DNA of 64,000 bases from positions 992,001 through 1,056,000 of the forward strand of contig CM069869.1 of the NCBI GenBank assembly GCA_036172665.1, in the 5' to 3' direction. This document shows, in pieces, positions 1 through 64,000 of the stretch; positions within the stretch are counted from its first letter, which is position 1, and every line of letters begins with the position of its first letter. This DNA is from Prosopocoilus inquinatus (taxonomy: Eukaryota; Arthropoda; Insecta; Coleoptera; Lucanidae). A program made the position numbers and the translations under genes. The notes below the pieces were generated by a model. It was given only the letters and a program-made list of their open reading frames with translations. It was not told the DNA's origin and did no database searches.

Positions 1-710
1 AAATTTTCATTGTACCATTCTGAGCTACGAACAAGTACCAGACGTTTTACCAGCTCTAAGGCCGTTCAAATTGAAGATTTAGCTTTATTTTGACGAGAAT
101 TTACATTCATTCCCATGTTAACACTCAAGTTATTGTCATGGTCAGTCGATTCTATCCTTTAAAAACTTTTCTGTTGGGTTATTTTGTTGGATTGACTTTG
201 CAATTTTTCTCCGGTAAATTTTTATTGTACCATTCTGAGACACGAACAAGTACTAGAGGATTTATCAACCCTAGGGCGTTTAAGGTAAAGATTTAGCTTT
301 ATTTTGACGGGATTTTACATTCATCCGCATGTTAACACTCAAGTTATTGTCATGGTCAGTCGATTCTATCGTTTAAAAACTTTTCTGTTGGGTTATTTTG
401 TTGGACTGACTTTGCAATTTTTCCCAGTCAAATTTTTATTGTACTATTCTGAGCTACGAGCAAATACCAGACGATTTACCAGCTCTAAGGCCGTTCAAGT
501 TAAAGATTTAGCTTTGTTTGGGTGGGAATTTACATTCATTCGTGTGTTAACACTCAAGTTATTGTCATGGTCAGTCGATTCTATCGTTTATAAACATTTT
601 TGTTGGCTTATTTTGTTAGACTGACTTTGCAATTTTTCTCCGGAAAATTTTTATTCTACCATTCTGAGCTACAAACATGCACCAGACGATTTACCAGCTC
701 AAGTTAAAGA
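1..710. repeat. Tandem satellite, ~215 bp unit, about 3.3 copies
   Basis: The marker attgtaccattctgag (one to two mismatches) recurs at 9, 224, 438 and 653, giving a period of 214-215 bp. Whole units align with few changes, including a shared block with cactcaagttattgtcatgg. The array is cut by the left window edge and decays near 700-710. The two open frames of 68 and 106 codons in it repeat with the unit and are not genes. Confidence 0.9.
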
Positions 711-1139
711 TATATTTGGCTGTCTTGCTACTCATTTGAGCAATCATCTGGACCCGGCATATTGTTCTGTGTCCGATCATGTAACGCTGGCAGCTTCATT
801 CCGAGGTAACATCTTTCTTTTTCGTCTTCATCGTGGATGACCGTCGCGAATCGTGTATTAAGGAAGATTTTTTCCACGCATGTTTCAAATAATTATTAAG
901 TAATTTCTTCTTACGTTTTGCTCAGTGTATTTAATTCAATTTTATTCAATTTAATCACTAGTTTTTGCTTGTTTCTGAGTTATTTGATAATATTAAAGTT
1001 AATTTTCAGAAATTTTGAACTCTTAAATATGACTGTGAGACAAACAAAATCTCCTATGTACGTACCAATCTACGTTTTTGAAATATTTTAAGATAATTTT
1101 GATTTCAATCGATGTCGAACTTTGACTTCAACTTGAAGT
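711..1139. other. AT-rich non-coding stretch
   Basis: No open frame, tRNA or recognisable repeat is seen here. It joins the satellite to the hammerhead-like motif. Confidence 0.6.
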
Positions 1140-1140
1140 T

Positions 1141-1220
1141 GATTCTTGTCCGATGAAAATTGCAAGCACTACTGACGAAGCTATAAATCTATAGCGAAAC
1201 GTTGAATGTCCGGTTCAAGA
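1141..1220 (+). ncRNA. Hammerhead-like ribozyme motif, family 2 (weak stem I)
   Basis: In order: CTGACGA at 1172-1178; a perfect 6 bp stem II GCTATA/TATAGC (1180-1185, 1190-1195) with a 4 nt loop; GAAA at 1196-1199; then a short stem III, A1199-T1209, C1200-G1208, G1201-T1207, T1202-A1206; ending in GTC with predicted cleavage after C1210. That is the hammerhead core order. Stem I is poor: the first pair is a mismatch and only scattered pairs follow. It may need an internal loop or may be a decayed copy. Similar short motifs occur in Penelope-like elements (general knowledge, not tested). Confidence 0.4.
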
Positions 1221-2724
1221 TTAAAAAAAACTTTGTACTTTGACTTCAACTTTTTTTTTTTTTTGATATTATTGCTAATTCATTTATTATTGGATTGTTG
1301 TCTTGGACACCTCCACCTTTTTAAAACTGAAGTTATTTATGGTTGAATGTGATAAATACCGTTGGTGTGTTTATTTCAGTTAGCGCGTACCGGTAAATAA
1401 TTTTAAATAAACTTCTATTGTGGAATTCTCCTTTTTTTGTCCACGACCCACTCGCCGAAATTATTGAGCTGCCGCTGGTGTTAGGCAGTGTCCGCCTGTG
1501 ACCACAACAATTCATCATCGGGGAATTTAGTGTACGCAGATAAGAACTACCCGTGAAAAATATTAAGCAAAAAAGAAAATATTTGAGTTTGCAAGCAAGG
1601 AGAAAAACGTAAATTTTACGTTTAAACTGCTGCAGTTTATTTTTTTGTTAAAAAGAAGTGACGCAACAGTTTTACGTGTAAAAGTCGGTCTCGAGTTGGT
1701 TGGTTGAACATCTGTTTCACACGAGGCAGTTCTAGAGTGGGCTAACAATAAAGAAAGAAAGAATAAACAAATATTTTCTGTAACATTTTTTTACCTTGAA
1801 CTTGCATACAATTTTAAAGTGTCGGCAACATTTTTTTTCACTTCTAATTTATTAAATACGTGTAAATTGCGTCGTCAGATGTCACTTCTTTTTCTCAAAA
1901 GATAGACTATAACACATTTTTACACGATAGTACAAATTCCTTGTTTCATGCATCATTAAATTTGCGCAAGTTTTAGAGCAAGCATTCTCGCTTCCGTTTC
2001 CTGTCCTCATTTTATACTTTTTTTTTTTTTAATTCGAATGAATTACGTAAAAGTTTTTAATAAACCAGAGTAGACAAAAGTGGAATGTAATAATACAGTT
2101 TATGCTATTAAGTTCTTTTTTTTTAATCGTTGTTAATTTAATAAGCATGTACCTCAAATCGGATTTAAAGGAAGTATTAAAGTACGTCGAAATCTGGCTG
2201 TAATTTAAGAATTATAATAACAATAATATTTATTGACCATATCTTTGAATAAAAAAAAATAGAAGAATGCACGAAACTTAAACTGAAGAGTCATAAAATT
2301 TTGTGTGTAATTTGTATGTATGTGCTCAACAAAGTTCTGAGCGTTCTCTTTTAATTGTACACGGTTGTACATACTACATATCCATATGTGCATATGATTA
2401 AGCACCGATTCTCGTTAAATAACCTTCACAAATAAACATTCCCATTAATTAATTGCTGTACACAACCCAGCTACAGGAGCAATAAAAATCGAAGTGTCCT
2501 ACTTTAACGCATAAATATTTTAATGAATGCGTACCCGCAGATAGATTTTCGTGTGGAAATGTTAACACCGGCTCGTTAATAACAAGAAACCTTTTCTTAC
2601 TTTCTATTATTTATTATTATCATCGTATATGGTCCAGCTTTTCCTCCCTTATACGACCGAAAAAATGCGGTCGGCCGCTTTATTTACGACGCGCTGAAAT
2701 TTCCCGCGAAGGATTCTGCAAGAT
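1221..2724. other. AT-rich non-coding region
   Basis: Only homopolymer tracts and short open frames without recognisable protein features. I see no gene. GC content rises near 2640-2720, just before the candidate signal-peptide exon. Confidence 0.5.
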
Positions 2725-2803
2725 ATGTATTCTCTACGCGTGCAACTGATTGTTGTTGTAACCGTGGCAAGATTATTGACTTTGCAAGTAGCAATTTCTC
2801 AAG
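2725..2803 (+). CDS. Candidate first coding exon (signal peptide) of the chitin deacetylase
   Basis: An ATG at 2725 opens a 26-codon stretch starting MYSLRVQLIVVVVTVAR, which has the n-region and hydrophobic core of a secretion signal. A GT donor follows at 2804 and leaves phase 1, exactly what the first clear deacetylase exon (12973, entering with two bases) needs. Joined, the protein would be 495 aa, near the length usual for Cda4. Against it: the donor (GTTATT) is weak and the implied intron is 10 kb. The true first exon could lie elsewhere or outside the window. Confidence 0.25.
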
Positions 2804-4164
2804 GTTATTTTCAATTAATATTTCATTTCCTTGTAAATCTGACATTTAAATTTGTTCTTAGAAAAAAAACAGATTATTATTAAACGTTGCACTATTGAAT
2901 ATTTATAAATGGCTGGCGCTTAATTAAACAGAACAGAATTATAAGAACCCCGGATAATGCTTATGCATGCTTAACCGTTTCCTAAATTAATTTGCAAACA
3001 AAACAAAATAATCATTTTCTGCTTTTCAAATGAAGAAAACTGCCAGGATCTTAAGACTATTCGCGTCTTGTTTTAATCTCCTGTAATAATACGAGATGAA
3101 GATACCTACTCACTTTAAGTGCATGAGAATGAATCGAAAACGCCATGAAAGCTGTCGATCAACAACAGTCATCGGACGGAAATTACAGTTTTCAATGAAC
3201 AAAATAAAAAGTTGCTTTGTTTTTATACTGTGTTTAATTCATGTAAATAATCTCGATGTTTTAAAGAACTGGAAGGCTGCTGCCTTTCTAAAAGTTGGCG
3301 CATTTTATTTGTAGGCATATATGTATGTATACACGGCCTTCACTGAAAGTACGAAAAGGCATAAAACTTAATTAGCACGTCCGATTCATAGCTTTCCTAC
3401 AACCACCTCGAAAATCTACGAAGGACCTTCACTTCATAAAATGTCAACTCCTCTCACATTTTGTCACATATTTTGTCCACATTTCGTGGAAGTTAGAACA
3501 CTTCGTAGAGTATGAAAAAAATGGAAGTAAAAAAATAGCTAAACAAAGAAATAAAAGTACAGCGAAATGATATTTTTTTATGCACGTTTCATTTTTAGTT
3601 AAAAATTCTTTCTGTCTTAAACACCCTTGTTCTAAGCGCAGAAAACCTGATGAGCGAAGCGTTGTTCAGCGAGCTTCAGTTTTCCAGCCTTTATTTTATA
3701 ATGGAGCCAATTCTGTCCGTTCTCCCCCTTTTTCAAAAATTATGTCCAAGTAACCTCCTTTCACTGTTAAAGAGATGAGGAGGGTTATTCTTGAACCCAG
3801 AGGAAAGATTGGTATGCGAAAATGATGTCAATTTGACGTTATTTCCTAACGATTTGTTAATTTCTTCCAAGTCATCAGACGAATCACTCAGTTCAAGAAT
3901 TGAGCCGCAAAAAGGTCTATCCCGAAACTGGGATAAAGCAAAACCGGACGATGCCACTTCGAGATTTGACTATTTGGCTACGATTGAAATGATTCAGGGA
4001 AATAAAGCCAGAAATAATCTGAATAATCTGAAACAATCTGCGTTGTTTAAATTTGAATTTTTTGAAACTTTTTTTTACAGGTGTACTACATACAAATAGT
4101 ACTTAATTGAAGCCACTATACCTTCCGAAAGTAAAAAAAAAAGAAAAAAATTACACTGGAAGCT
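2804..4164. other. Non-coding region
   Basis: No gene recognised. A 102-codon frame at 3791-4099 has no family features and is overlapped by a similar frame on the other strand. Confidence 0.5.
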
Positions 4165-4292
4165 TATTTTTAATTGAAGTCGATTCCTGTCAGATGAAAA
4201 TTGTTTTTAAACTTTAACCGGACACTGTGAAAATTGCAAATAACGCTCAACGTTTCACTGTCGGTTGATCGCTTCGTCAGGAGTGAAAAAAA
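4165..4292 (-). repeat. Diverged relative of the 1.17 kb hammerhead-like motif
   Basis: Read on the minus strand it shares CTGACGA, GAAACGTTGA and GTCCGGTT with 1141-1220, in the same order, and also the block gatgaaaattg. Stem II is largely broken and the interval between GAAAC and GTC is much longer, so it is unlikely to be an active ribozyme. Confidence 0.4.
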
Positions 4293-4506
4293 TTAATGAA
4301 ATGAACATGATTTTTTTAAAACTAAAAATACGGCTGTTCAGTGAAACGTGAAGGTAATAAGTGTGTTCTTTTACAATATACATCGTGAATCAGAAATATC
4401 TCACCATTTATCTTCAAAGCTTTTATTAAACAAAACGAATCTGAGCAGAAATGATAAACACTAAATACTAAATTTTAAAAAAATTTTGTGCAAATCGTTT
4501 TTGATT

Positions 4507-4595
4507 GCAGTGAAAACCTCGAGCAGCCTCTGGACAGCTGTTTCAGCCCTGCTTGGGGCTTCTTCAGCAGAGACGTAGCTCGACATTCCCACTGC
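4507..4595 (-). ncRNA. Type I hammerhead ribozyme, family 1, copy R1
   Basis: On the minus strand: 5' stem I strand, CTGAAGA (complement of 4561-4567), stem II AGCCC/GGGCT with a 6 nt loop, GAAAC (complement of 4540-4544), minimal stem III around AGCT, GTC (complement of 4533-4535), then the 3' stem I strand. Predicted cleavage lies between 4533 and 4532. The 89 nt span matches the other complete copies. Just to the right (4608-4645) is the 3' end of another copy in the opposite orientation, and 4695-4795 carries the element's 5' module on the plus strand, so the locus is a rearranged head-to-head composite. Confidence 0.8.
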
Positions 4596-4607
4596 AAACG
4601 AAAAAAA

Positions 4608-4800
4608 GGTTTTCACTGCAATCAAAAACGATTTGCACAAAATGTTTCAAAAACTTTCATTATGCTTTGACAGCAAGCATGGCCGCCTTGCATGGGGGAC
4701 TTATTAGGAGCAAATCCCGCTTCAATTTGTCTACCCTACTGCAATGTCAGGTCAAAAAGCGATAGTAAGATGTCGTTATTTTATCTGTTCATCACTAAAT
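4608..4800 (+). repeat. Partial copies of the hammerhead-bearing repeat
   Basis: 4608-4645 repeats the 3' end of the family (ttttcactgcaatcaaaaac and onward). 4695-4795 repeats the 5' module (cctactgcaatgtcagg through attttatctgttcatca) that precedes the ribozyme at 12.1 and 31.8 kb. The segment ttattaggagcaaatccc here is the reverse complement of the spacer of the 31.7 kb palindrome. Confidence 0.75.
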
Positions 4801-5486
4801 TTTAACTATTTGTAGTTTGTTAAAAATACACTGCAGTTAAGCAAGTTTATCGAGTGGTCTAGTAAATAGAAGACCGATTTGATTTCCTTTTTAAACACAT
4901 CTCAGTTATTTTGTAAGATTCGGCATAATACAATCAAAACTAAAGCCTGCATCCATAGTACTTCCCTAAGGCTTTCTTAAATAAGGCACCATTTAGAATA
5001 GGTATTATAAGGCCGTAAACCAGAAGTATTATGAATACGGGCAGTAAGCTTCTTAGAAAAGTAAATAAATGATTTTAGCGAAGAAACTTAAATCAATGAA
5101 GAAGCTTAAGCTTTGGGTTTCTCTTCGGATAAATGTTCCTTTTGCTTCCTGCATTTTAACTTATTTTGCCTTTTAAAATCTTAATTACCTAGATTTCGGT
5201 GGAAAGTTATGGAAGGGTTTATTTTCCTCCGATTTTATTTTCACTCCTGTTTGTAGCTTCTCATTTATTTGTCCCTTCTTGATTTAAATGAATCTCTCTC
5301 AATCAATTCTGAATTTGTATCTACACTACCTCAGTAGTATAGATGGCTGAAGTGGTTTCAATCTTGAGGGTACACTTACTTCTCGCTTTTCTTTTTCGTA
5401 TTTCCTGATAAGTACCTACTCATTTTTTGAGAAATTTAATCTCTGCAGTATTAATTTTAATTATACAGAGTGCTGCATTGCTGAAC
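4801..5486. other. Non-coding region
   Basis: AT-rich sequence without recognisable genes or repeats. Confidence 0.5.
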
Positions 5487-6180
5487 ACATGTTATTTTAA
5501 AGTTGCTCGAATCTTGACTTCCCTAATTATTTTACAACGAAATTCCATTTAAGCTTTTTAAAATACTCTTCAGAATGAATCTGTCTGGAGTGTCTGTGTA
5601 GTTTGAGAGTATTTCATTTGCTCAGTTTCAAGATATTTCACTAGCAGTGAATGTTAAAATAAATTACTGGAAATGCATTTTCTATCGGTCTCTTTCAAAA
5701 ACGACTAGATTTATTAATTCTAGGTGCTTTCTTTCGCTCACAAAATCGTGATTCAAACGTGTTTTGATTCAAAAACAGACATCCTTTTCTTTGAATCTCT
5801 CTGTTTTTAAAACTTGTTTGGATTGAATTATGGTAATTTACAAATGAACTGTCAATCAAAAATTCAAGTCAGGTGTTTTGTTACAACTACGAAATTCAGG
5901 CGCAAACTATTCGAAACACGATTCAAACTTTTAAGCGAAAGAAAGTACCTTATATGTCCAGTTCTCACAATCATTAATCAAGGCTGTGCTGATAATTTGT
6001 TATAAATTGAATTTAGTACTGAATCTTTTTTAAATATCTTGAAACTGTTAAAATGAAAAGTTCTGAAACTGCACAGACAGATTCGCCTTCAAGAACACTT
6101 TAGAAACCCAAATGGAATTTTGTTGAAAAATAATTAGGGAAGCCAACATTTGAACCCTTAAAAATAACATGGGATTTCCT
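5487..6180. mobile_element. Foldback-type element with long imperfect inverted repeats
   Basis: The segment around 5487-5650 reappears as its reverse complement at about 6015-6180: shared blocks include catgttatttt, cttccctaattatttt, aattccattt, aatctgtctg and cagtttcaagatattt. Inner blocks (ctttctttcgct near 5728, and its complement near 5940) extend the pairing toward the centre near 5830. No protein-coding capacity is seen. Ends are approximate and no target duplication was identified. Confidence 0.7.
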
Positions 6181-6370
6181 ATGTTGCGTTCATCAACGCA
6201 GGCACCCTATTTACTACATGTCTATAATTCCATAAATTATTGATCTCAATTAATCTCTTGATTGGAAGTTGAGAGCGAAGCTCTAAAAGAATTTTAGTGA
6301 AGATACACCAGTGCATTCTGACGGATAACAAAACGTTGGTGAAGAAAGGACTGTCATTGGGAGCATAAGA

Positions 6371-6416
6371 TAGAGATGGACGATTCCCATAAATTTGTCG
6401 GAATCGTCCATCTCTA
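6371..6416. repeat. Perfect 17 bp hairpin with 12 nt loop
   Basis: tagagatggacgattcc (6371-6387) is followed after 12 bases by its exact reverse complement (6400-6416). With a wobble pair the stem extends to about 20 bp. It could be a small MITE remnant or a transcribed hairpin. Confidence 0.8.
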
Positions 6417-6929
6417 TTTGAAATCCTTATCAGGCAGAATTTGGACACAGAGCTCTTGTTTGACAATCCATTATACTCTAGTAATTTACTCTTCTCTATC
6501 GTTTTCTACCCAAAGGAAACATTTAGAAATGAATGTCTTCGTGTCTCATTAGATCTTTGCCACACCACAATAATCTGTGGATAAAAGTATTGATTTTGTT
6601 GAAGAAGATACGAATCTACCGAATTATCGACGGCTTCTTCCAAACTGAACGATACTTGTCCGTTGTGAAAAAAGCTTTAAATATGAAAGAATTTAGAAAA
6701 AAGACAATTAATTAAAATTAATTTCTGTACACATACAATAAAATCGATTTTAAAATTTTTAAATTAATGTCGGTTCTTTGTTCATACGTTGTTATCCGTA
6801 TTCTTCGTCAAACTTCTTTTTGTTGCGGTCATACAGGTGGTCTCAACAACAGAACGTCCATCCTCTTTGCACTTTCGCTTGTAACGAGAAATTATTCTTA
6901 TCGTTGTTTTGCGAATTTTCATTTATATG
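6417..6929. other. Non-coding region left of the mariner nest
   Basis: Short frames only; nothing recognised. Confidence 0.45.
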
Positions 6930-7023
6930 AAAACAATAATTTATTATTGACCAAGTTTCCGCCTAAGTACGAGGTGATTTCGTAAAATTTTGCCCTATTC
7001 TGCAAACCGTTGGTTCAGTTATA

Positions 7024-8967
7024 TACAGCGTGGAAACAAAGTAGCGGATAAAATCCATAACTCCGTTAATATTTGTAATAAAGCAAAAATCTAAAAGGGG
7101 TATAGCGATTCAAATTACAGCGCATAAGAAGAAGTATATTTTGAGATATTTTCATGAATTTTTTTTTAAGTTATGACGTCATCAAGATTTTTTTTAAATG
7201 ACAACCTATACTTTTTAATTTTGATTTCGGTGGGATTCTTTAACCTGCTTTCAACAGTATAAAATTTTGAATCGATTACATAACAAAAAATTCAAGAAAA
7301 ACGGCCATAAAAGTTTAATTGTAAAATTGAAGAAATAAACAGAACATCTAGTTAGCTAGGTTTAAAACGAAACAAAATTAAGGTGTAAATAAACAAAATT
7401 TGATTTTGACAGTCATTGAAATCACAATAAATGTTCAAACTGACGACCATGCACCAACTGACCATACCCAAGACGCTCATAAAATTCATTTATTAAATTT
7501 TGAATAGTTTGAGGTGTTATTAACCTACACTCCTGTCGAATTATTTCTTTAAGATCGTCTAAGTTGTTAGGTCTATTTTTATACACCTTGCTTTTTAAGT
7601 ACCCCCATAGAAAAAAGTCTAATGGCGTTAGATCAGGGGATCTAGCTGGCCATTCCATTGGACCTCTTCTTCCTATCCATCTACCTGGGAACATCTCGTC
7701 CAAATAAAGTCGCACATCAACTGCGTGTGTGGCGGAGCACCGTCGTGTTGCATCCAAATGTTATTGTTTGGTACGTCACAGTCATTTTCATTAGGAAATA
7801 ATATCGCCAATGCAGGTACTAATTCGAATTGTAAGAAGTGTAGATATTTCTCACCAGTTAAATTACCTTCGATAAAGAATGGACCTAAAATTCTGTCACC
7901 GACAATTCCTGTCCATACGTTGAGCTTCTGGGGATGTTGAGTATGAGCTTCTTGCATCCAGTGGGGATTTTCCCTAGACCAATATCGACAATTATGTCTG
8001 TTAACAGTTTCATGTAAAGTAAAACTTGCCTCATCAGAAAAAATTATACGCTGCGAGAACATTGGATCACGATTGCAAATTTTCAACACTTCTTCACAAA
8101 ATTCTTGTCTATGATCATAGTCAGTTTCTGCTAACTCATGGACTAATTTTACTTTATACGGATGAAACTTTTGCATTTTTAAAAGTTTCAGTACCGAGGT
8201 ATGGCTCAGGTTGTGCTCTAAAGCAATGTCTCGACTAGTCGAATGCGGATTATTTTCTATTTCTAGTAAAATATCAAGCTGCACATCGTCAATTAATTTT
8301 GTCTTAGGGTGGCCAGTTTTTGGAAGGTCTTTCACAATACCGTAATTTCGAAATTTATTTTCTATTCTGCTGACTGTGGATTGACTTATTTGCTGATCAG
8401 GATATTTGTGTATAAAAAGTCGACACACCTCTTGATGAGTTCTAATTCGATCGCCATACCCAATCATCATTAGAACTTCAATTCTTTGTTTTTCAGTTAG
8501 CAACACCATTTTGGTAAAAGGTTTTTAATAATTAGTGTAACTCCTACTATCCACAGGGAATAAAAATACTCACTTTATTGTGATAGGTATTTACAAGTTC
8601 TTGTCAATCAAACAAATTTTGTTTGTTTTACACCTAGCTAACTAGATATTCTGTTAATTTCTTCAACTTTACAATTAAACTTTTATGGCCGTTTTTCTTG
8701 AATTTTTTGTTATGTAATCGATTCAAAATTTTATACTGTTGAAAGTAGGTTAAAAAAACCCACCGAAATCGAAAATAAAAAATATAGGTTGTCATTTAAA
8801 AAAAATCTTGATGACGTCATAACTTAAAAAAAATCATGAAAATATCTCAAAATATACTTCTTCTTATGCGCTGTAATTTGAATCGCTATACCCCTTTTAG
8901 ATTTCTGCTTTATTACAAATATTAACGGAGTTATGGATTTTATCCGCTACTTAGTTTCCACGCTGTA
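7024..8967 (-). mobile_element. Mariner (rosa-like, DD41D) with ~335 bp terminal inverted repeats
   Basis: Left arm 7024-7360 and right arm 8633-8967 are near-identical inverted repeats starting TACAGCGTGGAAAC. Both ends are flanked by TA (7022-7023 and 8968-8969), the target duplication of the IS630-Tc1-mariner superfamily. The single transposase gene inside runs on the minus strand. Arms this long are unusual for mariners, whose repeats are typically about 30 bp. High arm identity suggests fairly recent movement. Confidence 0.93.
7422..8509 (-). pseudogene. Mariner/rosa transposase, broken by one frameshift
   Basis: The start at 8509 (MVLLTEKQRIEVLMMIGYGD) opens an N-terminal helix-turn-helix region of the DUF4817 type, followed by a DDE domain: first Asp in IIFSDEASF, second in HDGAPPH. 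Near 7726-7728 one base is missing, so the frame shifts right after HDGAPPH. The rest continues in the next frame (AVDVRLYLDEMFPGRW onward) to a stop at 7422 and includes SPDLTPLDFFLWG. Counting across the break gives 41 residues between the second Asp and the Asp of PLDFF, the DD41D signature of rosa-type mariners. A read error at the break cannot be excluded. Confidence 0.92.
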
Positions 8968-9046
8968 TATTTAAATAAGGCAAAATTTTGCGTAGAAATC
9001 ACCTCGTACTCAGGCGGAAACTTGGTGAATAATAAATTATTGTTTT

Positions 9047-9949
9047 GATTGATATTACCGAAATTTTGAAGTACCTATTTTGTGGAATTTAGGCTACCGT
9101 CTTATCAATTTTATGCTGATTCTTGAAAGAAAAGAAAATTCTTGAGCACCCTCAGAGCTTTGAGTAGTTCTTGTGCGTCTTCTTTGGAAGGTTTCAAAAG
9201 TTTTTCACTCTTGATTCATGCGAAGAGAACATAACATCAGGTATTAAATCTTAATTTTTTTTTTTTTTTGCACTTGGCTTTATTCTTTGTTCTCGATTAC
9301 CTCGGATTCTGTTTTTTTGAGAGGGAAAATTTTTAATACGTATCTCGAATACTTTCCCAAAAATTTTGGCAAGTTTAGTCACACGGCCTACACTCTACGA
9401 GGCTCGTCGAACAATTACCATTCCCCCTCGATCCCGTCATCCCGAAATCAGATGGACTCTTTTCGCACTCATCTCGGATCATCTGTCCACCAGATAAGAT
9501 TTTCCGTCTATTATTTTTGCATTTAAGTCTGAAATTTATAATTAAATCATAACATAACTCACTTTAATAATTCAATTTTTTATTTTCATTAATTTAATTT
9601 TTCTTAATAACTTGATAATTATTTTTTCTTGTTGCGTGATGGTTATAAGTGGAATAACCAGAACTCACATTTTTTTGTAAGACACCCGGTATCCTCCTTA
9701 CCTTTCACCATGAATTTATGAATGATGAATGATAATTTATAAGAGAGATTGCTTAATACAGTACTCTTAACTCTTCCTAACCTATCCCACCCTTAAACTA
9801 ATTCTACTGATTCCCCTTAAATAAAATCTAAACCTTAATTTACTTAAATAAATAGAATGTCCTCGTGCACAAAGTTCCTTCATAATTTTTTATCCCTTGC
9901 TAATATCTTTTCTTCGTTCCATTCTCCGTCTCCTTCTTTATCAGAATTT
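9047..9949. other. Non-coding region
   Basis: Low-complexity T-rich sequence and short frames. No gene seen. Confidence 0.45.
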
Positions 9950-10900
9950 ATCCCACTATCTTATTCCATGGCTCCTGCGGTCTTCCTCTATCTTTTCCAT
10001 GTCCGCCTTGATTCCCACACTTGGTTTACCGGTCGATTGTCGTCCATCCTTTGAAGATGTCCCCACTAACTTAACTGTCGTCTTTCCACAAATTCTGATA
10101 CAGGTGTTCCAATTCTTCCCCTTTTTGTGCGCTACTCATTCGGTCTCTTAGCGTGACTCCTTTGACTTTCCTTAATTATTTCATTGCTGTGGTTTCTAGT
10201 CTTCGTTTCAAACGCCTGTTTAACGTCCACGTCTCACATCCGCATGTCATTATTGGCAAAGAAAAATATTGCCTTGCAAACATTCAATTTTGTTTTGCGT
10301 GTTATTCCTTTTTTTCCAGCTTTTTCTATACTTTCATTTATTCCTGTTTCTCGCCTTCCTTGTTCATCAAACCTAACTCCCAATTCCTGTACTTGTTCTA
10401 TTCGTCTCCTTTGAGTCTGTATGTTCGTCCTTCTTATGTTCTTTAGCTATTTTTGTCTTATCTGTGTTATTTCTCATTTTGTTTTGTGTTAGTATTTGAT
10501 CCCATATTGTTAGATTTGTTTGTAAGTCGTTTTAATTCTCTGCGAGCATCACCACGTCGGGTTGTCTGCGAAAGCGCATGTAGATGTAGAAATTGGTTAT
10601 AGATGCCTGTGTCTTACGTGTAGTTTGTTCTTTTCTCGTTGGCATTTCCTTTATTATGTCGTCCGTAAATATTATAAATAGGGCTGTACTTAAGGCCCCA
10701 CTCTTTCTTAGTCCATCTGATGATTGGAATTCCTTTGACAAACTGTTGTTACTAATGTCGTAGTTTATTGGATTTCTGTACAGATTTTGTATTACTTTCT
10801 CGCATGGTACACTGTTGAAAGCCTTTTGTAGATCGTTTTTGACTCTGGATTGATTTAGAATATTCGTGTCTGCAATTCAACTGCAGCATGTATATGTACT
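9950..10900 (-). pseudogene. Decayed non-LTR retrotransposon reverse transcriptase
   Basis: On the minus strand from about 10860, the frame reads NDLQKAFNSVPCEKVIQNLY (reverse-transcriptase palm motif, usual form DFxKAFDSV). It continues through EFQSSDGLRKSGALSTALFI (usual GLRQGCALSPxLF) and TDDIIKEM, to a broken catalytic box near 10550 where FADD is destroyed but VVMLAEN follows. Further on (10110-9960) fragments resemble the C-terminal region of such elements. Frameshifts and stops are numerous. This is a fossil of a Jockey/CR1/RTE-like element; the clade cannot be fixed by eye. Confidence 0.75.
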
Positions 10901-10999
10901 GTAATTAATATTTTGATAATCTATTAATATCCAATTAACTTCTAGTTCAGAAGATTTTATTTTACTAAATAAATTTTCATCATTTTCCTTCGTTACATC

Positions 11000-12074
11000 T
11001 AGTGATGTAAGTTCCTTAAATGACATCGGTCATGACAGTGGTCACAATAAAAATGACGGTCACGTCACAATGATTGGTCATTTTAAAATGACCTTGTGAA
11101 CGATACATGACCATCATTTTAATAAATTACTGTCATTTTAATAAATGACCGTCATTTTGATAAATGACAGTCACAGATATGTGCAAAAAGGCGTATGTGC
11201 GTGTACTGCTGTTGAAAAAATACTTCACGTAAAATAAAGTTATAAGGTCCTTTCAGTGCTTATGACTATATCCTCACAAAAAAAAACAAGAAACAAGTTA
11301 ACTGTAAAACGTGAAGAGGTCCTGTCAAGTTCAGATACAGACACTGAGGAAGAAATGAGCAAATGGAGACTGATATTGAAATAAGTGATGGAGATGCAGT
11401 TAAAATATTATAACATTCAAATATGTAATATGATTTACTAAATAGCCATTTTTATTTTGAAATATTCTTTTTTATTCTTTTCTTAAGTAAATACCTGCTT
11501 ATACTTCAATTTTTATTGTTCTTTATGTTTATAGTTACTTGTACTAGATTTTTTTAAATCTGTGATAGATAGCCAACGGGGTATTAAGTCATCAGCTTGG
11601 TGTCGAATTGTATCCGTATACTGAAAGAGTACCTGAAGTGAATACGGACCATTTCCGAGAATTATTTCGAGCGTCGTTCGAACCAACGACCTAGCAATTG
11701 CAAGGACTGTCCTCTTACCACTTGGACCGTTCTGGCTTTGATAAAATTTAATGAGTGTTTAGATAAAAGGTTTTAGTTTCAGTTGCCAGTATTCTATTCG
11801 TTGTATGCCTTATCTGCAAACTGTAAGAATTTATGAAACCGTTTAAAGAGCAGTTTTTCAATTGGAGTTCAACTTTAAGCTCCGTTTTAGCTCTATGGAA
11901 ACAATTGTCCTCGTTCTTAAGGGTATTACCTTTGTTGTTTTGATTTAAGTTTCGTTTCGTAAAAATTTGTCTTTATTTCATTAATAAGCGATTATGACGA
12001 CAAATATCCGTCATTTATACTTAAATGACCAAAATGACGTCACGATTTTAAATGACCGTCATTTTACATCACTA
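11000..12074. mobile_element. hAT-like non-autonomous transposon with perfect 8 bp target duplication
   Basis: The element begins TAGTGATGTAA and ends TTACATCACTA, an 11 bp perfect inverted repeat. It is flanked on both sides by gttacatc (10992-10999 and 12075-12082), an exact 8 bp duplication as made by hAT transposases. Many subterminal AAATGAC / GTCATTT motifs lie at 11020-11175 and 11995-12065, resembling clustered transposase-binding sites. No intact transposase is seen. Confidence 0.92.
11555..11745 (-). repeat. tRNA-derived SINE-like segment inside the hAT element
   Basis: Read on the minus strand from about 11745: GTCCAAGTGGTAAGAGGAC forms a D-arm-like hairpin (GTCC/GGAC). An anticodon-arm-like CCTTGC/GCTAGG pair comes next, then GGTTCGAAC, a B-box match. 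Sequence unrelated to a tRNA follows and the segment ends in an A-rich run. The tRNA-like part is not a good mature tRNA, so a SINE head is more likely than a gene. Confidence 0.5.
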
Positions 12075-12110
12075 GTTACATCAAAAGCTACAAAAAAATA
12101 AAGGTCTTCC

Positions 12111-12335
12111 TACTGCAATGTCAGTTCTAAAAGCAATCGTAGCACGTCGCTATTTTATCTGTTCATCATTCTTACATCGCAATTGCGAATAAATTGGACA
12201 AGTCGTTTTTGGTTTGCAGTGGAAATCTCGAGCTACGTTTCCGCTGACGAAGCCCCAAACAGGACTGAAACAGCTGTACAAAGGCTGCTCGAGGTTTTCA
12301 CAGCAATCAAAACGATTTGCAACAAAATTTTTATT
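12111..12335 (+). repeat. Hammerhead-bearing repeat, copy 2 (nearly full)
   Basis: Starts at cctactgcaatgtcag, runs through the conserved 5' module and the ribozyme, and ends in tcaaaacgatttgcaac. It aligns end to end with 31752-31975. It carries no open reading frame of note. Confidence 0.8.
12216..12304 (+). ncRNA. Type I hammerhead ribozyme, family 1, copy R2 (GUA site)
   Basis: CTGACGA at 12244-12250, stem II AGCCC/GGACT with one mismatch, GAAA at 12267-12270, minimal stem III, then GTA as the cleavage triplet instead of GTC. Stem I strands 12216-12243 and the segment after the triplet pair over the same length as in R1, R3 and R4. GUA obeys the NUH rule, but with the stem II mismatch this copy may be weaker. 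Confidence 0.75.
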
Positions 12336-12611
12336 AATTAGTGTTGCTCGTTTTAGTATTGCATGTTTGCCAAGAAATTTAGCATAATTTTAGTGGATGA
12401 ACTTACTTTAAGCGTCCGTAAACACATTTTCTTAATTTTTTCTTCGAGGCGCCTTAAATTTTATTAAGCGAAAAATGACCTGAAACTGCTGATTGTTTTA
12501 AAGTTAATTTTTATATGATTCTTTCTAATTTTCTTTCAATCAAGAAGACGAAGAAGAAACACGTACATAATGTTCCGGGTGTCTCAAAACTAACCTTTTC
12601 GCTGGCTGCAC

Positions 12612-12690
12612 CAGTGTGCACAGAGTGTATCTCTATCTCGTTTTATTACAAAAAGCTAAACCGAGATGGAGATACACTCAGTACGCACTG
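12612..12690. mobile_element. Small hairpin MITE, 29 bp inverted repeats
   Basis: 12612-12640 (contains agagtgtatctctatctcg) is mirrored at 12662-12690 with a few mismatches around a 21 nt loop. Confidence 0.75.
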
Positions 12691-12972
12691 AATGCAAGAA
12701 AGTGCGACCAGTGCAAAACGCTATTAGATTCAGGAGAATGAAACAAATCGAAAATAATTAATAAAAAGTTTTCATTCGTAAGTAAGTCATTCCAACTAAA
12801 GCAAATCGAAATATCCAGACATTCAATGCTTTATTAAATTAATAGAGAACTACGTTTTGCTGGTTATTATCCATACTTATATTTTCATTTTATAATTTAT
12901 CGCATCATTCACATTGCAATTTTCTTTCGAGACCGTTCACAATTTATCGTTGTTGATTTTTTGTAATTTCAG

Positions 12973-15900
12973 TGCACGGTCAGAAGAAACAAGAAGCAAA
13001 ACAAGAGATCAAGGAATTCGAATGCCCCCAAGGAGTAGGAAACGGAAACTTTGCAGATCCAGCGACATGCAGAAGGTTCTATCAGGTAAGAGAAAGTTAC
13101 GAGCGTTGCTATTTTTGACAAATGTGTGATGCAATTTCAGTGCGTAGACGGTTACCCTTATCTAAATAGGTGTCCATCAGGGTTATATTTTGACGACATA
13201 AGTAAATATTGCACTTTCAAGGACGAGGCGAGATGCGGGCCTATTGCTTCAAGTAAGAACGACTTGCTTTTTAAATGTATAGTAATCTGATGATCGCAAC
13301 TTCTTATAATTTTGCAGCACCAGCGCCCATTACAGAACCTCCCACAGATTTGGCGAAAAAATGCAACCTGGCAGAATGCGAATTACCCTACTGCTTCTGC
13401 TCCAAAGATGGTACGTTAATACCTGGTGGTCTAGATCCTGAAGATGTATGTGAATTACGAAACGTCCACCCGCCCCAAGCATCCTAACGTCCGGTCATTC
13501 TTCTTGCAGATCCCCCAGATGATTATAATGACGTTCGACGGTGCCGTGAATCTCAACAATTACGATCACTACATGAAGGTCTTCAATGGGAAGCGAAAGA
13601 ATCCGAACGGATGCCCCATCAAAGGCACGTTCTTCATTTCGCACGAGTACAGCAACTATCAGATGATACAGAAACTGGCCAGCGAAGGACACGAAATCGC
13701 AACCGAGACGATATCGTAAGATTTAACAATAGTTGTCGTAATTGCGTTCTCGTGTACTTTTACTTTTATCGCGATGTGTTCTTTTTACCACATTTCCTGT
13801 ACAAGATGATTGTTGGCGTTACGTAATGGTAAAAGTTTAAATTCAATGAAGCGCTTCCTCCCTGAGGTTACAGGACGTATGTGGTCATGTTACAAAACAT
13901 GCTAAAAGTTCATCTTGCGAGCAAAACAGCAACAGACAATATACATTAATAACCAAATATCGGATGAAAGTATGGAACTCAAATCAATCGGACTCCCATT
14001 AGGTACCTTGCGTTTGTTGCCGCGTATTCATCACATTAAGAGCCAGTTGTACCGATGAAGTTTAAACTGATCTTCAATTGAACCAGGCTTAAAGTAAACA
14101 AATTCACATAGAAACTTAAAGACATATGGCAATTACTGCCTTCATAAATCTGATGCGATTTTGTTCACTTTGAACTTGGTTTAGTTGAACTTGGCTTAAA
14201 ACAATTTGATAAAACTTGTCCTAATAACCCATCGCTCATGAATTGGCGGCGAGCGTGCACGTTGTATTCAAGAGACGAAGTAACCGTGAATATCCATACA
14301 AATGTCCCTAAGATTGTTAATAACTCACATAAATTATCCTCCCACAAGACAATTATGTAGAAAAGAGTTCATTTCGGAAACTTACGTAACGAAAAATTCA
14401 AAGAGGAGAGTATTTATTATAAGTTCTCACTTCACTCAATATATTTCAATCGCTTTATTCTCTAGTTTACAGCAAGGTCTTCAAGACAAGGGCTATGAAG
14501 AATGGGTGGGCGAAATGGTTGGCATGCGAGAAATCTTACAATATTTTTCGAATATATCAAAAAGCGAAGTCGTTGGCATGAGGGCGCCGTTTCTAAAACC
14601 TGGACGCAACACCCAGTATAAGGTATTAAAATAGAATCTGCTTGTTTCCCAGCTAGCAGAATGACGTCGGAATTACGTCATTTTTAGATTATTTTACGTC
14701 ATTTACGTCATTTGTCCCGAACGTCATTTACGTCAGTTGTCCCGAAAGTGACGTCAATATGACGAGTCGTACGACACGTATTAATAACGTCGATTATTAA
14801 CGTCGTAAAAGTGACGTCATTAACACGTCAATAAAAACATTTTTGGAACTGAACGAAAAGTGTAAATGAATATACTTTGAATATTGCTGAAGCCAGTTAT
14901 ACTACAATTAATATTGGAATTGTTAAATTAAAGAAAATAATAACATATATACAGTTGTGAATATAAAAACAAGATGGCGCAATTTTAGCACTTGGCAACT
15001 AATGCAACCTTAACGAAAATTTTGAAACGAACAACGCGATCACGACGAGGTCATCTCAAGTAATTCTCAACGACGTAGATAAGTTACTATGTATAAAGAA
15101 ATAACTTTTGTGATAAAATCATTTCACATTTTTATTCATTTGACGTTCAGCTTGTGAAAAATTTGAATGTATTTTGTATTTATTTAATATTTTCAGTGGC
15201 GGCTAGTCGGGGTGGGCAAGTTGGGCAGTGCCCACCTTGTCCTATGAAGTTACACGTTCCGGTTCCTCGTCCGGTCAACCCCGAAAAACAAATTTGTTTG
15301 AAAAATGCACCCACTTTCCGTTTTGCAGTTGCTGTCAATTCGCCGATTGTTTTTTGGTAAAAGGCGTTGAAAAGCTGACAAGAAGCTCTGTAAATAACCC
15401 ACTTAAATTGAATTCAAAAATTACAAGCGGAATCGCGAGGGGAGGGAGAGACGTTCATTTAATTGAACAAATAAAATACCCGTCGCTTTTGACTTTTGAT
15501 TGTAATCCAAAAATGCCTTCGTCGATTGTTTTTTGGTAAAAGGCGTTGGAAAGCCAAGAAGAAGCTCTGTAAATCCCCCGCTTAAATTTAATTCAAAAAT
15601 TACAAACGCGATCGCGAAGGGAGGGAGAGACGTTCAGTTAATTGAGCAAATAAAAAAAATGCGGCGCTTTTGAATTTTGATTGTAATTCGAGAACGCGTT
15701 CGTCGATTGTTTTTTTCTTTTGGTAAAAGGAGTTGGAAAGCTGTGAAAAGTTCAGCAAATCTCACACTTAAATTAAGTTCAAAAATTACAAGCCCCGAAA
15801 ACCTAATTTATTTATAATATGCACCCACTTTCCCTTTTGCAGCTGTTGTCCACCCTCAGTTAAATCAACACGCGCCGCCACTGAACACTTTGATTACATT

Positions 15901-17093
15901 GTCACATTTGCATAAAGAAGGCGCGGCTACGTTGAAACAAAAAAAAAAACCTACATAAATTTCGATGCTACAGGGGGGGCGAAACACGTTACTTCTTCAT
16001 CATTATGACGTCATTATGTCGTTTATTTACTCACAATTGACGCCAAATATACGTTATCTACACGACGTGTATATGACGTGATGTGGCTTGACTTATAAAG
16101 TGATTTTTAAGACGTCGCTCAGACGTCTTTTGGATGTTAGAATGACGACATTTTAACGATAAAGATTATAACACGTTACTCTGTTAGCTGGGTTGAAATC
16201 CCTTTTCTAAATTTGCTTAAGTTTGGCTGGCCTCAAACCAAAGTAAAACCGCGATCATTTTATTTTGAATATTCAAGGTGCTAGAAGATTTTGGATACAT
16301 TTACGACAGTTCCATTGGAGCCCCAGCTTTACCAGTGCCGATCTGGCCGTACACTTTAGACTACAAAATCCCCCACGAATGCAAGGCAGGGTCGTGTCCC
16401 ACGAAATCTTTTCCTGGTACAACAAAACATAATTTTATATAAAAGAAAAAAAATATAACTAAGAGTAATTATTTGCAGGTGTATGGGAGGTTCCTCTAAA
16501 CGCCCATTACGTGGAAGATTTCGAAGGTGGCCACTGCCCCTACTTAGACCAATGCGTTTTACATAACCACGACGCCGATGACGTTTTCGATTGGCTGCGA
16601 GAAGATTTCAGCAGGTATTACGACCAAAACAAGGCGCCCTATATGATGCCCTTCCACACGAATTGGTTTTCCATTAAAGTGCTCGAAGGAGGCCTTCACA
16701 AATTCTTGGACTGGGTCGAAACTTTGTAAGAGATTATTTTGACTTAATTTGATCGTTTAATCAGCCTGGAAAATATATGTGTGTAGACCGGACGTGTGGT
16801 TCGTGACGATAACGCAAACCTTGACGTGGATGACCGACCCCAAAACCCTCAAGGAAATAACGAAAAATTTCGAAGCCTGGGACTGCAAGAAGCGCGACAA
16901 TCTTCCGCCGCACGGTTGCAACAACCCCAACAAGTGCGCCCTCAATTTCAAAAAGCCCGACCTGAATTTCACCGACACGAGGTACTTGGAGACGTGCACG
17001 GAATGCCCCAATCAGTATCCTTGGTTGGGCGACGCCGAAGGATCGGGAATCCCCGGAAGAGACAATTATGTTCCTGACAACGTGAAAAAGTAG
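12973..17093 (+). CDS. Cda4: Chitin deacetylase, group III (Cda4-like), 8 exons, 5' end incomplete
   Basis: Exons: 12973-13085, 13141-13252, 13318-13445, 13510-13715, 14466-14622, 16278-16416, 16479-16725, 16787-17093 (TAG). All junctions are GT-AG and phases close, giving 469 codons. Domains: a CBM14 chitin-binding domain with its cysteines in the first two exons (FECPQGVGNGNF to EARCGP), a short linker, then a CE4 polysaccharide deacetylase domain. One chitin-binding domain, no LDLa and a short linker fit Cda4 rather than Cda1/2 or Cda5. Such proteins are secreted and modify chitin in cuticle or matrix. Motif 3 RAPFLKPG and motif 5 FHTNW are present. Motif 1 reads TFDGAVN instead of TFDD and motif 2 reads ETISL where HSxxH is expected, so metal binding looks altered. 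The signal peptide exon is missing or at 2725. Confidence 0.88.
13716..14465 (+). other. Intron 4 of the chitin deacetylase
   Basis: Non-coding, 750 bp, with a normal GTAAG donor and a TCTAG acceptor. No repeat recognised. Confidence 0.75.
14648..16192. mobile_element. DNA transposon rich in ACGTCA motifs, filling intron 5
   Basis: Terminal inverted repeats CCCAGCTAGCAGA (14648-14660) and TCTGTTAGCTGGG (16180-16192) match at 12 of 13. Both subterminal regions are packed with tgacgtca, ttacgtca and acgtcat motifs (14661-14830, 16000-16150). A second element (15194-15883) is nested inside. No transposase frame remains and no clear target duplication was found. Without it, intron 5 would be only about 110 bp. 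Confidence 0.7.
15194..15883. mobile_element. hAT-like MITE with internal 180 bp repeats, copy A
   Basis: Starts CAGTGGCGGCTAG and ends CGCGCCGCCACTG. The flanks aatatttt (15186-15193) and aacacttt (15884-15891) agree at 6 of 8, an eroded 8 bp duplication. The interior is a tandem array of ~180 bp units, marked by cgtcgattgttttttggtaa at 15341, 15520 and 15701. Each unit also contains gcgatcgcgaagggagggag or a variant. It lies inside 14648-16192, so it is younger than that element. Confidence 0.82.
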
Positions 17094-17216
17094 CGTGTCC
17101 GTACGTTTTTAGCCTTTTACGTTAAGAAGTTTTTAATTTTATGGCCAAATATACGCGAGGGGACGCCGCCTGTGTTCTCTTGCGAAACTTAAAAATTGTT
17201 AATAGAATTTATTTGT

Positions 17217-17222
17217 AATAAA
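17217..17222 (+). terminator. AATAAA poly(A) signal of the chitin deacetylase
   Basis: First AATAAA downstream of the stop at 17093, in a T-rich 3' region, giving a 3' UTR of roughly 140-150 nt. Confidence 0.5.
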
Positions 17223-17337
17223 TTATTTGTTTTACCTTAATCGGAAATTTTCTATTAAAAATATAACGTTTTGTTTTAAATGTCAATTAGCAAAATTCTT
17301 TATTTCTTTCTGTCTGTTGCTGCTTTAACATCTTCGC

Positions 17338-19075
17338 CAGGGCCGGCGGAAGGCGGTAAGCAAGGTAAGCAAGGGATGAGGGCGCCGCTGCAAAACGGAC
17401 GCCAAAATGTATATATTAAAAAACGAATAAAAAGCAGCTCGAACAATCTCAAGGTCAACCGCCAACCCCATCTAACAACTGAACTCAACTCTGTTTATCC
17501 AAAAAGTGACGAAAAATTAAAAATTAATTAAGATTAGTTCAACTAACGTCAAGGTCAATCTCGAACTAACTCCATTTAACACAAATAAAGATTAAATATT
17601 GCAAAAAAAATTAAAAGCATAAAAATTGTTAAAATAAATTAAAATAAAGCTCAGCCAGTCTCAATGTCAACATAGCCCAAGTTAGTTCTATTCAACTCGA
17701 GCAAAATTTAAAAATAATACTCCTATAAAAATTAAAAAAAAACTGTTAAATGCCTAACTTAATTTTTCTGTATTTTAGAATTGTCACTTGCAGCCATTTT
17801 GGTCGCTAGTCGCTTTAAGAAGTAAGCCAAACGGTTACCACGGTTTATCGCCCATTTGATGATTAATCGCTACCGTTGGCAACACTAGCTCTTCTTGTAA
17901 ATCTTCTTGTAAAATCACGTATATAATACGATATTTTGCTATGACCAGTGGCGGCTCGTCGGGGTGGGCAAGGTGCTCACCCTGTCCTATGAAGTTGCAC
18001 GATCCGGTTCCTCGTCCAGACAACCCCGAAAAACAAATTTGTTTGGAAAATCCACCAACTTTTCCTATTGCAGTTGTAGTCGATTCGTCAATTGTTTTTT
18101 TGGTAAAAGGCGTTGCAAAGCTGAGAAAAATTCTAGTAAATTCCGTGCCTAAATTTAATTCAAATATCACAAGCGCGATCGCGAAGGGAGGAAGAGACGT
18201 TAAGTTAATTGAGCCAATAAAAAACGTGTCGCTCTTGAATTTTCATTGTAACTCGAAAACGCGTTTATCGATTGTTTTTTGGTAAACGGCGTTGGAAAGC
18301 TGAGGAAAAGCTCTGTAAATCCCCCACTTAAATTGAATTCAAAAATTACAAACGCGATCGCGAGGAGAGGGAGAGACGACGATCAGTTAATTGTGCAAAT
18401 AAGAAACGCCTTGCTTTTGAATCTTGATTGTAACTCAAGAATGCGTTCGTCGATTGTTTTTTATGGTAAAAGGCTTTGGAAAGCCGAGAAGAAGCTCTGT
18501 AAATCCCTCACTTAAATTTAATTCAAAAATTATAAGCGCAATCGCGAGGGGATGGAGAGGCGTTCAGTTAATTGAGCAAAAACGCCTTGTCTTTGAATTT
18601 TGACTCAATCTCGAGAATGCGTTCGTCGATTGTTTTTTGGTGAAAGGCGTTGGAAAGCCAAGAAAAAGCTCTGTAGATCACCCGCTTAAATTTAATTAAA
18701 AAATTACAAGCGCGATCTCGAAGGGCGGGAGAGACGTTCAGTTAAATGGACAAATAAAAAACGCGGCGCTTTTGTAATTTGATTGTAACTCAAGGGCGCG
18801 TTCGCCGATTGTTTTTCCGTAAAAGGCGTTGGAAAGTTGAGAAAAAGCTCAGTAAATCACACGTTTCAATTTAGTTAAAAAATTAGAAGCCCGGAAAAAC
18901 AAATTTGCACCTAATTTCTCTTTTGCAATTGTCGCCCAACTGCAGTAAATCATCTCGAGCCGCCACTGCCTATGACGGTTACTTTTTTTAAGTTACGCGC
19001 GAATTTTGGTAGCAATCATTTAAACTAGTTCAAAGTTTAGCAAAAATTTGTCAAAATTAACGTAAATTTTGGATA
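17338..19075 (+). mobile_element. CAGGGCCGG-family transposon, copy A, interrupted
   Basis: The left end CAGGGCCGGCGGAAGGCGG at 17338 is shared in reverse with 32782. Interior blocks (acggtttatcgcccatttg near 17838; gcaatcatttaaact near 19012) match the 31.2-32.8 kb copy in inverted order, showing one element family. The 180 bp-repeat MITE copy B (17946-18968) splits it, so this element is older. The right end is not found; homology fades near 19070. Confidence 0.6.
17946..18968. mobile_element. hAT-like MITE with internal 180 bp repeats, copy B (expanded)
   Basis: Starts CAGTGGCGGCTCG and ends CGAGCCGCCACTG, perfect 13 bp inverted repeats. The flanks gctatgac (17938-17945) and cctatgac (18969-18976) agree at 7 of 8. 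The interior has five ~180 bp units marked by cgtcgattg variants at 18086, 18266, 18448, 18624 and 18803, against three in copy A. Two open frames (114 and 78 codons) in it are the repeat units read through, not genes. Confidence 0.88.
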
Positions 19076-19150
19076 TATTCAAATTAAAAAAAATCGGACA
19101 ACTATGAAATTATTAAATACTGTTTCTGCAATCAATTCCATACTCTATAA

Positions 19151-19260
19151 CAGGGGTGCCCAACGGAGTCGATATCGACCCCTTGGGGTCAATGAAGACT
19201 TGAAAGACGTCGATGAACCTCTAGGAGTCTCCTACAGGGCCGGAGTTAGTGTCTCCTACA
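19151..19260 (+). mobile_element. Terminal fragment of a hAT element
   Basis: caggggtgcccaacg at 19151 is a typical hAT end sequence, and cagggccggag at 19237 resembles the start of the CAGGGCCGG family. No partner ends were found. Confidence 0.4.
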
Positions 19261-19299
19261 AGCGTATCTGAATAGTTCATTAAAAGAAAAGCGAAAGAT

Positions 19300-20460
19300 T
19301 CACGAATAATTTTAAATAAATTGGAATTTAAATATTGTGCAGTGTTTACTCAAATAAACGAAGAAAAAAAAGAAGATCGATCGATTATTAAAATAAAATT
19401 AAGAGGCAGTCAAATCGAATGAAATCAAAAACAAAAGACGGTCGTCGATGTGGTGAGGCCGAAAAAGAAAATTGCGCAAAACTAACAATAAGTCAAATCG
19501 ACGTGAAAAATGACGAACGCGATCCAAAATATAGTCTGCCAAATATTAGGGAAGAAAAAAGACCAACGGTTAATAACAAAAAAATTAATAAATAAAATAA
19601 AGTCAAATCGAATAACAGAGAAAGAGAAACAAACAAAATCGGTGGCGATCAAAGGACGGAATTAAAATTTAAAATAAGACGAACTCCGATCTGGTAAAAG
19701 AAAATAAAACGAAACAAATGACGATCGACCGATAATTAAATATAAAATAAAATCGCGCTAAATAAAATTAAACGGAAGAAAAAACGAGAAGAAAAGATGA
19801 TAAATCAACGAATGAAATGAAATAGAATCAAAGACAAAAAAAATAAGGTTCAATTAATTAAATTAAAAATCGAATTAAATAAACTCGAATAAGGAATATT
19901 AAAAAAAAACAAAGAAACCAAAAGATGATCGGTGATGAAGACAAAACGAAAATAAAAATTCTACAAAGCCAGATCGAATCAAGAGAAAAATTTGAACAGA
20001 AGAAGAAAATCAGAAGACAATTTTACAAATAAACTTGAGTCAAGAAAAACAAAAGACGATCAGATCGGTTTATAATTTAAAAAAAAAAACGCACGAAAAA
20101 AGGGCACAAATGGAATCACAGATTCTAATTCAACAAAATTTTGATTTAATGTTTAATTAAATTAAATTTAATTTTTTTGTACTTATTAACCGTTTTTTGT
20201 CTTGTTTTGTTGTTCTGTCATTTGTTTTGTTGTTCCATGTCTTGTTTTGCTTTGTTTTGTTGCTTCATTTTCGTTTGAAATTTTGCTATATTCAGTTTAT
20301 TTTATTAATTACGATATTATTTTCTGTTTCGTTTATTTTCGTCTTTATTATTTCATTTTTGCGTCTAAATTGTTCATTTTTATTGTTCATATTTTCGTTT
20401 ATTTATTGATCGTCTTTTCTTGGTTTGTTTTATTGATTATTTTGCGTTTCTTCCTGATTT
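19300..20460. repeat. Purine-rich low-complexity tract followed by its pyrimidine-rich complement
   Basis: 19300-20150 is dominated by A and G with scattered gatcg and aaaagacgatc. 20165-20460 is T-rich with cgatcgtcttttcttgg-like text. Similar A-rich tracts occur at 30180-30720 and 38440-38980. The apparent membrane-protein-like frames here (many F, L, I, V) are T-run artefacts. Confidence 0.55.
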
Positions 20461-20512
20461 CAGAACAGAACCGTGTAACAGGCATATAAAAATTATATTT
20501 TTTTGTCGTTTT

Positions 20513-20685
20513 CACGTGTGTTAATGGAGAAAATCATTGAATCTCCTTTGATGATTACAAACAGTTAATTTTAATTACATGCCACGTTTGGTTGGTCTAA
20601 AAATAAATAAATTAAGTTTATTCAGGAAAAAGTCCTAGTGTAGGCAAATTAAGGAACTCAGCGGTATGTATGGTTGCCTACGCTA
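20513..20685. repeat. Dispersed repeat ending in a short palindrome, copy 1
   Basis: Aligns with 63652-63794. It ends with the foldback TAGTGTAGGCAA / TTGCCTACGCTA (20636-20685). Confidence 0.65.
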
Positions 20686-20699
20686 CAGGCGGTGAAATT

Positions 20700-23219
20700 G
20701 CCGAAAAGTATAATTATCGCAATTGTTTGAAATTATGTAACTTCGTCGATTTTAAAGTGTTTAAATAATTCTTCCTCCTTATTTTTTATTTCATTAAATT
20801 CTATGGGCTTTAAAATGTGCTATTACTTTCTTTTCGGATGCTGTTGCACTTAATTTGGGAATGAAACGATTTTACTTTTAAAGAGGATTTCCAGGAAATG
20901 GGATATGAACGGCAAGGATTATTTGTTTAAGTGTTTAAAAAAAACGTTTCATCTATTTGTATATATATATTTATATTTGTTTCATTTATTGAGGGCGAAA
21001 ATTACAGGTATTTTTAAAATCTAAATTGTATACACTCGTCGAATTTTTAAATGTGATGTTGTACATATTGCATTTGTATGTAATCAGTTTAGTATATCAA
21101 CAAAATTCAATAACAATACGTCGATCGTGTGATCGCGAAAAACTCTAGAGTAAACTCCGTCATAATTTAACATTTAACAAACAAAAACGGAAGCTTTTAA
21201 GTTATTTCTCGCTTATTATTTCAGATAGAAAAATACATGATTCAATAATACCTCTATATGTTCTACATAATAAATAGATTAGTCACCCTTCGTTACATCA
21301 CAGACTACAATCATTTAATTTTGTTAGTTCTAAGATCGAAGACGATAAAACGTAAAGCAAAAAAAAAATAAAATAAAAATAAAATCATAAAAACAAATCG
21401 ATCGCTTATAAACTAAGACCTGAATTATATATTATTAATATATTAAAAAAATATGAGGTCAATAAAGATCTTAATTAAAGAAAAAATCTCTTTATAACTT
21501 GTACCTTTATCTTACATTCCCAAAATACAAAAATAAAACAGCTTCTTAAGCCATTTTTTTCACTTCACTCTCAACTGTATCATCAATATTTAAAACACAG
21601 CTACACTTTGTTATAATTATGAATTTGCTGGCTTAATTCACAAGATTAATTGAATGTTTAGCTAAAATAAATTAATAGTCGGCTTGGTTTCTTCAATGTG
21701 ATGCTAAATTATTGCTTCGATAATCTTAACTAACAGTGCAGCTGTATTCACGATTAGCGTTTTGCTTTCACTTAAAACTTAATAAAAGCTGTAAACTATT
21801 ATACAAGTAAGAATTATTGAAAGTAAGAAAGCGAAACTGTGTACTTCATTATAGTAAAAAAAACACTTAAGGAAAAAAATGTAAACTGTGGGAGCTTACA
21901 CAGCTAACATCCAGAGATTCTAAAATTACTATTGCATAATATTGTTCCTATCTTAAGCAGCGTTTGTTTATGTTTACGTAGGCCTACGAATAATACTAAT
22001 ACGAAGAAGAAAACGAAGGGAAGGTACAAGAAGGAAAATGTGCTCCTCGAAAAAAAAAATAATAATAATGGACTAAAATAAATAGCGAAAATAAAAACAT
22101 TTAGATGCATGACATGCATAACAATCAAAAATTACTTTGGCCTAATCTCATTAGGGCCACGCAAGGAATGTGTTACAACAACTAAAACGATAAACTTGTC
22201 AAAACTGCGGTGCTCATACACAAATAACAAACTAAGCTAAAAGTGCGCGCTTACTTATTATTATTATTATTCTTAATAAAAACCTGTCTCTGTAAATCTG
22301 AAAGGCAAAGGTAAATTAAAAATTAGTTTTGATTAAAAAGGTATTATAAAGCTGTTCAGCACAGCGGGTTTTGATGATTAAAGAACGACCAGCTCGTGTA
22401 CGGTACTTAGAATTTAAATGCAGTGCCACAACACAACTTTTGAAGTTCCTTTTTACGCTCTACATCATTTTAATACTAACGTGATTCTGAATCAGAAATT
22501 ATTTGACCGATAAGTACACAACACATTACATAATAAAGGAATAAATCCGTAACATGCTTAATATAGGTAATCAATCGAAAGGACTTGCTCTAAAATGTAA
22601 AAACCACATAAAATACAGAATTCATAATATACATAATTTATAATAACATTAAAAATTTATAATTAGCAATATATTATTATTATTATATATTAATAACGTT
22701 AACAATTCTTGGTGACTGCCTACCATGTACGTTTCAAAAAAAAAATACATTTACGTGCATTAAAAGTTAAAACAAGAAATCAGTCTGGCTTCTACAAGCA
22801 ACTATTTAATAATACTGTTGGCTGAAAAATTATGATTTATGACTTAACAATAATGAAGAAGAGAGTGCACTGGAGCAAGGATGAATTAATTAAAAAAAAA
22901 AAAAAAAACAAAAAAAAGAGAAACAAATGAGAATTCTTATGTTAAATTACTTGCTACAACCTGGTTTAGAAAGATGGCAAGGGACTACTAAAACGGGGCC
23001 AGCCCGTGCTTACAAAAAAAAAAACTTGTAAATTTTGAACTACGCATCAGATCAGCATTATTTATAAAAATCTGCCAAATTTCTTTCGTAGAAAACTATC
23101 AAAATAAAATGCGATTCACTACTTTTTTTCCCATCTGATAATGCCCTGTTTTTAAGTACTGATTTGTATTATATTGATTTGTTTTCCGTTCTTTTTTTTT
23201 ATCTCCGTGTGTAGAATAC
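20700..23219. other. AT-rich region downstream of menin, probable 3' UTR in part
   Basis: No coding sequence recognised. Long A and T runs and ATTATT stretches. The menin transcript (minus strand) ends somewhere here; several AATAAA-type signals exist on that strand and I cannot choose between them. Confidence 0.4.
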
Positions 23220-26198
23220 TTACTCCCGCCGCGTCCTCTTCGGCCTCACGTTACTGCCGTCCGTGTCGTTTCTGCCTTTCTTTCCGACCTGAACCTGAGA
23301 CTGCGCCGTCAGGTGCAATGAGATTGCGTGAGTATTTAATTTTTCAGCCAGCAAGAGATCTTTCAGCTCCTTCATCTTTTGACTATGCAAAACTATCGTC
23401 GGCTTAACGTTCTCTGTGATCAGCGTCTCTTCCTCCTCTTCTTCTGCTTCGACCACCTGCTTTGAAGTACTCGGACTCGTACCGTTTGCCTTTTCAATCG
23501 TTTCTTCTCCGCCTTGAACAACAACAAAATCAAGTTGAGAATTAAATCCAATAAACTTCATAGACTACTCTGAGATAACATAATTTTTTTTACCTGTTAA
23601 TTGATAAGTATATCTGCTTGCTTCATTTTGCAAAAGTCCTCAACAAAATTAACCGTTCGGAAATCATGCAATTAACTGAGTGCGAAATAATCAACAAAAG
23701 TAAAACAATGCAATCGATAAAAAGATGCTATCTCTTCATAAGTACTGGATGAAAGCAAATGATAATTTAAAAGGTTTACAAAACTGCTGATGTGAAACTC
23801 TTCTTTGAATTGAACTTAATTTGAATGACGGTTTTTCTTGTCTAGCAAACAAAACTAAAATGATTACTGTTGGGGGGGGGTTAACCTGCCAACATAGATT
23901 GGAACGTCGATTACAGAGCAAAATTATATGAAAGTGATGTAAATAATCTGAATCACTTATACTTAAGAGTCACAAGTAGTTAGTATTTGAGTTAAAACTC
24001 AAAGTACTTTGTAACTATATTAACGAGTTGATGTGAACTCGTGAAATGTGCAAGTCAGAGGGATGTTGAACTTTGTGTAATTATTAATCACAAGGTGACT
24101 AAATAATGATAAACGTCACTGACTCACACAAACATATTTGACTGAAATCATACAATGTTGTTCATATTTAATTATTTAATTTAATTTAATAGAAAAAAGT
24201 TGTTCATAATTTAAAGTTGTAATATTATTGAAGACCCCTGCGACAATTTATGATTATTAATGAAGGATTTGCAAAGCTCATGAAGGAAGCGCTTAAAGTA
24301 ATTATTGGTGGATGTTTATTATAATTATGGCATGATGCATGATATGATAACAAACACAGATAACAGCCAAATCAATTTTTTTTTCCGCAACTTAAAAAAC
24401 TCACCGACAAACGGAGATCCCCCACCCTGCAGTAAATACTCGGGATTTAAAATTTTCTCCGAACATCCGGCCGTAAGGGCTTCAATACTGGGATGCAAAT
24501 TAGACGTAATCTCACTTTCGTCCTTGGAAACTTTACTCTGAAGCTCCTTGATGAGTCCGGTGGTTTTGGTGTGTTCTTCAGGCATGCAGTAATTATTGTT
24601 ATTGAAACAGCTGGCGTTACCGTTCGACCTCGGCGTTTTCCTATCGTCTGATTGTCCATTTTCAGTCTCGCAGACTATATTAACCTGAGCCCTGACGTCC
24701 GCGTCAAATTTTGAAATCGTATTGACGAGCGGCTTCGCCCAACCTATGTGAAGCACGGGCGTTGCGCTTCCTTCCTCCCACTGACAAATACCGTCATAAA
24801 ACCTTAGAAGGTAGGCGAAGCACTCCGGCTTCTTCAAAATGGAATTTGCGCTGAAACCCGAGCTCTCGACCTTCATAATGTGAGGAATCAGTTCATTTGC
24901 TATTTCTAAAAATTCTTTGTAGATCTCCTCATCGTCTCTTGAATAATTGTACCTGGAAAGTTAGGGTGCTGGATTGACGGTGAACATTTCTGAGGACGAC
25001 ACAAACTTACTGTCGGATTACGTCACTCGCGTTTGCCCAACTTTCAAACGCCTCTTTGTACATTTTATTGCGGTAAAAATAACCTCCCTGATAAGTGTAC
25101 GGATACACGTGTTGATTGTTATAATACGTTCTCGCTGATATTATAGCCTCTTGAAATAATGCACTGCAAGGTACTCTAAAACAAAAATATTTAAAATTAA
25201 CGACTCTTGAAACTTGAACGTCTCAATGATTAAGGTTTCAACTTTGTTTCTTTACATCTCATTAACTAATTAATTATGGCAAGCATTACTTTTACTATTA
25301 TTTTCAAAACGGAGCGCAAAAAATGAATTGTTAATAAATAAATCATAAGGCCTAACCTTCCGTTTGTGGGTGCAATTTCTTCTAAGTCACCCAAATTGCC
25401 TATTGCCATGGGATACTTTGACAAATGTCCTAAGTCATAAAGCAACCAAAGTAATTCCTGCTGTAAACAAGCAACTTCGCAGGCGTCTAGCGTTGCATTT
25501 AAAGACGGATTAATGGCTGATACTAAAGCTGCTACTTCCATAGCTCTTGTACATATTACAGGTTTGTTATTTACATATAGCCACGACCTGGCCGAAACAC
25601 CTTTACCAATTTCTTGTCCACGTTTATCTTCGTTCCCCTTCCCATGCCATGTAACTTCTGCAGTCTCTGTTCCGTTCTCCCCGAAAATAACCCAAGCATG
25701 ATCCTCAGACAGTGCCAAGTGCACGTCTGAAAAACCCAACGCCTGGCATCCAGCCACCACGGCGAACGCCACCCCGAAACAATCCAACTTGCTCCCGGTC
25801 AAGTAACTATACAGGCTCTGCAAGTGCGCCCTGTCTTTGTAATAGCTCCTCGTCAACGAATTCCAAACCACGTCGGACACCCTTTTCACAATGTCCCTCG
25901 TGCAGGCTTTCTTTTTACTGCCTGACACGTCGATCGCCCCCTTCATAATTGCGTGAAACTTACTGTACAAGGTCTCTACCGTGTGTAGTTCCAGTACTGG
26001 CAGACCTTTTGCCTCTACAACCTGTATCGTAACGTTCGACCGGCATGTTAACGAGTTTTCCACGGCGCCCGCCACTATCGAAAGTAAAGCCAAGTCGGGT
26101 TCGAATGCGCTCTCCAGCTGGTTCTTGAACAGTTCCACCACCGATGAAATGCTTTTTAACGGGAATAATGCTTTATCGGGATCACCAAAACCCGCCAT
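23220..26198 (-). CDS. Mnn1: Menin (MEN1 homologue), 4 coding exons, 615 aa
   Basis: Exons on the minus strand: 26198-25357, 25175-25011, 24952-24405, 23512-23220 (TAA). All junctions are GT-AG and total 616 codons with the stop, close to human menin (610 aa). Menin is a nuclear scaffold for MLL/trithorax histone methyltransferases and transcription factors. The start [14 protein letters not shown] is followed by the N-terminal domain and a transglutaminase-like thumb (DCFGVAF around 139-145, EDHAWV around 165-170). Then come TPR-like helices ([22 protein letters not shown]) and, near the end, TAQSQVQ and a basic tail PKRTRRE that suits a nuclear localisation signal. The region between about 390 and 520 is hydrophilic with an Asn run and is likely disordered. 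The gene is divergent from fem-1, with 1.3 kb between starts. Confidence 0.95.
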
Positions 26199-27516
26199 GT
26201 CGATACTTTACATTTTCTTCTGTCAACTGTCGAAATAAAGCGTCTTCTGTGTGTAACGTTTGGACTACGTTAGAAGGAACTACCGTACGAACGAGCTATT
26301 CATAGAAGATAAACGGTCTAAACATATTGCGCAATATTTTGAAGGATTTTATAATTGAATTTTAATTTAATTAGAAAATGCACAACTTCCTATAGGTCAG
26401 GCTTTAAGCTGATTATGCTTTTATAGTTTTTGTAATTTTAGAACCATCTTTTCGCTCCATCATTGGTTCCACTGGAAGCATGGGCGTTGCCAAACTATTT
26501 TTTAAACCCCGGCATATTTCAACAGCCACTTCTGTTTTAAATAATAAAATTATTAATACTATTAATCGTTAATAGACGTTTAAAAAGTGAGTTGTCTGTG
26601 TAAAATTTGTAATAACTGTTATTTTTTTTCGCTTAGAGTATCGTTGTTACCTGGGTGGATACGCCCATGCTCGTACTCATGTCATGAAATTGGCATAAAA
26701 CTATATCGTTTCTTGTTTATCTTAATGACAACTGTAGTTAAAAATGACTTGCAGCAACAAATATGAAAGACATGGAATCGTTTAAAGTGTGATTATCAAG
26801 GCCAATCCTCCCGAAAATCACAGAATAATGATTAAACCTGATTTATGCAGTGAGTTATTAGTATTTTTTAAGAAAATTTGCTTCTCGTTTTTATACCTGT
26901 CAATTTCTTAGTTTCGTTCCATTTTTCTTTTATTAAGTGTCACATCTTTCTAGATCCTTCATCTTTGCTTTGATATTATCAATTAGGTTTGTTCATTAAG
27001 CGTAATAAATCGACGTCGGGACTAGGAATCATGATGGAATAGTGTGAAATTAATCTTCAGGAAAATGCCACATTTCCAAAATAATCAAACTAATCGAATG
27101 CGGAGGATCTCAAAGACTGTAGATATCGAAAAACAGCTACAAAATTTTGCTTCCCTAAAAATATATAAAGAATACTTACGAATTAAGTGCGGGTTTATTT
27201 ATAAAATTAAACAGTATTTTCTGTGATTCAGGTCGTTCTACATAATGATTATTATTCACTTACAGATTTTATTATTGACTAATTCAGTAAATGACTGCAG
27301 GAAACTTTCAGCTGTCATCAATGTTTTGACATTGGCGCGAAATAGGGAATCAATATGGCGGCAAGTTAGCGGTACTTGGATAGATCAAGGAACTTTAGCA
27401 GTGCTTGTCTTTTACTGAGTTGGTAACACTGACTGTAACCTATTTTTACTCTTCACTCCCGCCGTTCAACATTTTGAAATACATATAAAAAATTCACAAA
27501 TGATATGTTTTGAAAA
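26199..27516. promoter_or_regulatory. Divergent intergenic region between menin and fem-1
   Basis: 1.3 kb separates the two start codons, so both promoters and 5' UTRs must lie here or in unseen 5' exons. A weak inverted pair agcatgggcgt / acgcccatgct (about 26477 and 26665) may mark a small MITE. No specific promoter element can be defended. Confidence 0.4.
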
Positions 27517-30500
27517 ATGAACAAGGACTCCTTGAGCTATAGAGCATATCACGCCGCCAAGGAGGGCAAGGCAATGACTTTATACGTTTTGCTCAGCAAT
27601 TTGGGCAATGCAAGAGCCAACAAAATAATTAACGAGGTAATTTTATTGAATTCTCACATTATACTTTTCTTGATGTGCCTAGTTATCCACACTCTCACAA
27701 ATTTAATCGATTCTATATAAATATGTAATCAAAACACCGACTTTGTTTAACAATTCCAGACTGTAGCTGAAGAATATGAAGGACAGTATACCCCGCTGAT
27801 GATCGCCGTGGAACGAGGTCGTGAAAGGGTTATTAAAATGTTGCTTTCGGAATTTGATCCGGACCTTGAAAAGGAAGGCATTGTTATTGATCAGCCCCGT
27901 TATGATGTGGAGACGGTCATCGAAGGCACAACTGCCTTATGGTGTGCTGCAAGAAGGGGGTATCTGAAAGGGGTCGAGTTACTGGTGGAAGCCGGGGCTG
28001 ATGTTAATCACGCAACGAGAACAAATTTAACCCCGCTGAGAATTGCTTGTAGGGACGGAAACTTAGATATTGTTAAATACCTCATAGATCATTCCACCAA
28101 TGTAAACACCACTGATACACACAATGGTACTTGCTTGATGGCCGCGGCAAAGAAAGGCCATCTACATGTGGTATAAACTTACCGAAGCTATTACTTTCGC
28201 TTAAGACTGTTATCGTTATTTCAGGTGAATTTGCTCTTAAAGCACAAGGCAGATCCCAACGTGCAAGCCCGCTTTGGTGCAACTGCGTTACATTATGCGG
28301 CCGAATATGGTCACTTATCTATTTTGAAGGCGCTGTTGAACTATAAGGCTAATTTTTCTGTTAATAGTTTTGGGATGACGCCGATCAAAGCCGCAGCTGA
28401 CAGTGCATATGAGGAAACTGTAGAGTATTTATTTAGTCGACCGGAAATTAGCGAAGAAGAAAAGATTGAAGCCCTTGAATTACTTGGGGCATCATATGCA
28501 AACGTCACACATATTTATTGTATGGAGAAGGCGTACAAATATTTACATCGGGCTATGAAGATGAGGTCAGGAAAAAATTCTTCTCTGTAGGGTGGGTCAT
28601 TAGCAGGGGAAAGAAATCAGCCCACCCGTTCCGCGAATAGTACGAAAATTTAGTATTCGGAATGTATTAGTCCCGTCTATAATAACTTCTGCGACATGCA
28701 AACACCCGCACCACATCCCTTCCCCTCCCACTCAATAAAAATTAGATGCATTGGAGCCACGGAAGGAGTGAATAGTACATTCGGCGTAAAAAGCGTCCAG
28801 CAATAAGTGGGCCGAATTCTTTTCCCTGGTCATTAGCAGTGTTGTGAGTTGCTAAAATTACCACGTTACCATACACTAAATTTCCAATGTTACCAGTAAG
28901 CAGTGTTGCCAAACGTTCAATAGAATATTCCTACACCACATTCCTAAAATTTCTCAAAATTCGTGGCACATGCAGTTGTATTTTTTTTTTTTTAAATTAG
29001 GACCAGTAAGTTGCTGGATCAATTCAAGTATCGTTCAGTTGGGAGGGTAAGGTTTTTCTTTTTTATTTGATATTATTTTAGTTCCATTTGTAGGTTACGT
29101 TCTCAACAAATCCCTGTTTTTTGACAACATAATTCGCTATTTTGGATCAATTAAAATATTGAAATGCTGATAATCTAGTGTTTTTGGACCAAGCCATAAC
29201 TGAAAAAAAAAAAAAATATGTCTGCACTTAAATTCGTCTGTTTTGTTCGTTATTTTTTAGATTTTGCCGTTATAACGAAAGGTGCAGGTATTAGCTATTC
29301 ACTTTCCTTTTAGATTCAGAGTAGGCCGCTGTTAGGGTGACATTTTTGTTGGTATCACAATGAAACATAAAGGTATTTTTCGCGACTAACCGATAAGTCA
29401 CGAAAATGCAGCGGTCATTTATTTCTCCTAACCACTCGTAACTGGTTAGTCGCGAAAAATCACTTATAGACGTCAAAAAATTGATTGAAGGTCATTTTTA
29501 ATTTTATGGTTATATTTTTGAAAACTACCACTGCCACTGTTGCCAGCTCGACTGAAGCAAGACCGAAGCATTCTGTTAAAACGAGAAGTATCGTCCCCAG
29601 CAAACAATTGATAATTTTTTATTTTTTAATTAAAGAAGTAATTACAAAAAAAATAGCAGGATCTTCTTGCTGTTGCTGATGACTAAGCATAGGATTTGAA
29701 TAAGTACACGCCATCGTTTCAGTAACGCCGTAAAAATGTATCGAACAGGCACATTGTGTAATGGGACGGTGAAAATAATTTACGGTGTTCTTACTATATG
29801 ATGCAATGTCGCTATAAATTCCGGCGGTCGAGGTACAACTGGTCAACTAATTACTCTGAAAATCTTTACAAAAATACAAAAAAAAATAAATTTACAAAAA
29901 TATAGCCAAACGTATTACCAAAAGTAGTCCAATTATACCAATCTCCGGAGTGTAAAAAAATATTACTCCTAAATTAATTGAAATATTAGCAGGAATAAAT
30001 GAGAAAAATTAAATTTTCTGTAATAATAAAAGAACATAAAATATGGTGGTCATAAAAAACAAAAACGAATCATTAACCCTACAGATGCAATTAATTTTAC
30101 AGTTGTCAAGGTGAACTATTCTTTTTCTTTTTGCTAAAAATAGGAACAGAAAATTGTGAACAAAGATAATACGAATTAGATAGACTAAAAAACAAAAAAA
30201 AAACAAAAACAAATAAAAAATCGCCGATTTGATATATTAAAAATCAAAACAAATGAAAACCAAATAAAATCAAAAAAAAACAAAGAAACAAAAGAGAAAT
30301 GCAGTAAAAACAGTAACAAAATACAAGGCACGAAGCGAAAATAAAGAAGATCGACATATTCGTAGAAAATAAAAGCAAACTGTAAGAATGTAAATACCTA
30401 ATTCGACAAAAATAAAAGAAAGAAAGTAGTAAAGTACGAAATACAGTTCGCAAAACAAAAAATCACAACTGTGATGGACCCAAAATAAATGAAAAAACAC

Positions 30501-33500
30501 TGAACTACGGGAAAGGGTTAATAAAAAAAAAAACGAAAACTCGAATCAATAGGATAAAAGGAAAGAGAAATCCGTAGTATGAAAGCATAAAGAACACAAA
30601 AAAAAACAAAAGAAAATTGATGACTAAGATGAACAAAACGCAAATGAATCTCCGGACGAAAAATTAAAAAAAAGAAACAAAAGCAAACTGTAAAAAAGCG
30701 TCAGTCAACAAAATAAGGTTAATTTGATAAAATGAATTTAAAAGAAAAAAACAGAAGTGAAATGAATCGTGGGAAATGTCAGCTGTTTACAAGACTTGAC
30801 CGAGAATTTTATCAAATCGAATTTTTTTCCAAATATTTGCCGAAAATAGTTTTTAATTGCAGTGGATGCCTCGAGAATCCTCTGTACAGCTGTTTCAGGT
30901 CAAAAAGCGATCGCAGGATGTCGCTACTTAAGCCCGAGTGATCTCTTGGGGACAACGGGACAACGTCTTCAAAAACGGTACAGTCCCATTGAAAATCGGA
31001 CGTATGGTCAGTTTATGTATATGTGAAAATAATTTGCTGATATAGAATTACTTCGTTAAAGGCGATAACTTTTATAGAAGACATTTTCTTCTATAATTAA
31101 TAATTAAGGCGCTATTGAAGAAATCGTTACCAATGACCCACCCTGTATAATTTCAAGAACACTGTACAGTTCACAGTTATCGGGGCCGGAGAAAGGTAGT
31201 CGGCGCCCTTATGCAAAACAGCGCCCTTTAAAAGAAAAGAAATAAATTCATGTGTATTTACGCAGTTGTCTCAAAAAATAGTGTAATTAGTAATTCCGTA
31301 ATTGCCAGTTTTTTTTTTAATTTTGCTGAATGTTTGCTTAACTTTGAACCAGTTTAAATGATTGCTAGCGAAATAAAATGGTAACTTAAAAAGTAACCAC
31401 CCTAAGAAAATTTCGCAATTTTAGAGTCAGGCAGTTTTGCCAACCGTGGCGATTTATTACCAAATGGGCGATAAACCGTAAAGCTCAATGAATTACTATA
31501 ATTTTCATCGGACAAGGTAGTGCTTCAATTATTCTTTTTTGTTTGGGGTGAATAGAATCGAGCTTAGTTGTTGGGTCGAATTTGGTTGACCTTGATATTG
31601 GTCGAACTTTATTGCTTTAATAGCTTTTCCTTTTTTTTACATTTTTTCTCTTTTAATTTTTTGAACAGATAAAATAGCGACATCTTACTATCGCTTTTGA
31701 CCTGACATTGCAGTAGGATAGACAAATTGAAGCGGGATTTGCTCCTAATAAGTCTATCCTACTGCAATGTCAGGTCAAAAAGCGATAGTAAGATGTCGCT
31801 ATTTTATCTGTTCATCATTCTTACATCGCAATTGCGAATAAATTGGGCAAGTCGTTTTTGGTCTGCGGTGGGAATGTCGAGCTACGTCTCTGCTGAAGAA
31901 GCCCCAAGCAGGGCTGAAACAGCTGTCCAGAGGCTGCTCGAGGTTTTCACTGCAATCAAAAACGATTTGCACAAAAAAAAATTTTTTTAAATTTTTTGCT
32001 TCAATTGAATACAGTTAGGTTGCGTTCAGTCGAGTTGGGTCGACCTTGAAATTTGTTGAGCTTGATTTTAACATTCGAGGATTCTACTCATGAGATTGTT
32101 GTTGTTTGCTGTTTTTGGGGTCACATTTTAAGGTTCCCTTGTTTTTTTTTTCTTTTTAAATGTTTGTAATGTTTCTTTTTCTTAACAAGCGACTCCACCG
32201 CTTGCATTCTGAGGGGGTGCGGACAGTGGCCACCTTGGACAGAGGCCACTCCGGGAGGATCGGGCCTCTCCGTTCTCGTGACACTCGGTGACCTCTACAG
32301 AGAAGATAAGCAGAAAGGGCTTCGCTCTGTTAGGGTCGCTCGCCTTGAGGGCTCGCGCCAGTTAGAGACTTGAAAAAAAGTGAAGGAAAATGTTTGAAAG
32401 AAATGAAGGAAAATGTTTAGAAAACTGAAGGAAAATGTTTAGAAAAAGTGAAGGAACATGTTTAAAAAGTTGAAAAACTAAAAAACTTTTCCCTAATGTT
32501 TTAATTTTAATTTTTTTCATTCTTTTCCCTTTTATTACTTTTATAAATTTTTCCCGATTTTTTAAATTGTTAACCGAATTAGCCACGTCGCATCGCCGCA
32601 TTAAATAGAGATCATTTGTTGGATCGGAAAGTAGAGTTGAGATCAGTTGTTGGAACGCGTTTGGTTGAGCTTTAGATAGTTCGAGCTGCTCGTTAATCGT
32701 TTTATAATTAACATATTTTGGCGCCCCTCTTGCATCTCCACCCCTGATGCCTTGCTTACCTAACCGCCTTCCGCCGGCCCTGCATACAATATTTAGCGGG
32801 TTGATAATTAATTACAGAACAGAATTGCGTGACCATCAAAAATTATTGTCACAAATTATTAACAGGAACAGGTACATGGGCTCAATTGATTTTACAAACT
32901 GCCTGATTAATTGTAAATAATTTAATAATTTTATCCAACACCTGTTTAATATGAAGTCATAATAATGCCGATTTTGAATAAACATAATATGAGGTCTATA
33001 TAACACTAGTGGAATTAAGAACCCATAGTTAAACTGTTATTCAAAATCGGCATTATTATGACTTCATAATAAACAGGTGTTGGATAAAACTATGTATTAC
33101 ACTCGTGCCTTAACAGTAAATAAGTCAGTCAAGAAAAATTAAACATTCCTTTCGTGATTTATTTGCCTTATAAGGGGCGTATTCTGTAATTTATTAACGG
33201 GCTGTTAAAATTTAGAGGTCCTTTAAAATTCAAAATACAGTTCTATGATTGGTTGTTACCGTAGCAACAAAATTAAATTTAACGCTTTTGATACTGAATA
33301 GGCCCCTAAGACACTTAGCTATACTTTAAATTTTTGTACAGGTATAGTGATCCCGATAATATAATAGAAAAGAAACTAATAAAACCAATCCCCGCTTACG
33401 AAAACTGGGTTGAATCTCAAAACCTAACGGAGCTTGAAGCTCTGGAATATGACCCAAACGGGCTGCACATGGAAGCCCTCACAATCCGTGAAAGAATCCT

Positions 33501-34929
33501 CGGCCAGCACAATCCAGAGCTTCCATATTGTGTCATGCTTAGGGGCGATGTGTTTGAAAGCGACACCCTTTTCGATCGAAGCACAGAATTATATCTGCAT
33601 GCTCTGCATTTAAAACAGTTGAACAAGGTTTCGTCTGCCACAGACTTGGTGAGACTTGCCGAACAATTTGACGAGATGGTACATAAGGAGGTGGAAGTGA
33701 CTTACGATAATGTAGTGCAAGCTTTAGCCTTTGCCATTGTCGAATTGGAACGGAGCAAGTCGACGATTGCCAGTCCGGCTCCAGATGATAATCGTCAATC
33801 AGAAAAAGTATAAATCCTCACTTTTATTTCATATTAGATGATCGATGGTTTCGTAGGACGATACAGAAAGAAGTATGTTAGCAACCCTGTATTTCCTGAC
33901 GATTTTAACAAGGTTATTCAGTAAGTGTAGTGAAGAAGAGAGGTTGAACATTAACAGAATGGTATCCTCGTTGAATCATCTGCAAGTGAAGCGACATGAC
34001 GGGAAAACACTCTTGCATGCGGCGTGTGACACCGGCCCTAGGACTTATAGCTGGAGTCTTGACGAGTAAGCGTATGCGTTTCAGCACTTGTATTTAAAGC
34101 TTTATTATACACGTGTCTTATAAGGCAAATAAATTACGAAAGGAATGTTTAGCCACGAGTGGGCTAATTTTTCTTGAGTGATTTATTTGCCGTTAAGGCA
34201 CGAGTGGAATACATAGTTTTATCCAACACCTGTTTATTATGAAGTCATAATTTGAATTTGAAAAGTAACAGTTTAATTATGAGTTCATAATTCCACTAAT
34301 GTTTTCTAGACCTCATAATATATTCTAAATCGGCATTATTATGACTTCATATTAGACAGAGTCTTGGATAAAATAGTAAATATCCTTTATTGTCTATTGT
34401 TAGCAATTATCCATGCGTTGAGACAGCGCAGTTGTTGATACGATGCGGTGCCGATGTAAACGCCAAGGACTATTGCAGAAACACCCCCTTCGACCTGATA
34501 GTAACTAACCAGGACTACATTTCTGATTTCAAGATACTACAGGTTATAAAGGTTCTTTCAGAAGCAGGCGCTCACATATACTGCCTCATTAATAAATATG
34601 AAACGTCCCCGGATTCGAAAAGAGCTGGTAAGTTAGTGTTGTTCCAATCGCTTGGCGGATTGAACTTATCTCTGCAACTAAGCCCGAATCTTTCTTTTTA
34701 ATGATGATAATCTTTATTTGTTTTTATGATAGACATAGCTGAATTAGTCAAGTCGGAAGAGAATTTAAGTGTGACGTCTCTGAAGTGTATTGCAGCGGTT
34801 GCTGTAAAATCGCATGAAGTAAGTTATCAAGGTCAGGTACCGCAAGCTCTCGAATACTTTATAGAATTGCACGATACTACTTACAGTTCATCTGATGAAT
34901 CTTTTTTCCCAAGTTTTGAAGCGAACTAA
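27517..34929 (+). CDS. fem-1: Fem-1 homologue (FEM1B-like), 7 exons, 655 aa
   Basis: Exons: 27517-27636, 27760-28170, 28225-28565, 33342-33807, 33857-34065, 34404-34627, 34733-34929 (TAA). Phases close throughout. FEM1 proteins are substrate receptors of CUL2 ubiquitin ligases that recognise C-terminal degrons. The N-terminal ankyrin block includes TTALWCAARRGYLKGVELLV and GATALHYAAEYGHLSILKAL. After it come EALELLGASYAN and the TPR-like middle region (GLHMEALTIRERILGQHNPE, ALHLKQLNK), then two C-terminal ankyrin repeats (KTLLHAACD, LLIRCGADVNAKD) and the closing SLKCIAAVAV region. ALWCAA and ATALHYAAE are closer to FEM1B than FEM1A/C. Intron 3 (28566-33341) is 4.8 kb and full of repeats, with a weak donor GTCAGG. 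Exons 4 and 5 are bracketed by inverted MITEs. Confidence 0.95.
28604..28828. mobile_element. hAT-like MITE, 225 bp, perfect 8 bp target duplication
   Basis: Starts CAGGGGAAAGAA and ends TTCTTTTCCCTG, with tcagcccac / gtgggccga continuing the inverted repeat. gtcattag flanks both ends (28596-28603, 28829-28836). It lies in fem-1 intron 3, 38 bp after the donor. Confidence 0.92.
28837..30858. other. fem-1 intron 3, central part
   Basis: Contains a 90 bp hairpin at 29373-29462 (arms tttttcgcgactaacc / ggttagtcgcgaaaaa) and an A-rich low-complexity tract at 30180-30720. No coding sequence seen. Confidence 0.5.
30859..30935 (-). repeat. Truncated hammerhead repeat, copy R5
   Basis: 30859-30898 (minus strand) keeps GAAAC, stem III, the GTA triplet and the 3' stem I strand. 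The core CUGANGA, the 5' side of stem II and the 5' stem I strand are missing. At 30899 the text jumps directly to the element's 5' module (gtcaaaaagcgatcgcagg). This copy cannot fold as a hammerhead. Confidence 0.75.
31662..31814. repeat. Near-perfect palindrome, 62 bp arms, 28 bp spacer
   Basis: The left arm 31662-31723 and right arm 31752-31814 are reverse complements except for one extra A. The right arm is the 5' module of the hammerhead repeat, so two 5' modules face each other head to head. Confidence 0.92.
31752..31980 (+). repeat. Hammerhead-bearing repeat, copy 3 (best preserved)
   Basis: Runs gtctatcctactgcaatg ... attttatctgttcatcattc ... ribozyme ... atcaaaaacgatttgcac and ends in an A-rich run. 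About 225 bp, no coding capacity. Confidence 0.85.
31865..31953 (+). ncRNA. Type I hammerhead ribozyme, family 1, copy R3 (type copy)
   Basis: Core: CTGAAGA 31893-31899; stem II AGCCC (31900-31904) with GGGCT (31911-31915); GAAA 31916-31919; stem III closed by A31919-T31926 and C31920-G31925 around AGCT; GTC 31925-31927, with predicted cleavage after C31927. Stem I: 31928-31934 pairs with 31886-31892 (7 pairs). A small internal loop (31935 against 31883-31885) follows, then 31936-31941 pairs with 31877-31882, and after one G-G mismatch pairing continues to G31865-C31953. The asymmetric loop in stem I is where loop-loop contacts of natural type I hammerheads normally sit. No protein is encoded. 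Confidence 0.88.
32368..32465. repeat. ~21 bp minisatellite, about four units
   Basis: The unit gtgaaggaaaatgtttgaaa recurs with small changes four to five times. The same motif, reverse complemented, appears at 39050-39115. Confidence 0.8.
32931..33175 (-). mobile_element. MITE in fem-1 intron 3, minus orientation
   Basis: ~53 bp inverted arms (ttttatccaacacctg ... caggtgttggataaaa) enclose a centre with aggtctatataac. The sequence continues right to about 33175 (ttatttgccttataagg). The whole is the reverse complement of 34118-34378. Confidence 0.85.
34118..34378 (+). mobile_element. MITE in fem-1 intron 5, plus orientation
   Basis: Begins cttataaggcaaataaat and ends cttggataaaa. Same family as 32931-33175 in the opposite orientation, somewhat more diverged. 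Confidence 0.85.
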
Positions 34930-35335
34930 CAGGAAGTAACTCGGGTTCTTTGTCAGAGTAGGCAGTTTAGGCTGAGATTTTTGTTGGTATTATTATGAAA
35001 TATAGACGTCAGATGAATTGGATACATAAAATAAAATTTCGTACAACTTTATTTCCTGTGATTTTTCTTTCCTCAAAATCGTACGGTTTAAATATGTACG
35101 TTTTTACAGGTGACACTTAAAAATTGTGAAAGCATTTGTAAAGTCTGTCACCTAGCTACTAGTTAAGCAAAAAAAATTAACACCAATTCCGCAACTTATG
35201 ACACATAACAGATTGTAACGAACTATTTTATAATCTAACAACCGCGAAAGCGCATAAAAAACAAGACAAAATAAAATGTAACACGTGACGCGTGAAGCGC
35301 GACAACGCGAAAAATGTTCAAAAGAAAAACGAGAA
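34930..35335. other. Region just downstream of fem-1
   Basis: Probable 3' UTR, then repeats. gatttttgttggtattatta near 34977 echoes catttttgttggtatcac near 29341 in intron 3. Confidence 0.4.
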
Positions 35336-35940
35336 GTGACGCTAATTATAATTCCGCTCTGAAGGAGCCTCAATTTAAACCAGTGAAAACGATACAAAAT
35401 AACAAGGTGTAAACGAGACTTCAACAACAGTACGATTACTTGGGGATCTACAAGATCTACAAGAAAAATAAATAAATTAAGTAAACAGCCGTATGGTAGA
35501 GGCCCAATTCAGTGAGGTTGCCGCCGCAAAAAAAATAATAAATCCGCGGGTTCACACCGTGCCGCACGAGTCGACGCCGCAAAAAGACAGACGGTTCGAG
35601 CTTAAGTGGTTGTCAAAGAAAGACGGAAAAACGACAAAAAGTGACGCTAATTATAATTCCGCTCTGAAGGAACCTTAATTTAAACCAGTGACAACGATAT
35701 AAAATAACAAGGTGTAAACGAGACTTCAACAACAGTACGATTACTTAGGGATCTACAAGATCTACAAGAAAAATAAATAAATTAAGTAAACACCCATATG
35801 GTAGAGGCCCAATTCAGTGAGGTTGCCGCCGCAAAAAAAATAAAATAAATCCGCGGGTTCACATCGTGCCGCACGAGTCGACGCCTCAAAAAGACAGACG
35901 GTTCGAGCTTAAGTGGTTGTCAAAGAAAGACGGTTTTCCA
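35336..35940. repeat. Tandem duplication, two ~305 bp units
   Basis: gtgacgctaattataattcc starts at 35336 and again at 35641. The two units are nearly identical, including gaggcccaattcagtgagg and agacagacggttcgagctta. The 61-codon frame spanning them is not a convincing gene. Confidence 0.92.
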
Positions 35941-37560
35941 CGATCCAAACGGGCCCTACTTGTCTCGGTTCCCGGACGTTCGAGCTTTACTTCTCTCTAA
36001 GGCGTTAGTTGAGTCGGCATCAGGAACAAAAAAAAAAAAAACGGCGAGACAGAAAGGCTGAGCTGCGGCGTCGGATTCCTCAATTTGAATCGTCAGGTTT
36101 CCTTACGACGGGCAAGGGTGTGTGTAGGCCCCACACAAGTTGCTCATGAAAGTACATTAGCACCCTCGCACGTTGTTAACCAAATCCGCTAACAGCGGTC
36201 CCAACAGCAACGGGCAAAACTTTCTTGCGGTGTAAAAGCCCGAAGAAAAACGAGGGTCAAATTAAACTTCAAAAGTAGCACAGAAACGAGACCATCACCA
36301 CAAGCGACGTGCGTAAGTAAAGTGAAGAAAGCGCGCGCCACTCAAAAGCATCCACGATCTTACGGACAACGACCGGACTCGTAACAGAAATTGAAGACAT
36401 ATTCCCTCAACGCAAAAACAAAACAAGCAAGATTCATAAAACTACGAAAACGTAAATTTCACACCTCAGTCCACCAGTAAATACCTATTTATTCGGATCC
36501 GAATGGTGTAACTAAATTTACGTTCTAAATTTACGTTAACATTAACGCAAATCAAACAATTCAAAAGTCCTGAAGGGACTTAATATTCATGCGAACGTTT
36601 ACATAGATTTCGTTCCTATCTAGTCACACAAAAATGTTCAAATCGAGCCCTTAAATCACGGAGTCGATAAAATTCTTATCAAAATATACGTAGAGGCACG
36701 GTAAAAAAAGAAAAGTTCGACCTTGTCTCTGGAGATAATATGGTCACGGCTCTCCTTCGAAGGGCTAGCGATCAGCGGAAAAATGCGTTCAACTCGCCCC
36801 CATGAATTATTTCGCAGTGGAAGGGCCAGAAACAATGCGTCAGAAAGGGTTATACACCGGAGACTAGAAGCCTAACAGTGAAACGAAGAAAGACGTAAAG
36901 CACACACACAACGATTAAACTCACGATGAAATTAGGCACCAAGCTGACACAAGCGCATGAAATCGCTGTTTATCTCAGGTAAATCAATTGGAGTCGGTCA
37001 AAGGCCGTAAGGTATATTTCTCCCCCTGGGAAAATGTTTCTTCGCCACACAAAAAATACGCACAAAGTACAATTGGTTTACCTAAGCTCTAAATAGAAAA
37101 TGGAGTGTTGCTAACTCGATTCGTGGAGTGCCGAAAAAAGGAACAGACATAAAGAAAGAAGGAACGAAAATAATTCACCAAAATAAGAAGAATCTTAAGC
37201 AAGCTCGAATAAAACGGAAGGTCAACGGTGATGAGAGCGATCTCGAAACAGGCGGAAAATGTTGCAACACGCTTGAAACAATTACAAAAAAGAAAAAAAA
37301 ACAGACTGAAAGGCGTCTCCCGGAAGAAACTAAAAGGCAGTTTAATTCGCTTAAATTTTACGAAAATAAAACGAGCGTTATCTCTGCGTCAAAGTTACGA
37401 CGGAGAAGTCAATGTAGAAAAACATTTAATTGAACAATATTCCGGGCAATTTTTTCTTAACAAAAAAAGCTCATAGCGCTTGCATTAGAGATGGCCTCGT
37501 AAAAAAAAAACAGAATTCACTTGCGGAGAGGGGAACAGGGTTCGGTCTGTTTATACACGG
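35941..37560. mobile_element. Probable decayed retroelement-like region
   Basis: GC content is higher than the surroundings and one strand is purine-rich, with Lys/Arg-rich open frames (37128-37433, 37228-37476) that have no recognisable domain. Texture matches 47.4-49.3 and 53.0-55.1 kb. I see no reverse transcriptase or integrase motif. Could be a large non-coding retrotransposon derivative. Confidence 0.3.
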
Positions 37561-37611
37561 AAAGCGAACCGAAGATTCTATTAAAACAAAATAATACCGA
37601 TAAAATTATTA

Positions 37612-38265
37612 TACAGGATGCCTTGAAATATCAAAAGAATTTCAAACTGTAACAAGTCGTTTTAAACAGTGCCATTTTGGGAAAAGAAGCATTACAGGAA
37701 GCCATAATTGTCTATTTCTCGCTTTCGGCCATGTATTGACATATAATTGTTATACTTCTTACCTTTTTATATCTTGTGTTTATTTTATAATTTAACTTTT
37801 ATCTTTATTCTCTGCTAATATTGTACCTTAAATCGAATAAAAGTTCGACGCCCTTCAATTTTAATACAAATATGAATAAAATAATTGAGGGATTTGTGGC
37901 CCAATAAGTTACTTACAGAGTAGCTTTGCAATACATGCTATCACTGTGATACAGAGTATATTTAATGCAAATATTGAGTATGATAACATTTTGATTACTG
38001 TGATATATTTCAGGCAAACTATATGTATGTATATGCTTCATCGCTGATATTTTGTATACTTACATAACTTAAACAGGGTCCGCCACTCAAGGAAGGCACA
38101 CGGCATACGTCAGCCGTAATAGTTATTTATTATTTATCTCGCTTTCAAAGTGATTTGTATGCATTAGATTGCCGTGATAGACACAGGCGACCTACACTGA
38201 AATTCTAATTGTGTAACTTCCTAGACGATTGTATGTGCCTAATACTGGCATTGGCTCACCCTGTA
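37612..38265. mobile_element. Possible mariner-type non-autonomous element
   Basis: The ends TACAGGATG (37612) and CACCCTGTA (to 38265) form a short imperfect inverted repeat flanked by TA on both sides. No transposase. Short ends make this tentative. Confidence 0.4.
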
Positions 38266-38439
38266 TAATATGTTCATTACTGTAACATTTTAATTTCTGT
38301 GATACTTATTTATGTAACTTACTTACGTTGCCTACTGTGATATTTTGTTGACAAGATTTGATGCTAGGTGCAAATGAATAAATTTATCTGTCTGTTTCTC
38401 TGTCTATAATTTAAAGCAATTATTATTATTATTGTAGTT

Positions 38440-39040
38440 TCATTCATCAACTGAGATGGATACAGAATGAAAGAAAAACGAAGAATTACAGAAAAGAAAA
38501 CGTCAATAAAATGCGAGAAAAAAAAAACAATTCGATTAATAAAAGCAAAAGAGCAGTGCTCTTAACGAAAGTATAAAGAACTGAAAAAAAAAAAAAGGTT
38601 GATGACAAAGATGAACAAGAAACAATTTAATCTTGTTTCGAAAAATAAAATAAGAACAAGTAGAAAACAGAAGACAACCGAAAACACCAAATGTGAACAA
38701 TAAATTTGATAAAAACAAACAAGAGAGAAATACGAAAGCATAAAATGAATGAAAAAAAAGGAACGGAAGTACTACGACGTTAAGATTGACAAAAAAGTGA
38801 AAATCGATGACAGTTTTGGCATATAAAATCTCCTAGGAAACAAAAGAGAACTGTAATAAGGAGCCAATAAAATGGGAAAACCAATTTGATTAAAAGAAAA
38901 GGAAAATACAAAAAACGAAAAGGACTCGGCAAACAAGAAATAAAGTAAATAAAAAAACGGTGATTCTCCGGCCGAAAACTTTTGCAAGTCAAGAAACTGG
39001 CAGGAAACGAAAGGACAAACCGGGTTTATGGAAACATTGG
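38440..39040. other. A-rich low-complexity tract
   Basis: Mostly A with scattered G and C. Open frames on the minus strand rich in F, L and S are T-run artefacts. Confidence 0.5.
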
Positions 39041-39049
39041 ATTAACAGC

Positions 39050-39245
39050 ATTCTCCTTCACATTTTTCAAACATTTTCCTTCACTTTCTCTAAAGATTTT
39101 CCTTCATTTTTTTCAAGTCCCTAGCTGCCACGAGACCCCAATGGCGAGCAGCCCAAACAGCGCGCAGCGCTTTCTTCGACTTCCACGAGTTCTCTGTGAA
39201 AGTGCCTCAACTTCCACGAGTTCTCCGTTCAAGAACTTTAAATTT
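39050..39245. repeat. Minisatellite (reverse of 32.4 kb) and ttccacgagttctc repeats
   Basis: 39050-39115 repeats ccttcacatttttcaaacat and close variants. 39178-39245 has three spaced copies of (t)tcca/tcgagttctcYgtg. Confidence 0.65.
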
Positions 39246-40985
39246 CATGAGTTCTCTGTGCGGGTTGTTCTGGTTTACTAGATTTAGAAAACAATTAGGT
39301 ACTAGGTACTAAGACGTCCTCTAAGTTGCTAAGTCTGAACTCGATTATATCTGGATCTGCATTAGCTGACGTCTCAGCGTCTGCCTCCTCCCTCACTCTA
39401 GTACTTCCCCGGTTACCAAATCTTATCTTAACTACTTTGTTGTTCAATGGCGGCCACACAGGCTTCTCACAGTATCTGTTGTTGCCTAAAGACGATATCA
39501 AAATGTATTCCGTGTACGAAACGACTGTCACTTTAGTTAGAGATACACTATCGCTTCGATCATATTCACTTGTGCAAGAACGGAACAGACATGTTTGGTA
39601 GAGCTGGGCTGTGCATTAAAAGATTGCCTTCATTGGTTGCATTGATCCAGACGGGAGGGTTTGGGTACGTAACGCGTTACGTCATGTCACGTGATAAATT
39701 CCATTGGGCGTATTAATCAGGTTTTTGTATTGTATGGTCAATAAGACCATATAACTGATTCCATTTTCAGTGATTTAAATTAAGCTTTGGGAGACAGATT
39801 AAAAGTCACTTTTTTACCTCACTGTGACGGTTAGATGTTTCGTGTGACGTCACGAGTTACTTCTGCGGGGGGGGGGGGGACTTCAAACTACAGATTTAAA
39901 TGGGAACGAGGCAACCTGCTATGCAATCAACCTTGGATACCCGCAATTACTCGCGCCACCTAGTAGACAGTAGCCGAAAGTTCATCTTACAGATTTCTGT
40001 AACGTTGCTGAAGTGCGTATGTTTTGCATTTGGCTTTTACTTTTCTAAAGGGAGGCAGATTGCGTCGTTAACGTACCTGACGAGTTGCGAATCCAAACCG
40101 TCCCCACTTGATCAAGGCAACCTTTAATACCAACATACATAGTTCGGTCAATCCGACACTACGAACTTTGGCCAGTGTTCCAAAGTTGCGCGAAAGAAAC
40201 CAAACGTCGTTACAGTTACCCCTTTTATGTCTAGCTTTGTGAATTTCTTTTCTCCGAGGATTTGTAGTAGGGCAGGTAAAATATACTATGTAAAATATTA
40301 TTTTTTATTACATTTTACTAAAAAGCATTTTGTTTTGTTTTTTAAATTATCTTTACAAGTGTTGCATATATAGTTTCTACTTAAAATTATTTCCTTATTA
40401 CAGGTTACATATTTCCTGGAGACTTCCAGTAACAGCTTCTTCCACATCATCAAGAAAAAGAAGAAATCATGGAATGTGGATTACAACAAATTCATGCAAT
40501 TTTAACAGTTCTTTTTAGAACTATCAAAAAGTAAACCAGTAGACTTTATTTTTTTGAAAATCTTAGAACTATCTTATTCCGGCGAACTCTTCATAGTACA
40601 AAAATGCTCTAGTGACGTCATACTCGAGCTGTGACGTCATCAAGTTAAAAATGTTAATAACTTCGGTTGGATTGGTTGACAAATGCCCCCGCCCCCCTTG
40701 CGATAAGGAAGAATGTTTAGATTCGTTGTATTATAAAAAGCAGAAAAATAGGAATAGTAAATACATTAAAAAATGATAAAATAGAATAAAATAGGTAAAA
40801 TAATTTTTGCAACAAATCCGTAACTCATATATTTATTTATTTATTTATTTATTGCTAGAAATTAGGCGTACAGTGTAACGTATTTGGTGGCCTTTCAATT
40901 TCTAAAATACAGTTGGTTGATCCGGAGTTGCGAAATGTTCGGATTATCGAACGAAAAACAAAATAATATCCATTTTCCTAGTTAC
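39246..40985. other. Non-coding region
   Basis: Contains a 13 G run at 39867-39879, several gtgacgtca motifs (39680-39860, 40610-40640) and a TTTA microsatellite near 40830-40853. Short frames only. Confidence 0.45.
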
Positions 40986-41900
40986 CAGGGTCGGAGCAGG
41001 GCAAGCAAGGCATGAGGACGTCGATTAAGAACGATTTAAGCGCAACTCGAACAATTTCAAGGTCAACCAAACTCGATCTAACAAATGGAAAATTATTTTG
41101 GTTTTCCAAAATATTCAACATCCGCTCAAGCCAACTGAACCCGACTTAACTCCATTCGACACAAGGGATGAATTAAGAAAAGGAAATATTACAGAAATTA
41201 AAATCAAAAAATAAAGCTCAACAAATTCCAAGGTCAACCCTGAATTCAACCTAACTGTATTCAATTGAGGCAAAAAATTTTAAATGCAAAAAATGAAAAG
41301 TAAAAAATTAAAAAGAACAGAACGATTAAAACAAGTAAAATAGCGACATCTTACTATCGCTTTTTGACCTAACATTGCAATTGCGAATAAATTGGGCAAG
41401 TCGTTTTTGGTCTGCAGTGGGAATGTTGAGCTACGTTTCTGCTGAAGAAGCCCCAAGCAGGGCTGAAACAGCTGTCCAGAGGCTGCTCGAGGTTCTCACT
41501 GCAATCAAAAACGATTTGCACAAAATTTTTCTAAAAGATTAAAACAAGCTTCTACCATTGTCAAGGTCAAGCAAACTCGACCCAACAACTGAACTCCATT
41601 CTGTTCAACCCTAGCAAACAAGTTTAAATAAAAAAATTAAAAAATGACGTTAATAAATAAGTGAAAAAGAAATTTCGACGTCAATCTAACCAAATAAGTC
41701 CAATCCAAGCATAAAAACATTAATGCAAATTAAAATGAACCTCAGCAAATCTCAAGGTCAACTGAATAAATTACTAATAAAAGAACCATATTCTTTTATA
41801 ACTTCGGATTTACGGCCTATCAATAAAAAGTAGAGATTAGTTTTGTTTTTTGTCAAGCCAAGCAAGAATAAAAATAAAAATAAAAAACTAAAAAAAAAAT
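40986..41900 (+). mobile_element. CAGGGYCGG-family fragment, copy C, with nested hammerhead repeat
   Basis: Begins CAGGGTCGGAGCAGGGCAAG at 40986. The filler (caaggtcaacc, aactcgatctaacaa, caactgaactccattctgtt) recurs in copies A and B. Right end not defined. Confidence 0.4.
41414..41502 (+). ncRNA. Type I hammerhead ribozyme, family 1, copy R4
   Basis: CTGAAGA 41442-41448, stem II AGCCC/GGGCT, GAAA 41465-41468, stem III closed by A-T and C-G around AGCT, GTC 41474-41476. The flanking stem I strands pair over the same 89 nt span, with one change (gttgagc for gtcgagc) that leaves a G-T pair. The 5' module upstream (41340-41385) is inverted relative to copies 2 and 3. Confidence 0.85.
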
Positions 41901-42025
41901 ACCATTAAGTGCCATGAACTTAGTTTTTCCGTACTTTAGAATTGGCAAGTTTTTCAGGACTCGCAGAAAAATCGCGACTCTGCTCGTCGTTTCGAACGCT
42001 AAAATGCCCTTGTGACGTCATACTG

Positions 42026-42095
42026 TCACGCTTAGGGTGGTGACTCCACCATGTCACGCTTGGGTGTTGCCTCCACCCTGTCGCGTTTAGAGCTT
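42026..42095. repeat. ~27 bp minisatellite, 2.5 units
   Basis: tgtcacgcttagggtggtg and tgtcacgcttgggtgttgcc are consecutive variants, followed by a partial tgtcgcgttt. Confidence 0.75.
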
Positions 42096-42159
42096 TAAAC
42101 ATAGTTATTTTATAAAAGTTGATACCTTTTATTAATGTTTAATTTAGTTTGATGTGGGT

Positions 42160-42700
42160 TTTTCCTAATTCAAGACGGGGTGGTTGCGATTCGGGGTCGT
42201 CTGTGCGGCGGCTGTGCTTAGCGCTGGTCTGGCGTGTATCGACGTACTTTGCGTCCGGGCTGTAGCTGCGATGTCAGGGTCGGCTCGTTGCGGCGTTTAC
42301 GCTATCAAGGACGGATTACCTTGGTCGATCTTATGGCCCTGGACGAAGTGGCGCAGCAAGCAGGGGTGTGGTGATGGCTTCAGCTGGCAGGCTGGTGCGG
42401 CTCCCCGGAATTGGAGTTGACCGGGTTGAAGTCGGCAGATTCTGGTTGGAGGTTGACGGCGGTGGCAGAGAGGCGTCCTATGATCGGCGTCAAGATGCTG
42501 GCGATCTTGGGATCAGCATCCTAGGTCTTGGAATGGTTCCGGGTGGCTCCCCTTCTTCGAGATGGCAAATGATACCAAATCGGAATAGCTCCTGGATCGA
42601 CTGCGAGGGCGGTTCCCCTTCTTACAGTAGTCATTAAGCCTACCGGAGTCTGGTTCGACTGCTTGTCCAAATTTTACTCGCACTTTTTATACGCAATTTT
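42160..42700. other. GC-rich island of unknown nature
   Basis: A 540 bp stretch far richer in G and C than its surroundings. Two overlapping frames (78 and 89 codons) have no recognisable domain. It could be a retroelement leader or a transferred segment; nothing allows a choice. Confidence 0.35.
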
Positions 42701-42929
42701 TGTTGATTCGCGCATTGCGTTATTCGTAACATGCCCGGCATTCAATTGTATTTATTACCTACTTGATGAAATCGTTTGCCCTAGTTGTCGCGATTCTGTC
42801 GATGTTTTATTTTGAAACGAGAACCGTGTTATATCGGGTTACCTAACGCATTGTTATGACCCTGTTGAAATTGCTCTCGATTTCACGAGCCCATGCTTTA
42901 ATAATTTCTTTACATTATTTTTTAACGAA

Positions 42930-43380
42930 AAACTCCCATCGTGACAATACGCTAGCTGTGACGTCATCAAGTTAAAAATGTTAATAACTCCCTTATTTAT
43001 AGTTCAAATTCGACGCGCCTTCGCGATGTTCTGAGGCCCGCAAGGGACGCAACCGTACCCTCAAAATCGTCGGATTATCTTTAAAAGCGAAAAGTATATA
43101 AAAGGGCTGCGCAGTAGAAAACGGAGGGCCGTAGGGCTGCGCAGTTGATTTTTGACAGTGGGCACTGCTCGTCGGATAAAAAAAAATCTTCTTTCGAATG
43201 GCACCCTCAAATCGCCCCTAAGGGCTCAAATAAAAAAGTTCCATTTTTCAGGCCTCGCAGAAACATCACGATTGGCTCGCTGAAATTCCCTTGTGACGTC
43301 TCTCTTGATTCAAACTTTTTGAACAACATCTTAATATATGTATGCACATCTGTACAGGAATTATAACAAAATAAAGAAGA
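42930..43380. repeat. Dispersed repeat with tgacgtca motifs and a TATA-like box
   Basis: ctgtgacgtcatcaagtt at 42957 repeats 40630 with ~20 more matching bases after it. The segment at 43245-43300 (cctcgcagaaa ... cccttgtgacgtc) repeats 41955-42015. tatataaaagggctgcgcag at 43095 is TATA-like and its second half is duplicated 35 bp on. Confidence 0.55.
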
Positions 43381-45180
43381 ATAATAAACAACTTTTCTAA
43401 AGAACCAAAAATATGAAAATATTATTTATGTTCGACATTTCATAAACTCGGTCGAAGAATGAATTATGCCGAGCAATCATCGAAAATAAAAATTGATCAG
43501 GAATAAAATTTGAACTGCCTCGGCTTCAGACAGATTAATTAATCGTTCAATTACGGTAACATTTAACTCATTTCGTGAGTTTATTTATTCCAAGAATTTA
43601 TTAAATTCCCGATGAATATTAACTCCTCCGTGAAAAAAAATTCCATCCCTTTGAAGTTTCATTCGGCACTTGCCCCGTAATTAAATTACACTGAAGTCGT
43701 TTTAGTAGCCGTTCATTGCCACCGGATGGTCCCTTCCTGCAATGAAATTCGCTTTTAAAAAATATTGCGACGCCATTAATAAAGCGGCGCCCGTTCGCAA
43801 GTAATCAATAGCATTATGATCCCCAAATTTGGATATTAAAAAGCTACATTTATCTTTGCGTCCGGGCGAGAATTAGGCCGCTCCGAACGATGAAATGTTG
43901 AAAGGGCCTCCCTCTTTCGATTCCCATTTAAATGCTATAATAATTTGACGGGAGAGGAACGAGAAGGGAGGCGTAAATTATTTCTGCTCGGGAGTCCTTT
44001 ATGAGGGTATTTTTCGTTTTGAGTGCGGTTTTAGATTTCAAAGCATCAAATTGCGGCTGGAAGTAATTATGCACTTGCTAATGAGATAACTTATAATTAA
44101 GCTTGTTATTACAACTTCACGTTAGTTTCTAACATACTCTTACAGGTATTTATCTGTACATGCCTTTCTCAATTGTGCTTCTTGACTTCGGTAACTATTT
44201 ACATGACATTACAATTTCATTAAACTTACTCGTTGTGATGCTTAATGACAAATTCCATGCTTTGAAAAAAAAAATATGAGGCGTTGTACTAACTCTTCAT
44301 CCATAAATACGAAACACAATTCCGAAACGCTCTAAAATGAAAGCACCTTTTCTAAATTATTGTAATTTAAATTTTTAATATAGAGGACGCAATGTGTCGT
44401 TTAATAAATATCTTTAAAAAAACCTGCTGGTATTGCAGCTTTTTATAGGTTTTATAATTGCTTATGGGCTTTTACGACATCCTTTCCCTCTTGATAAGAT
44501 GTATGCAGCCATTATTATAAAGCACATATTTCATTATCTTGCATACAATCTTATAAGTTGATGTACATAATGAACTGCCTACCTATTCAATTAAATTATC
44601 TATAAATCAATAAACGGCAATTAAAATTAAAATAATAAGCATTTTTGATTACTTGAGGTATCTTATGTAATGTATTACTTAATTCTGATTACGCCCCTCA
44701 AACCCCTAAAGCAACCGTATAATTCAACAGAAGCTAATAAGTCATCGAAATGCATTTAATCCCCTCGCAATTAGGAGATTGAAATCTCTTTGTTGAAAAT
44801 TTCATTCGAATAGGTTTGGCGAATGCTTTGTTCTAGGTCCGTCGATGCATGCGCTTATACAGTCATATCCCGGCCTTTGTGCAGATTCACGTAAAAATCG
44901 GAAAAGGATTTACTGCGATGTATTTGTCGATCGCTCGAGTGGACAATATGACCATAATTCAAAGCCAAACTTGCTCCAGATAAATATTTATATAAATGGT
45001 TCGACTGCGTTTAGAAATTCTAAAATTGCAGCCAATTCTATGTATATTATTAACTTCCTGAAGAATTATTTCACGTACATTTTTCTTCTTGTAATTACAA
45101 ATACTCTCGAGGATTAGTTTAACTCATAATTTTTTTTTAATAGAGGCTAAATCGTCTCGTCTCGAATACAAGAATCTGTG
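43381..45180. other. Non-coding region
   Basis: AT-rich, with a 90-codon frame at 44845-45117 of no recognisable family. No repeats identified. Confidence 0.45.
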
Positions 45181-45184
45181 CTTA

Positions 45185-45265
45185 AGGATACGGAGATGCC
45201 GAAGATGCCTCATTGTTCATCCTCGTGTTTAGGGGTCGCGCTCGATACTGTGATACCACGTCAAT
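45185..45265 (-). repeat. Repeat inverted relative to 49468-49545
   Basis: The minus strand reads cgtggtatca ... gaggcatcttcggcat ... cgtatcc. The same order is found on the plus strand at 49468-49545, 4.3 kb away. Confidence 0.6.
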
Positions 45266-45907
45266 GTAAACGGAACTGGAGCCATAAAATCCCGACCCGA
45301 CCATAATAACGCTACTTGAAATAGACACTTTAGAATTTTGCCTTTTATATTGGTTTTAAGTCGTCACGATTAATATTCCGAACTTGCTAGTTTTTAGAAA
45401 AATATCACATCGAAATTCTAAAAATGCATTACATGCAGCGAAGGGAAAATTTGCTTTGTTTAGTTTTTAAAACTTAGAGATAAAAGACACTCGTAGGGTT
45501 TAATTTATTAGGTGTTTTAGAATTTTGAAAACAGAAAGGATCACCAAGCTGGTGTGTGCATTTAATCTACGGATACACGAAAGAAACTTCTGTGAACGCG
45601 TTTAAAAGGGACTAAAGTCGCGCTTATTGGCTCGAGCGGTTTTAAAATTGTCTTTCGGGGCAAGGGGGGCGGAATTTTGGCCTTAGGATTAAAAAAGGGA
45701 AAAATCAGAGAACAGAAAGATTGCGGGCGTTAAAGTGAGCACTTGAGTCCCTCAATCCGACTTATCTAATTTTTCTGATAAGAGTTTGGCAGGGGCTCTT
45801 TCATTTTTTTCTTGTACTCATAAGTAAAAATACCGTGTGTTAAAAGAATGGTATTTAAATAAATAAAATCCGAATCCTTCCGGTATCGCGCAGCGAGTGT
45901 GTGTGTG

Positions 45908-46722
45908 TAGGGCATCGATACCGGTATTTCGGTAATACCGAAAAACGGAATACCGGACACTTTTATACCGTATGATAAAACCGGTAATAAGGTATGAAAT
46001 ACCGAAATATCGATATCGGTATCATCTCACTTAACGCTAACAAAGTCATCCTAATTTATAATTTTGACTTTTAGTTTTCATTCTTCTTTGTCGATTATTT
46101 TCAGGAATTTACTTATGGGTTTGCTTTTTAATAATTATTATTGTTTTCTATTAATTATACTGCTCAGCAAATGAACTGGACCACTTAAACAAGTTAAATT
46201 AAATGAGAGGAAAATTAATATACAATTTGTTCGAAATGTTTTAGTGGTCCACTTCATTTCTTTGTTATTATTTGTATTTTTTCTTTCACTCTCACACTTA
46301 TAAATTTATAATTAGTATGTATTCATAGCATGATTTATATTTATATTAAATATGTTATATTGTTGATTAAATGGCAGAAGCTTGAAGCTGAACTTCACCA
46401 GCAAAATAAAGACGTTCATTATGTATAAAATAAAATAAAGTGTATTATGTATATTTATTACTTTTTTTTGTGTAGTATATTTATCACAAAGACATATAAC
46501 ATCATATAATTATGCAAATTTTAGTTTTAATATGATTATGTTTCAATAAATGACTGATTTTCTTTCTAAGAGCATTTCTTGTGCCATTGCTCTTATCTTT
46601 TGTATTATATAATATTTTATTTCAATACCGAAAAAAACCGAAATCCCGGAATCCCGGTATTTTAAATTTGAATATCGAATGAATACCGGTATTGTAAAAA
46701 CGCGCCGGTATTCCATGCCCTA
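45908..46722. mobile_element. hAT-like MITE packed with ATACCGG motifs
   Basis: Starts TAGGGCATCGATACCGG and ends CCGGTATTCCATGCCCTA. The flanking 8-mers tgtgtgtg and agtgtgtg match at 7 of 8, though the GT-repeat context weakens that. Repeated accggtat, aataccg and ccggaat motifs crowd both ends. A smaller ~85 bp hairpin (aaatgaactggaccactt ... agtggtccacttcattt, about 46168-46254) is nested inside. Confidence 0.82.
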
Positions 46723-47470
46723 AGTGTGTGCGTCTGTGTTGCGCTAAGTTCGGGACCCGGTATAGATAATTGCACTAATTTGTATTCTTTTGCACATACT
46801 TGGTGGTATAGGTTGATTTAAAAATCATTTTAATTAACTCAGAAATCGGTGACTAAAGAACTTGTTAAGTTCAATAATTGAATTACTTTGGCAATTTGGA
46901 GCTCAGTATTTACATTTGCAAATGAGTCTCATTTGAATTCCAGTAATTGTAGTGACTTTAGTTTAAATTTGCTAGTTCTTTGCTGCACCTTGGTTGATTG
47001 GCGAATAACCATATTTAACCATAACCATAATTGATCAGAGCAAATTAATTATACTCTCAATTTTTTTGGAAAATTCAAATATAGTGTATTTTTGGAAAAT
47101 AACTCTATCTCTTAGGGAATATTCTTTGGCAAGTTGGGAACCATGTTAACAAGTGTAATTCGATTTGTTTAAAAAAATTCTCTAACCTGCGCCACTGGTC
47201 TAAGGCAAATTTATCTGCCGACTAAATCCAGCACGATTTAATTCCAGAAATTAAGGCCAATTTATTTCTCGTTGCGAATTTCGTAAAATTCCGAGGCCGA
47301 TCGGACTGAACCAAAAATTCACAGATCATCTCCTTAACCGAGCTTCTCTCACACTCTGTGTGTGGACTGAAGTGTGGTTTTTGGTTGAGAGATTTGCAAC
47401 TTTGAAGCAGTTGTCGAGCGAATGGAAGACCAAAACTGCATGCGCAGAGTGCCAATAAAACAGTCAAAGA
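46723..47470. other. Non-coding region
   Basis: No recognisable gene or repeat. Short frames only. Confidence 0.45.
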
Positions 47471-49260
47471 GTCCTTGGACAAACAAATTAGTTAGACAGT
47501 GTTACGTCACAAGTACTTACCTGCTGATTCAAAAATCTTGCAAGACAGCAGAATCCGTGCTCGGAAGATGATGACAAAAAAAACGGACGGACGACTCTTG
47601 ACTCCGGCTTGCTCGCAACAGAAAAAGAAAAGCGGAGAGCGGTTTTCGTGGGTGACACGGAAGTTACCGGAAATGGGCGCCAGTCGAGGAAATCCCCGCA
47701 GCCAAGAACCAAACTAAAAGTATGCCTCGTGTGGTCCCTCGACGGACCGGAATAGAAATGTCCGAAAAAAATCGTAATTGAAGCACAGAAGCAAAAGAGT
47801 GCAAAGAAACTGCATATCGGCAAGAGAACTAATTTATTAGCGGCGTGTAACACAAAATAATAAATGGTACGTTGCTCAGGCAGGCGAAAGACCAAAAGGT
47901 CTTGAAATGCGTTACGTAATTCAACTAAATGATAGCAAAACAGTAAAATAATTATAGCCTGGTGGAATTCCACGAAACTTTACACGTACTTTTAAATACA
48001 AATTAAAAATTTAACTTAATTCAACTTTCTTTGAAATACCGCGGCACAAATTAGAGTAAATTCAACAAGACAAAAAAAAGGGCAAATCCCGACAAAGTGG
48101 TTTGAAAAATTAACGTGATCTGATCTCTCACCAAAGCTTGACGACGACAAGATTCTCTCGGAAATGGATCGCTTGTACCTTCCTTGTTGTCCTGTTCTTA
48201 TCTTCCTCGATACAAAAGCAACGAGAAATAAAGTGGACTTGACGGAGGGCTTCAACAGCGGCTATTTCCAATCTCCTGAATCGTAAAAACTGTCCTATGA
48301 GAAGCAGGCGGAGAGGTTGGTGCTGAAACCGTCAGGGAGGATTGATCACCGTAATACCAGACCAAAATTATCGTTGGAGATCGGTCGGGGAAATGCATCC
48401 GGAAGAGAAGAAAAAGTACCAAAAGAAAAAGAAGCCTAAAGAAGAAACAACAACGAAATAAATTAGGAAACATAATAACAAAAAAAAACGACTTACCGAA
48501 ACTAATTCGACTTCTTCAGGAAAAACACAAAATTTCAAGTGACCTCTTACAAAATTGCGAAATGCGAAAATCGAAGACGATACAATCGGCGAGCAGCAAA
48601 TCAAAAATGGAACAAACAGGTTCCTCAAACACAATAAACACTCGAAATCGGTAAATAACTTCGTACTTAACTCGCCGAGAGGCCAACACAGAAGAGACGG
48701 TAAAGAGCACCTTATCATTCAAATAAAAGCGCAAGGGAAGGGAGGAAGAAAGAAGTGGTGCCAAACGGCAAAAATGGAACTACAACAAAGTGCCAACCTA
48801 AATATATACAAATCGTCACAACAGGTTGAGGCGACGAAAACGATATAAGAAGAACGAAAAGGTACTTGGACGTAGTTGACGAAAGTAACCTAAGGCACTT
48901 GGGTGAAGTTGAGAGAGATCCTTACCAAGTGACCTAATTAGTTGGCTAGAGTTAGGGTTTCCCATCACCTCCTCAAGAGACGAGGAGTCCGTGAAAAACT
49001 AACGACGATTGCTATGTATTATCTTGCAAATTGATCGCTAAGGACGGCCTTTTGTATAACATATAACACCCCCAACATCCAATTAATCAATTAATTACTT
49101 CACCAAATTAAGTACACTGTAGACTCACTGTATCACACTGTGCATTGATTGATTATAACAGAACGTGTTTTGACGTACTTTCTGAAGTGACGAAACACTT
49201 GTACCCAGACCAATCTCAGTTGAACACTAATTAATTGCTAATTTAATCGAGGAACAAAGT
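47470..49260 (-). mobile_element. Probable decayed retroelement-like region with a PBS-like site
   Basis: Same texture as 35.9-37.5 and 53.0-55.1 kb. On the minus strand near 47690-47670 it reads TGGCGCCCATTTCCGGTAAC, and the 53.7 kb region has TGGCGCCCTTTCCGGTAAC. Such TGG-starting shared sites resemble LTR primer-binding sites. No LTR pair or pol motif could be found. Confidence 0.3.
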
Positions 49261-49467
49261 TCCCACAACAACTACTTGGTTGTGTATGGCAACGCCACCA
49301 GCTATAGTGATAAAAGACAGTTAATTTATTGTTCATTTTTGTTGTTTGAAAAAAAACAACAAACAAAGTAGCACGTCGGCGTGTTGCAAATAGCAGCGCT
49401 GCTGTTCGTCTTCGATATGCACGGTTTTATTTAAAACTGTACGTTTGTTTTATATCGAGATCATATC

Positions 49468-49545
49468 GTGGTATCAAGCAAGACCTAAACATCGAGGGTG
49501 AACAGCGAGGCATCTTCGGCATGATCGTATCCTGAGAGTTGCCCA
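49468..49545 (+). repeat. Repeat inverted relative to 45185-45265
   Basis: Shares gaggcatcttcggcat and cgtggtatca with the earlier copy in reverse orientation. Part of an unclassified dispersed family. Confidence 0.55.
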
Positions 49546-50565
49546 TACCATGTATATGTTGTTATTTCATTTACCTTTTATTAGATTTCGAGTAATTAAA
49601 TAAAATCTTTCGACCTCTAGAAAATAATTGCATCATTTAGTAAAACGTCAACATTTTAAATTTAGATCTGAACAAAATTCTTCTTTGGTCTACCTACTTA
49701 AAACTCATCTTAAAATCAGAAAATAAAATCAACATAAAATCGAAACAGTTCGCTAGAAAACGAATTCCTTAACCGCTTTCCATTTCCTTTATATTACGAC
49801 GACGCGAGCTCTTTATACGCAACTATAACCGGCTCCTACTTATATTTTTATTAAGGCTGAGACGAGTTTATTGCCACCGAATAAAAATTACCTAATCGAC
49901 ATTTCTGTATTTTCTTGGAAATTGCCATCTTGTGTCTCTTTGTTCTTTTAAATAGGAGTACTAAATATGAGATTAATTTCGGGTTTCTAAAACGGTACAC
50001 ATCTTTATGTAGAGATAAACTCACTATAACTTTTAAAATTCCCTTCTTAAAACTTTATCTGCAGATAAAATGTATTAGACACAAGATACGTTTCATAAAG
50101 TTATCTCTTAATAAAAATGTCTTTTTAAGTTTTATCGTTTCAAAAACAGGGCATTAGCTCTGGATGTTTTACTTACAACTTAAAAATGTATGACGCCTTG
50201 GATTTTATGGAAGATCAACGAACTACGATTTATTTGCACTGCAGTAACCACGACAAACACATGTGCAAAAGAAAACTCTGGTACACGTAGATAAATAAAT
50301 CAGCTCATTCGTGGTAATTTAATTTTGCGTGCGACTAGACGAATTGAGCGTAAACCACATTTAAATGTCAACATTAAATATTGTTTATTTATATTTCAAA
50401 AACTGATACTCTAACGGACTTATTGTTGTTTATTATTTGTTTAATAAATTAATGAATACACTTACGTAGTTAATTAAAGCAACTAAATCAATCGGCATGC
50501 TTCAAGATTAACAGATACTCCTATTAATTATTGTGAATGAAATTAAAAATAGAAACGTGTGTTAC
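49546..50565. other. Non-coding region
   Basis: AT-rich; an 80-codon frame at 49915-50157 has no recognisable features. Confidence 0.45.
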
Positions 50566-50856
50566 CGTCTTGTTTCGATAACGATTATAATACGTTGGAG
50601 CAACGCCCACTTCATGCACGCCCGATTCATTAGGTGGGGGAATACCCCGACTTGAAAATTGATTATTCGTAAACGAGGCTCCTAGACGTTTACGGCTTAA
50701 CAGCGAAATGCGTGCGTCCTTCATAATAGCCTGGGAACTGATATTTCTACGCGACGGCTCAGGCCTGGTTTTGAAGACGGTGTTGGTTGGAGCAATTTTG
50801 GAATATTTTGGTATTTTACCAACTAAGTAAGATGCCCTAACTGTAACTCTGAACAT
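50566..50856 (-). CDS. Possible first exon of a small mitochondrial protein
   Basis: Minus-strand ATG at 50856 begins MFRVTVRASYLVGKIPKYSK. This N-terminus is rich in Arg, Lys, Ser and Thr with no acidic residue for 37 codons, the character of a mitochondrial presequence. SRRNISSQA may hold a processing site. The conserved-looking part reads GIPPPNESGVHEVGVAPTYY. A donor-like ACG|GTAACA at 50566 would end the exon in phase 0; otherwise the frame stops at 50524. I do not recognise the family and no second exon was found, so a chance frame is possible. Confidence 0.4.
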
Positions 50857-51198
50857 GCTTCTTCAACTTCTTTTTAAGATCAGAAGTTGCATACCTACCT
50901 GTTTCATTTCTATCGTTATTCTTAATATATCTAAATACACAGGGGCGGACCATTAACTTTGACCCAAGTTTTTGTATTACTTACAAATATGTAACGTGAG
51001 ATTAAATGAAGATCAAAATATAATCTGAAAATGCAAGGACGACAAATTCGGAAATTAAAAAAAATGCAATCCAAGTTCCATAATTATCAAATGACTTATA
51101 ATAGTGAAAATTATAACTTAATAATCATAGTTAGAGATTTGAAAAGAATTTTAAACTAGTTAAACTAAATGTTTGTTGTAGTTATTTATTTTAGAAGT

Positions 51199-52220
51199 TT
51201 AGAATTTATGAAAGTTTATGCATTCTCGGGATATCTCTGAAGCACTAGCATATTTGTTTACGTTATTAGTTTGGTAATATGATATGGGGGCGTGTTTAGT
51301 CTTGGCAGCAAAGAAACGGCAGAGACGGCAGTCTCCCGCGGGATAGCGCGGAAGGCGAAACGTGTCGGTAAACAGGGCCACGGATGGGCTTGGTGATATA
51401 TGTGGTGGCCGCGGTGTGTTGCCGGTGTCTGCAGAATATGACCTGAGATGATATGTTCTGGCAGAAGTGTTAGGGCGGTACATTCTCACGATTGGCAATG
51501 CGGTTTGAGGGTCATGAGTTATGCGGAGGTAATCTGATAGCAGAATATTGTCCGGGACGCGATCCGGGGCGTTGACCAGAGAATGGTACCGTGTATCAGC
51601 ATACGGTATCGGGGCTCTTGCCGCGGCGTGCAAGCAGCGCCGATGAAGAGCACGGTACCGGCAAAGCAATTAGCGGTATTTTGCATTCTTTGTGAGTGGG
51701 AATTCGGTTGATTGTATTCCTGACCAGGTGATGGCATTGAGCTATCCAGAAAGGTCTGACATGATGATGTCATTGGACCGGTACGGAGTGGTGCTTGACA
51801 CTTACGCAGTCGATGACATCAACTGATCCTGAGAACGTATGCTCGGGAGGCAAGGTACGCTAATATCCATCGGGAGGGGTGGGTTTTGTACCCCCATGTG
51901 AATGTGGGGGGTAATGCATGCGAAGAAAAGAAGTCAACATGCGAGGATGACTTCCCCAGTGTCCAATATCATCATGAGGGAGCTACAGCTTCTAAATTCG
52001 CCGCTGGAACAGGTGGGGCCGGGAAAGCGGCCCCGGTAAGTGGACTGTTCCATTTTACTGAACAGATACTCGTAAAGGGTTACTTATAATTTGCATGGTC
52101 CTTATCGAATTGGAATGCGATGTCCGGGAGCTAAGACGTTTACCTTCAGCGACTGTTGCGGTCAGGGAAGCGAGAAAGAACATTGAGAATGAGAGACCTA
52201 ACCAATGGTGAGTGAATGTT
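51199..52220. mobile_element. GC-rich island, possible retroelement fragment
   Basis: About 1 kb clearly richer in GC than its surroundings. It includes tgtacccccatgtgaatgtg and ggggccgggaaagcggccccgg, which can fold. The 156-codon minus frame (51669-51199) has no recognisable domain. The composition is like a 5' leader of a non-LTR element, but there is no proof. Confidence 0.3.
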
Positions 52221-53085
52221 TATTGTAAATCGGTCCTCAGATAGTATTTTTGTCTGTAATATTTAAACAAAAAAAATCTAGCAAACATGTTAATATTTTT
52301 TAATTTCTCAATTTTGGAAAAATATGATACTTTGAGGTTCATTTTAACACAGGGTCATTCATAATAAGTAGTTGCGAGAATGTGAAAAATTATATAAAAA
52401 TATAAGAGGCACTAATTAAATAAATCATTGTAATCTAAGTATCTTGTTAATAAATATAAGGACGCGTTAAAAGAATTAAATCTCTCTACTGGATCTTTTG
52501 AATGGCATTAAAAAAAATATGATTTTCAGCCATTTTAATTTAATTCATATGAATTATTTGAGTTTTCAATACTGATACTAACTTTCTTCTTCCAGACAAA
52601 TTGGTCTGTGTATTAAACTATACCAACCAAGTATTCATATTCAATCAAATAACTCAACAATAACAAAACATTTTTTTAATTCCTTCATTTAACTTGGCAC
52701 ACCGCGTGTAAAATCTCTACCTATTATGGAATCACCCTCTACATTAGCTTACAATGCCTTTTGAATTTCTAAATTCGAATGATATTTTTTAGATTCATCG
52801 CATTCACAGATTAAATGCACACTTTCGCAAAATTAGAATTGAGAAGATTGAGTTTGACTTTTAAGCATTTTAAAATTATTATTATACTGCTTTAATGCAG
52901 CACATAAAGATCATGACTAAATCCGCCCTTGTAAATACACGTAATACTCAGTCAAACACGGTAAAGTATCAAAGTCACGGGGCAGCGCCGTCACTAGTGG
53001 AAACGTCGACCTTACTATGCGTCGACCACGTGTAAATGAAACTCCACCGCGTACTCAAATCGTGCACACCCTCGTCACATTTCTA
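52221..53085. other. Non-coding region
   Basis: AT-rich with nothing recognised. Confidence 0.45.
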
Positions 53086-53089
53086 AGAC

Positions 53090-53503
53090 GGAAAACATTC
53101 TCGAAGCCCTATCTGTTGACCATAACAGAAAAACGAAACTATTTCAATGGAATTTCCTGCAACGGCATTTCATTCCTGGTGTCGCTTCAAGCAAAAGCCG
53201 ATTTTCTAACTACGTAATGATTTTAATTGCAAAATTAAATTGAAAATGTAAAATATTGTTGTGGAACTATTCAAGCGCCATCTTTGGACTAAAAACGGAA
53301 GTTGCAATACACTCACTTCAAACAGAGTTAATTCCTGTGATGGAAATCGGTAACGGAAATCATTCTCAAAGTGCAATCTCTTGACCACAACAGAAAAAGA
53401 AAACTATTTTACTGGAGTTTCCTATAACAGCATTTCATTCCTGGTATCGCACCCAGCAAAGTCCAACCTTCTAACTTCGTAATGATTTTAATTGGAAAAC
53501 CAA
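53090..53503. repeat. Two ~265 bp diverged tandem units
   Basis: 53090-53238 and 53355-53503 share gcatttcattcctggt, cgtaatgattttaattg and ttgaccaYaacagaaaaa at a period of about 265 bp. The interval with ggactaaaaacggaagttg (near 53285) recurs at 55090, linking both ends of the 53.0-55.1 kb block. Confidence 0.8.
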
Positions 53504-55140
53504 ATAATATTTGCAACCGGAAAGAGAGACAAAGAGACAGATTTTTGTTGCAACCGCCGGTTTGATTCCAGTTTGATATTAGCGCTATTTGGACCCCATA
53601 CCGTGGTAGAAAACGGAGGAGGACCTGCGCCAATCCGAAACTTACCTTACGCTCCAAGACGGTCGGACCCTAGAGAACGATAATCAACTGACTCACTCAC
53701 TCAGTAGAGACGGCGTGGGACAACTCAAAAGATGTTACCGGAAAGGGCGCCACTCAGCAGTGGCTACGTAACCCAATAGTGCATAGGATACACGGCCGGG
53801 AGAATGTTTCCTGTTCCGTCCGGAAAAGTTTCAACACCCTAGGACTCGTATTCCAGCGCAAAATCCCACCCCTTAAAGATGTGAAACCCCCGAAATAAAG
53901 CTCCCCAACAATAAGTCCCCTCGGCCGTAATTTTAATTAATATAAACTCGATACCAAGTCCGTGCAAATCGTATAAATCAAAACTGTGTATAACTACTCC
54001 CAAATACGGGACGAGCAACGATCATGCCTTAAATAAGTTCATGTACAGAGTCCAACTCGTGGACAGAAAAAGCGCCTTTACGAGAGTACTCTCGCGTCAG
54101 CTTACACCAAAGCATAAAAACGATTCGTTTTAAACTGTAATCCAAAGTGCACAGAAAAACATTGAAATCATATCAAACACAAAAAAAGTTACGGCTATGT
54201 TCAGCGCTCTGAAGGAGCCTCTCAAACGTGATGGCAAAGAAGAGATTTTAAATTTAAAACGGTGTCCAAAATGGAAAAAGAAAATTTACAACAAGTTTAA
54301 TGCTCCGAAGGGCCGAGCGAAAAAAAGTATGCGCAATGCACCAACTAAAGCACAGGTGGAAGGGAAGTTTTCCACACAGCGGTGATGTCACTCCTCAAAG
54401 GTGGTGACGAGATAAGGAGGCAAACCAAAAATAAAATAAAATAAAACGATCTTAAGAGTGCCTCTGCCAAGGCGTCGACGACTCAGCGACGGTCCTACCT
54501 AGGACGGTTGGGCAATGGCGGCTCCTTTTCGACGGGACATAAGATGGCGGCTGCCGGGCTCGTCTCGCTAAGCAAGTCGAACGACGGTGAAAGGTCGATG
54601 TCATAAAGGATTCGTCAATTCACGTGTGTAGCGGCCCCCTTGCCTAGGACTAGCACTATAATAACGGGGAACAAGAAGGAAACAATTAACAAAAGAATGA
54701 CCAGTCAAAAACTCAATCAACGTGTCGTAGGTGATGAAGAGTGCGAACAGAATGCGATCCCCGCTTGACTCTTGAGGGAATATAACGACGGGTGAAAAGA
54801 AGTCCACAAAAATGCGGAACGAAGCTCAGAAGATTTACACCCAAACTTTCAAACTAGCCGCACTAGTCGTCAGCGATCATTTAAACTCGTTCTCCCAACG
54901 CGTATCCGCCTGCGTTTTCTTCCACTAAGATCGCAACACGATTTGATAGCCGTTACAACATAGACGACATCTAAACGTCGCAGATGCAAGAGCGCGGGGG
55001 AAAGAAAGGAAACCAACACCAAACTTGATTACAGAAATCTTACAGTAACGTAATGATGTGAAAGAAGGGTGTGGAATTATTCAATCACCATCTGGACTAA
55101 GAACGGAAGTTGAAATATTCTAATTTCAGTATTACTCTAA
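53504..55140. mobile_element. Probable decayed retroelement-like block
   Basis: Bounded by related sequence at 53255-53330 and 55065-55130 (direct orientation, 1.8 kb apart). Contains a PBS-like TGGCGCCC on the minus strand near 53750 and a Lys-rich 62-codon frame (54197-54385). The text gctctgaaggagcct is shared with the 35.3 kb tandem units. No enzyme domain seen. Confidence 0.35.
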
Positions 55141-56879
55141 TTTTCAATCTACACTGAAATATTTTAATGTTTTCGTTTCGTAAGTTAATTTTTATTCTTT
55201 ACTGTTTATTATTTCATTACGTTAATTTAATTGGATTCAAACGTCTCATTGTTTATGATGTTGACAATTTTACTAACAAGAACAAAAATTCCACTAGAAC
55301 ATTAACTTAGTTTATTTATTAGAAAGGGCAATTAAAATGGAAGCTGCGTGCGTAACGTAAGTATTTAATTTGCTATTGCAAAATGTGGAATAAAGGCCTT
55401 TCATAATAATAATAAAATTAAGTACGGTGGAACAGGTTTGACGTCAAAATTGTACAGTCTTTTATTTTGAAGTCAAATAATTTCAGAACACTCAGAACAG
55501 AAACCCCGAAAGATGTTTTTTTGATTTGCAATTGTTCGGCGACCTTCAATCTACTTTCTTTTCAGAAATTGCTATAGTGTGACAAAAACAAACATCTTTA
55601 TTTAGCATCATACTTTTTGTTTTTATAAAAACTCGTAATTTCGTAAACAGAGGCATAATATTTCATAGGAATTTCACATTTTTTCGAAAAACATTCGTGT
55701 ACAATAAAATGATTCACTTTATTCAGTAAAATCTTTTAGGATAAATTATATATTATAATTACAATTATAATGAAATACATTTATTACCTAGCCTTAACAT
55801 TATATATAAGATATTTATACAGTCATTTTTTTTTTTAGAAAATATCAAGTTATATACAATTTGATATAGATACACACAGTTCATCGTAACGATAATAATC
55901 ACAAAGCAATAATTATTCTGTTTCAGCTGAAGTAAACGTGTTTGAGAAAATCAGAGATGAATTTTTCTTTGTTTACGCGAAAAACGTACGAGAACACCAA
56001 AAAGCGATTAACTATAAATTCACGCGCTGAAAAAACGAACGGTGCTTTTACGGTTGCGCCGCCAACCCCCCCTGGATGTACGCACAGGTACAGATCGAAG
56101 TGTTATTATCTTTCCGAGTAAGGGACCATTAACGGATGGGAATAATTTCGGCAGCACAAGCTCCTGAAAGCATCGTTCACATTTGGTTTAACTATTTATA
56201 TGATTTATATAACTGTTCGAAAATCACAGCTTAATACATCTACAATTCTGTATTATTTATTTATTTTTCCTTGCAAGATGATAGATAGAAAGAGACGGAG
56301 CGTGAACCAGGTCCTTGCCGATCTAATTAATACTGTTGGGGTACCTTCATTCATGACTTTTCAAGATAGTTTTTTTTTTTTTTAACACAACTTACGAGAG
56401 AGATCGAGTGTACAATCATGTAATTCCGCGGTTGTGATTGTTCACACACTTACTATTAATTTGATTAATATTGATTTCGCACTGTAACGTTCATAATGTA
56501 TTAGGTAGATAGACTTCGCTTAAATCATGATGAACACGAGATGCACTCAACGTTTTAAAAAGTAACATTATAATAATAAATCACACGTACACGGCATTTA
56601 AATTTATTAAATCAAGAAGAGTTAAATAACACGCGTAGGTCGGTCCGTGGAAGCCCGAGGTATACAACACTACAGTACTTCGATACTTTTTCTTTTTTTT
56701 TTTAAAGCGGGTGTTAGTAAAACATTGTATTTTAAGGCACACGATAAATTATCTATTAAATTACATTTTTTTTTTGTTTGAAACCCTGTGACAGCTCTCT
56801 TAGTTTTTTTTTTTGGTCCATGCCACTAGCACCAAAGTTAACACGCCACCAGTGCCCGAGGCACTAGTTTCAGCCATTC
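55141..56879. other. AT-rich region downstream of the kekkon-like gene
   Basis: Probable 3' UTR of the minus-strand receptor gene near 56879 and below, then non-coding sequence. No other gene seen. Confidence 0.45.
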
Positions 56880-59800
56880 TCACACCTCCGTCCCGTCCTC
56901 TCCCTCGTCTTCGAACAGAGGTCCCGTCGATGCTCGTTTCTTCGGTTTCGGAGGGGGACGCGGCGGTATCTTGGGGGTCTTACCGTCGGGTGTTGGTAGT
57001 AACGACGCCGTCGATTCCCTCCGCGAGTCTATCAGTTCTGGACTTCGCGTCCAATTAGCCCGCATCAAGTCCGCGTTCGGACTTAACGCTCGTTGCGCGG
57101 ATAGACTCCTAGGTAGCGTGGCGGCGATAGTTGGAGGCGATTCTTGTTCTGCGATTGGATCACACGGAAGCGACACCAGATTCGGTGATAGTGGATACAT
57201 AGGTTTGACCGGGGTGGAAACTTTAGGTGTCGAAGTGTTATCACCTATTCGATTAAGAGAGAGTACGGAACTTCCGGTGGCGGTCGTTCGGAGACCCAAA
57301 TTGTCGTACAACGGTTCTCCCGTTTCGGAACATGGCGGAGGTTCGCTGCTCCAGCTTTGGCGTGGCCGTCTCGGGATCGTTACGTAGCCTCCTTGACGAG
57401 GAACTCGGACGGGCAGGCCAGAATGCGGCGACGTGAAAGGCGAGTGGGATCTCGAGTAAGGTAGAGTGCGGTACATATTGTCGTACATTGGACTGTGAAG
57501 TGGTGATTGTGGACCGTGGTGGGCGGGAAGACGTGACGTATCCGCTACCGTTGAGGCGGAACTTCCGGCAGGAGAAACTTGCGGTATCGCATGGGGCGGG
57601 AAAGAGAGCAAGTCTGGAGGGTAGTGAGCTTCGCTGCGGTAGTCGATGCGGTGATTTGAAGTCTTCGGAGGGTACCTGGAGTCCAATTCTAGAGATCTTG
57701 AATCTTCATCTGCAAAGAAGTAGAAAGTTAACAAAAAATAACTTTACTATAATCTTAAAATAAAAATTACACGTCTTGTTACCAGCTCTTTTAAATTTAA
57801 AACATTGCACCGCTTGAGGACGGAAATTTACTTCTACCGAAGGTACCGCTCTGGCCTTGAGTCCATCTCTGCCTATCATTTTTTACCGTCTTCTGACGAA
57901 ATATTCAATTTTTCCGAATCCATCACTTTGAGGACCAATCTTTCAATTTAAGCTCAATTTTATCATTCTTACAATTGTTACCAAGCGTAAAGTTAAACTG
58001 TGACAGAAAAACTGGGCCAAAAGTACTTGCATTCGATTTTGCTAAGGTTCTATATTTTGTTGAATTATCAAGTCTCGTTTCACGAATTCTTTGAGATTTT
58101 TACGAAATAAAGTTTGTTTCTTTTGTGGGTGATCATATTAACTTAACTTAGGATTTTAACGTCCCCGCTATAAGTAATCATTATTACGTTTTTAACGCCG
58201 GAATGTTACCATTCTGGAGGTCGTTCTGCGTTTCGCTCCACCTCTCCCGTTGTGGCAGTATGCTTTCCGCTGTTGTCTGGAAAGATCACGGTGGTTGGCT
58301 CTGCCGACGGATGCCTTCCGATCATATGGTTAGCCTTAAACTTTTTTTTGAGAACGTGAACCCGGCCGAAGTATTAGCTTTATTTACTTCAAGCCTACAT
58401 ACTCCAAGTTTTACTTTGGGCTAATCGAAAAAACTAATTTTTCTTTCAACTCACCAACGCCGGATGGAAGCTTTCAGTTACGATTAAATTATGATTGCCA
58501 AAAAAAACACACCGCGAAGATTTGTACCTTCAATTGTCAAATTAGTTACAAACTGAGGAAACTGACTGATTGAAAAAAAAAATAAAAACAATAAATTTCA
58601 ACGACGAACGTAGCGCGTTATTAGGTCAAGAGGCTTCATTTGAAGGACCCGGAAGACCGATGTCTGCACGGTCCCGCTCTACTTAAGCACTTTTCCTTCC
58701 CGATTGTTACGCAAGTGGGGCATGTACGATGCTGCATTAGTTATGCGAAAATTAGCCTTAATAGTGTGCATAAATTAGGCGCAATATTTAATTCCGAGGC
58801 CCGACTCCGTTCTACTCTGCTAACGCCGGGTCGTGTGCATTTCATTTCAAGGAAATTTTGCCGGCTCATTTCATTCTGACCTTGTACGCGTTACGATTCA
58901 TTGTAATATTATTTAATGCATTGCTCTTGATGGGTTCCTTTAAAGAAGACATCCCCACATCGGTATTGCATTCCTCCGGGAACGTTTCTGAGTGCTGAGG
59001 ATAAGCAAATTTATCATCCGGACCTCTGGTGTTGAATGACCTACCAACTCTGCTGACGGAAGTTGCGTTGCATCTTTTTTTATCGACTTCGGAATTTCGT
59101 TACGAGATTATGATTATTTGAATCCGAAGCTGAATATGTCCAAGAGTCCCGTCAGTCCTAATTTTAAGTCATTCTTTTGTTTACTATTGTCAAATTTTGT
59201 GAGACGAAGGAAATTTTCCAAGTACGTACTAATTTCCAATATCTTCGAAATATTACTATTTACTTTTTATTTTTACTGCCTTAAATAAACAATATCGCCT
59301 GGAGTTTCTATTTTTAGGTAAAATTGCATCATCTTGTGCAAGCGTTTATAGCGGACTTTCCGAACTTTGCGTGAGAATGAATTGAATGTTGTATTTTAAA
59401 ACTTCTAAACTTTCCAACCAGGTCTTTTTCTTTTGCGCTTTAAGATCCTGTAGAATTATTTTTTTTATATACTTAGATATTACTTCGACGGAAAGATTAA
59501 ATTGCGCTCGCACTTGACCTTTTACGCGATTGGTTTCCTTTACGTCAGCTTTTACTCGGTTGAGTCTTGATGCTGTCACGATGTTTTCGATTCGTGCAAA
59601 CCCTTCTTATACTTCGAAATGGGCACGGCCAGTTTTGCCTTTATTAATTTGCGAACCGCTTGGAACGAGTCACTTGTCTTGTGATGTCTAGAGGACCTCT
59701 TGGTTGGCGGTAGTAGGAAGCTCCGTCCCAAATTTTTGCGTCGTGTCTACCGAAAAGACGGCGGTACAGTTTAGATCAAATAAGGTTGGGTAGAACTCAT

Positions 59801-62364
59801 CGCGCTTTAACGTACGAATAAATCCCTGGACACCGTATGTCTTCAATAACATCATGTAGGTTATTACAGATCTTTTTTTAATAAGCAACAAAATTAGTGC
59901 GCATGTATGAAATAGGCAAAATTTGTATTGAACAGTTATGAGTCATACCAAACCTTACTTGGTTCAAACTATACACATTTTGGTAGGGTCGAGGAACCTA
60001 GTTGGAGGTTTTTTTTCTGTACATGACTTTGGTCGTTTTTTGCGTGGCCCGTGGCCCCCTGGAGGACTAGAACTCATCAGAGTTGTCTCAGCCTCGCCCC
60101 CGACGTTCAGGACAGTTATGTTTGCGACTGCTGCTTTCTTTCCGTGCAATTTACTTATTTTTCTTTACAGGCTTTTTCGTTACGGCCTATTTTAGGCGAG
60201 GGCCTTAATTTTTTGTTTGCGTACGACTTAGGTTCCGACGACTCATTTGTTTGTATCGGTTGAAAAGTACTTCGCTTTTTCGACGTACTGCGATTATCTG
60301 TGGCGATCAGTTCGAAGGAACAGGTGCGGATACGGCTTTCGAAGGGACAGTCGTAGTTTTGGTCTTGGAATCTTCAAGCGCTGACGTGGGTGAAAATCAT
60401 TAATCATAAATTTCCAACCACAATTCATTTTTCTGCGTCGTAAGGTCCTGTAGAGTTCCTTTTTTTGTATACGTAGATATTACTTCGACGGAAAGATTAA
60501 ATTGCGTTCACACTTGACCCTTTACGCAATTGGTTTCATTTACGTCAGGTTTTACTCGATTGAGTCTCGATGCTGTGACGATGTTTTCGATTCGTGCAAA
60601 CTCTTATATTTTCGAAAGTACTGAAAAATAGATCGATGGTCCGAGAATCACCGAGGAAGATTATGTCAATTTGTTTGTAATATTTGGTAATGTCGTTATA
60701 GTTTTGGGCGCTTAGCGCCAGGAATATCTAGTAAAGGCTTTTACGAGCTAAAATTTAACGATACGTTTCCTTAATAAGCGTTAATGGTACATGAAAGGCG
60801 CATTATAGTGTACGTACTTATCGTCTAGCCTAAGGAGAGGCTTTTAAAACGTTGCATAAATCATAGGAGTAATGAAATTTAATAAAAACTGTAAGTGAAA
60901 CTACGAGTACTTACCATACATTGAATCGTTGTCCATTAGCATTTTTTTCGTCTCGCTGACTTCGGTTCCTCCGCTGTTAATTGATTGCGGAACTGAATGT
61001 TGTCGAGGAGGTTTCAGTATAGGATTAACTTCGGTAATGAGAGACTTGTCCATGTCGTTGGGATGTCCGTCCAAGCTGATGAACTCGTTGGATTGACTTA
61101 GCCTCCTATTTTTCGACATGATATTGTTATCTCGACTATTACGCCTGCAGCAGTAGCAGATTAAGATGAAGATCACGATGAGCAAGATGAAAGCACCGAC
61201 ACTCAGCCCGATAATCCACGCGAGGGGGCTGCTCGAAGACATAACGTAAATGCTACCGTCCCCATCTCCGCCTATGCGCACCGTTAAAGTCACATTTCCT
61301 TCGGCGTTGCCGCCCGGATTTTTCGCCACGCACTTATACTCACCGCGGTCTCTATAGTTTATGTTAATTATTGTCAAGTTGTACCATATTACGTAACCGA
61401 CATGGTTTTTACTCGTCACATATTTCTGAACGTTTTGCCTCGGATCCCTATCAATAATTCGACTATTGGACCACCAATTTACGTCGGGGTCTGGACTGCC
61501 CCTTACTTTACAACTGACGGTATAGTTCGTGCTAATTTCGACCGGTAAGGTGTTCGATACTATTTCTAAAATTTCAGGTACGCAGGCAAATACGATTTTC
61601 GGGTTGTCCCAAGCCTCTTCCCTAAGCCTCTCGGGTTCTTTGCATAAAGTGGTGCTGGTGATGAGGTTCTTCGATACGGAGATGGTCCGGAACTTTTCTA
61701 AATTGCAATCGCAAACCCACGGATTCCCCACCAAATCCAAGCTGCTTATCCTGGGGAAGTTGTCCAGGAAATGCCCGTCCACGGTTTGCAAGTTGTTATA
61801 CCTCAAATCGATGTTGTGTACTGTACAGTTCGTCCCGAAAGCCTCGCTGCTGATGGACGTTAGGGCGTTGTTGTTCAGGAGGACTCGCTGTAAGTGGGTC
61901 ATGTTTTCGAATAAAGCCGGCTCGAGCTTCGTCAGATTATTATACGATAGGTTGATGATTCGCAGTCTCACGTTGCTGTGGAACACTTTAGGCGACAGCT
62001 TATTTATGTTATTATATGAAAGGTCGAGTTCGATTAGGAGACTGAGCCCTTCGAACGCGGTGAAGTTGATGTCGCCGATGCTGCAGTTCTGAAACTTCAA
62101 CTTGTGCACGTCGTTGAGGTTCGCCGTCGAGAACTCCCTCGCCTTCAGTTCGTAGAACGGATTGAACGAGAAGTCTATCTCCCGGACTTCGGTGCTCAAC
62201 ATGGTGGGAACCTCGACGAGGCTCAAGTTCTTGCAGTCGGCCAGTTTCTTGCCACCCACCCACTTACACTTGCACTTGTCGCAGTGCGCCGTCCAATCAT
62301 CTATGCCCAAGACGACCAGCACAATTCCGAGCAGGAACACGGTCACCACCTTCAGGATCATCAT
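56880..62364 (-). CDS. Kekkon-family LRR/Ig transmembrane receptor, 759 aa
   Basis: Exons: 62364-60915 and 57709-56880 (TGA), joined GT-AG in phase 1. Signal peptide 1-20, LRRNT cysteines 28/31/33/44, about six leucine-rich repeats (60-210; LDLSYNNINKL, INLSYNNLTKL), and LRRCT from NPWVCDC (215). One Ig domain follows with Cys285 and Cys345 (RGEYKCVA), then a transmembrane helix about 382-404 and stop-transfer YCCRRNSR. The long cytoplasmic tail has YDNMY, EPLYDNLG, PPRPPPKPKK (SH3-type) and ends GTEV, a class I PDZ ligand. Kekkon proteins act at the cell surface, some as modulators of EGFR or BMP signalling. Which kek paralogue this is cannot be set by eye. The Pro/Ser-rich tail is encoded wholly by the second exon. 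A 3.2 kb intron contains repeats. Confidence 0.93.
59411..59618. repeat. Direct repeat, left copy (~207 bp, 1000 bp spacing)
   Basis: Starts tttccaacca and includes attacttcgacggaaagatt and gatgttttcgattcgtgcaa. Matches 60411-60617 with scattered differences. Confidence 0.85.
60411..60617. repeat. Direct repeat, right copy
   Basis: Same order of blocks as 59411-59618. The pair could be eroded LTRs of a small element or a segmental duplication; no TG...CA ends or target duplication are seen. Confidence 0.85.
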
Positions 62365-62384
62365 AATTCATTAAACGTGGCTTT

Positions 62385-62399
62385 TCACGCTATGTCCAT
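62385..62399 (-). promoter_or_regulatory. Short uORF at the start of the first coding exon
   Basis: After an acceptor-like TTTCAG (62406-62400, minus strand) the text reads ATGGACATAGCGTGA, a four-codon upstream frame (MDIA) ending 20 bases before the receptor start. If this exon boundary is used, the uORF could lower translation. Confidence 0.4.
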
Positions 62400-63650
62400 C
62401 TGAAACAATCAAGGAAATCTAATATTAGATGCGGGGCGATTCTCGGAATGTGTTTCATCAATAAATTACATTAGTATAATTCCATTCGTGGAAGTATACA
62501 CAGCAGTTGCAATCGGCGACTCTAAACCTTGAGTTCAAGATAGGAATTATTAATAAACAATTAAAAATTGAACGGTAATCGAACGAAGTCCATTCACTAC
62601 CGCAAGGTAATTAAAACTGAAACACTTTTAATTTAATTTTACAAAGTGCGCAGGTAAGCAACCGAATTTGAATTGTTAACGTTAACGTAGTGCAAGTCGA
62701 CGGGAGAATAATTATTATATGTTTTTCTAATAGTATTTAGGTTAATTATAAATGAGGGCTGGCTGTAATAGCACAGAACTGAAGCGAAATTACAAGCTTC
62801 ATGACAATATTTCCTCATTTATTTCAGTAATGCGTTTTGTAAAATAATTACTTCTAATTTATGTGTGTGTGTGTGTATGGTAGTATGTACTAACTCTATG
62901 AAATTCGTTTCATTATCTCATATTTATTTTCACACGATTATATTGTCATATTTGCTTTTTATTTTTCTGTTTTAAATTTTATCATCATAATTTTATTGAG
63001 CTATTTGCATGAAATTATTACCATCGATTCGCTTAAATTAATACGATTAGACTCTTCCGTGTCCGTCGTGCGCTTGATTAATTTTATTATAAATGATGCG
63101 GAAACGTTAATGTCATTAATTATTCTGCTCATGTGAACCAGAGATAAAATTGGAGAACGAATTTCTTCTTCTTATTCTTCCTTATTACATTTGCATCCGT
63201 GTTTTCTTCCTTATTGTTTTTGCGTCCGAATATAAATTGGCTATGCTTTCCGCATACGTATTTCACTCAACGCAAGAATAATTTCGCGAAGTCTCAATCA
63301 ACCAAAAAATATAAACTCAAATACGTTTCGTAAGTTAATTAATTTGGCGGTAAATATTTTTGCGTTTTATTTAGAAATTACTGAATTGTATATAAAAGTG
63401 ATACAAACATTTAATTTTAATAACGTGACAATTTGTCCAAAAGTAAACGAATTAGATTTTTCCAAGAACAATTTCATTTTCATTAAAACGTTCCCTGAAT
63501 TTTCTGGTCATTTTCTGATTTTCTTTTTGTTAAAAAAACCGACAAACTCACAACTGACTACCAAACTTTCCTAAATTGAAAATGACTTTAAACAGTTTTC
63601 CATTTACAGAAATAAGCGCACAAAAATTAATAATTTAATAATTGATTTTC
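62400..63650. other. Region upstream of the kekkon-like gene
   Basis: AT-rich with a (TG) microsatellite near 62862-62876. 5' non-coding exons and promoter may lie here or beyond the window. Confidence 0.4.
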
Positions 63651-63651
63651 T

Positions 63652-63794
63652 CGTGGTGTATTAACGGAGTTAATCAAGTTATTGAATCACCTTTACAAAT
63701 ACAAACAACTAGTTTTAATAATTAGATTTTATAACGACAAGTTTTAGTATAGGCAAACCAATAAACACAGCAGTTTGTTTGGTTGCCTACACTA
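63652..63794. repeat. Dispersed repeat ending in a short palindrome, copy 2
   Basis: Aligns with 20513-20685; palindrome TAGTATAGGCAAACCAA ... TTGGTTGCCTACACTA at 63745-63794. Confidence 0.7.
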
Positions 63795-64000
63795 AACTGA
63801 TAAGTCCTCGCAAATCACTCTTTTTCAATTTTGAAAAAATAAATGAACTCTGTACGAATCCAGATTCTTTTTAAAATTCAGTACGCTTATTTAATTCGGA
63901 TACATTATTAAGTTAGAATTCGTATCATGACTCATGAAGAATACAAAACAGGTGCAGCGTTATGCAACGAAAGGATTCGTCAAGCTTGCGATGTATGTAC

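Follow-up and report, generated by a model that had tools for sequence, protein, structure and literature searches.

The window analysed, a stretch of 64,000 nucleotides from Prosopocoilus inquinatus, contains five copies of a dispersed repeat. All five loci listed in the initial annotation were present at the positions given there: R1 (4507-4595, minus strand), R2 (12216-12304), R3 (31865-31953), R4 (41414-41502) and R5 (30859-30898). The window also contains an LRR-Ig protein gene (60901-62367), whose closest named relatives are from scarabs (Popillia, 60%; Oryctes, 59%), a mariner-type element, and a LINE-like reverse transcriptase fragment (10532-10876; RVT_1, family assigned by eye).

The first four loci share an 89-nt unit that has 13 variable columns across R1-R4. 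R3 differed from R1 at one position and from R4 at four, R1 and R4 differed at three, and R2 differed from the others at 10-11. In a hammerhead core positions N7 and H17 are free and 11 others are fixed; across R1-R4 both free positions varied and none of the 11 fixed positions did (P = 0.004 for random placement). The 35-nt cores of R1 and R3 were identical. A generic hammerhead descriptor (CUGANGA, stem II, GAAA, stem III, UH, stem I) matched R1, R3 and R4 and no other place in the window; 150 dinucleotide shuffles gave 0.007 sites per window on average. In these three copies the conserved core parts lie in order with stem I open, as in a type I hammerhead; a stem I internal loop and a 6-nt loop II were both present. 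The proposal that all four 89-nt loci encode a complete type I hammerhead held for R1, R3 and R4 and failed for R2, which has kept the core and has broken stems, with two C-A mismatches in stem I adjoining the core and one in stem II. R2 was matched neither by the descriptor nor by the Rfam Hammerhead_1 model. That model aligned end to end with R3 (25.8 bits, E = 1.4e-4 in 161 nt) and with R4 (23.8 bits), both below its gathering score of 34, and whole-window Rfam scans reported no hammerhead. Exact pattern scans for the motif in viral contigs and prokaryote contigs gave no match.

The host assembly (649.6 Mb, 173 contigs) was searched with R4, and the best 40 of 940 candidates were scored; a tandem array was found among the scored matches. 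In the 4.3 kb read, the array consisted of 13.1 copies of a 312-bp unit with 99% matches and carried 13 complete hammerheads, spaced at 312 nt with one step of 313. Since the array runs to the end of the stretch read, it may be longer. The size of the element, first put at about 225 bp, had to be revised: the unit is 312 nt, with a GC content of 0.43, and the window insertions span 105-336 bp.

Copies were mapped onto this unit, numbered from the cleavage site (BLAST, E up to 0.01, pieces within 150 bp merged), and much of the sequence 5' of the ribozyme in R1, R3, R4 and R5 was found to be a second piece in the opposite orientation. The R3 insertion (31664..31989, plus strand) lies between 9-bp repeats AATTTTTTG (31655-31663, 31990-31998) and has two pieces, one inverted (31662-31754, unit 106-199) and one in sense (31752-31997, unit 137 to 65 via the hammerhead). 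Its hammerhead domain (31847..31970, plus strand) comprises a stem I of 39 pairs (31847-31892 with 31928-31970), stem II (31900-31904 with 31911-31915) and stem III (31919-31926), the palindrome ACAGCTGT; the catalytic core, CTGAAGA to GTC, spans 31893..31927 on the plus strand, with cleavage predicted after C31927. The R4 insertion (41336..41536, plus strand) is flanked by 12-bp duplications GATTAAAACAAG (41324-41335, 41537-41548) and has an inverted piece (41330-41379) and a sense piece (41369-41536) with the core at 41442-41476. The two-piece R1 insertion (4479..4793, minus strand) also has 12-bp duplications (4467-4478, 4794-4805; TTAAAATTTAGT on the minus strand), with the hammerhead piece at 4472-4605 (minus; core 4533-4567) and the opposite piece at 4607-4794 (plus). 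R2 (12104..12332, plus strand) is a single piece, unit 137 to 54, with its core at 12244-12278. R5, described earlier as a mere truncation, is an old two-piece insertion (30825..30929, minus strand) made up of the 3' half of a hammerhead (30825-30898, minus) and a 33-nt opposite piece (30897-30929). No target duplication was found in the flanks of R2 or R5. Two possibilities were ruled out by mapping on the 312-nt unit: that single copies had snapped back to produce the upstream parts of R1 and R3 as artefacts, and that the inversion had created stem I. MicroRNA-precursor matches in Rfam were also rejected, the mir-5928 match (31698-31776) lying within a near-perfect palindrome formed by the two pieces of R3.

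Stems I, II and III together comprise 46 pairs. R3 and R4 each have 40 Watson-Crick and six G-U pairs and no A-C; R1 has 28 Watson-Crick, four G-U, no A-C, one other and 13 missing, and the decayed R2 has 35 Watson-Crick, five G-U, four A-C, one other and one gap. The stem comparison confirmed that the C-to-T substitution pointed out in R4 gives a G-U pair, so that pairing is retained. Because the arm differences of the intact copies are G-U and not A-C, the ribozyme strand folds better than the opposite strand (-72.2 and -48.1 kcal/mol, respectively, for R3). This asymmetry was weaker among 27 distinct sequences, in which 13 kinds of single change led to G-U and nine to A-C, each of the latter kinds in only one or two sequences. 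These 27 came from an alignment of 39 of the 45 matches, from which L006 (identical to L005), two extra array units, the edge-cut L032 and L033, and the antisense L042 were left out. In the alignment 96.4% of stem cells were paired. Both sides had changed at seven of the 46 pairs, compared to a mean of 1.8 in shuffles, none of 500 of which reached seven, and to at most three when partners were slid; the rows are related, mostly from one subfamily, and the shuffles take no account of kinship. Constraint appears to act on the RNA rather than the DNA.

In the nine window and position-sampled sequences, core positions had not changed significantly less than the rest (4 of 99 core cells compared to 58 of 954; P = 0.51), and all four core changes were in two old copies, L012 and L013. 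For all 27 distinct sequences the difference was significant (P = 0.0002), as it was when the three rows obtained by hammerhead search were removed (P = 0.022). A related copy that scored above the Rfam cut-off, L003, has a G at the cleavage position and so is predicted to be dead.

Stem III, the palindrome ACAGCUGU, is too short for a stable hairpin. The minimum-energy fold of the monomer differs from the hammerhead (-72.2 compared to -61.6), so a lone copy may cleave poorly. When two strands were co-folded, the energy was -148.3, compared to 2 x -72.2, and the predicted fold was a double hammerhead with an 8-bp stem III. Dimeric action has been described for type I hammerheads with a weak stem III (PMC6155905 and PMC7761336, in the sections available).

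One frame is open through the hammerhead in R1, R2, R3 and R4, as might be expected if the repeat were a coding segment of an unknown protein and its hammerhead match incidental. Against this, the R4 frame had no homologue among about 5.8 billion proteins (three shared words needed) and nothing above the Pfam cut-off, and six of 13 changes between R3 and R2 were synonymous, which is no significant excess (P = 0.13). On these grounds the coding interpretation was rejected as extremely improbable.

The window was combined with 24 stretches of 10 kb at round-number positions chosen blind; 5 kb of the first 200 kb sampled were N. Seventeen insertions were mapped, five in the window and 12 in the position-sampled stretches; a weaker profile match under threshold (L012:4338-4406) was left out, and diverged subfamilies fall outside the count. 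The 12 position-sampled insertions, in about 235 kb, correspond to about 50 per Mb, which would extrapolate to perhaps 30,000 dispersed copies in 650 Mb.

Eleven of the 17 insertions have two pieces in opposite orientations and six have one (R2, L010, L011, L013 and two in L022). The 5' ends of the pieces fell anywhere in the unit. The 3' ends fell at two sites, designated E1 (unit 54-69) and E2 (unit 189-204): of 28 such ends 27 could be placed, 13 at E1, 14 at E2 and none elsewhere, and for the remaining one, in L018, the BLAST match stops at unit 10. The two-piece insertions are joined head to head, with their 3' ends outward, and in all ten with both ends placed one end was E1 and the other E2.

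A second set, of 20 loci fetched around R4-like matches, is biased, since the query R4 itself has both pieces. Six of these loci are cut by the edge of the stretch (L030, L032, L033, L046, L047, L048); among the 14 uncut loci 12 had E1 together with E2, with ends there at 49-65 and 190-207. The clear exception was L042, with outer ends at unit 204 (E2) and 245 and without a duplication. In L041 one end is at E2 and the BLAST match for the other stops at unit 104; the next 21 nt, judged by eye, resemble an E1 end and reach a 13-bp duplication. The inner junctions between the two pieces vary among insertions. That of R4 (unit 148 to 205) is shared by many loci, several of them with different duplications, which suggests that some of the two-piece architecture may be passed on by copying and not formed afresh. 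As this junction sits at a short shared word, ACATYGCA (by eye), it may arise repeatedly; alternatively, composite copies may be transcribed and moved whole.

Exact target duplications of 12 bp (R4 and R1) and 9 bp (R3) were accompanied by similar duplications elsewhere. In the window and sampled set, with L053 left out, duplications of at least 9 bp were found in eight of 16 insertions and of at least 12 bp in four, one of the four (L027) lying well off the expected place; at random places the corresponding numbers were 126 and 78 of 1500. Duplications of 11-13 bp were found at ten of the 20 R4-like loci and of 7-9 bp at three; none was found at the other seven, six of which are cut by the stretch edge. 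In a wider control, 43 of 4000 random stretch pairs had at least 12 bp.

Outer arms and two-piece copies of this kind resemble terminal inverted repeats, and a mariner-type element shares the window, as would suit a MITE (a hairpin or foldback DNA element) whose inverted repeats are long and whose hammerhead is accidental. The outer ends, however, are E1 and E2, which are different positions in the unit and not mutual inverted copies; the arm differences of intact copies favour G-U on one strand only; the descriptor expectation is 0.007 hammerheads per window; and tandem multimers exist. The foldback interpretation was rejected because of the strand-biased G-U arms and the unlike outer ends, and is very unlikely.

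Metazoan non-LTR retrozymes have been described as short, GC-poor tandem units that carry a type I hammerhead and encode no protein (PMC7229834, as far as its text is available). In common with them, the beetle repeat encodes no protein, forms tandem units of a few hundred bp (312, within a range of 150-450 bp) that each carry a type I hammerhead, has a GC content below 50% and target duplications of more than 4 bp, and gives a highly self-paired predicted circle. Judged by its sequence, the repeat is an animal non-LTR retrozyme. The original suggestion of a hammerhead-bearing mobile repeat of the retrozyme type is thus supported by the array, the dispersed copies, the stem covariation and the target-site duplications. 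In contrast to the retrozymes in the accessible text of PMC7229834, the beetle copies read are mostly dispersed, in one or two pieces, and the two-piece copies are head to head with two fixed ends.

Several pieces exceed the 312-nt unit in length (L003, 373 nt; L016, 323; L046, 423; L048, 390; L049, 403; L055, 321), which excludes a linear monomer as the template and fits a circle or a multimer. The tandem array and the over-unit-length pieces are indirect signs of a predicted circular RNA stage. In the predicted circular fold the mean unpaired probability was 0.70 at E1 and 0.68 at E2, compared to 0.29 elsewhere.

The retrozyme has no open reading frame with reverse transcriptase or GIY-YIG domains, both of which are found in a separate element of the same genome. 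A GIY-YIG search was carried out and the best 150 of 2232 candidates were scored. Among those 150 there were 48 neighbouring pairs within 12 kb, 47 in minus-then-plus order, one minus-minus and none plus-minus; minus-then-plus pairs are head to head with their 3' ends outward. A copy read from end to end (L059), a Penelope-like element, has an open frame of 788 amino acids with RVT_1 and GIY-YIG domains, lying between two direct pseudo-LTRs. Six head-to-head inserts were read, namely the best match (L054) and five picked for shortness (L056, L057, L058, L060, L061). In all six, one end had a 38-nt tail (long) and the other did not (short); duplications were 12-15 bp in the five computed and 13 bp, by eye, in L054. 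The insert in L056 is a near-perfect palindrome, as are some others. The shared 3' sequence of the retrozyme and the Penelope-like element was weak, 52 of 2000 shuffles being as good.

Penelope-like elements are known to have inverted pseudo-LTRs and head-to-head inserts, with a tail that is optional (PMC3846280, in the part available). For one Penelope-like protein in purified form, cleavage and extension of both strands have been reported, with starts at two internal RNA sites next to each other (PMC11167929, likewise in part). Compared with the elements in the available parts of these papers, the retrozyme shares head-to-head insertion with a long and a short outer end, duplications of about 8-15 bp, and AT-rich targets (the last by eye). 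Penelope-like machinery was proposed for retrozymes from co-occurrence by Cervera and de la Pena (PMC7229834, in the text available). The association with Penelope put forward for this repeat gains support from the like insertion architecture in the same genome, and the fact that the retrozyme obeys the Penelope-like insertion rule suggests the same enzyme. The simplest joint reading would be a single enzyme priming on both strands, each strand served by one of two RNA sites.

Two other readings keep a retrotransposed RNA and differ in how the pieces would be made. LINE insertions also occur with target duplications of about 12 bp and with 5' inversion, and under twin priming the inner start points on a single RNA are variable. 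A LINE could have moved the retrozyme, with its hammerhead active and its RNA circular, and the inverted pieces would then be products of ordinary twin priming whose second start falls at a favoured AU-rich stretch; the approximately 12-bp duplications and 5' inversions are compatible with this, and the LINE-like fragment lies in the window. We regard it as unlikely, since two sites account for 27 of the 28 piece ends (the other was not placed), all ten placed pairs have one of each, and the Penelope-like element has a matching rule of one long and one short end. The head-to-head form might also stem from a single priming event, by fold-back copying on a single template. Palindromic head-to-head Penelope inserts are read as self-priming on an antisense template in the available part of PMC3846280, and near-perfect palindromes such as L056 agree with this. 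Fold-back copying nonetheless predicts mirror-image outer ends, whereas the ends seen are E1 and E2, or long and short, and the piece junctions vary; it too is improbable.

The reading that we consider probable is a retrozyme with a hammerhead and a circle, mobilised by a Penelope-like enzyme through two-site, two-strand priming; within it we infer cleavage, the circles and the identity of the copying enzyme. Multimeric transcripts of the 312-nt unit of this non-autonomous, non-coding element would cut themselves at the type I hammerhead, probably as a double hammerhead, stem III being a short palindrome, and the monomers would be ligated into a highly self-paired 312-nt circle. The Penelope-like enzyme would make cuts about 12 bp apart in the two strands of AT-rich DNA, and reverse transcription would be primed from both strands, starting at two fixed, largely unpaired, AU-rich sites of the circle, E1 for one strand and E2 for the other. 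Head-to-head joining of the two DNA copies would produce the two-piece insertion and its target duplication, and copying round the circle would give tandem copies. We lean slightly towards extending this to animal retrozymes in general: a circular RNA with two start sites, one per strand of a staggered cut, a Penelope-like enzyme, and head-to-head joining. Since the autonomous element shares the one-long, one-short rule, the rule would on this extension report the enzyme.

The enzyme and template that copy animal retrozymes are given as a hypothesis in the available text of PMC7229834 and PMC7761336. The beetle genome offers a concrete candidate pair, a retrozyme and a Penelope-like element with a like, unusual insertion form and with predicted start sites, which makes the proposal testable with a single purified protein and a single RNA. 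The one-end-only tail of Penelope-like elements could also be explained in this way, by two start sites, one per strand. If true, the genome record could be read as thousands of natural insertion experiments.

The kind of element is known, and the two-site, head-to-head insertion rule in a retrozyme is apparently new. Neither this rule nor a beetle retrozyme was found reported in open-licence literature; 'inverted' and 'head-to-head' do not occur in the main text of PMC7229834, and 'inverted' occurs only within a reference in PMC7761336, in the text available. The repeat is like Sm-alpha of Schistosoma, by its description in the available part of PMC6155905, in being a short non-coding, non-autonomous retroelement with a type I hammerhead. 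It shares a weak palindromic stem III and a predicted double-hammerhead dimer with the minimal dispersed hammerheads of Penelope-like elements that act as dimers (PMC7761336, in part), but differs from these in that its stem I is complete, at about 40 pairs, and includes an internal loop. Unlike Penelope-like elements themselves, it has no open reading frame, its hammerhead is complete and has a long stem I, and its start sites are about 140 nt apart compared to 38. No hammerhead was reported by Rfam in the pseudo-LTR of the Penelope-like copy L056. Both pseudo-LTRs of L059 contain a core-like string, CTGAAGA...GAAA, together with the palindrome ATACGTAT, a candidate only.

In the retrozyme copies located around R4-like matches, an inner junction at approximately unit position 148/205 (numbered from the hammerhead cleavage site) was found to recur, being present in L031, L034-L038 and L041-L043. 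Target duplications differed among several of the loci that carried this junction. The recurrent junction may reflect either a hotspot or a mobile composite. The rule that two-piece insertions lie head to head, with one outer end at unit 54-69 and the other at unit 189-204, had a single clear exception, L042. The two-piece insertion at this locus (L042:17-414) had outer ends at unit 204 and unit 245, and no target duplication was found there.

The hammerhead was spanned by an open reading frame in the four window copies R1-R4 (window 31850-31970 and the homologous places of R1, R2 and R4); this frame had no significant coding signal, and no homologue was found for that of R4.

Further hammerhead subfamilies, diverged from the retrozyme and of the type GCTGAAGAGGTCCCAAATAG..CCGAAAC, were dispersed in the same beetle genome. 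All five diverged hammerheads (L001:1463-1542, L002:1499-1582, L004:1503-1585, L005:1497-1544 and L007:1496-1596) exceeded the Rfam cut-off. When judged by eye, a tail like ACTGCAATCGAAACTGACTTGCAACTA, common to the retrozyme, was clear in L001, L002, L004 and L007; L005 was the exception.

A Penelope-like element was abundant in the genome, with a frame of 788 amino acids open at L059:449-2812 (minus strand) and further copies in L056-L058, L060 and L061. Among 150 scored matches, 47 of the 48 neighbouring GIY-YIG pairs were head to head. Each pseudo-LTR of the L059 copy carried a candidate hammerhead, a core-like string that includes the palindrome ATACGTAT, at 373 in one and at 2978 in the other when L059 is numbered on its complementary strand; the same string, when checked in the L056 copy, gave no Rfam match. 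The reverse transcriptase fragment in the window (10532-10876, minus strand; RVT_1, under its cut-off) was judged by eye to be LINE-like, not Penelope-like.

The window also contained an inverted-repeat element of the mariner/Tc type (6927-9049), which surrounds a transposase-like frame (7673-8524; HTH_Tnp_Tc3_2, under its cut-off). Exons of a Menin gene (24325-26207, minus strand) were identified, as was a gene with ankyrin repeats (27751-28590, plus strand) that resembled fem-1 on visual inspection, together with tandem repeats of approximately 215 bp (1-703) and approximately 180 bp (15350-18915), the latter in two blocks at 15.4-15.8 kb and 18.1-18.9 kb.
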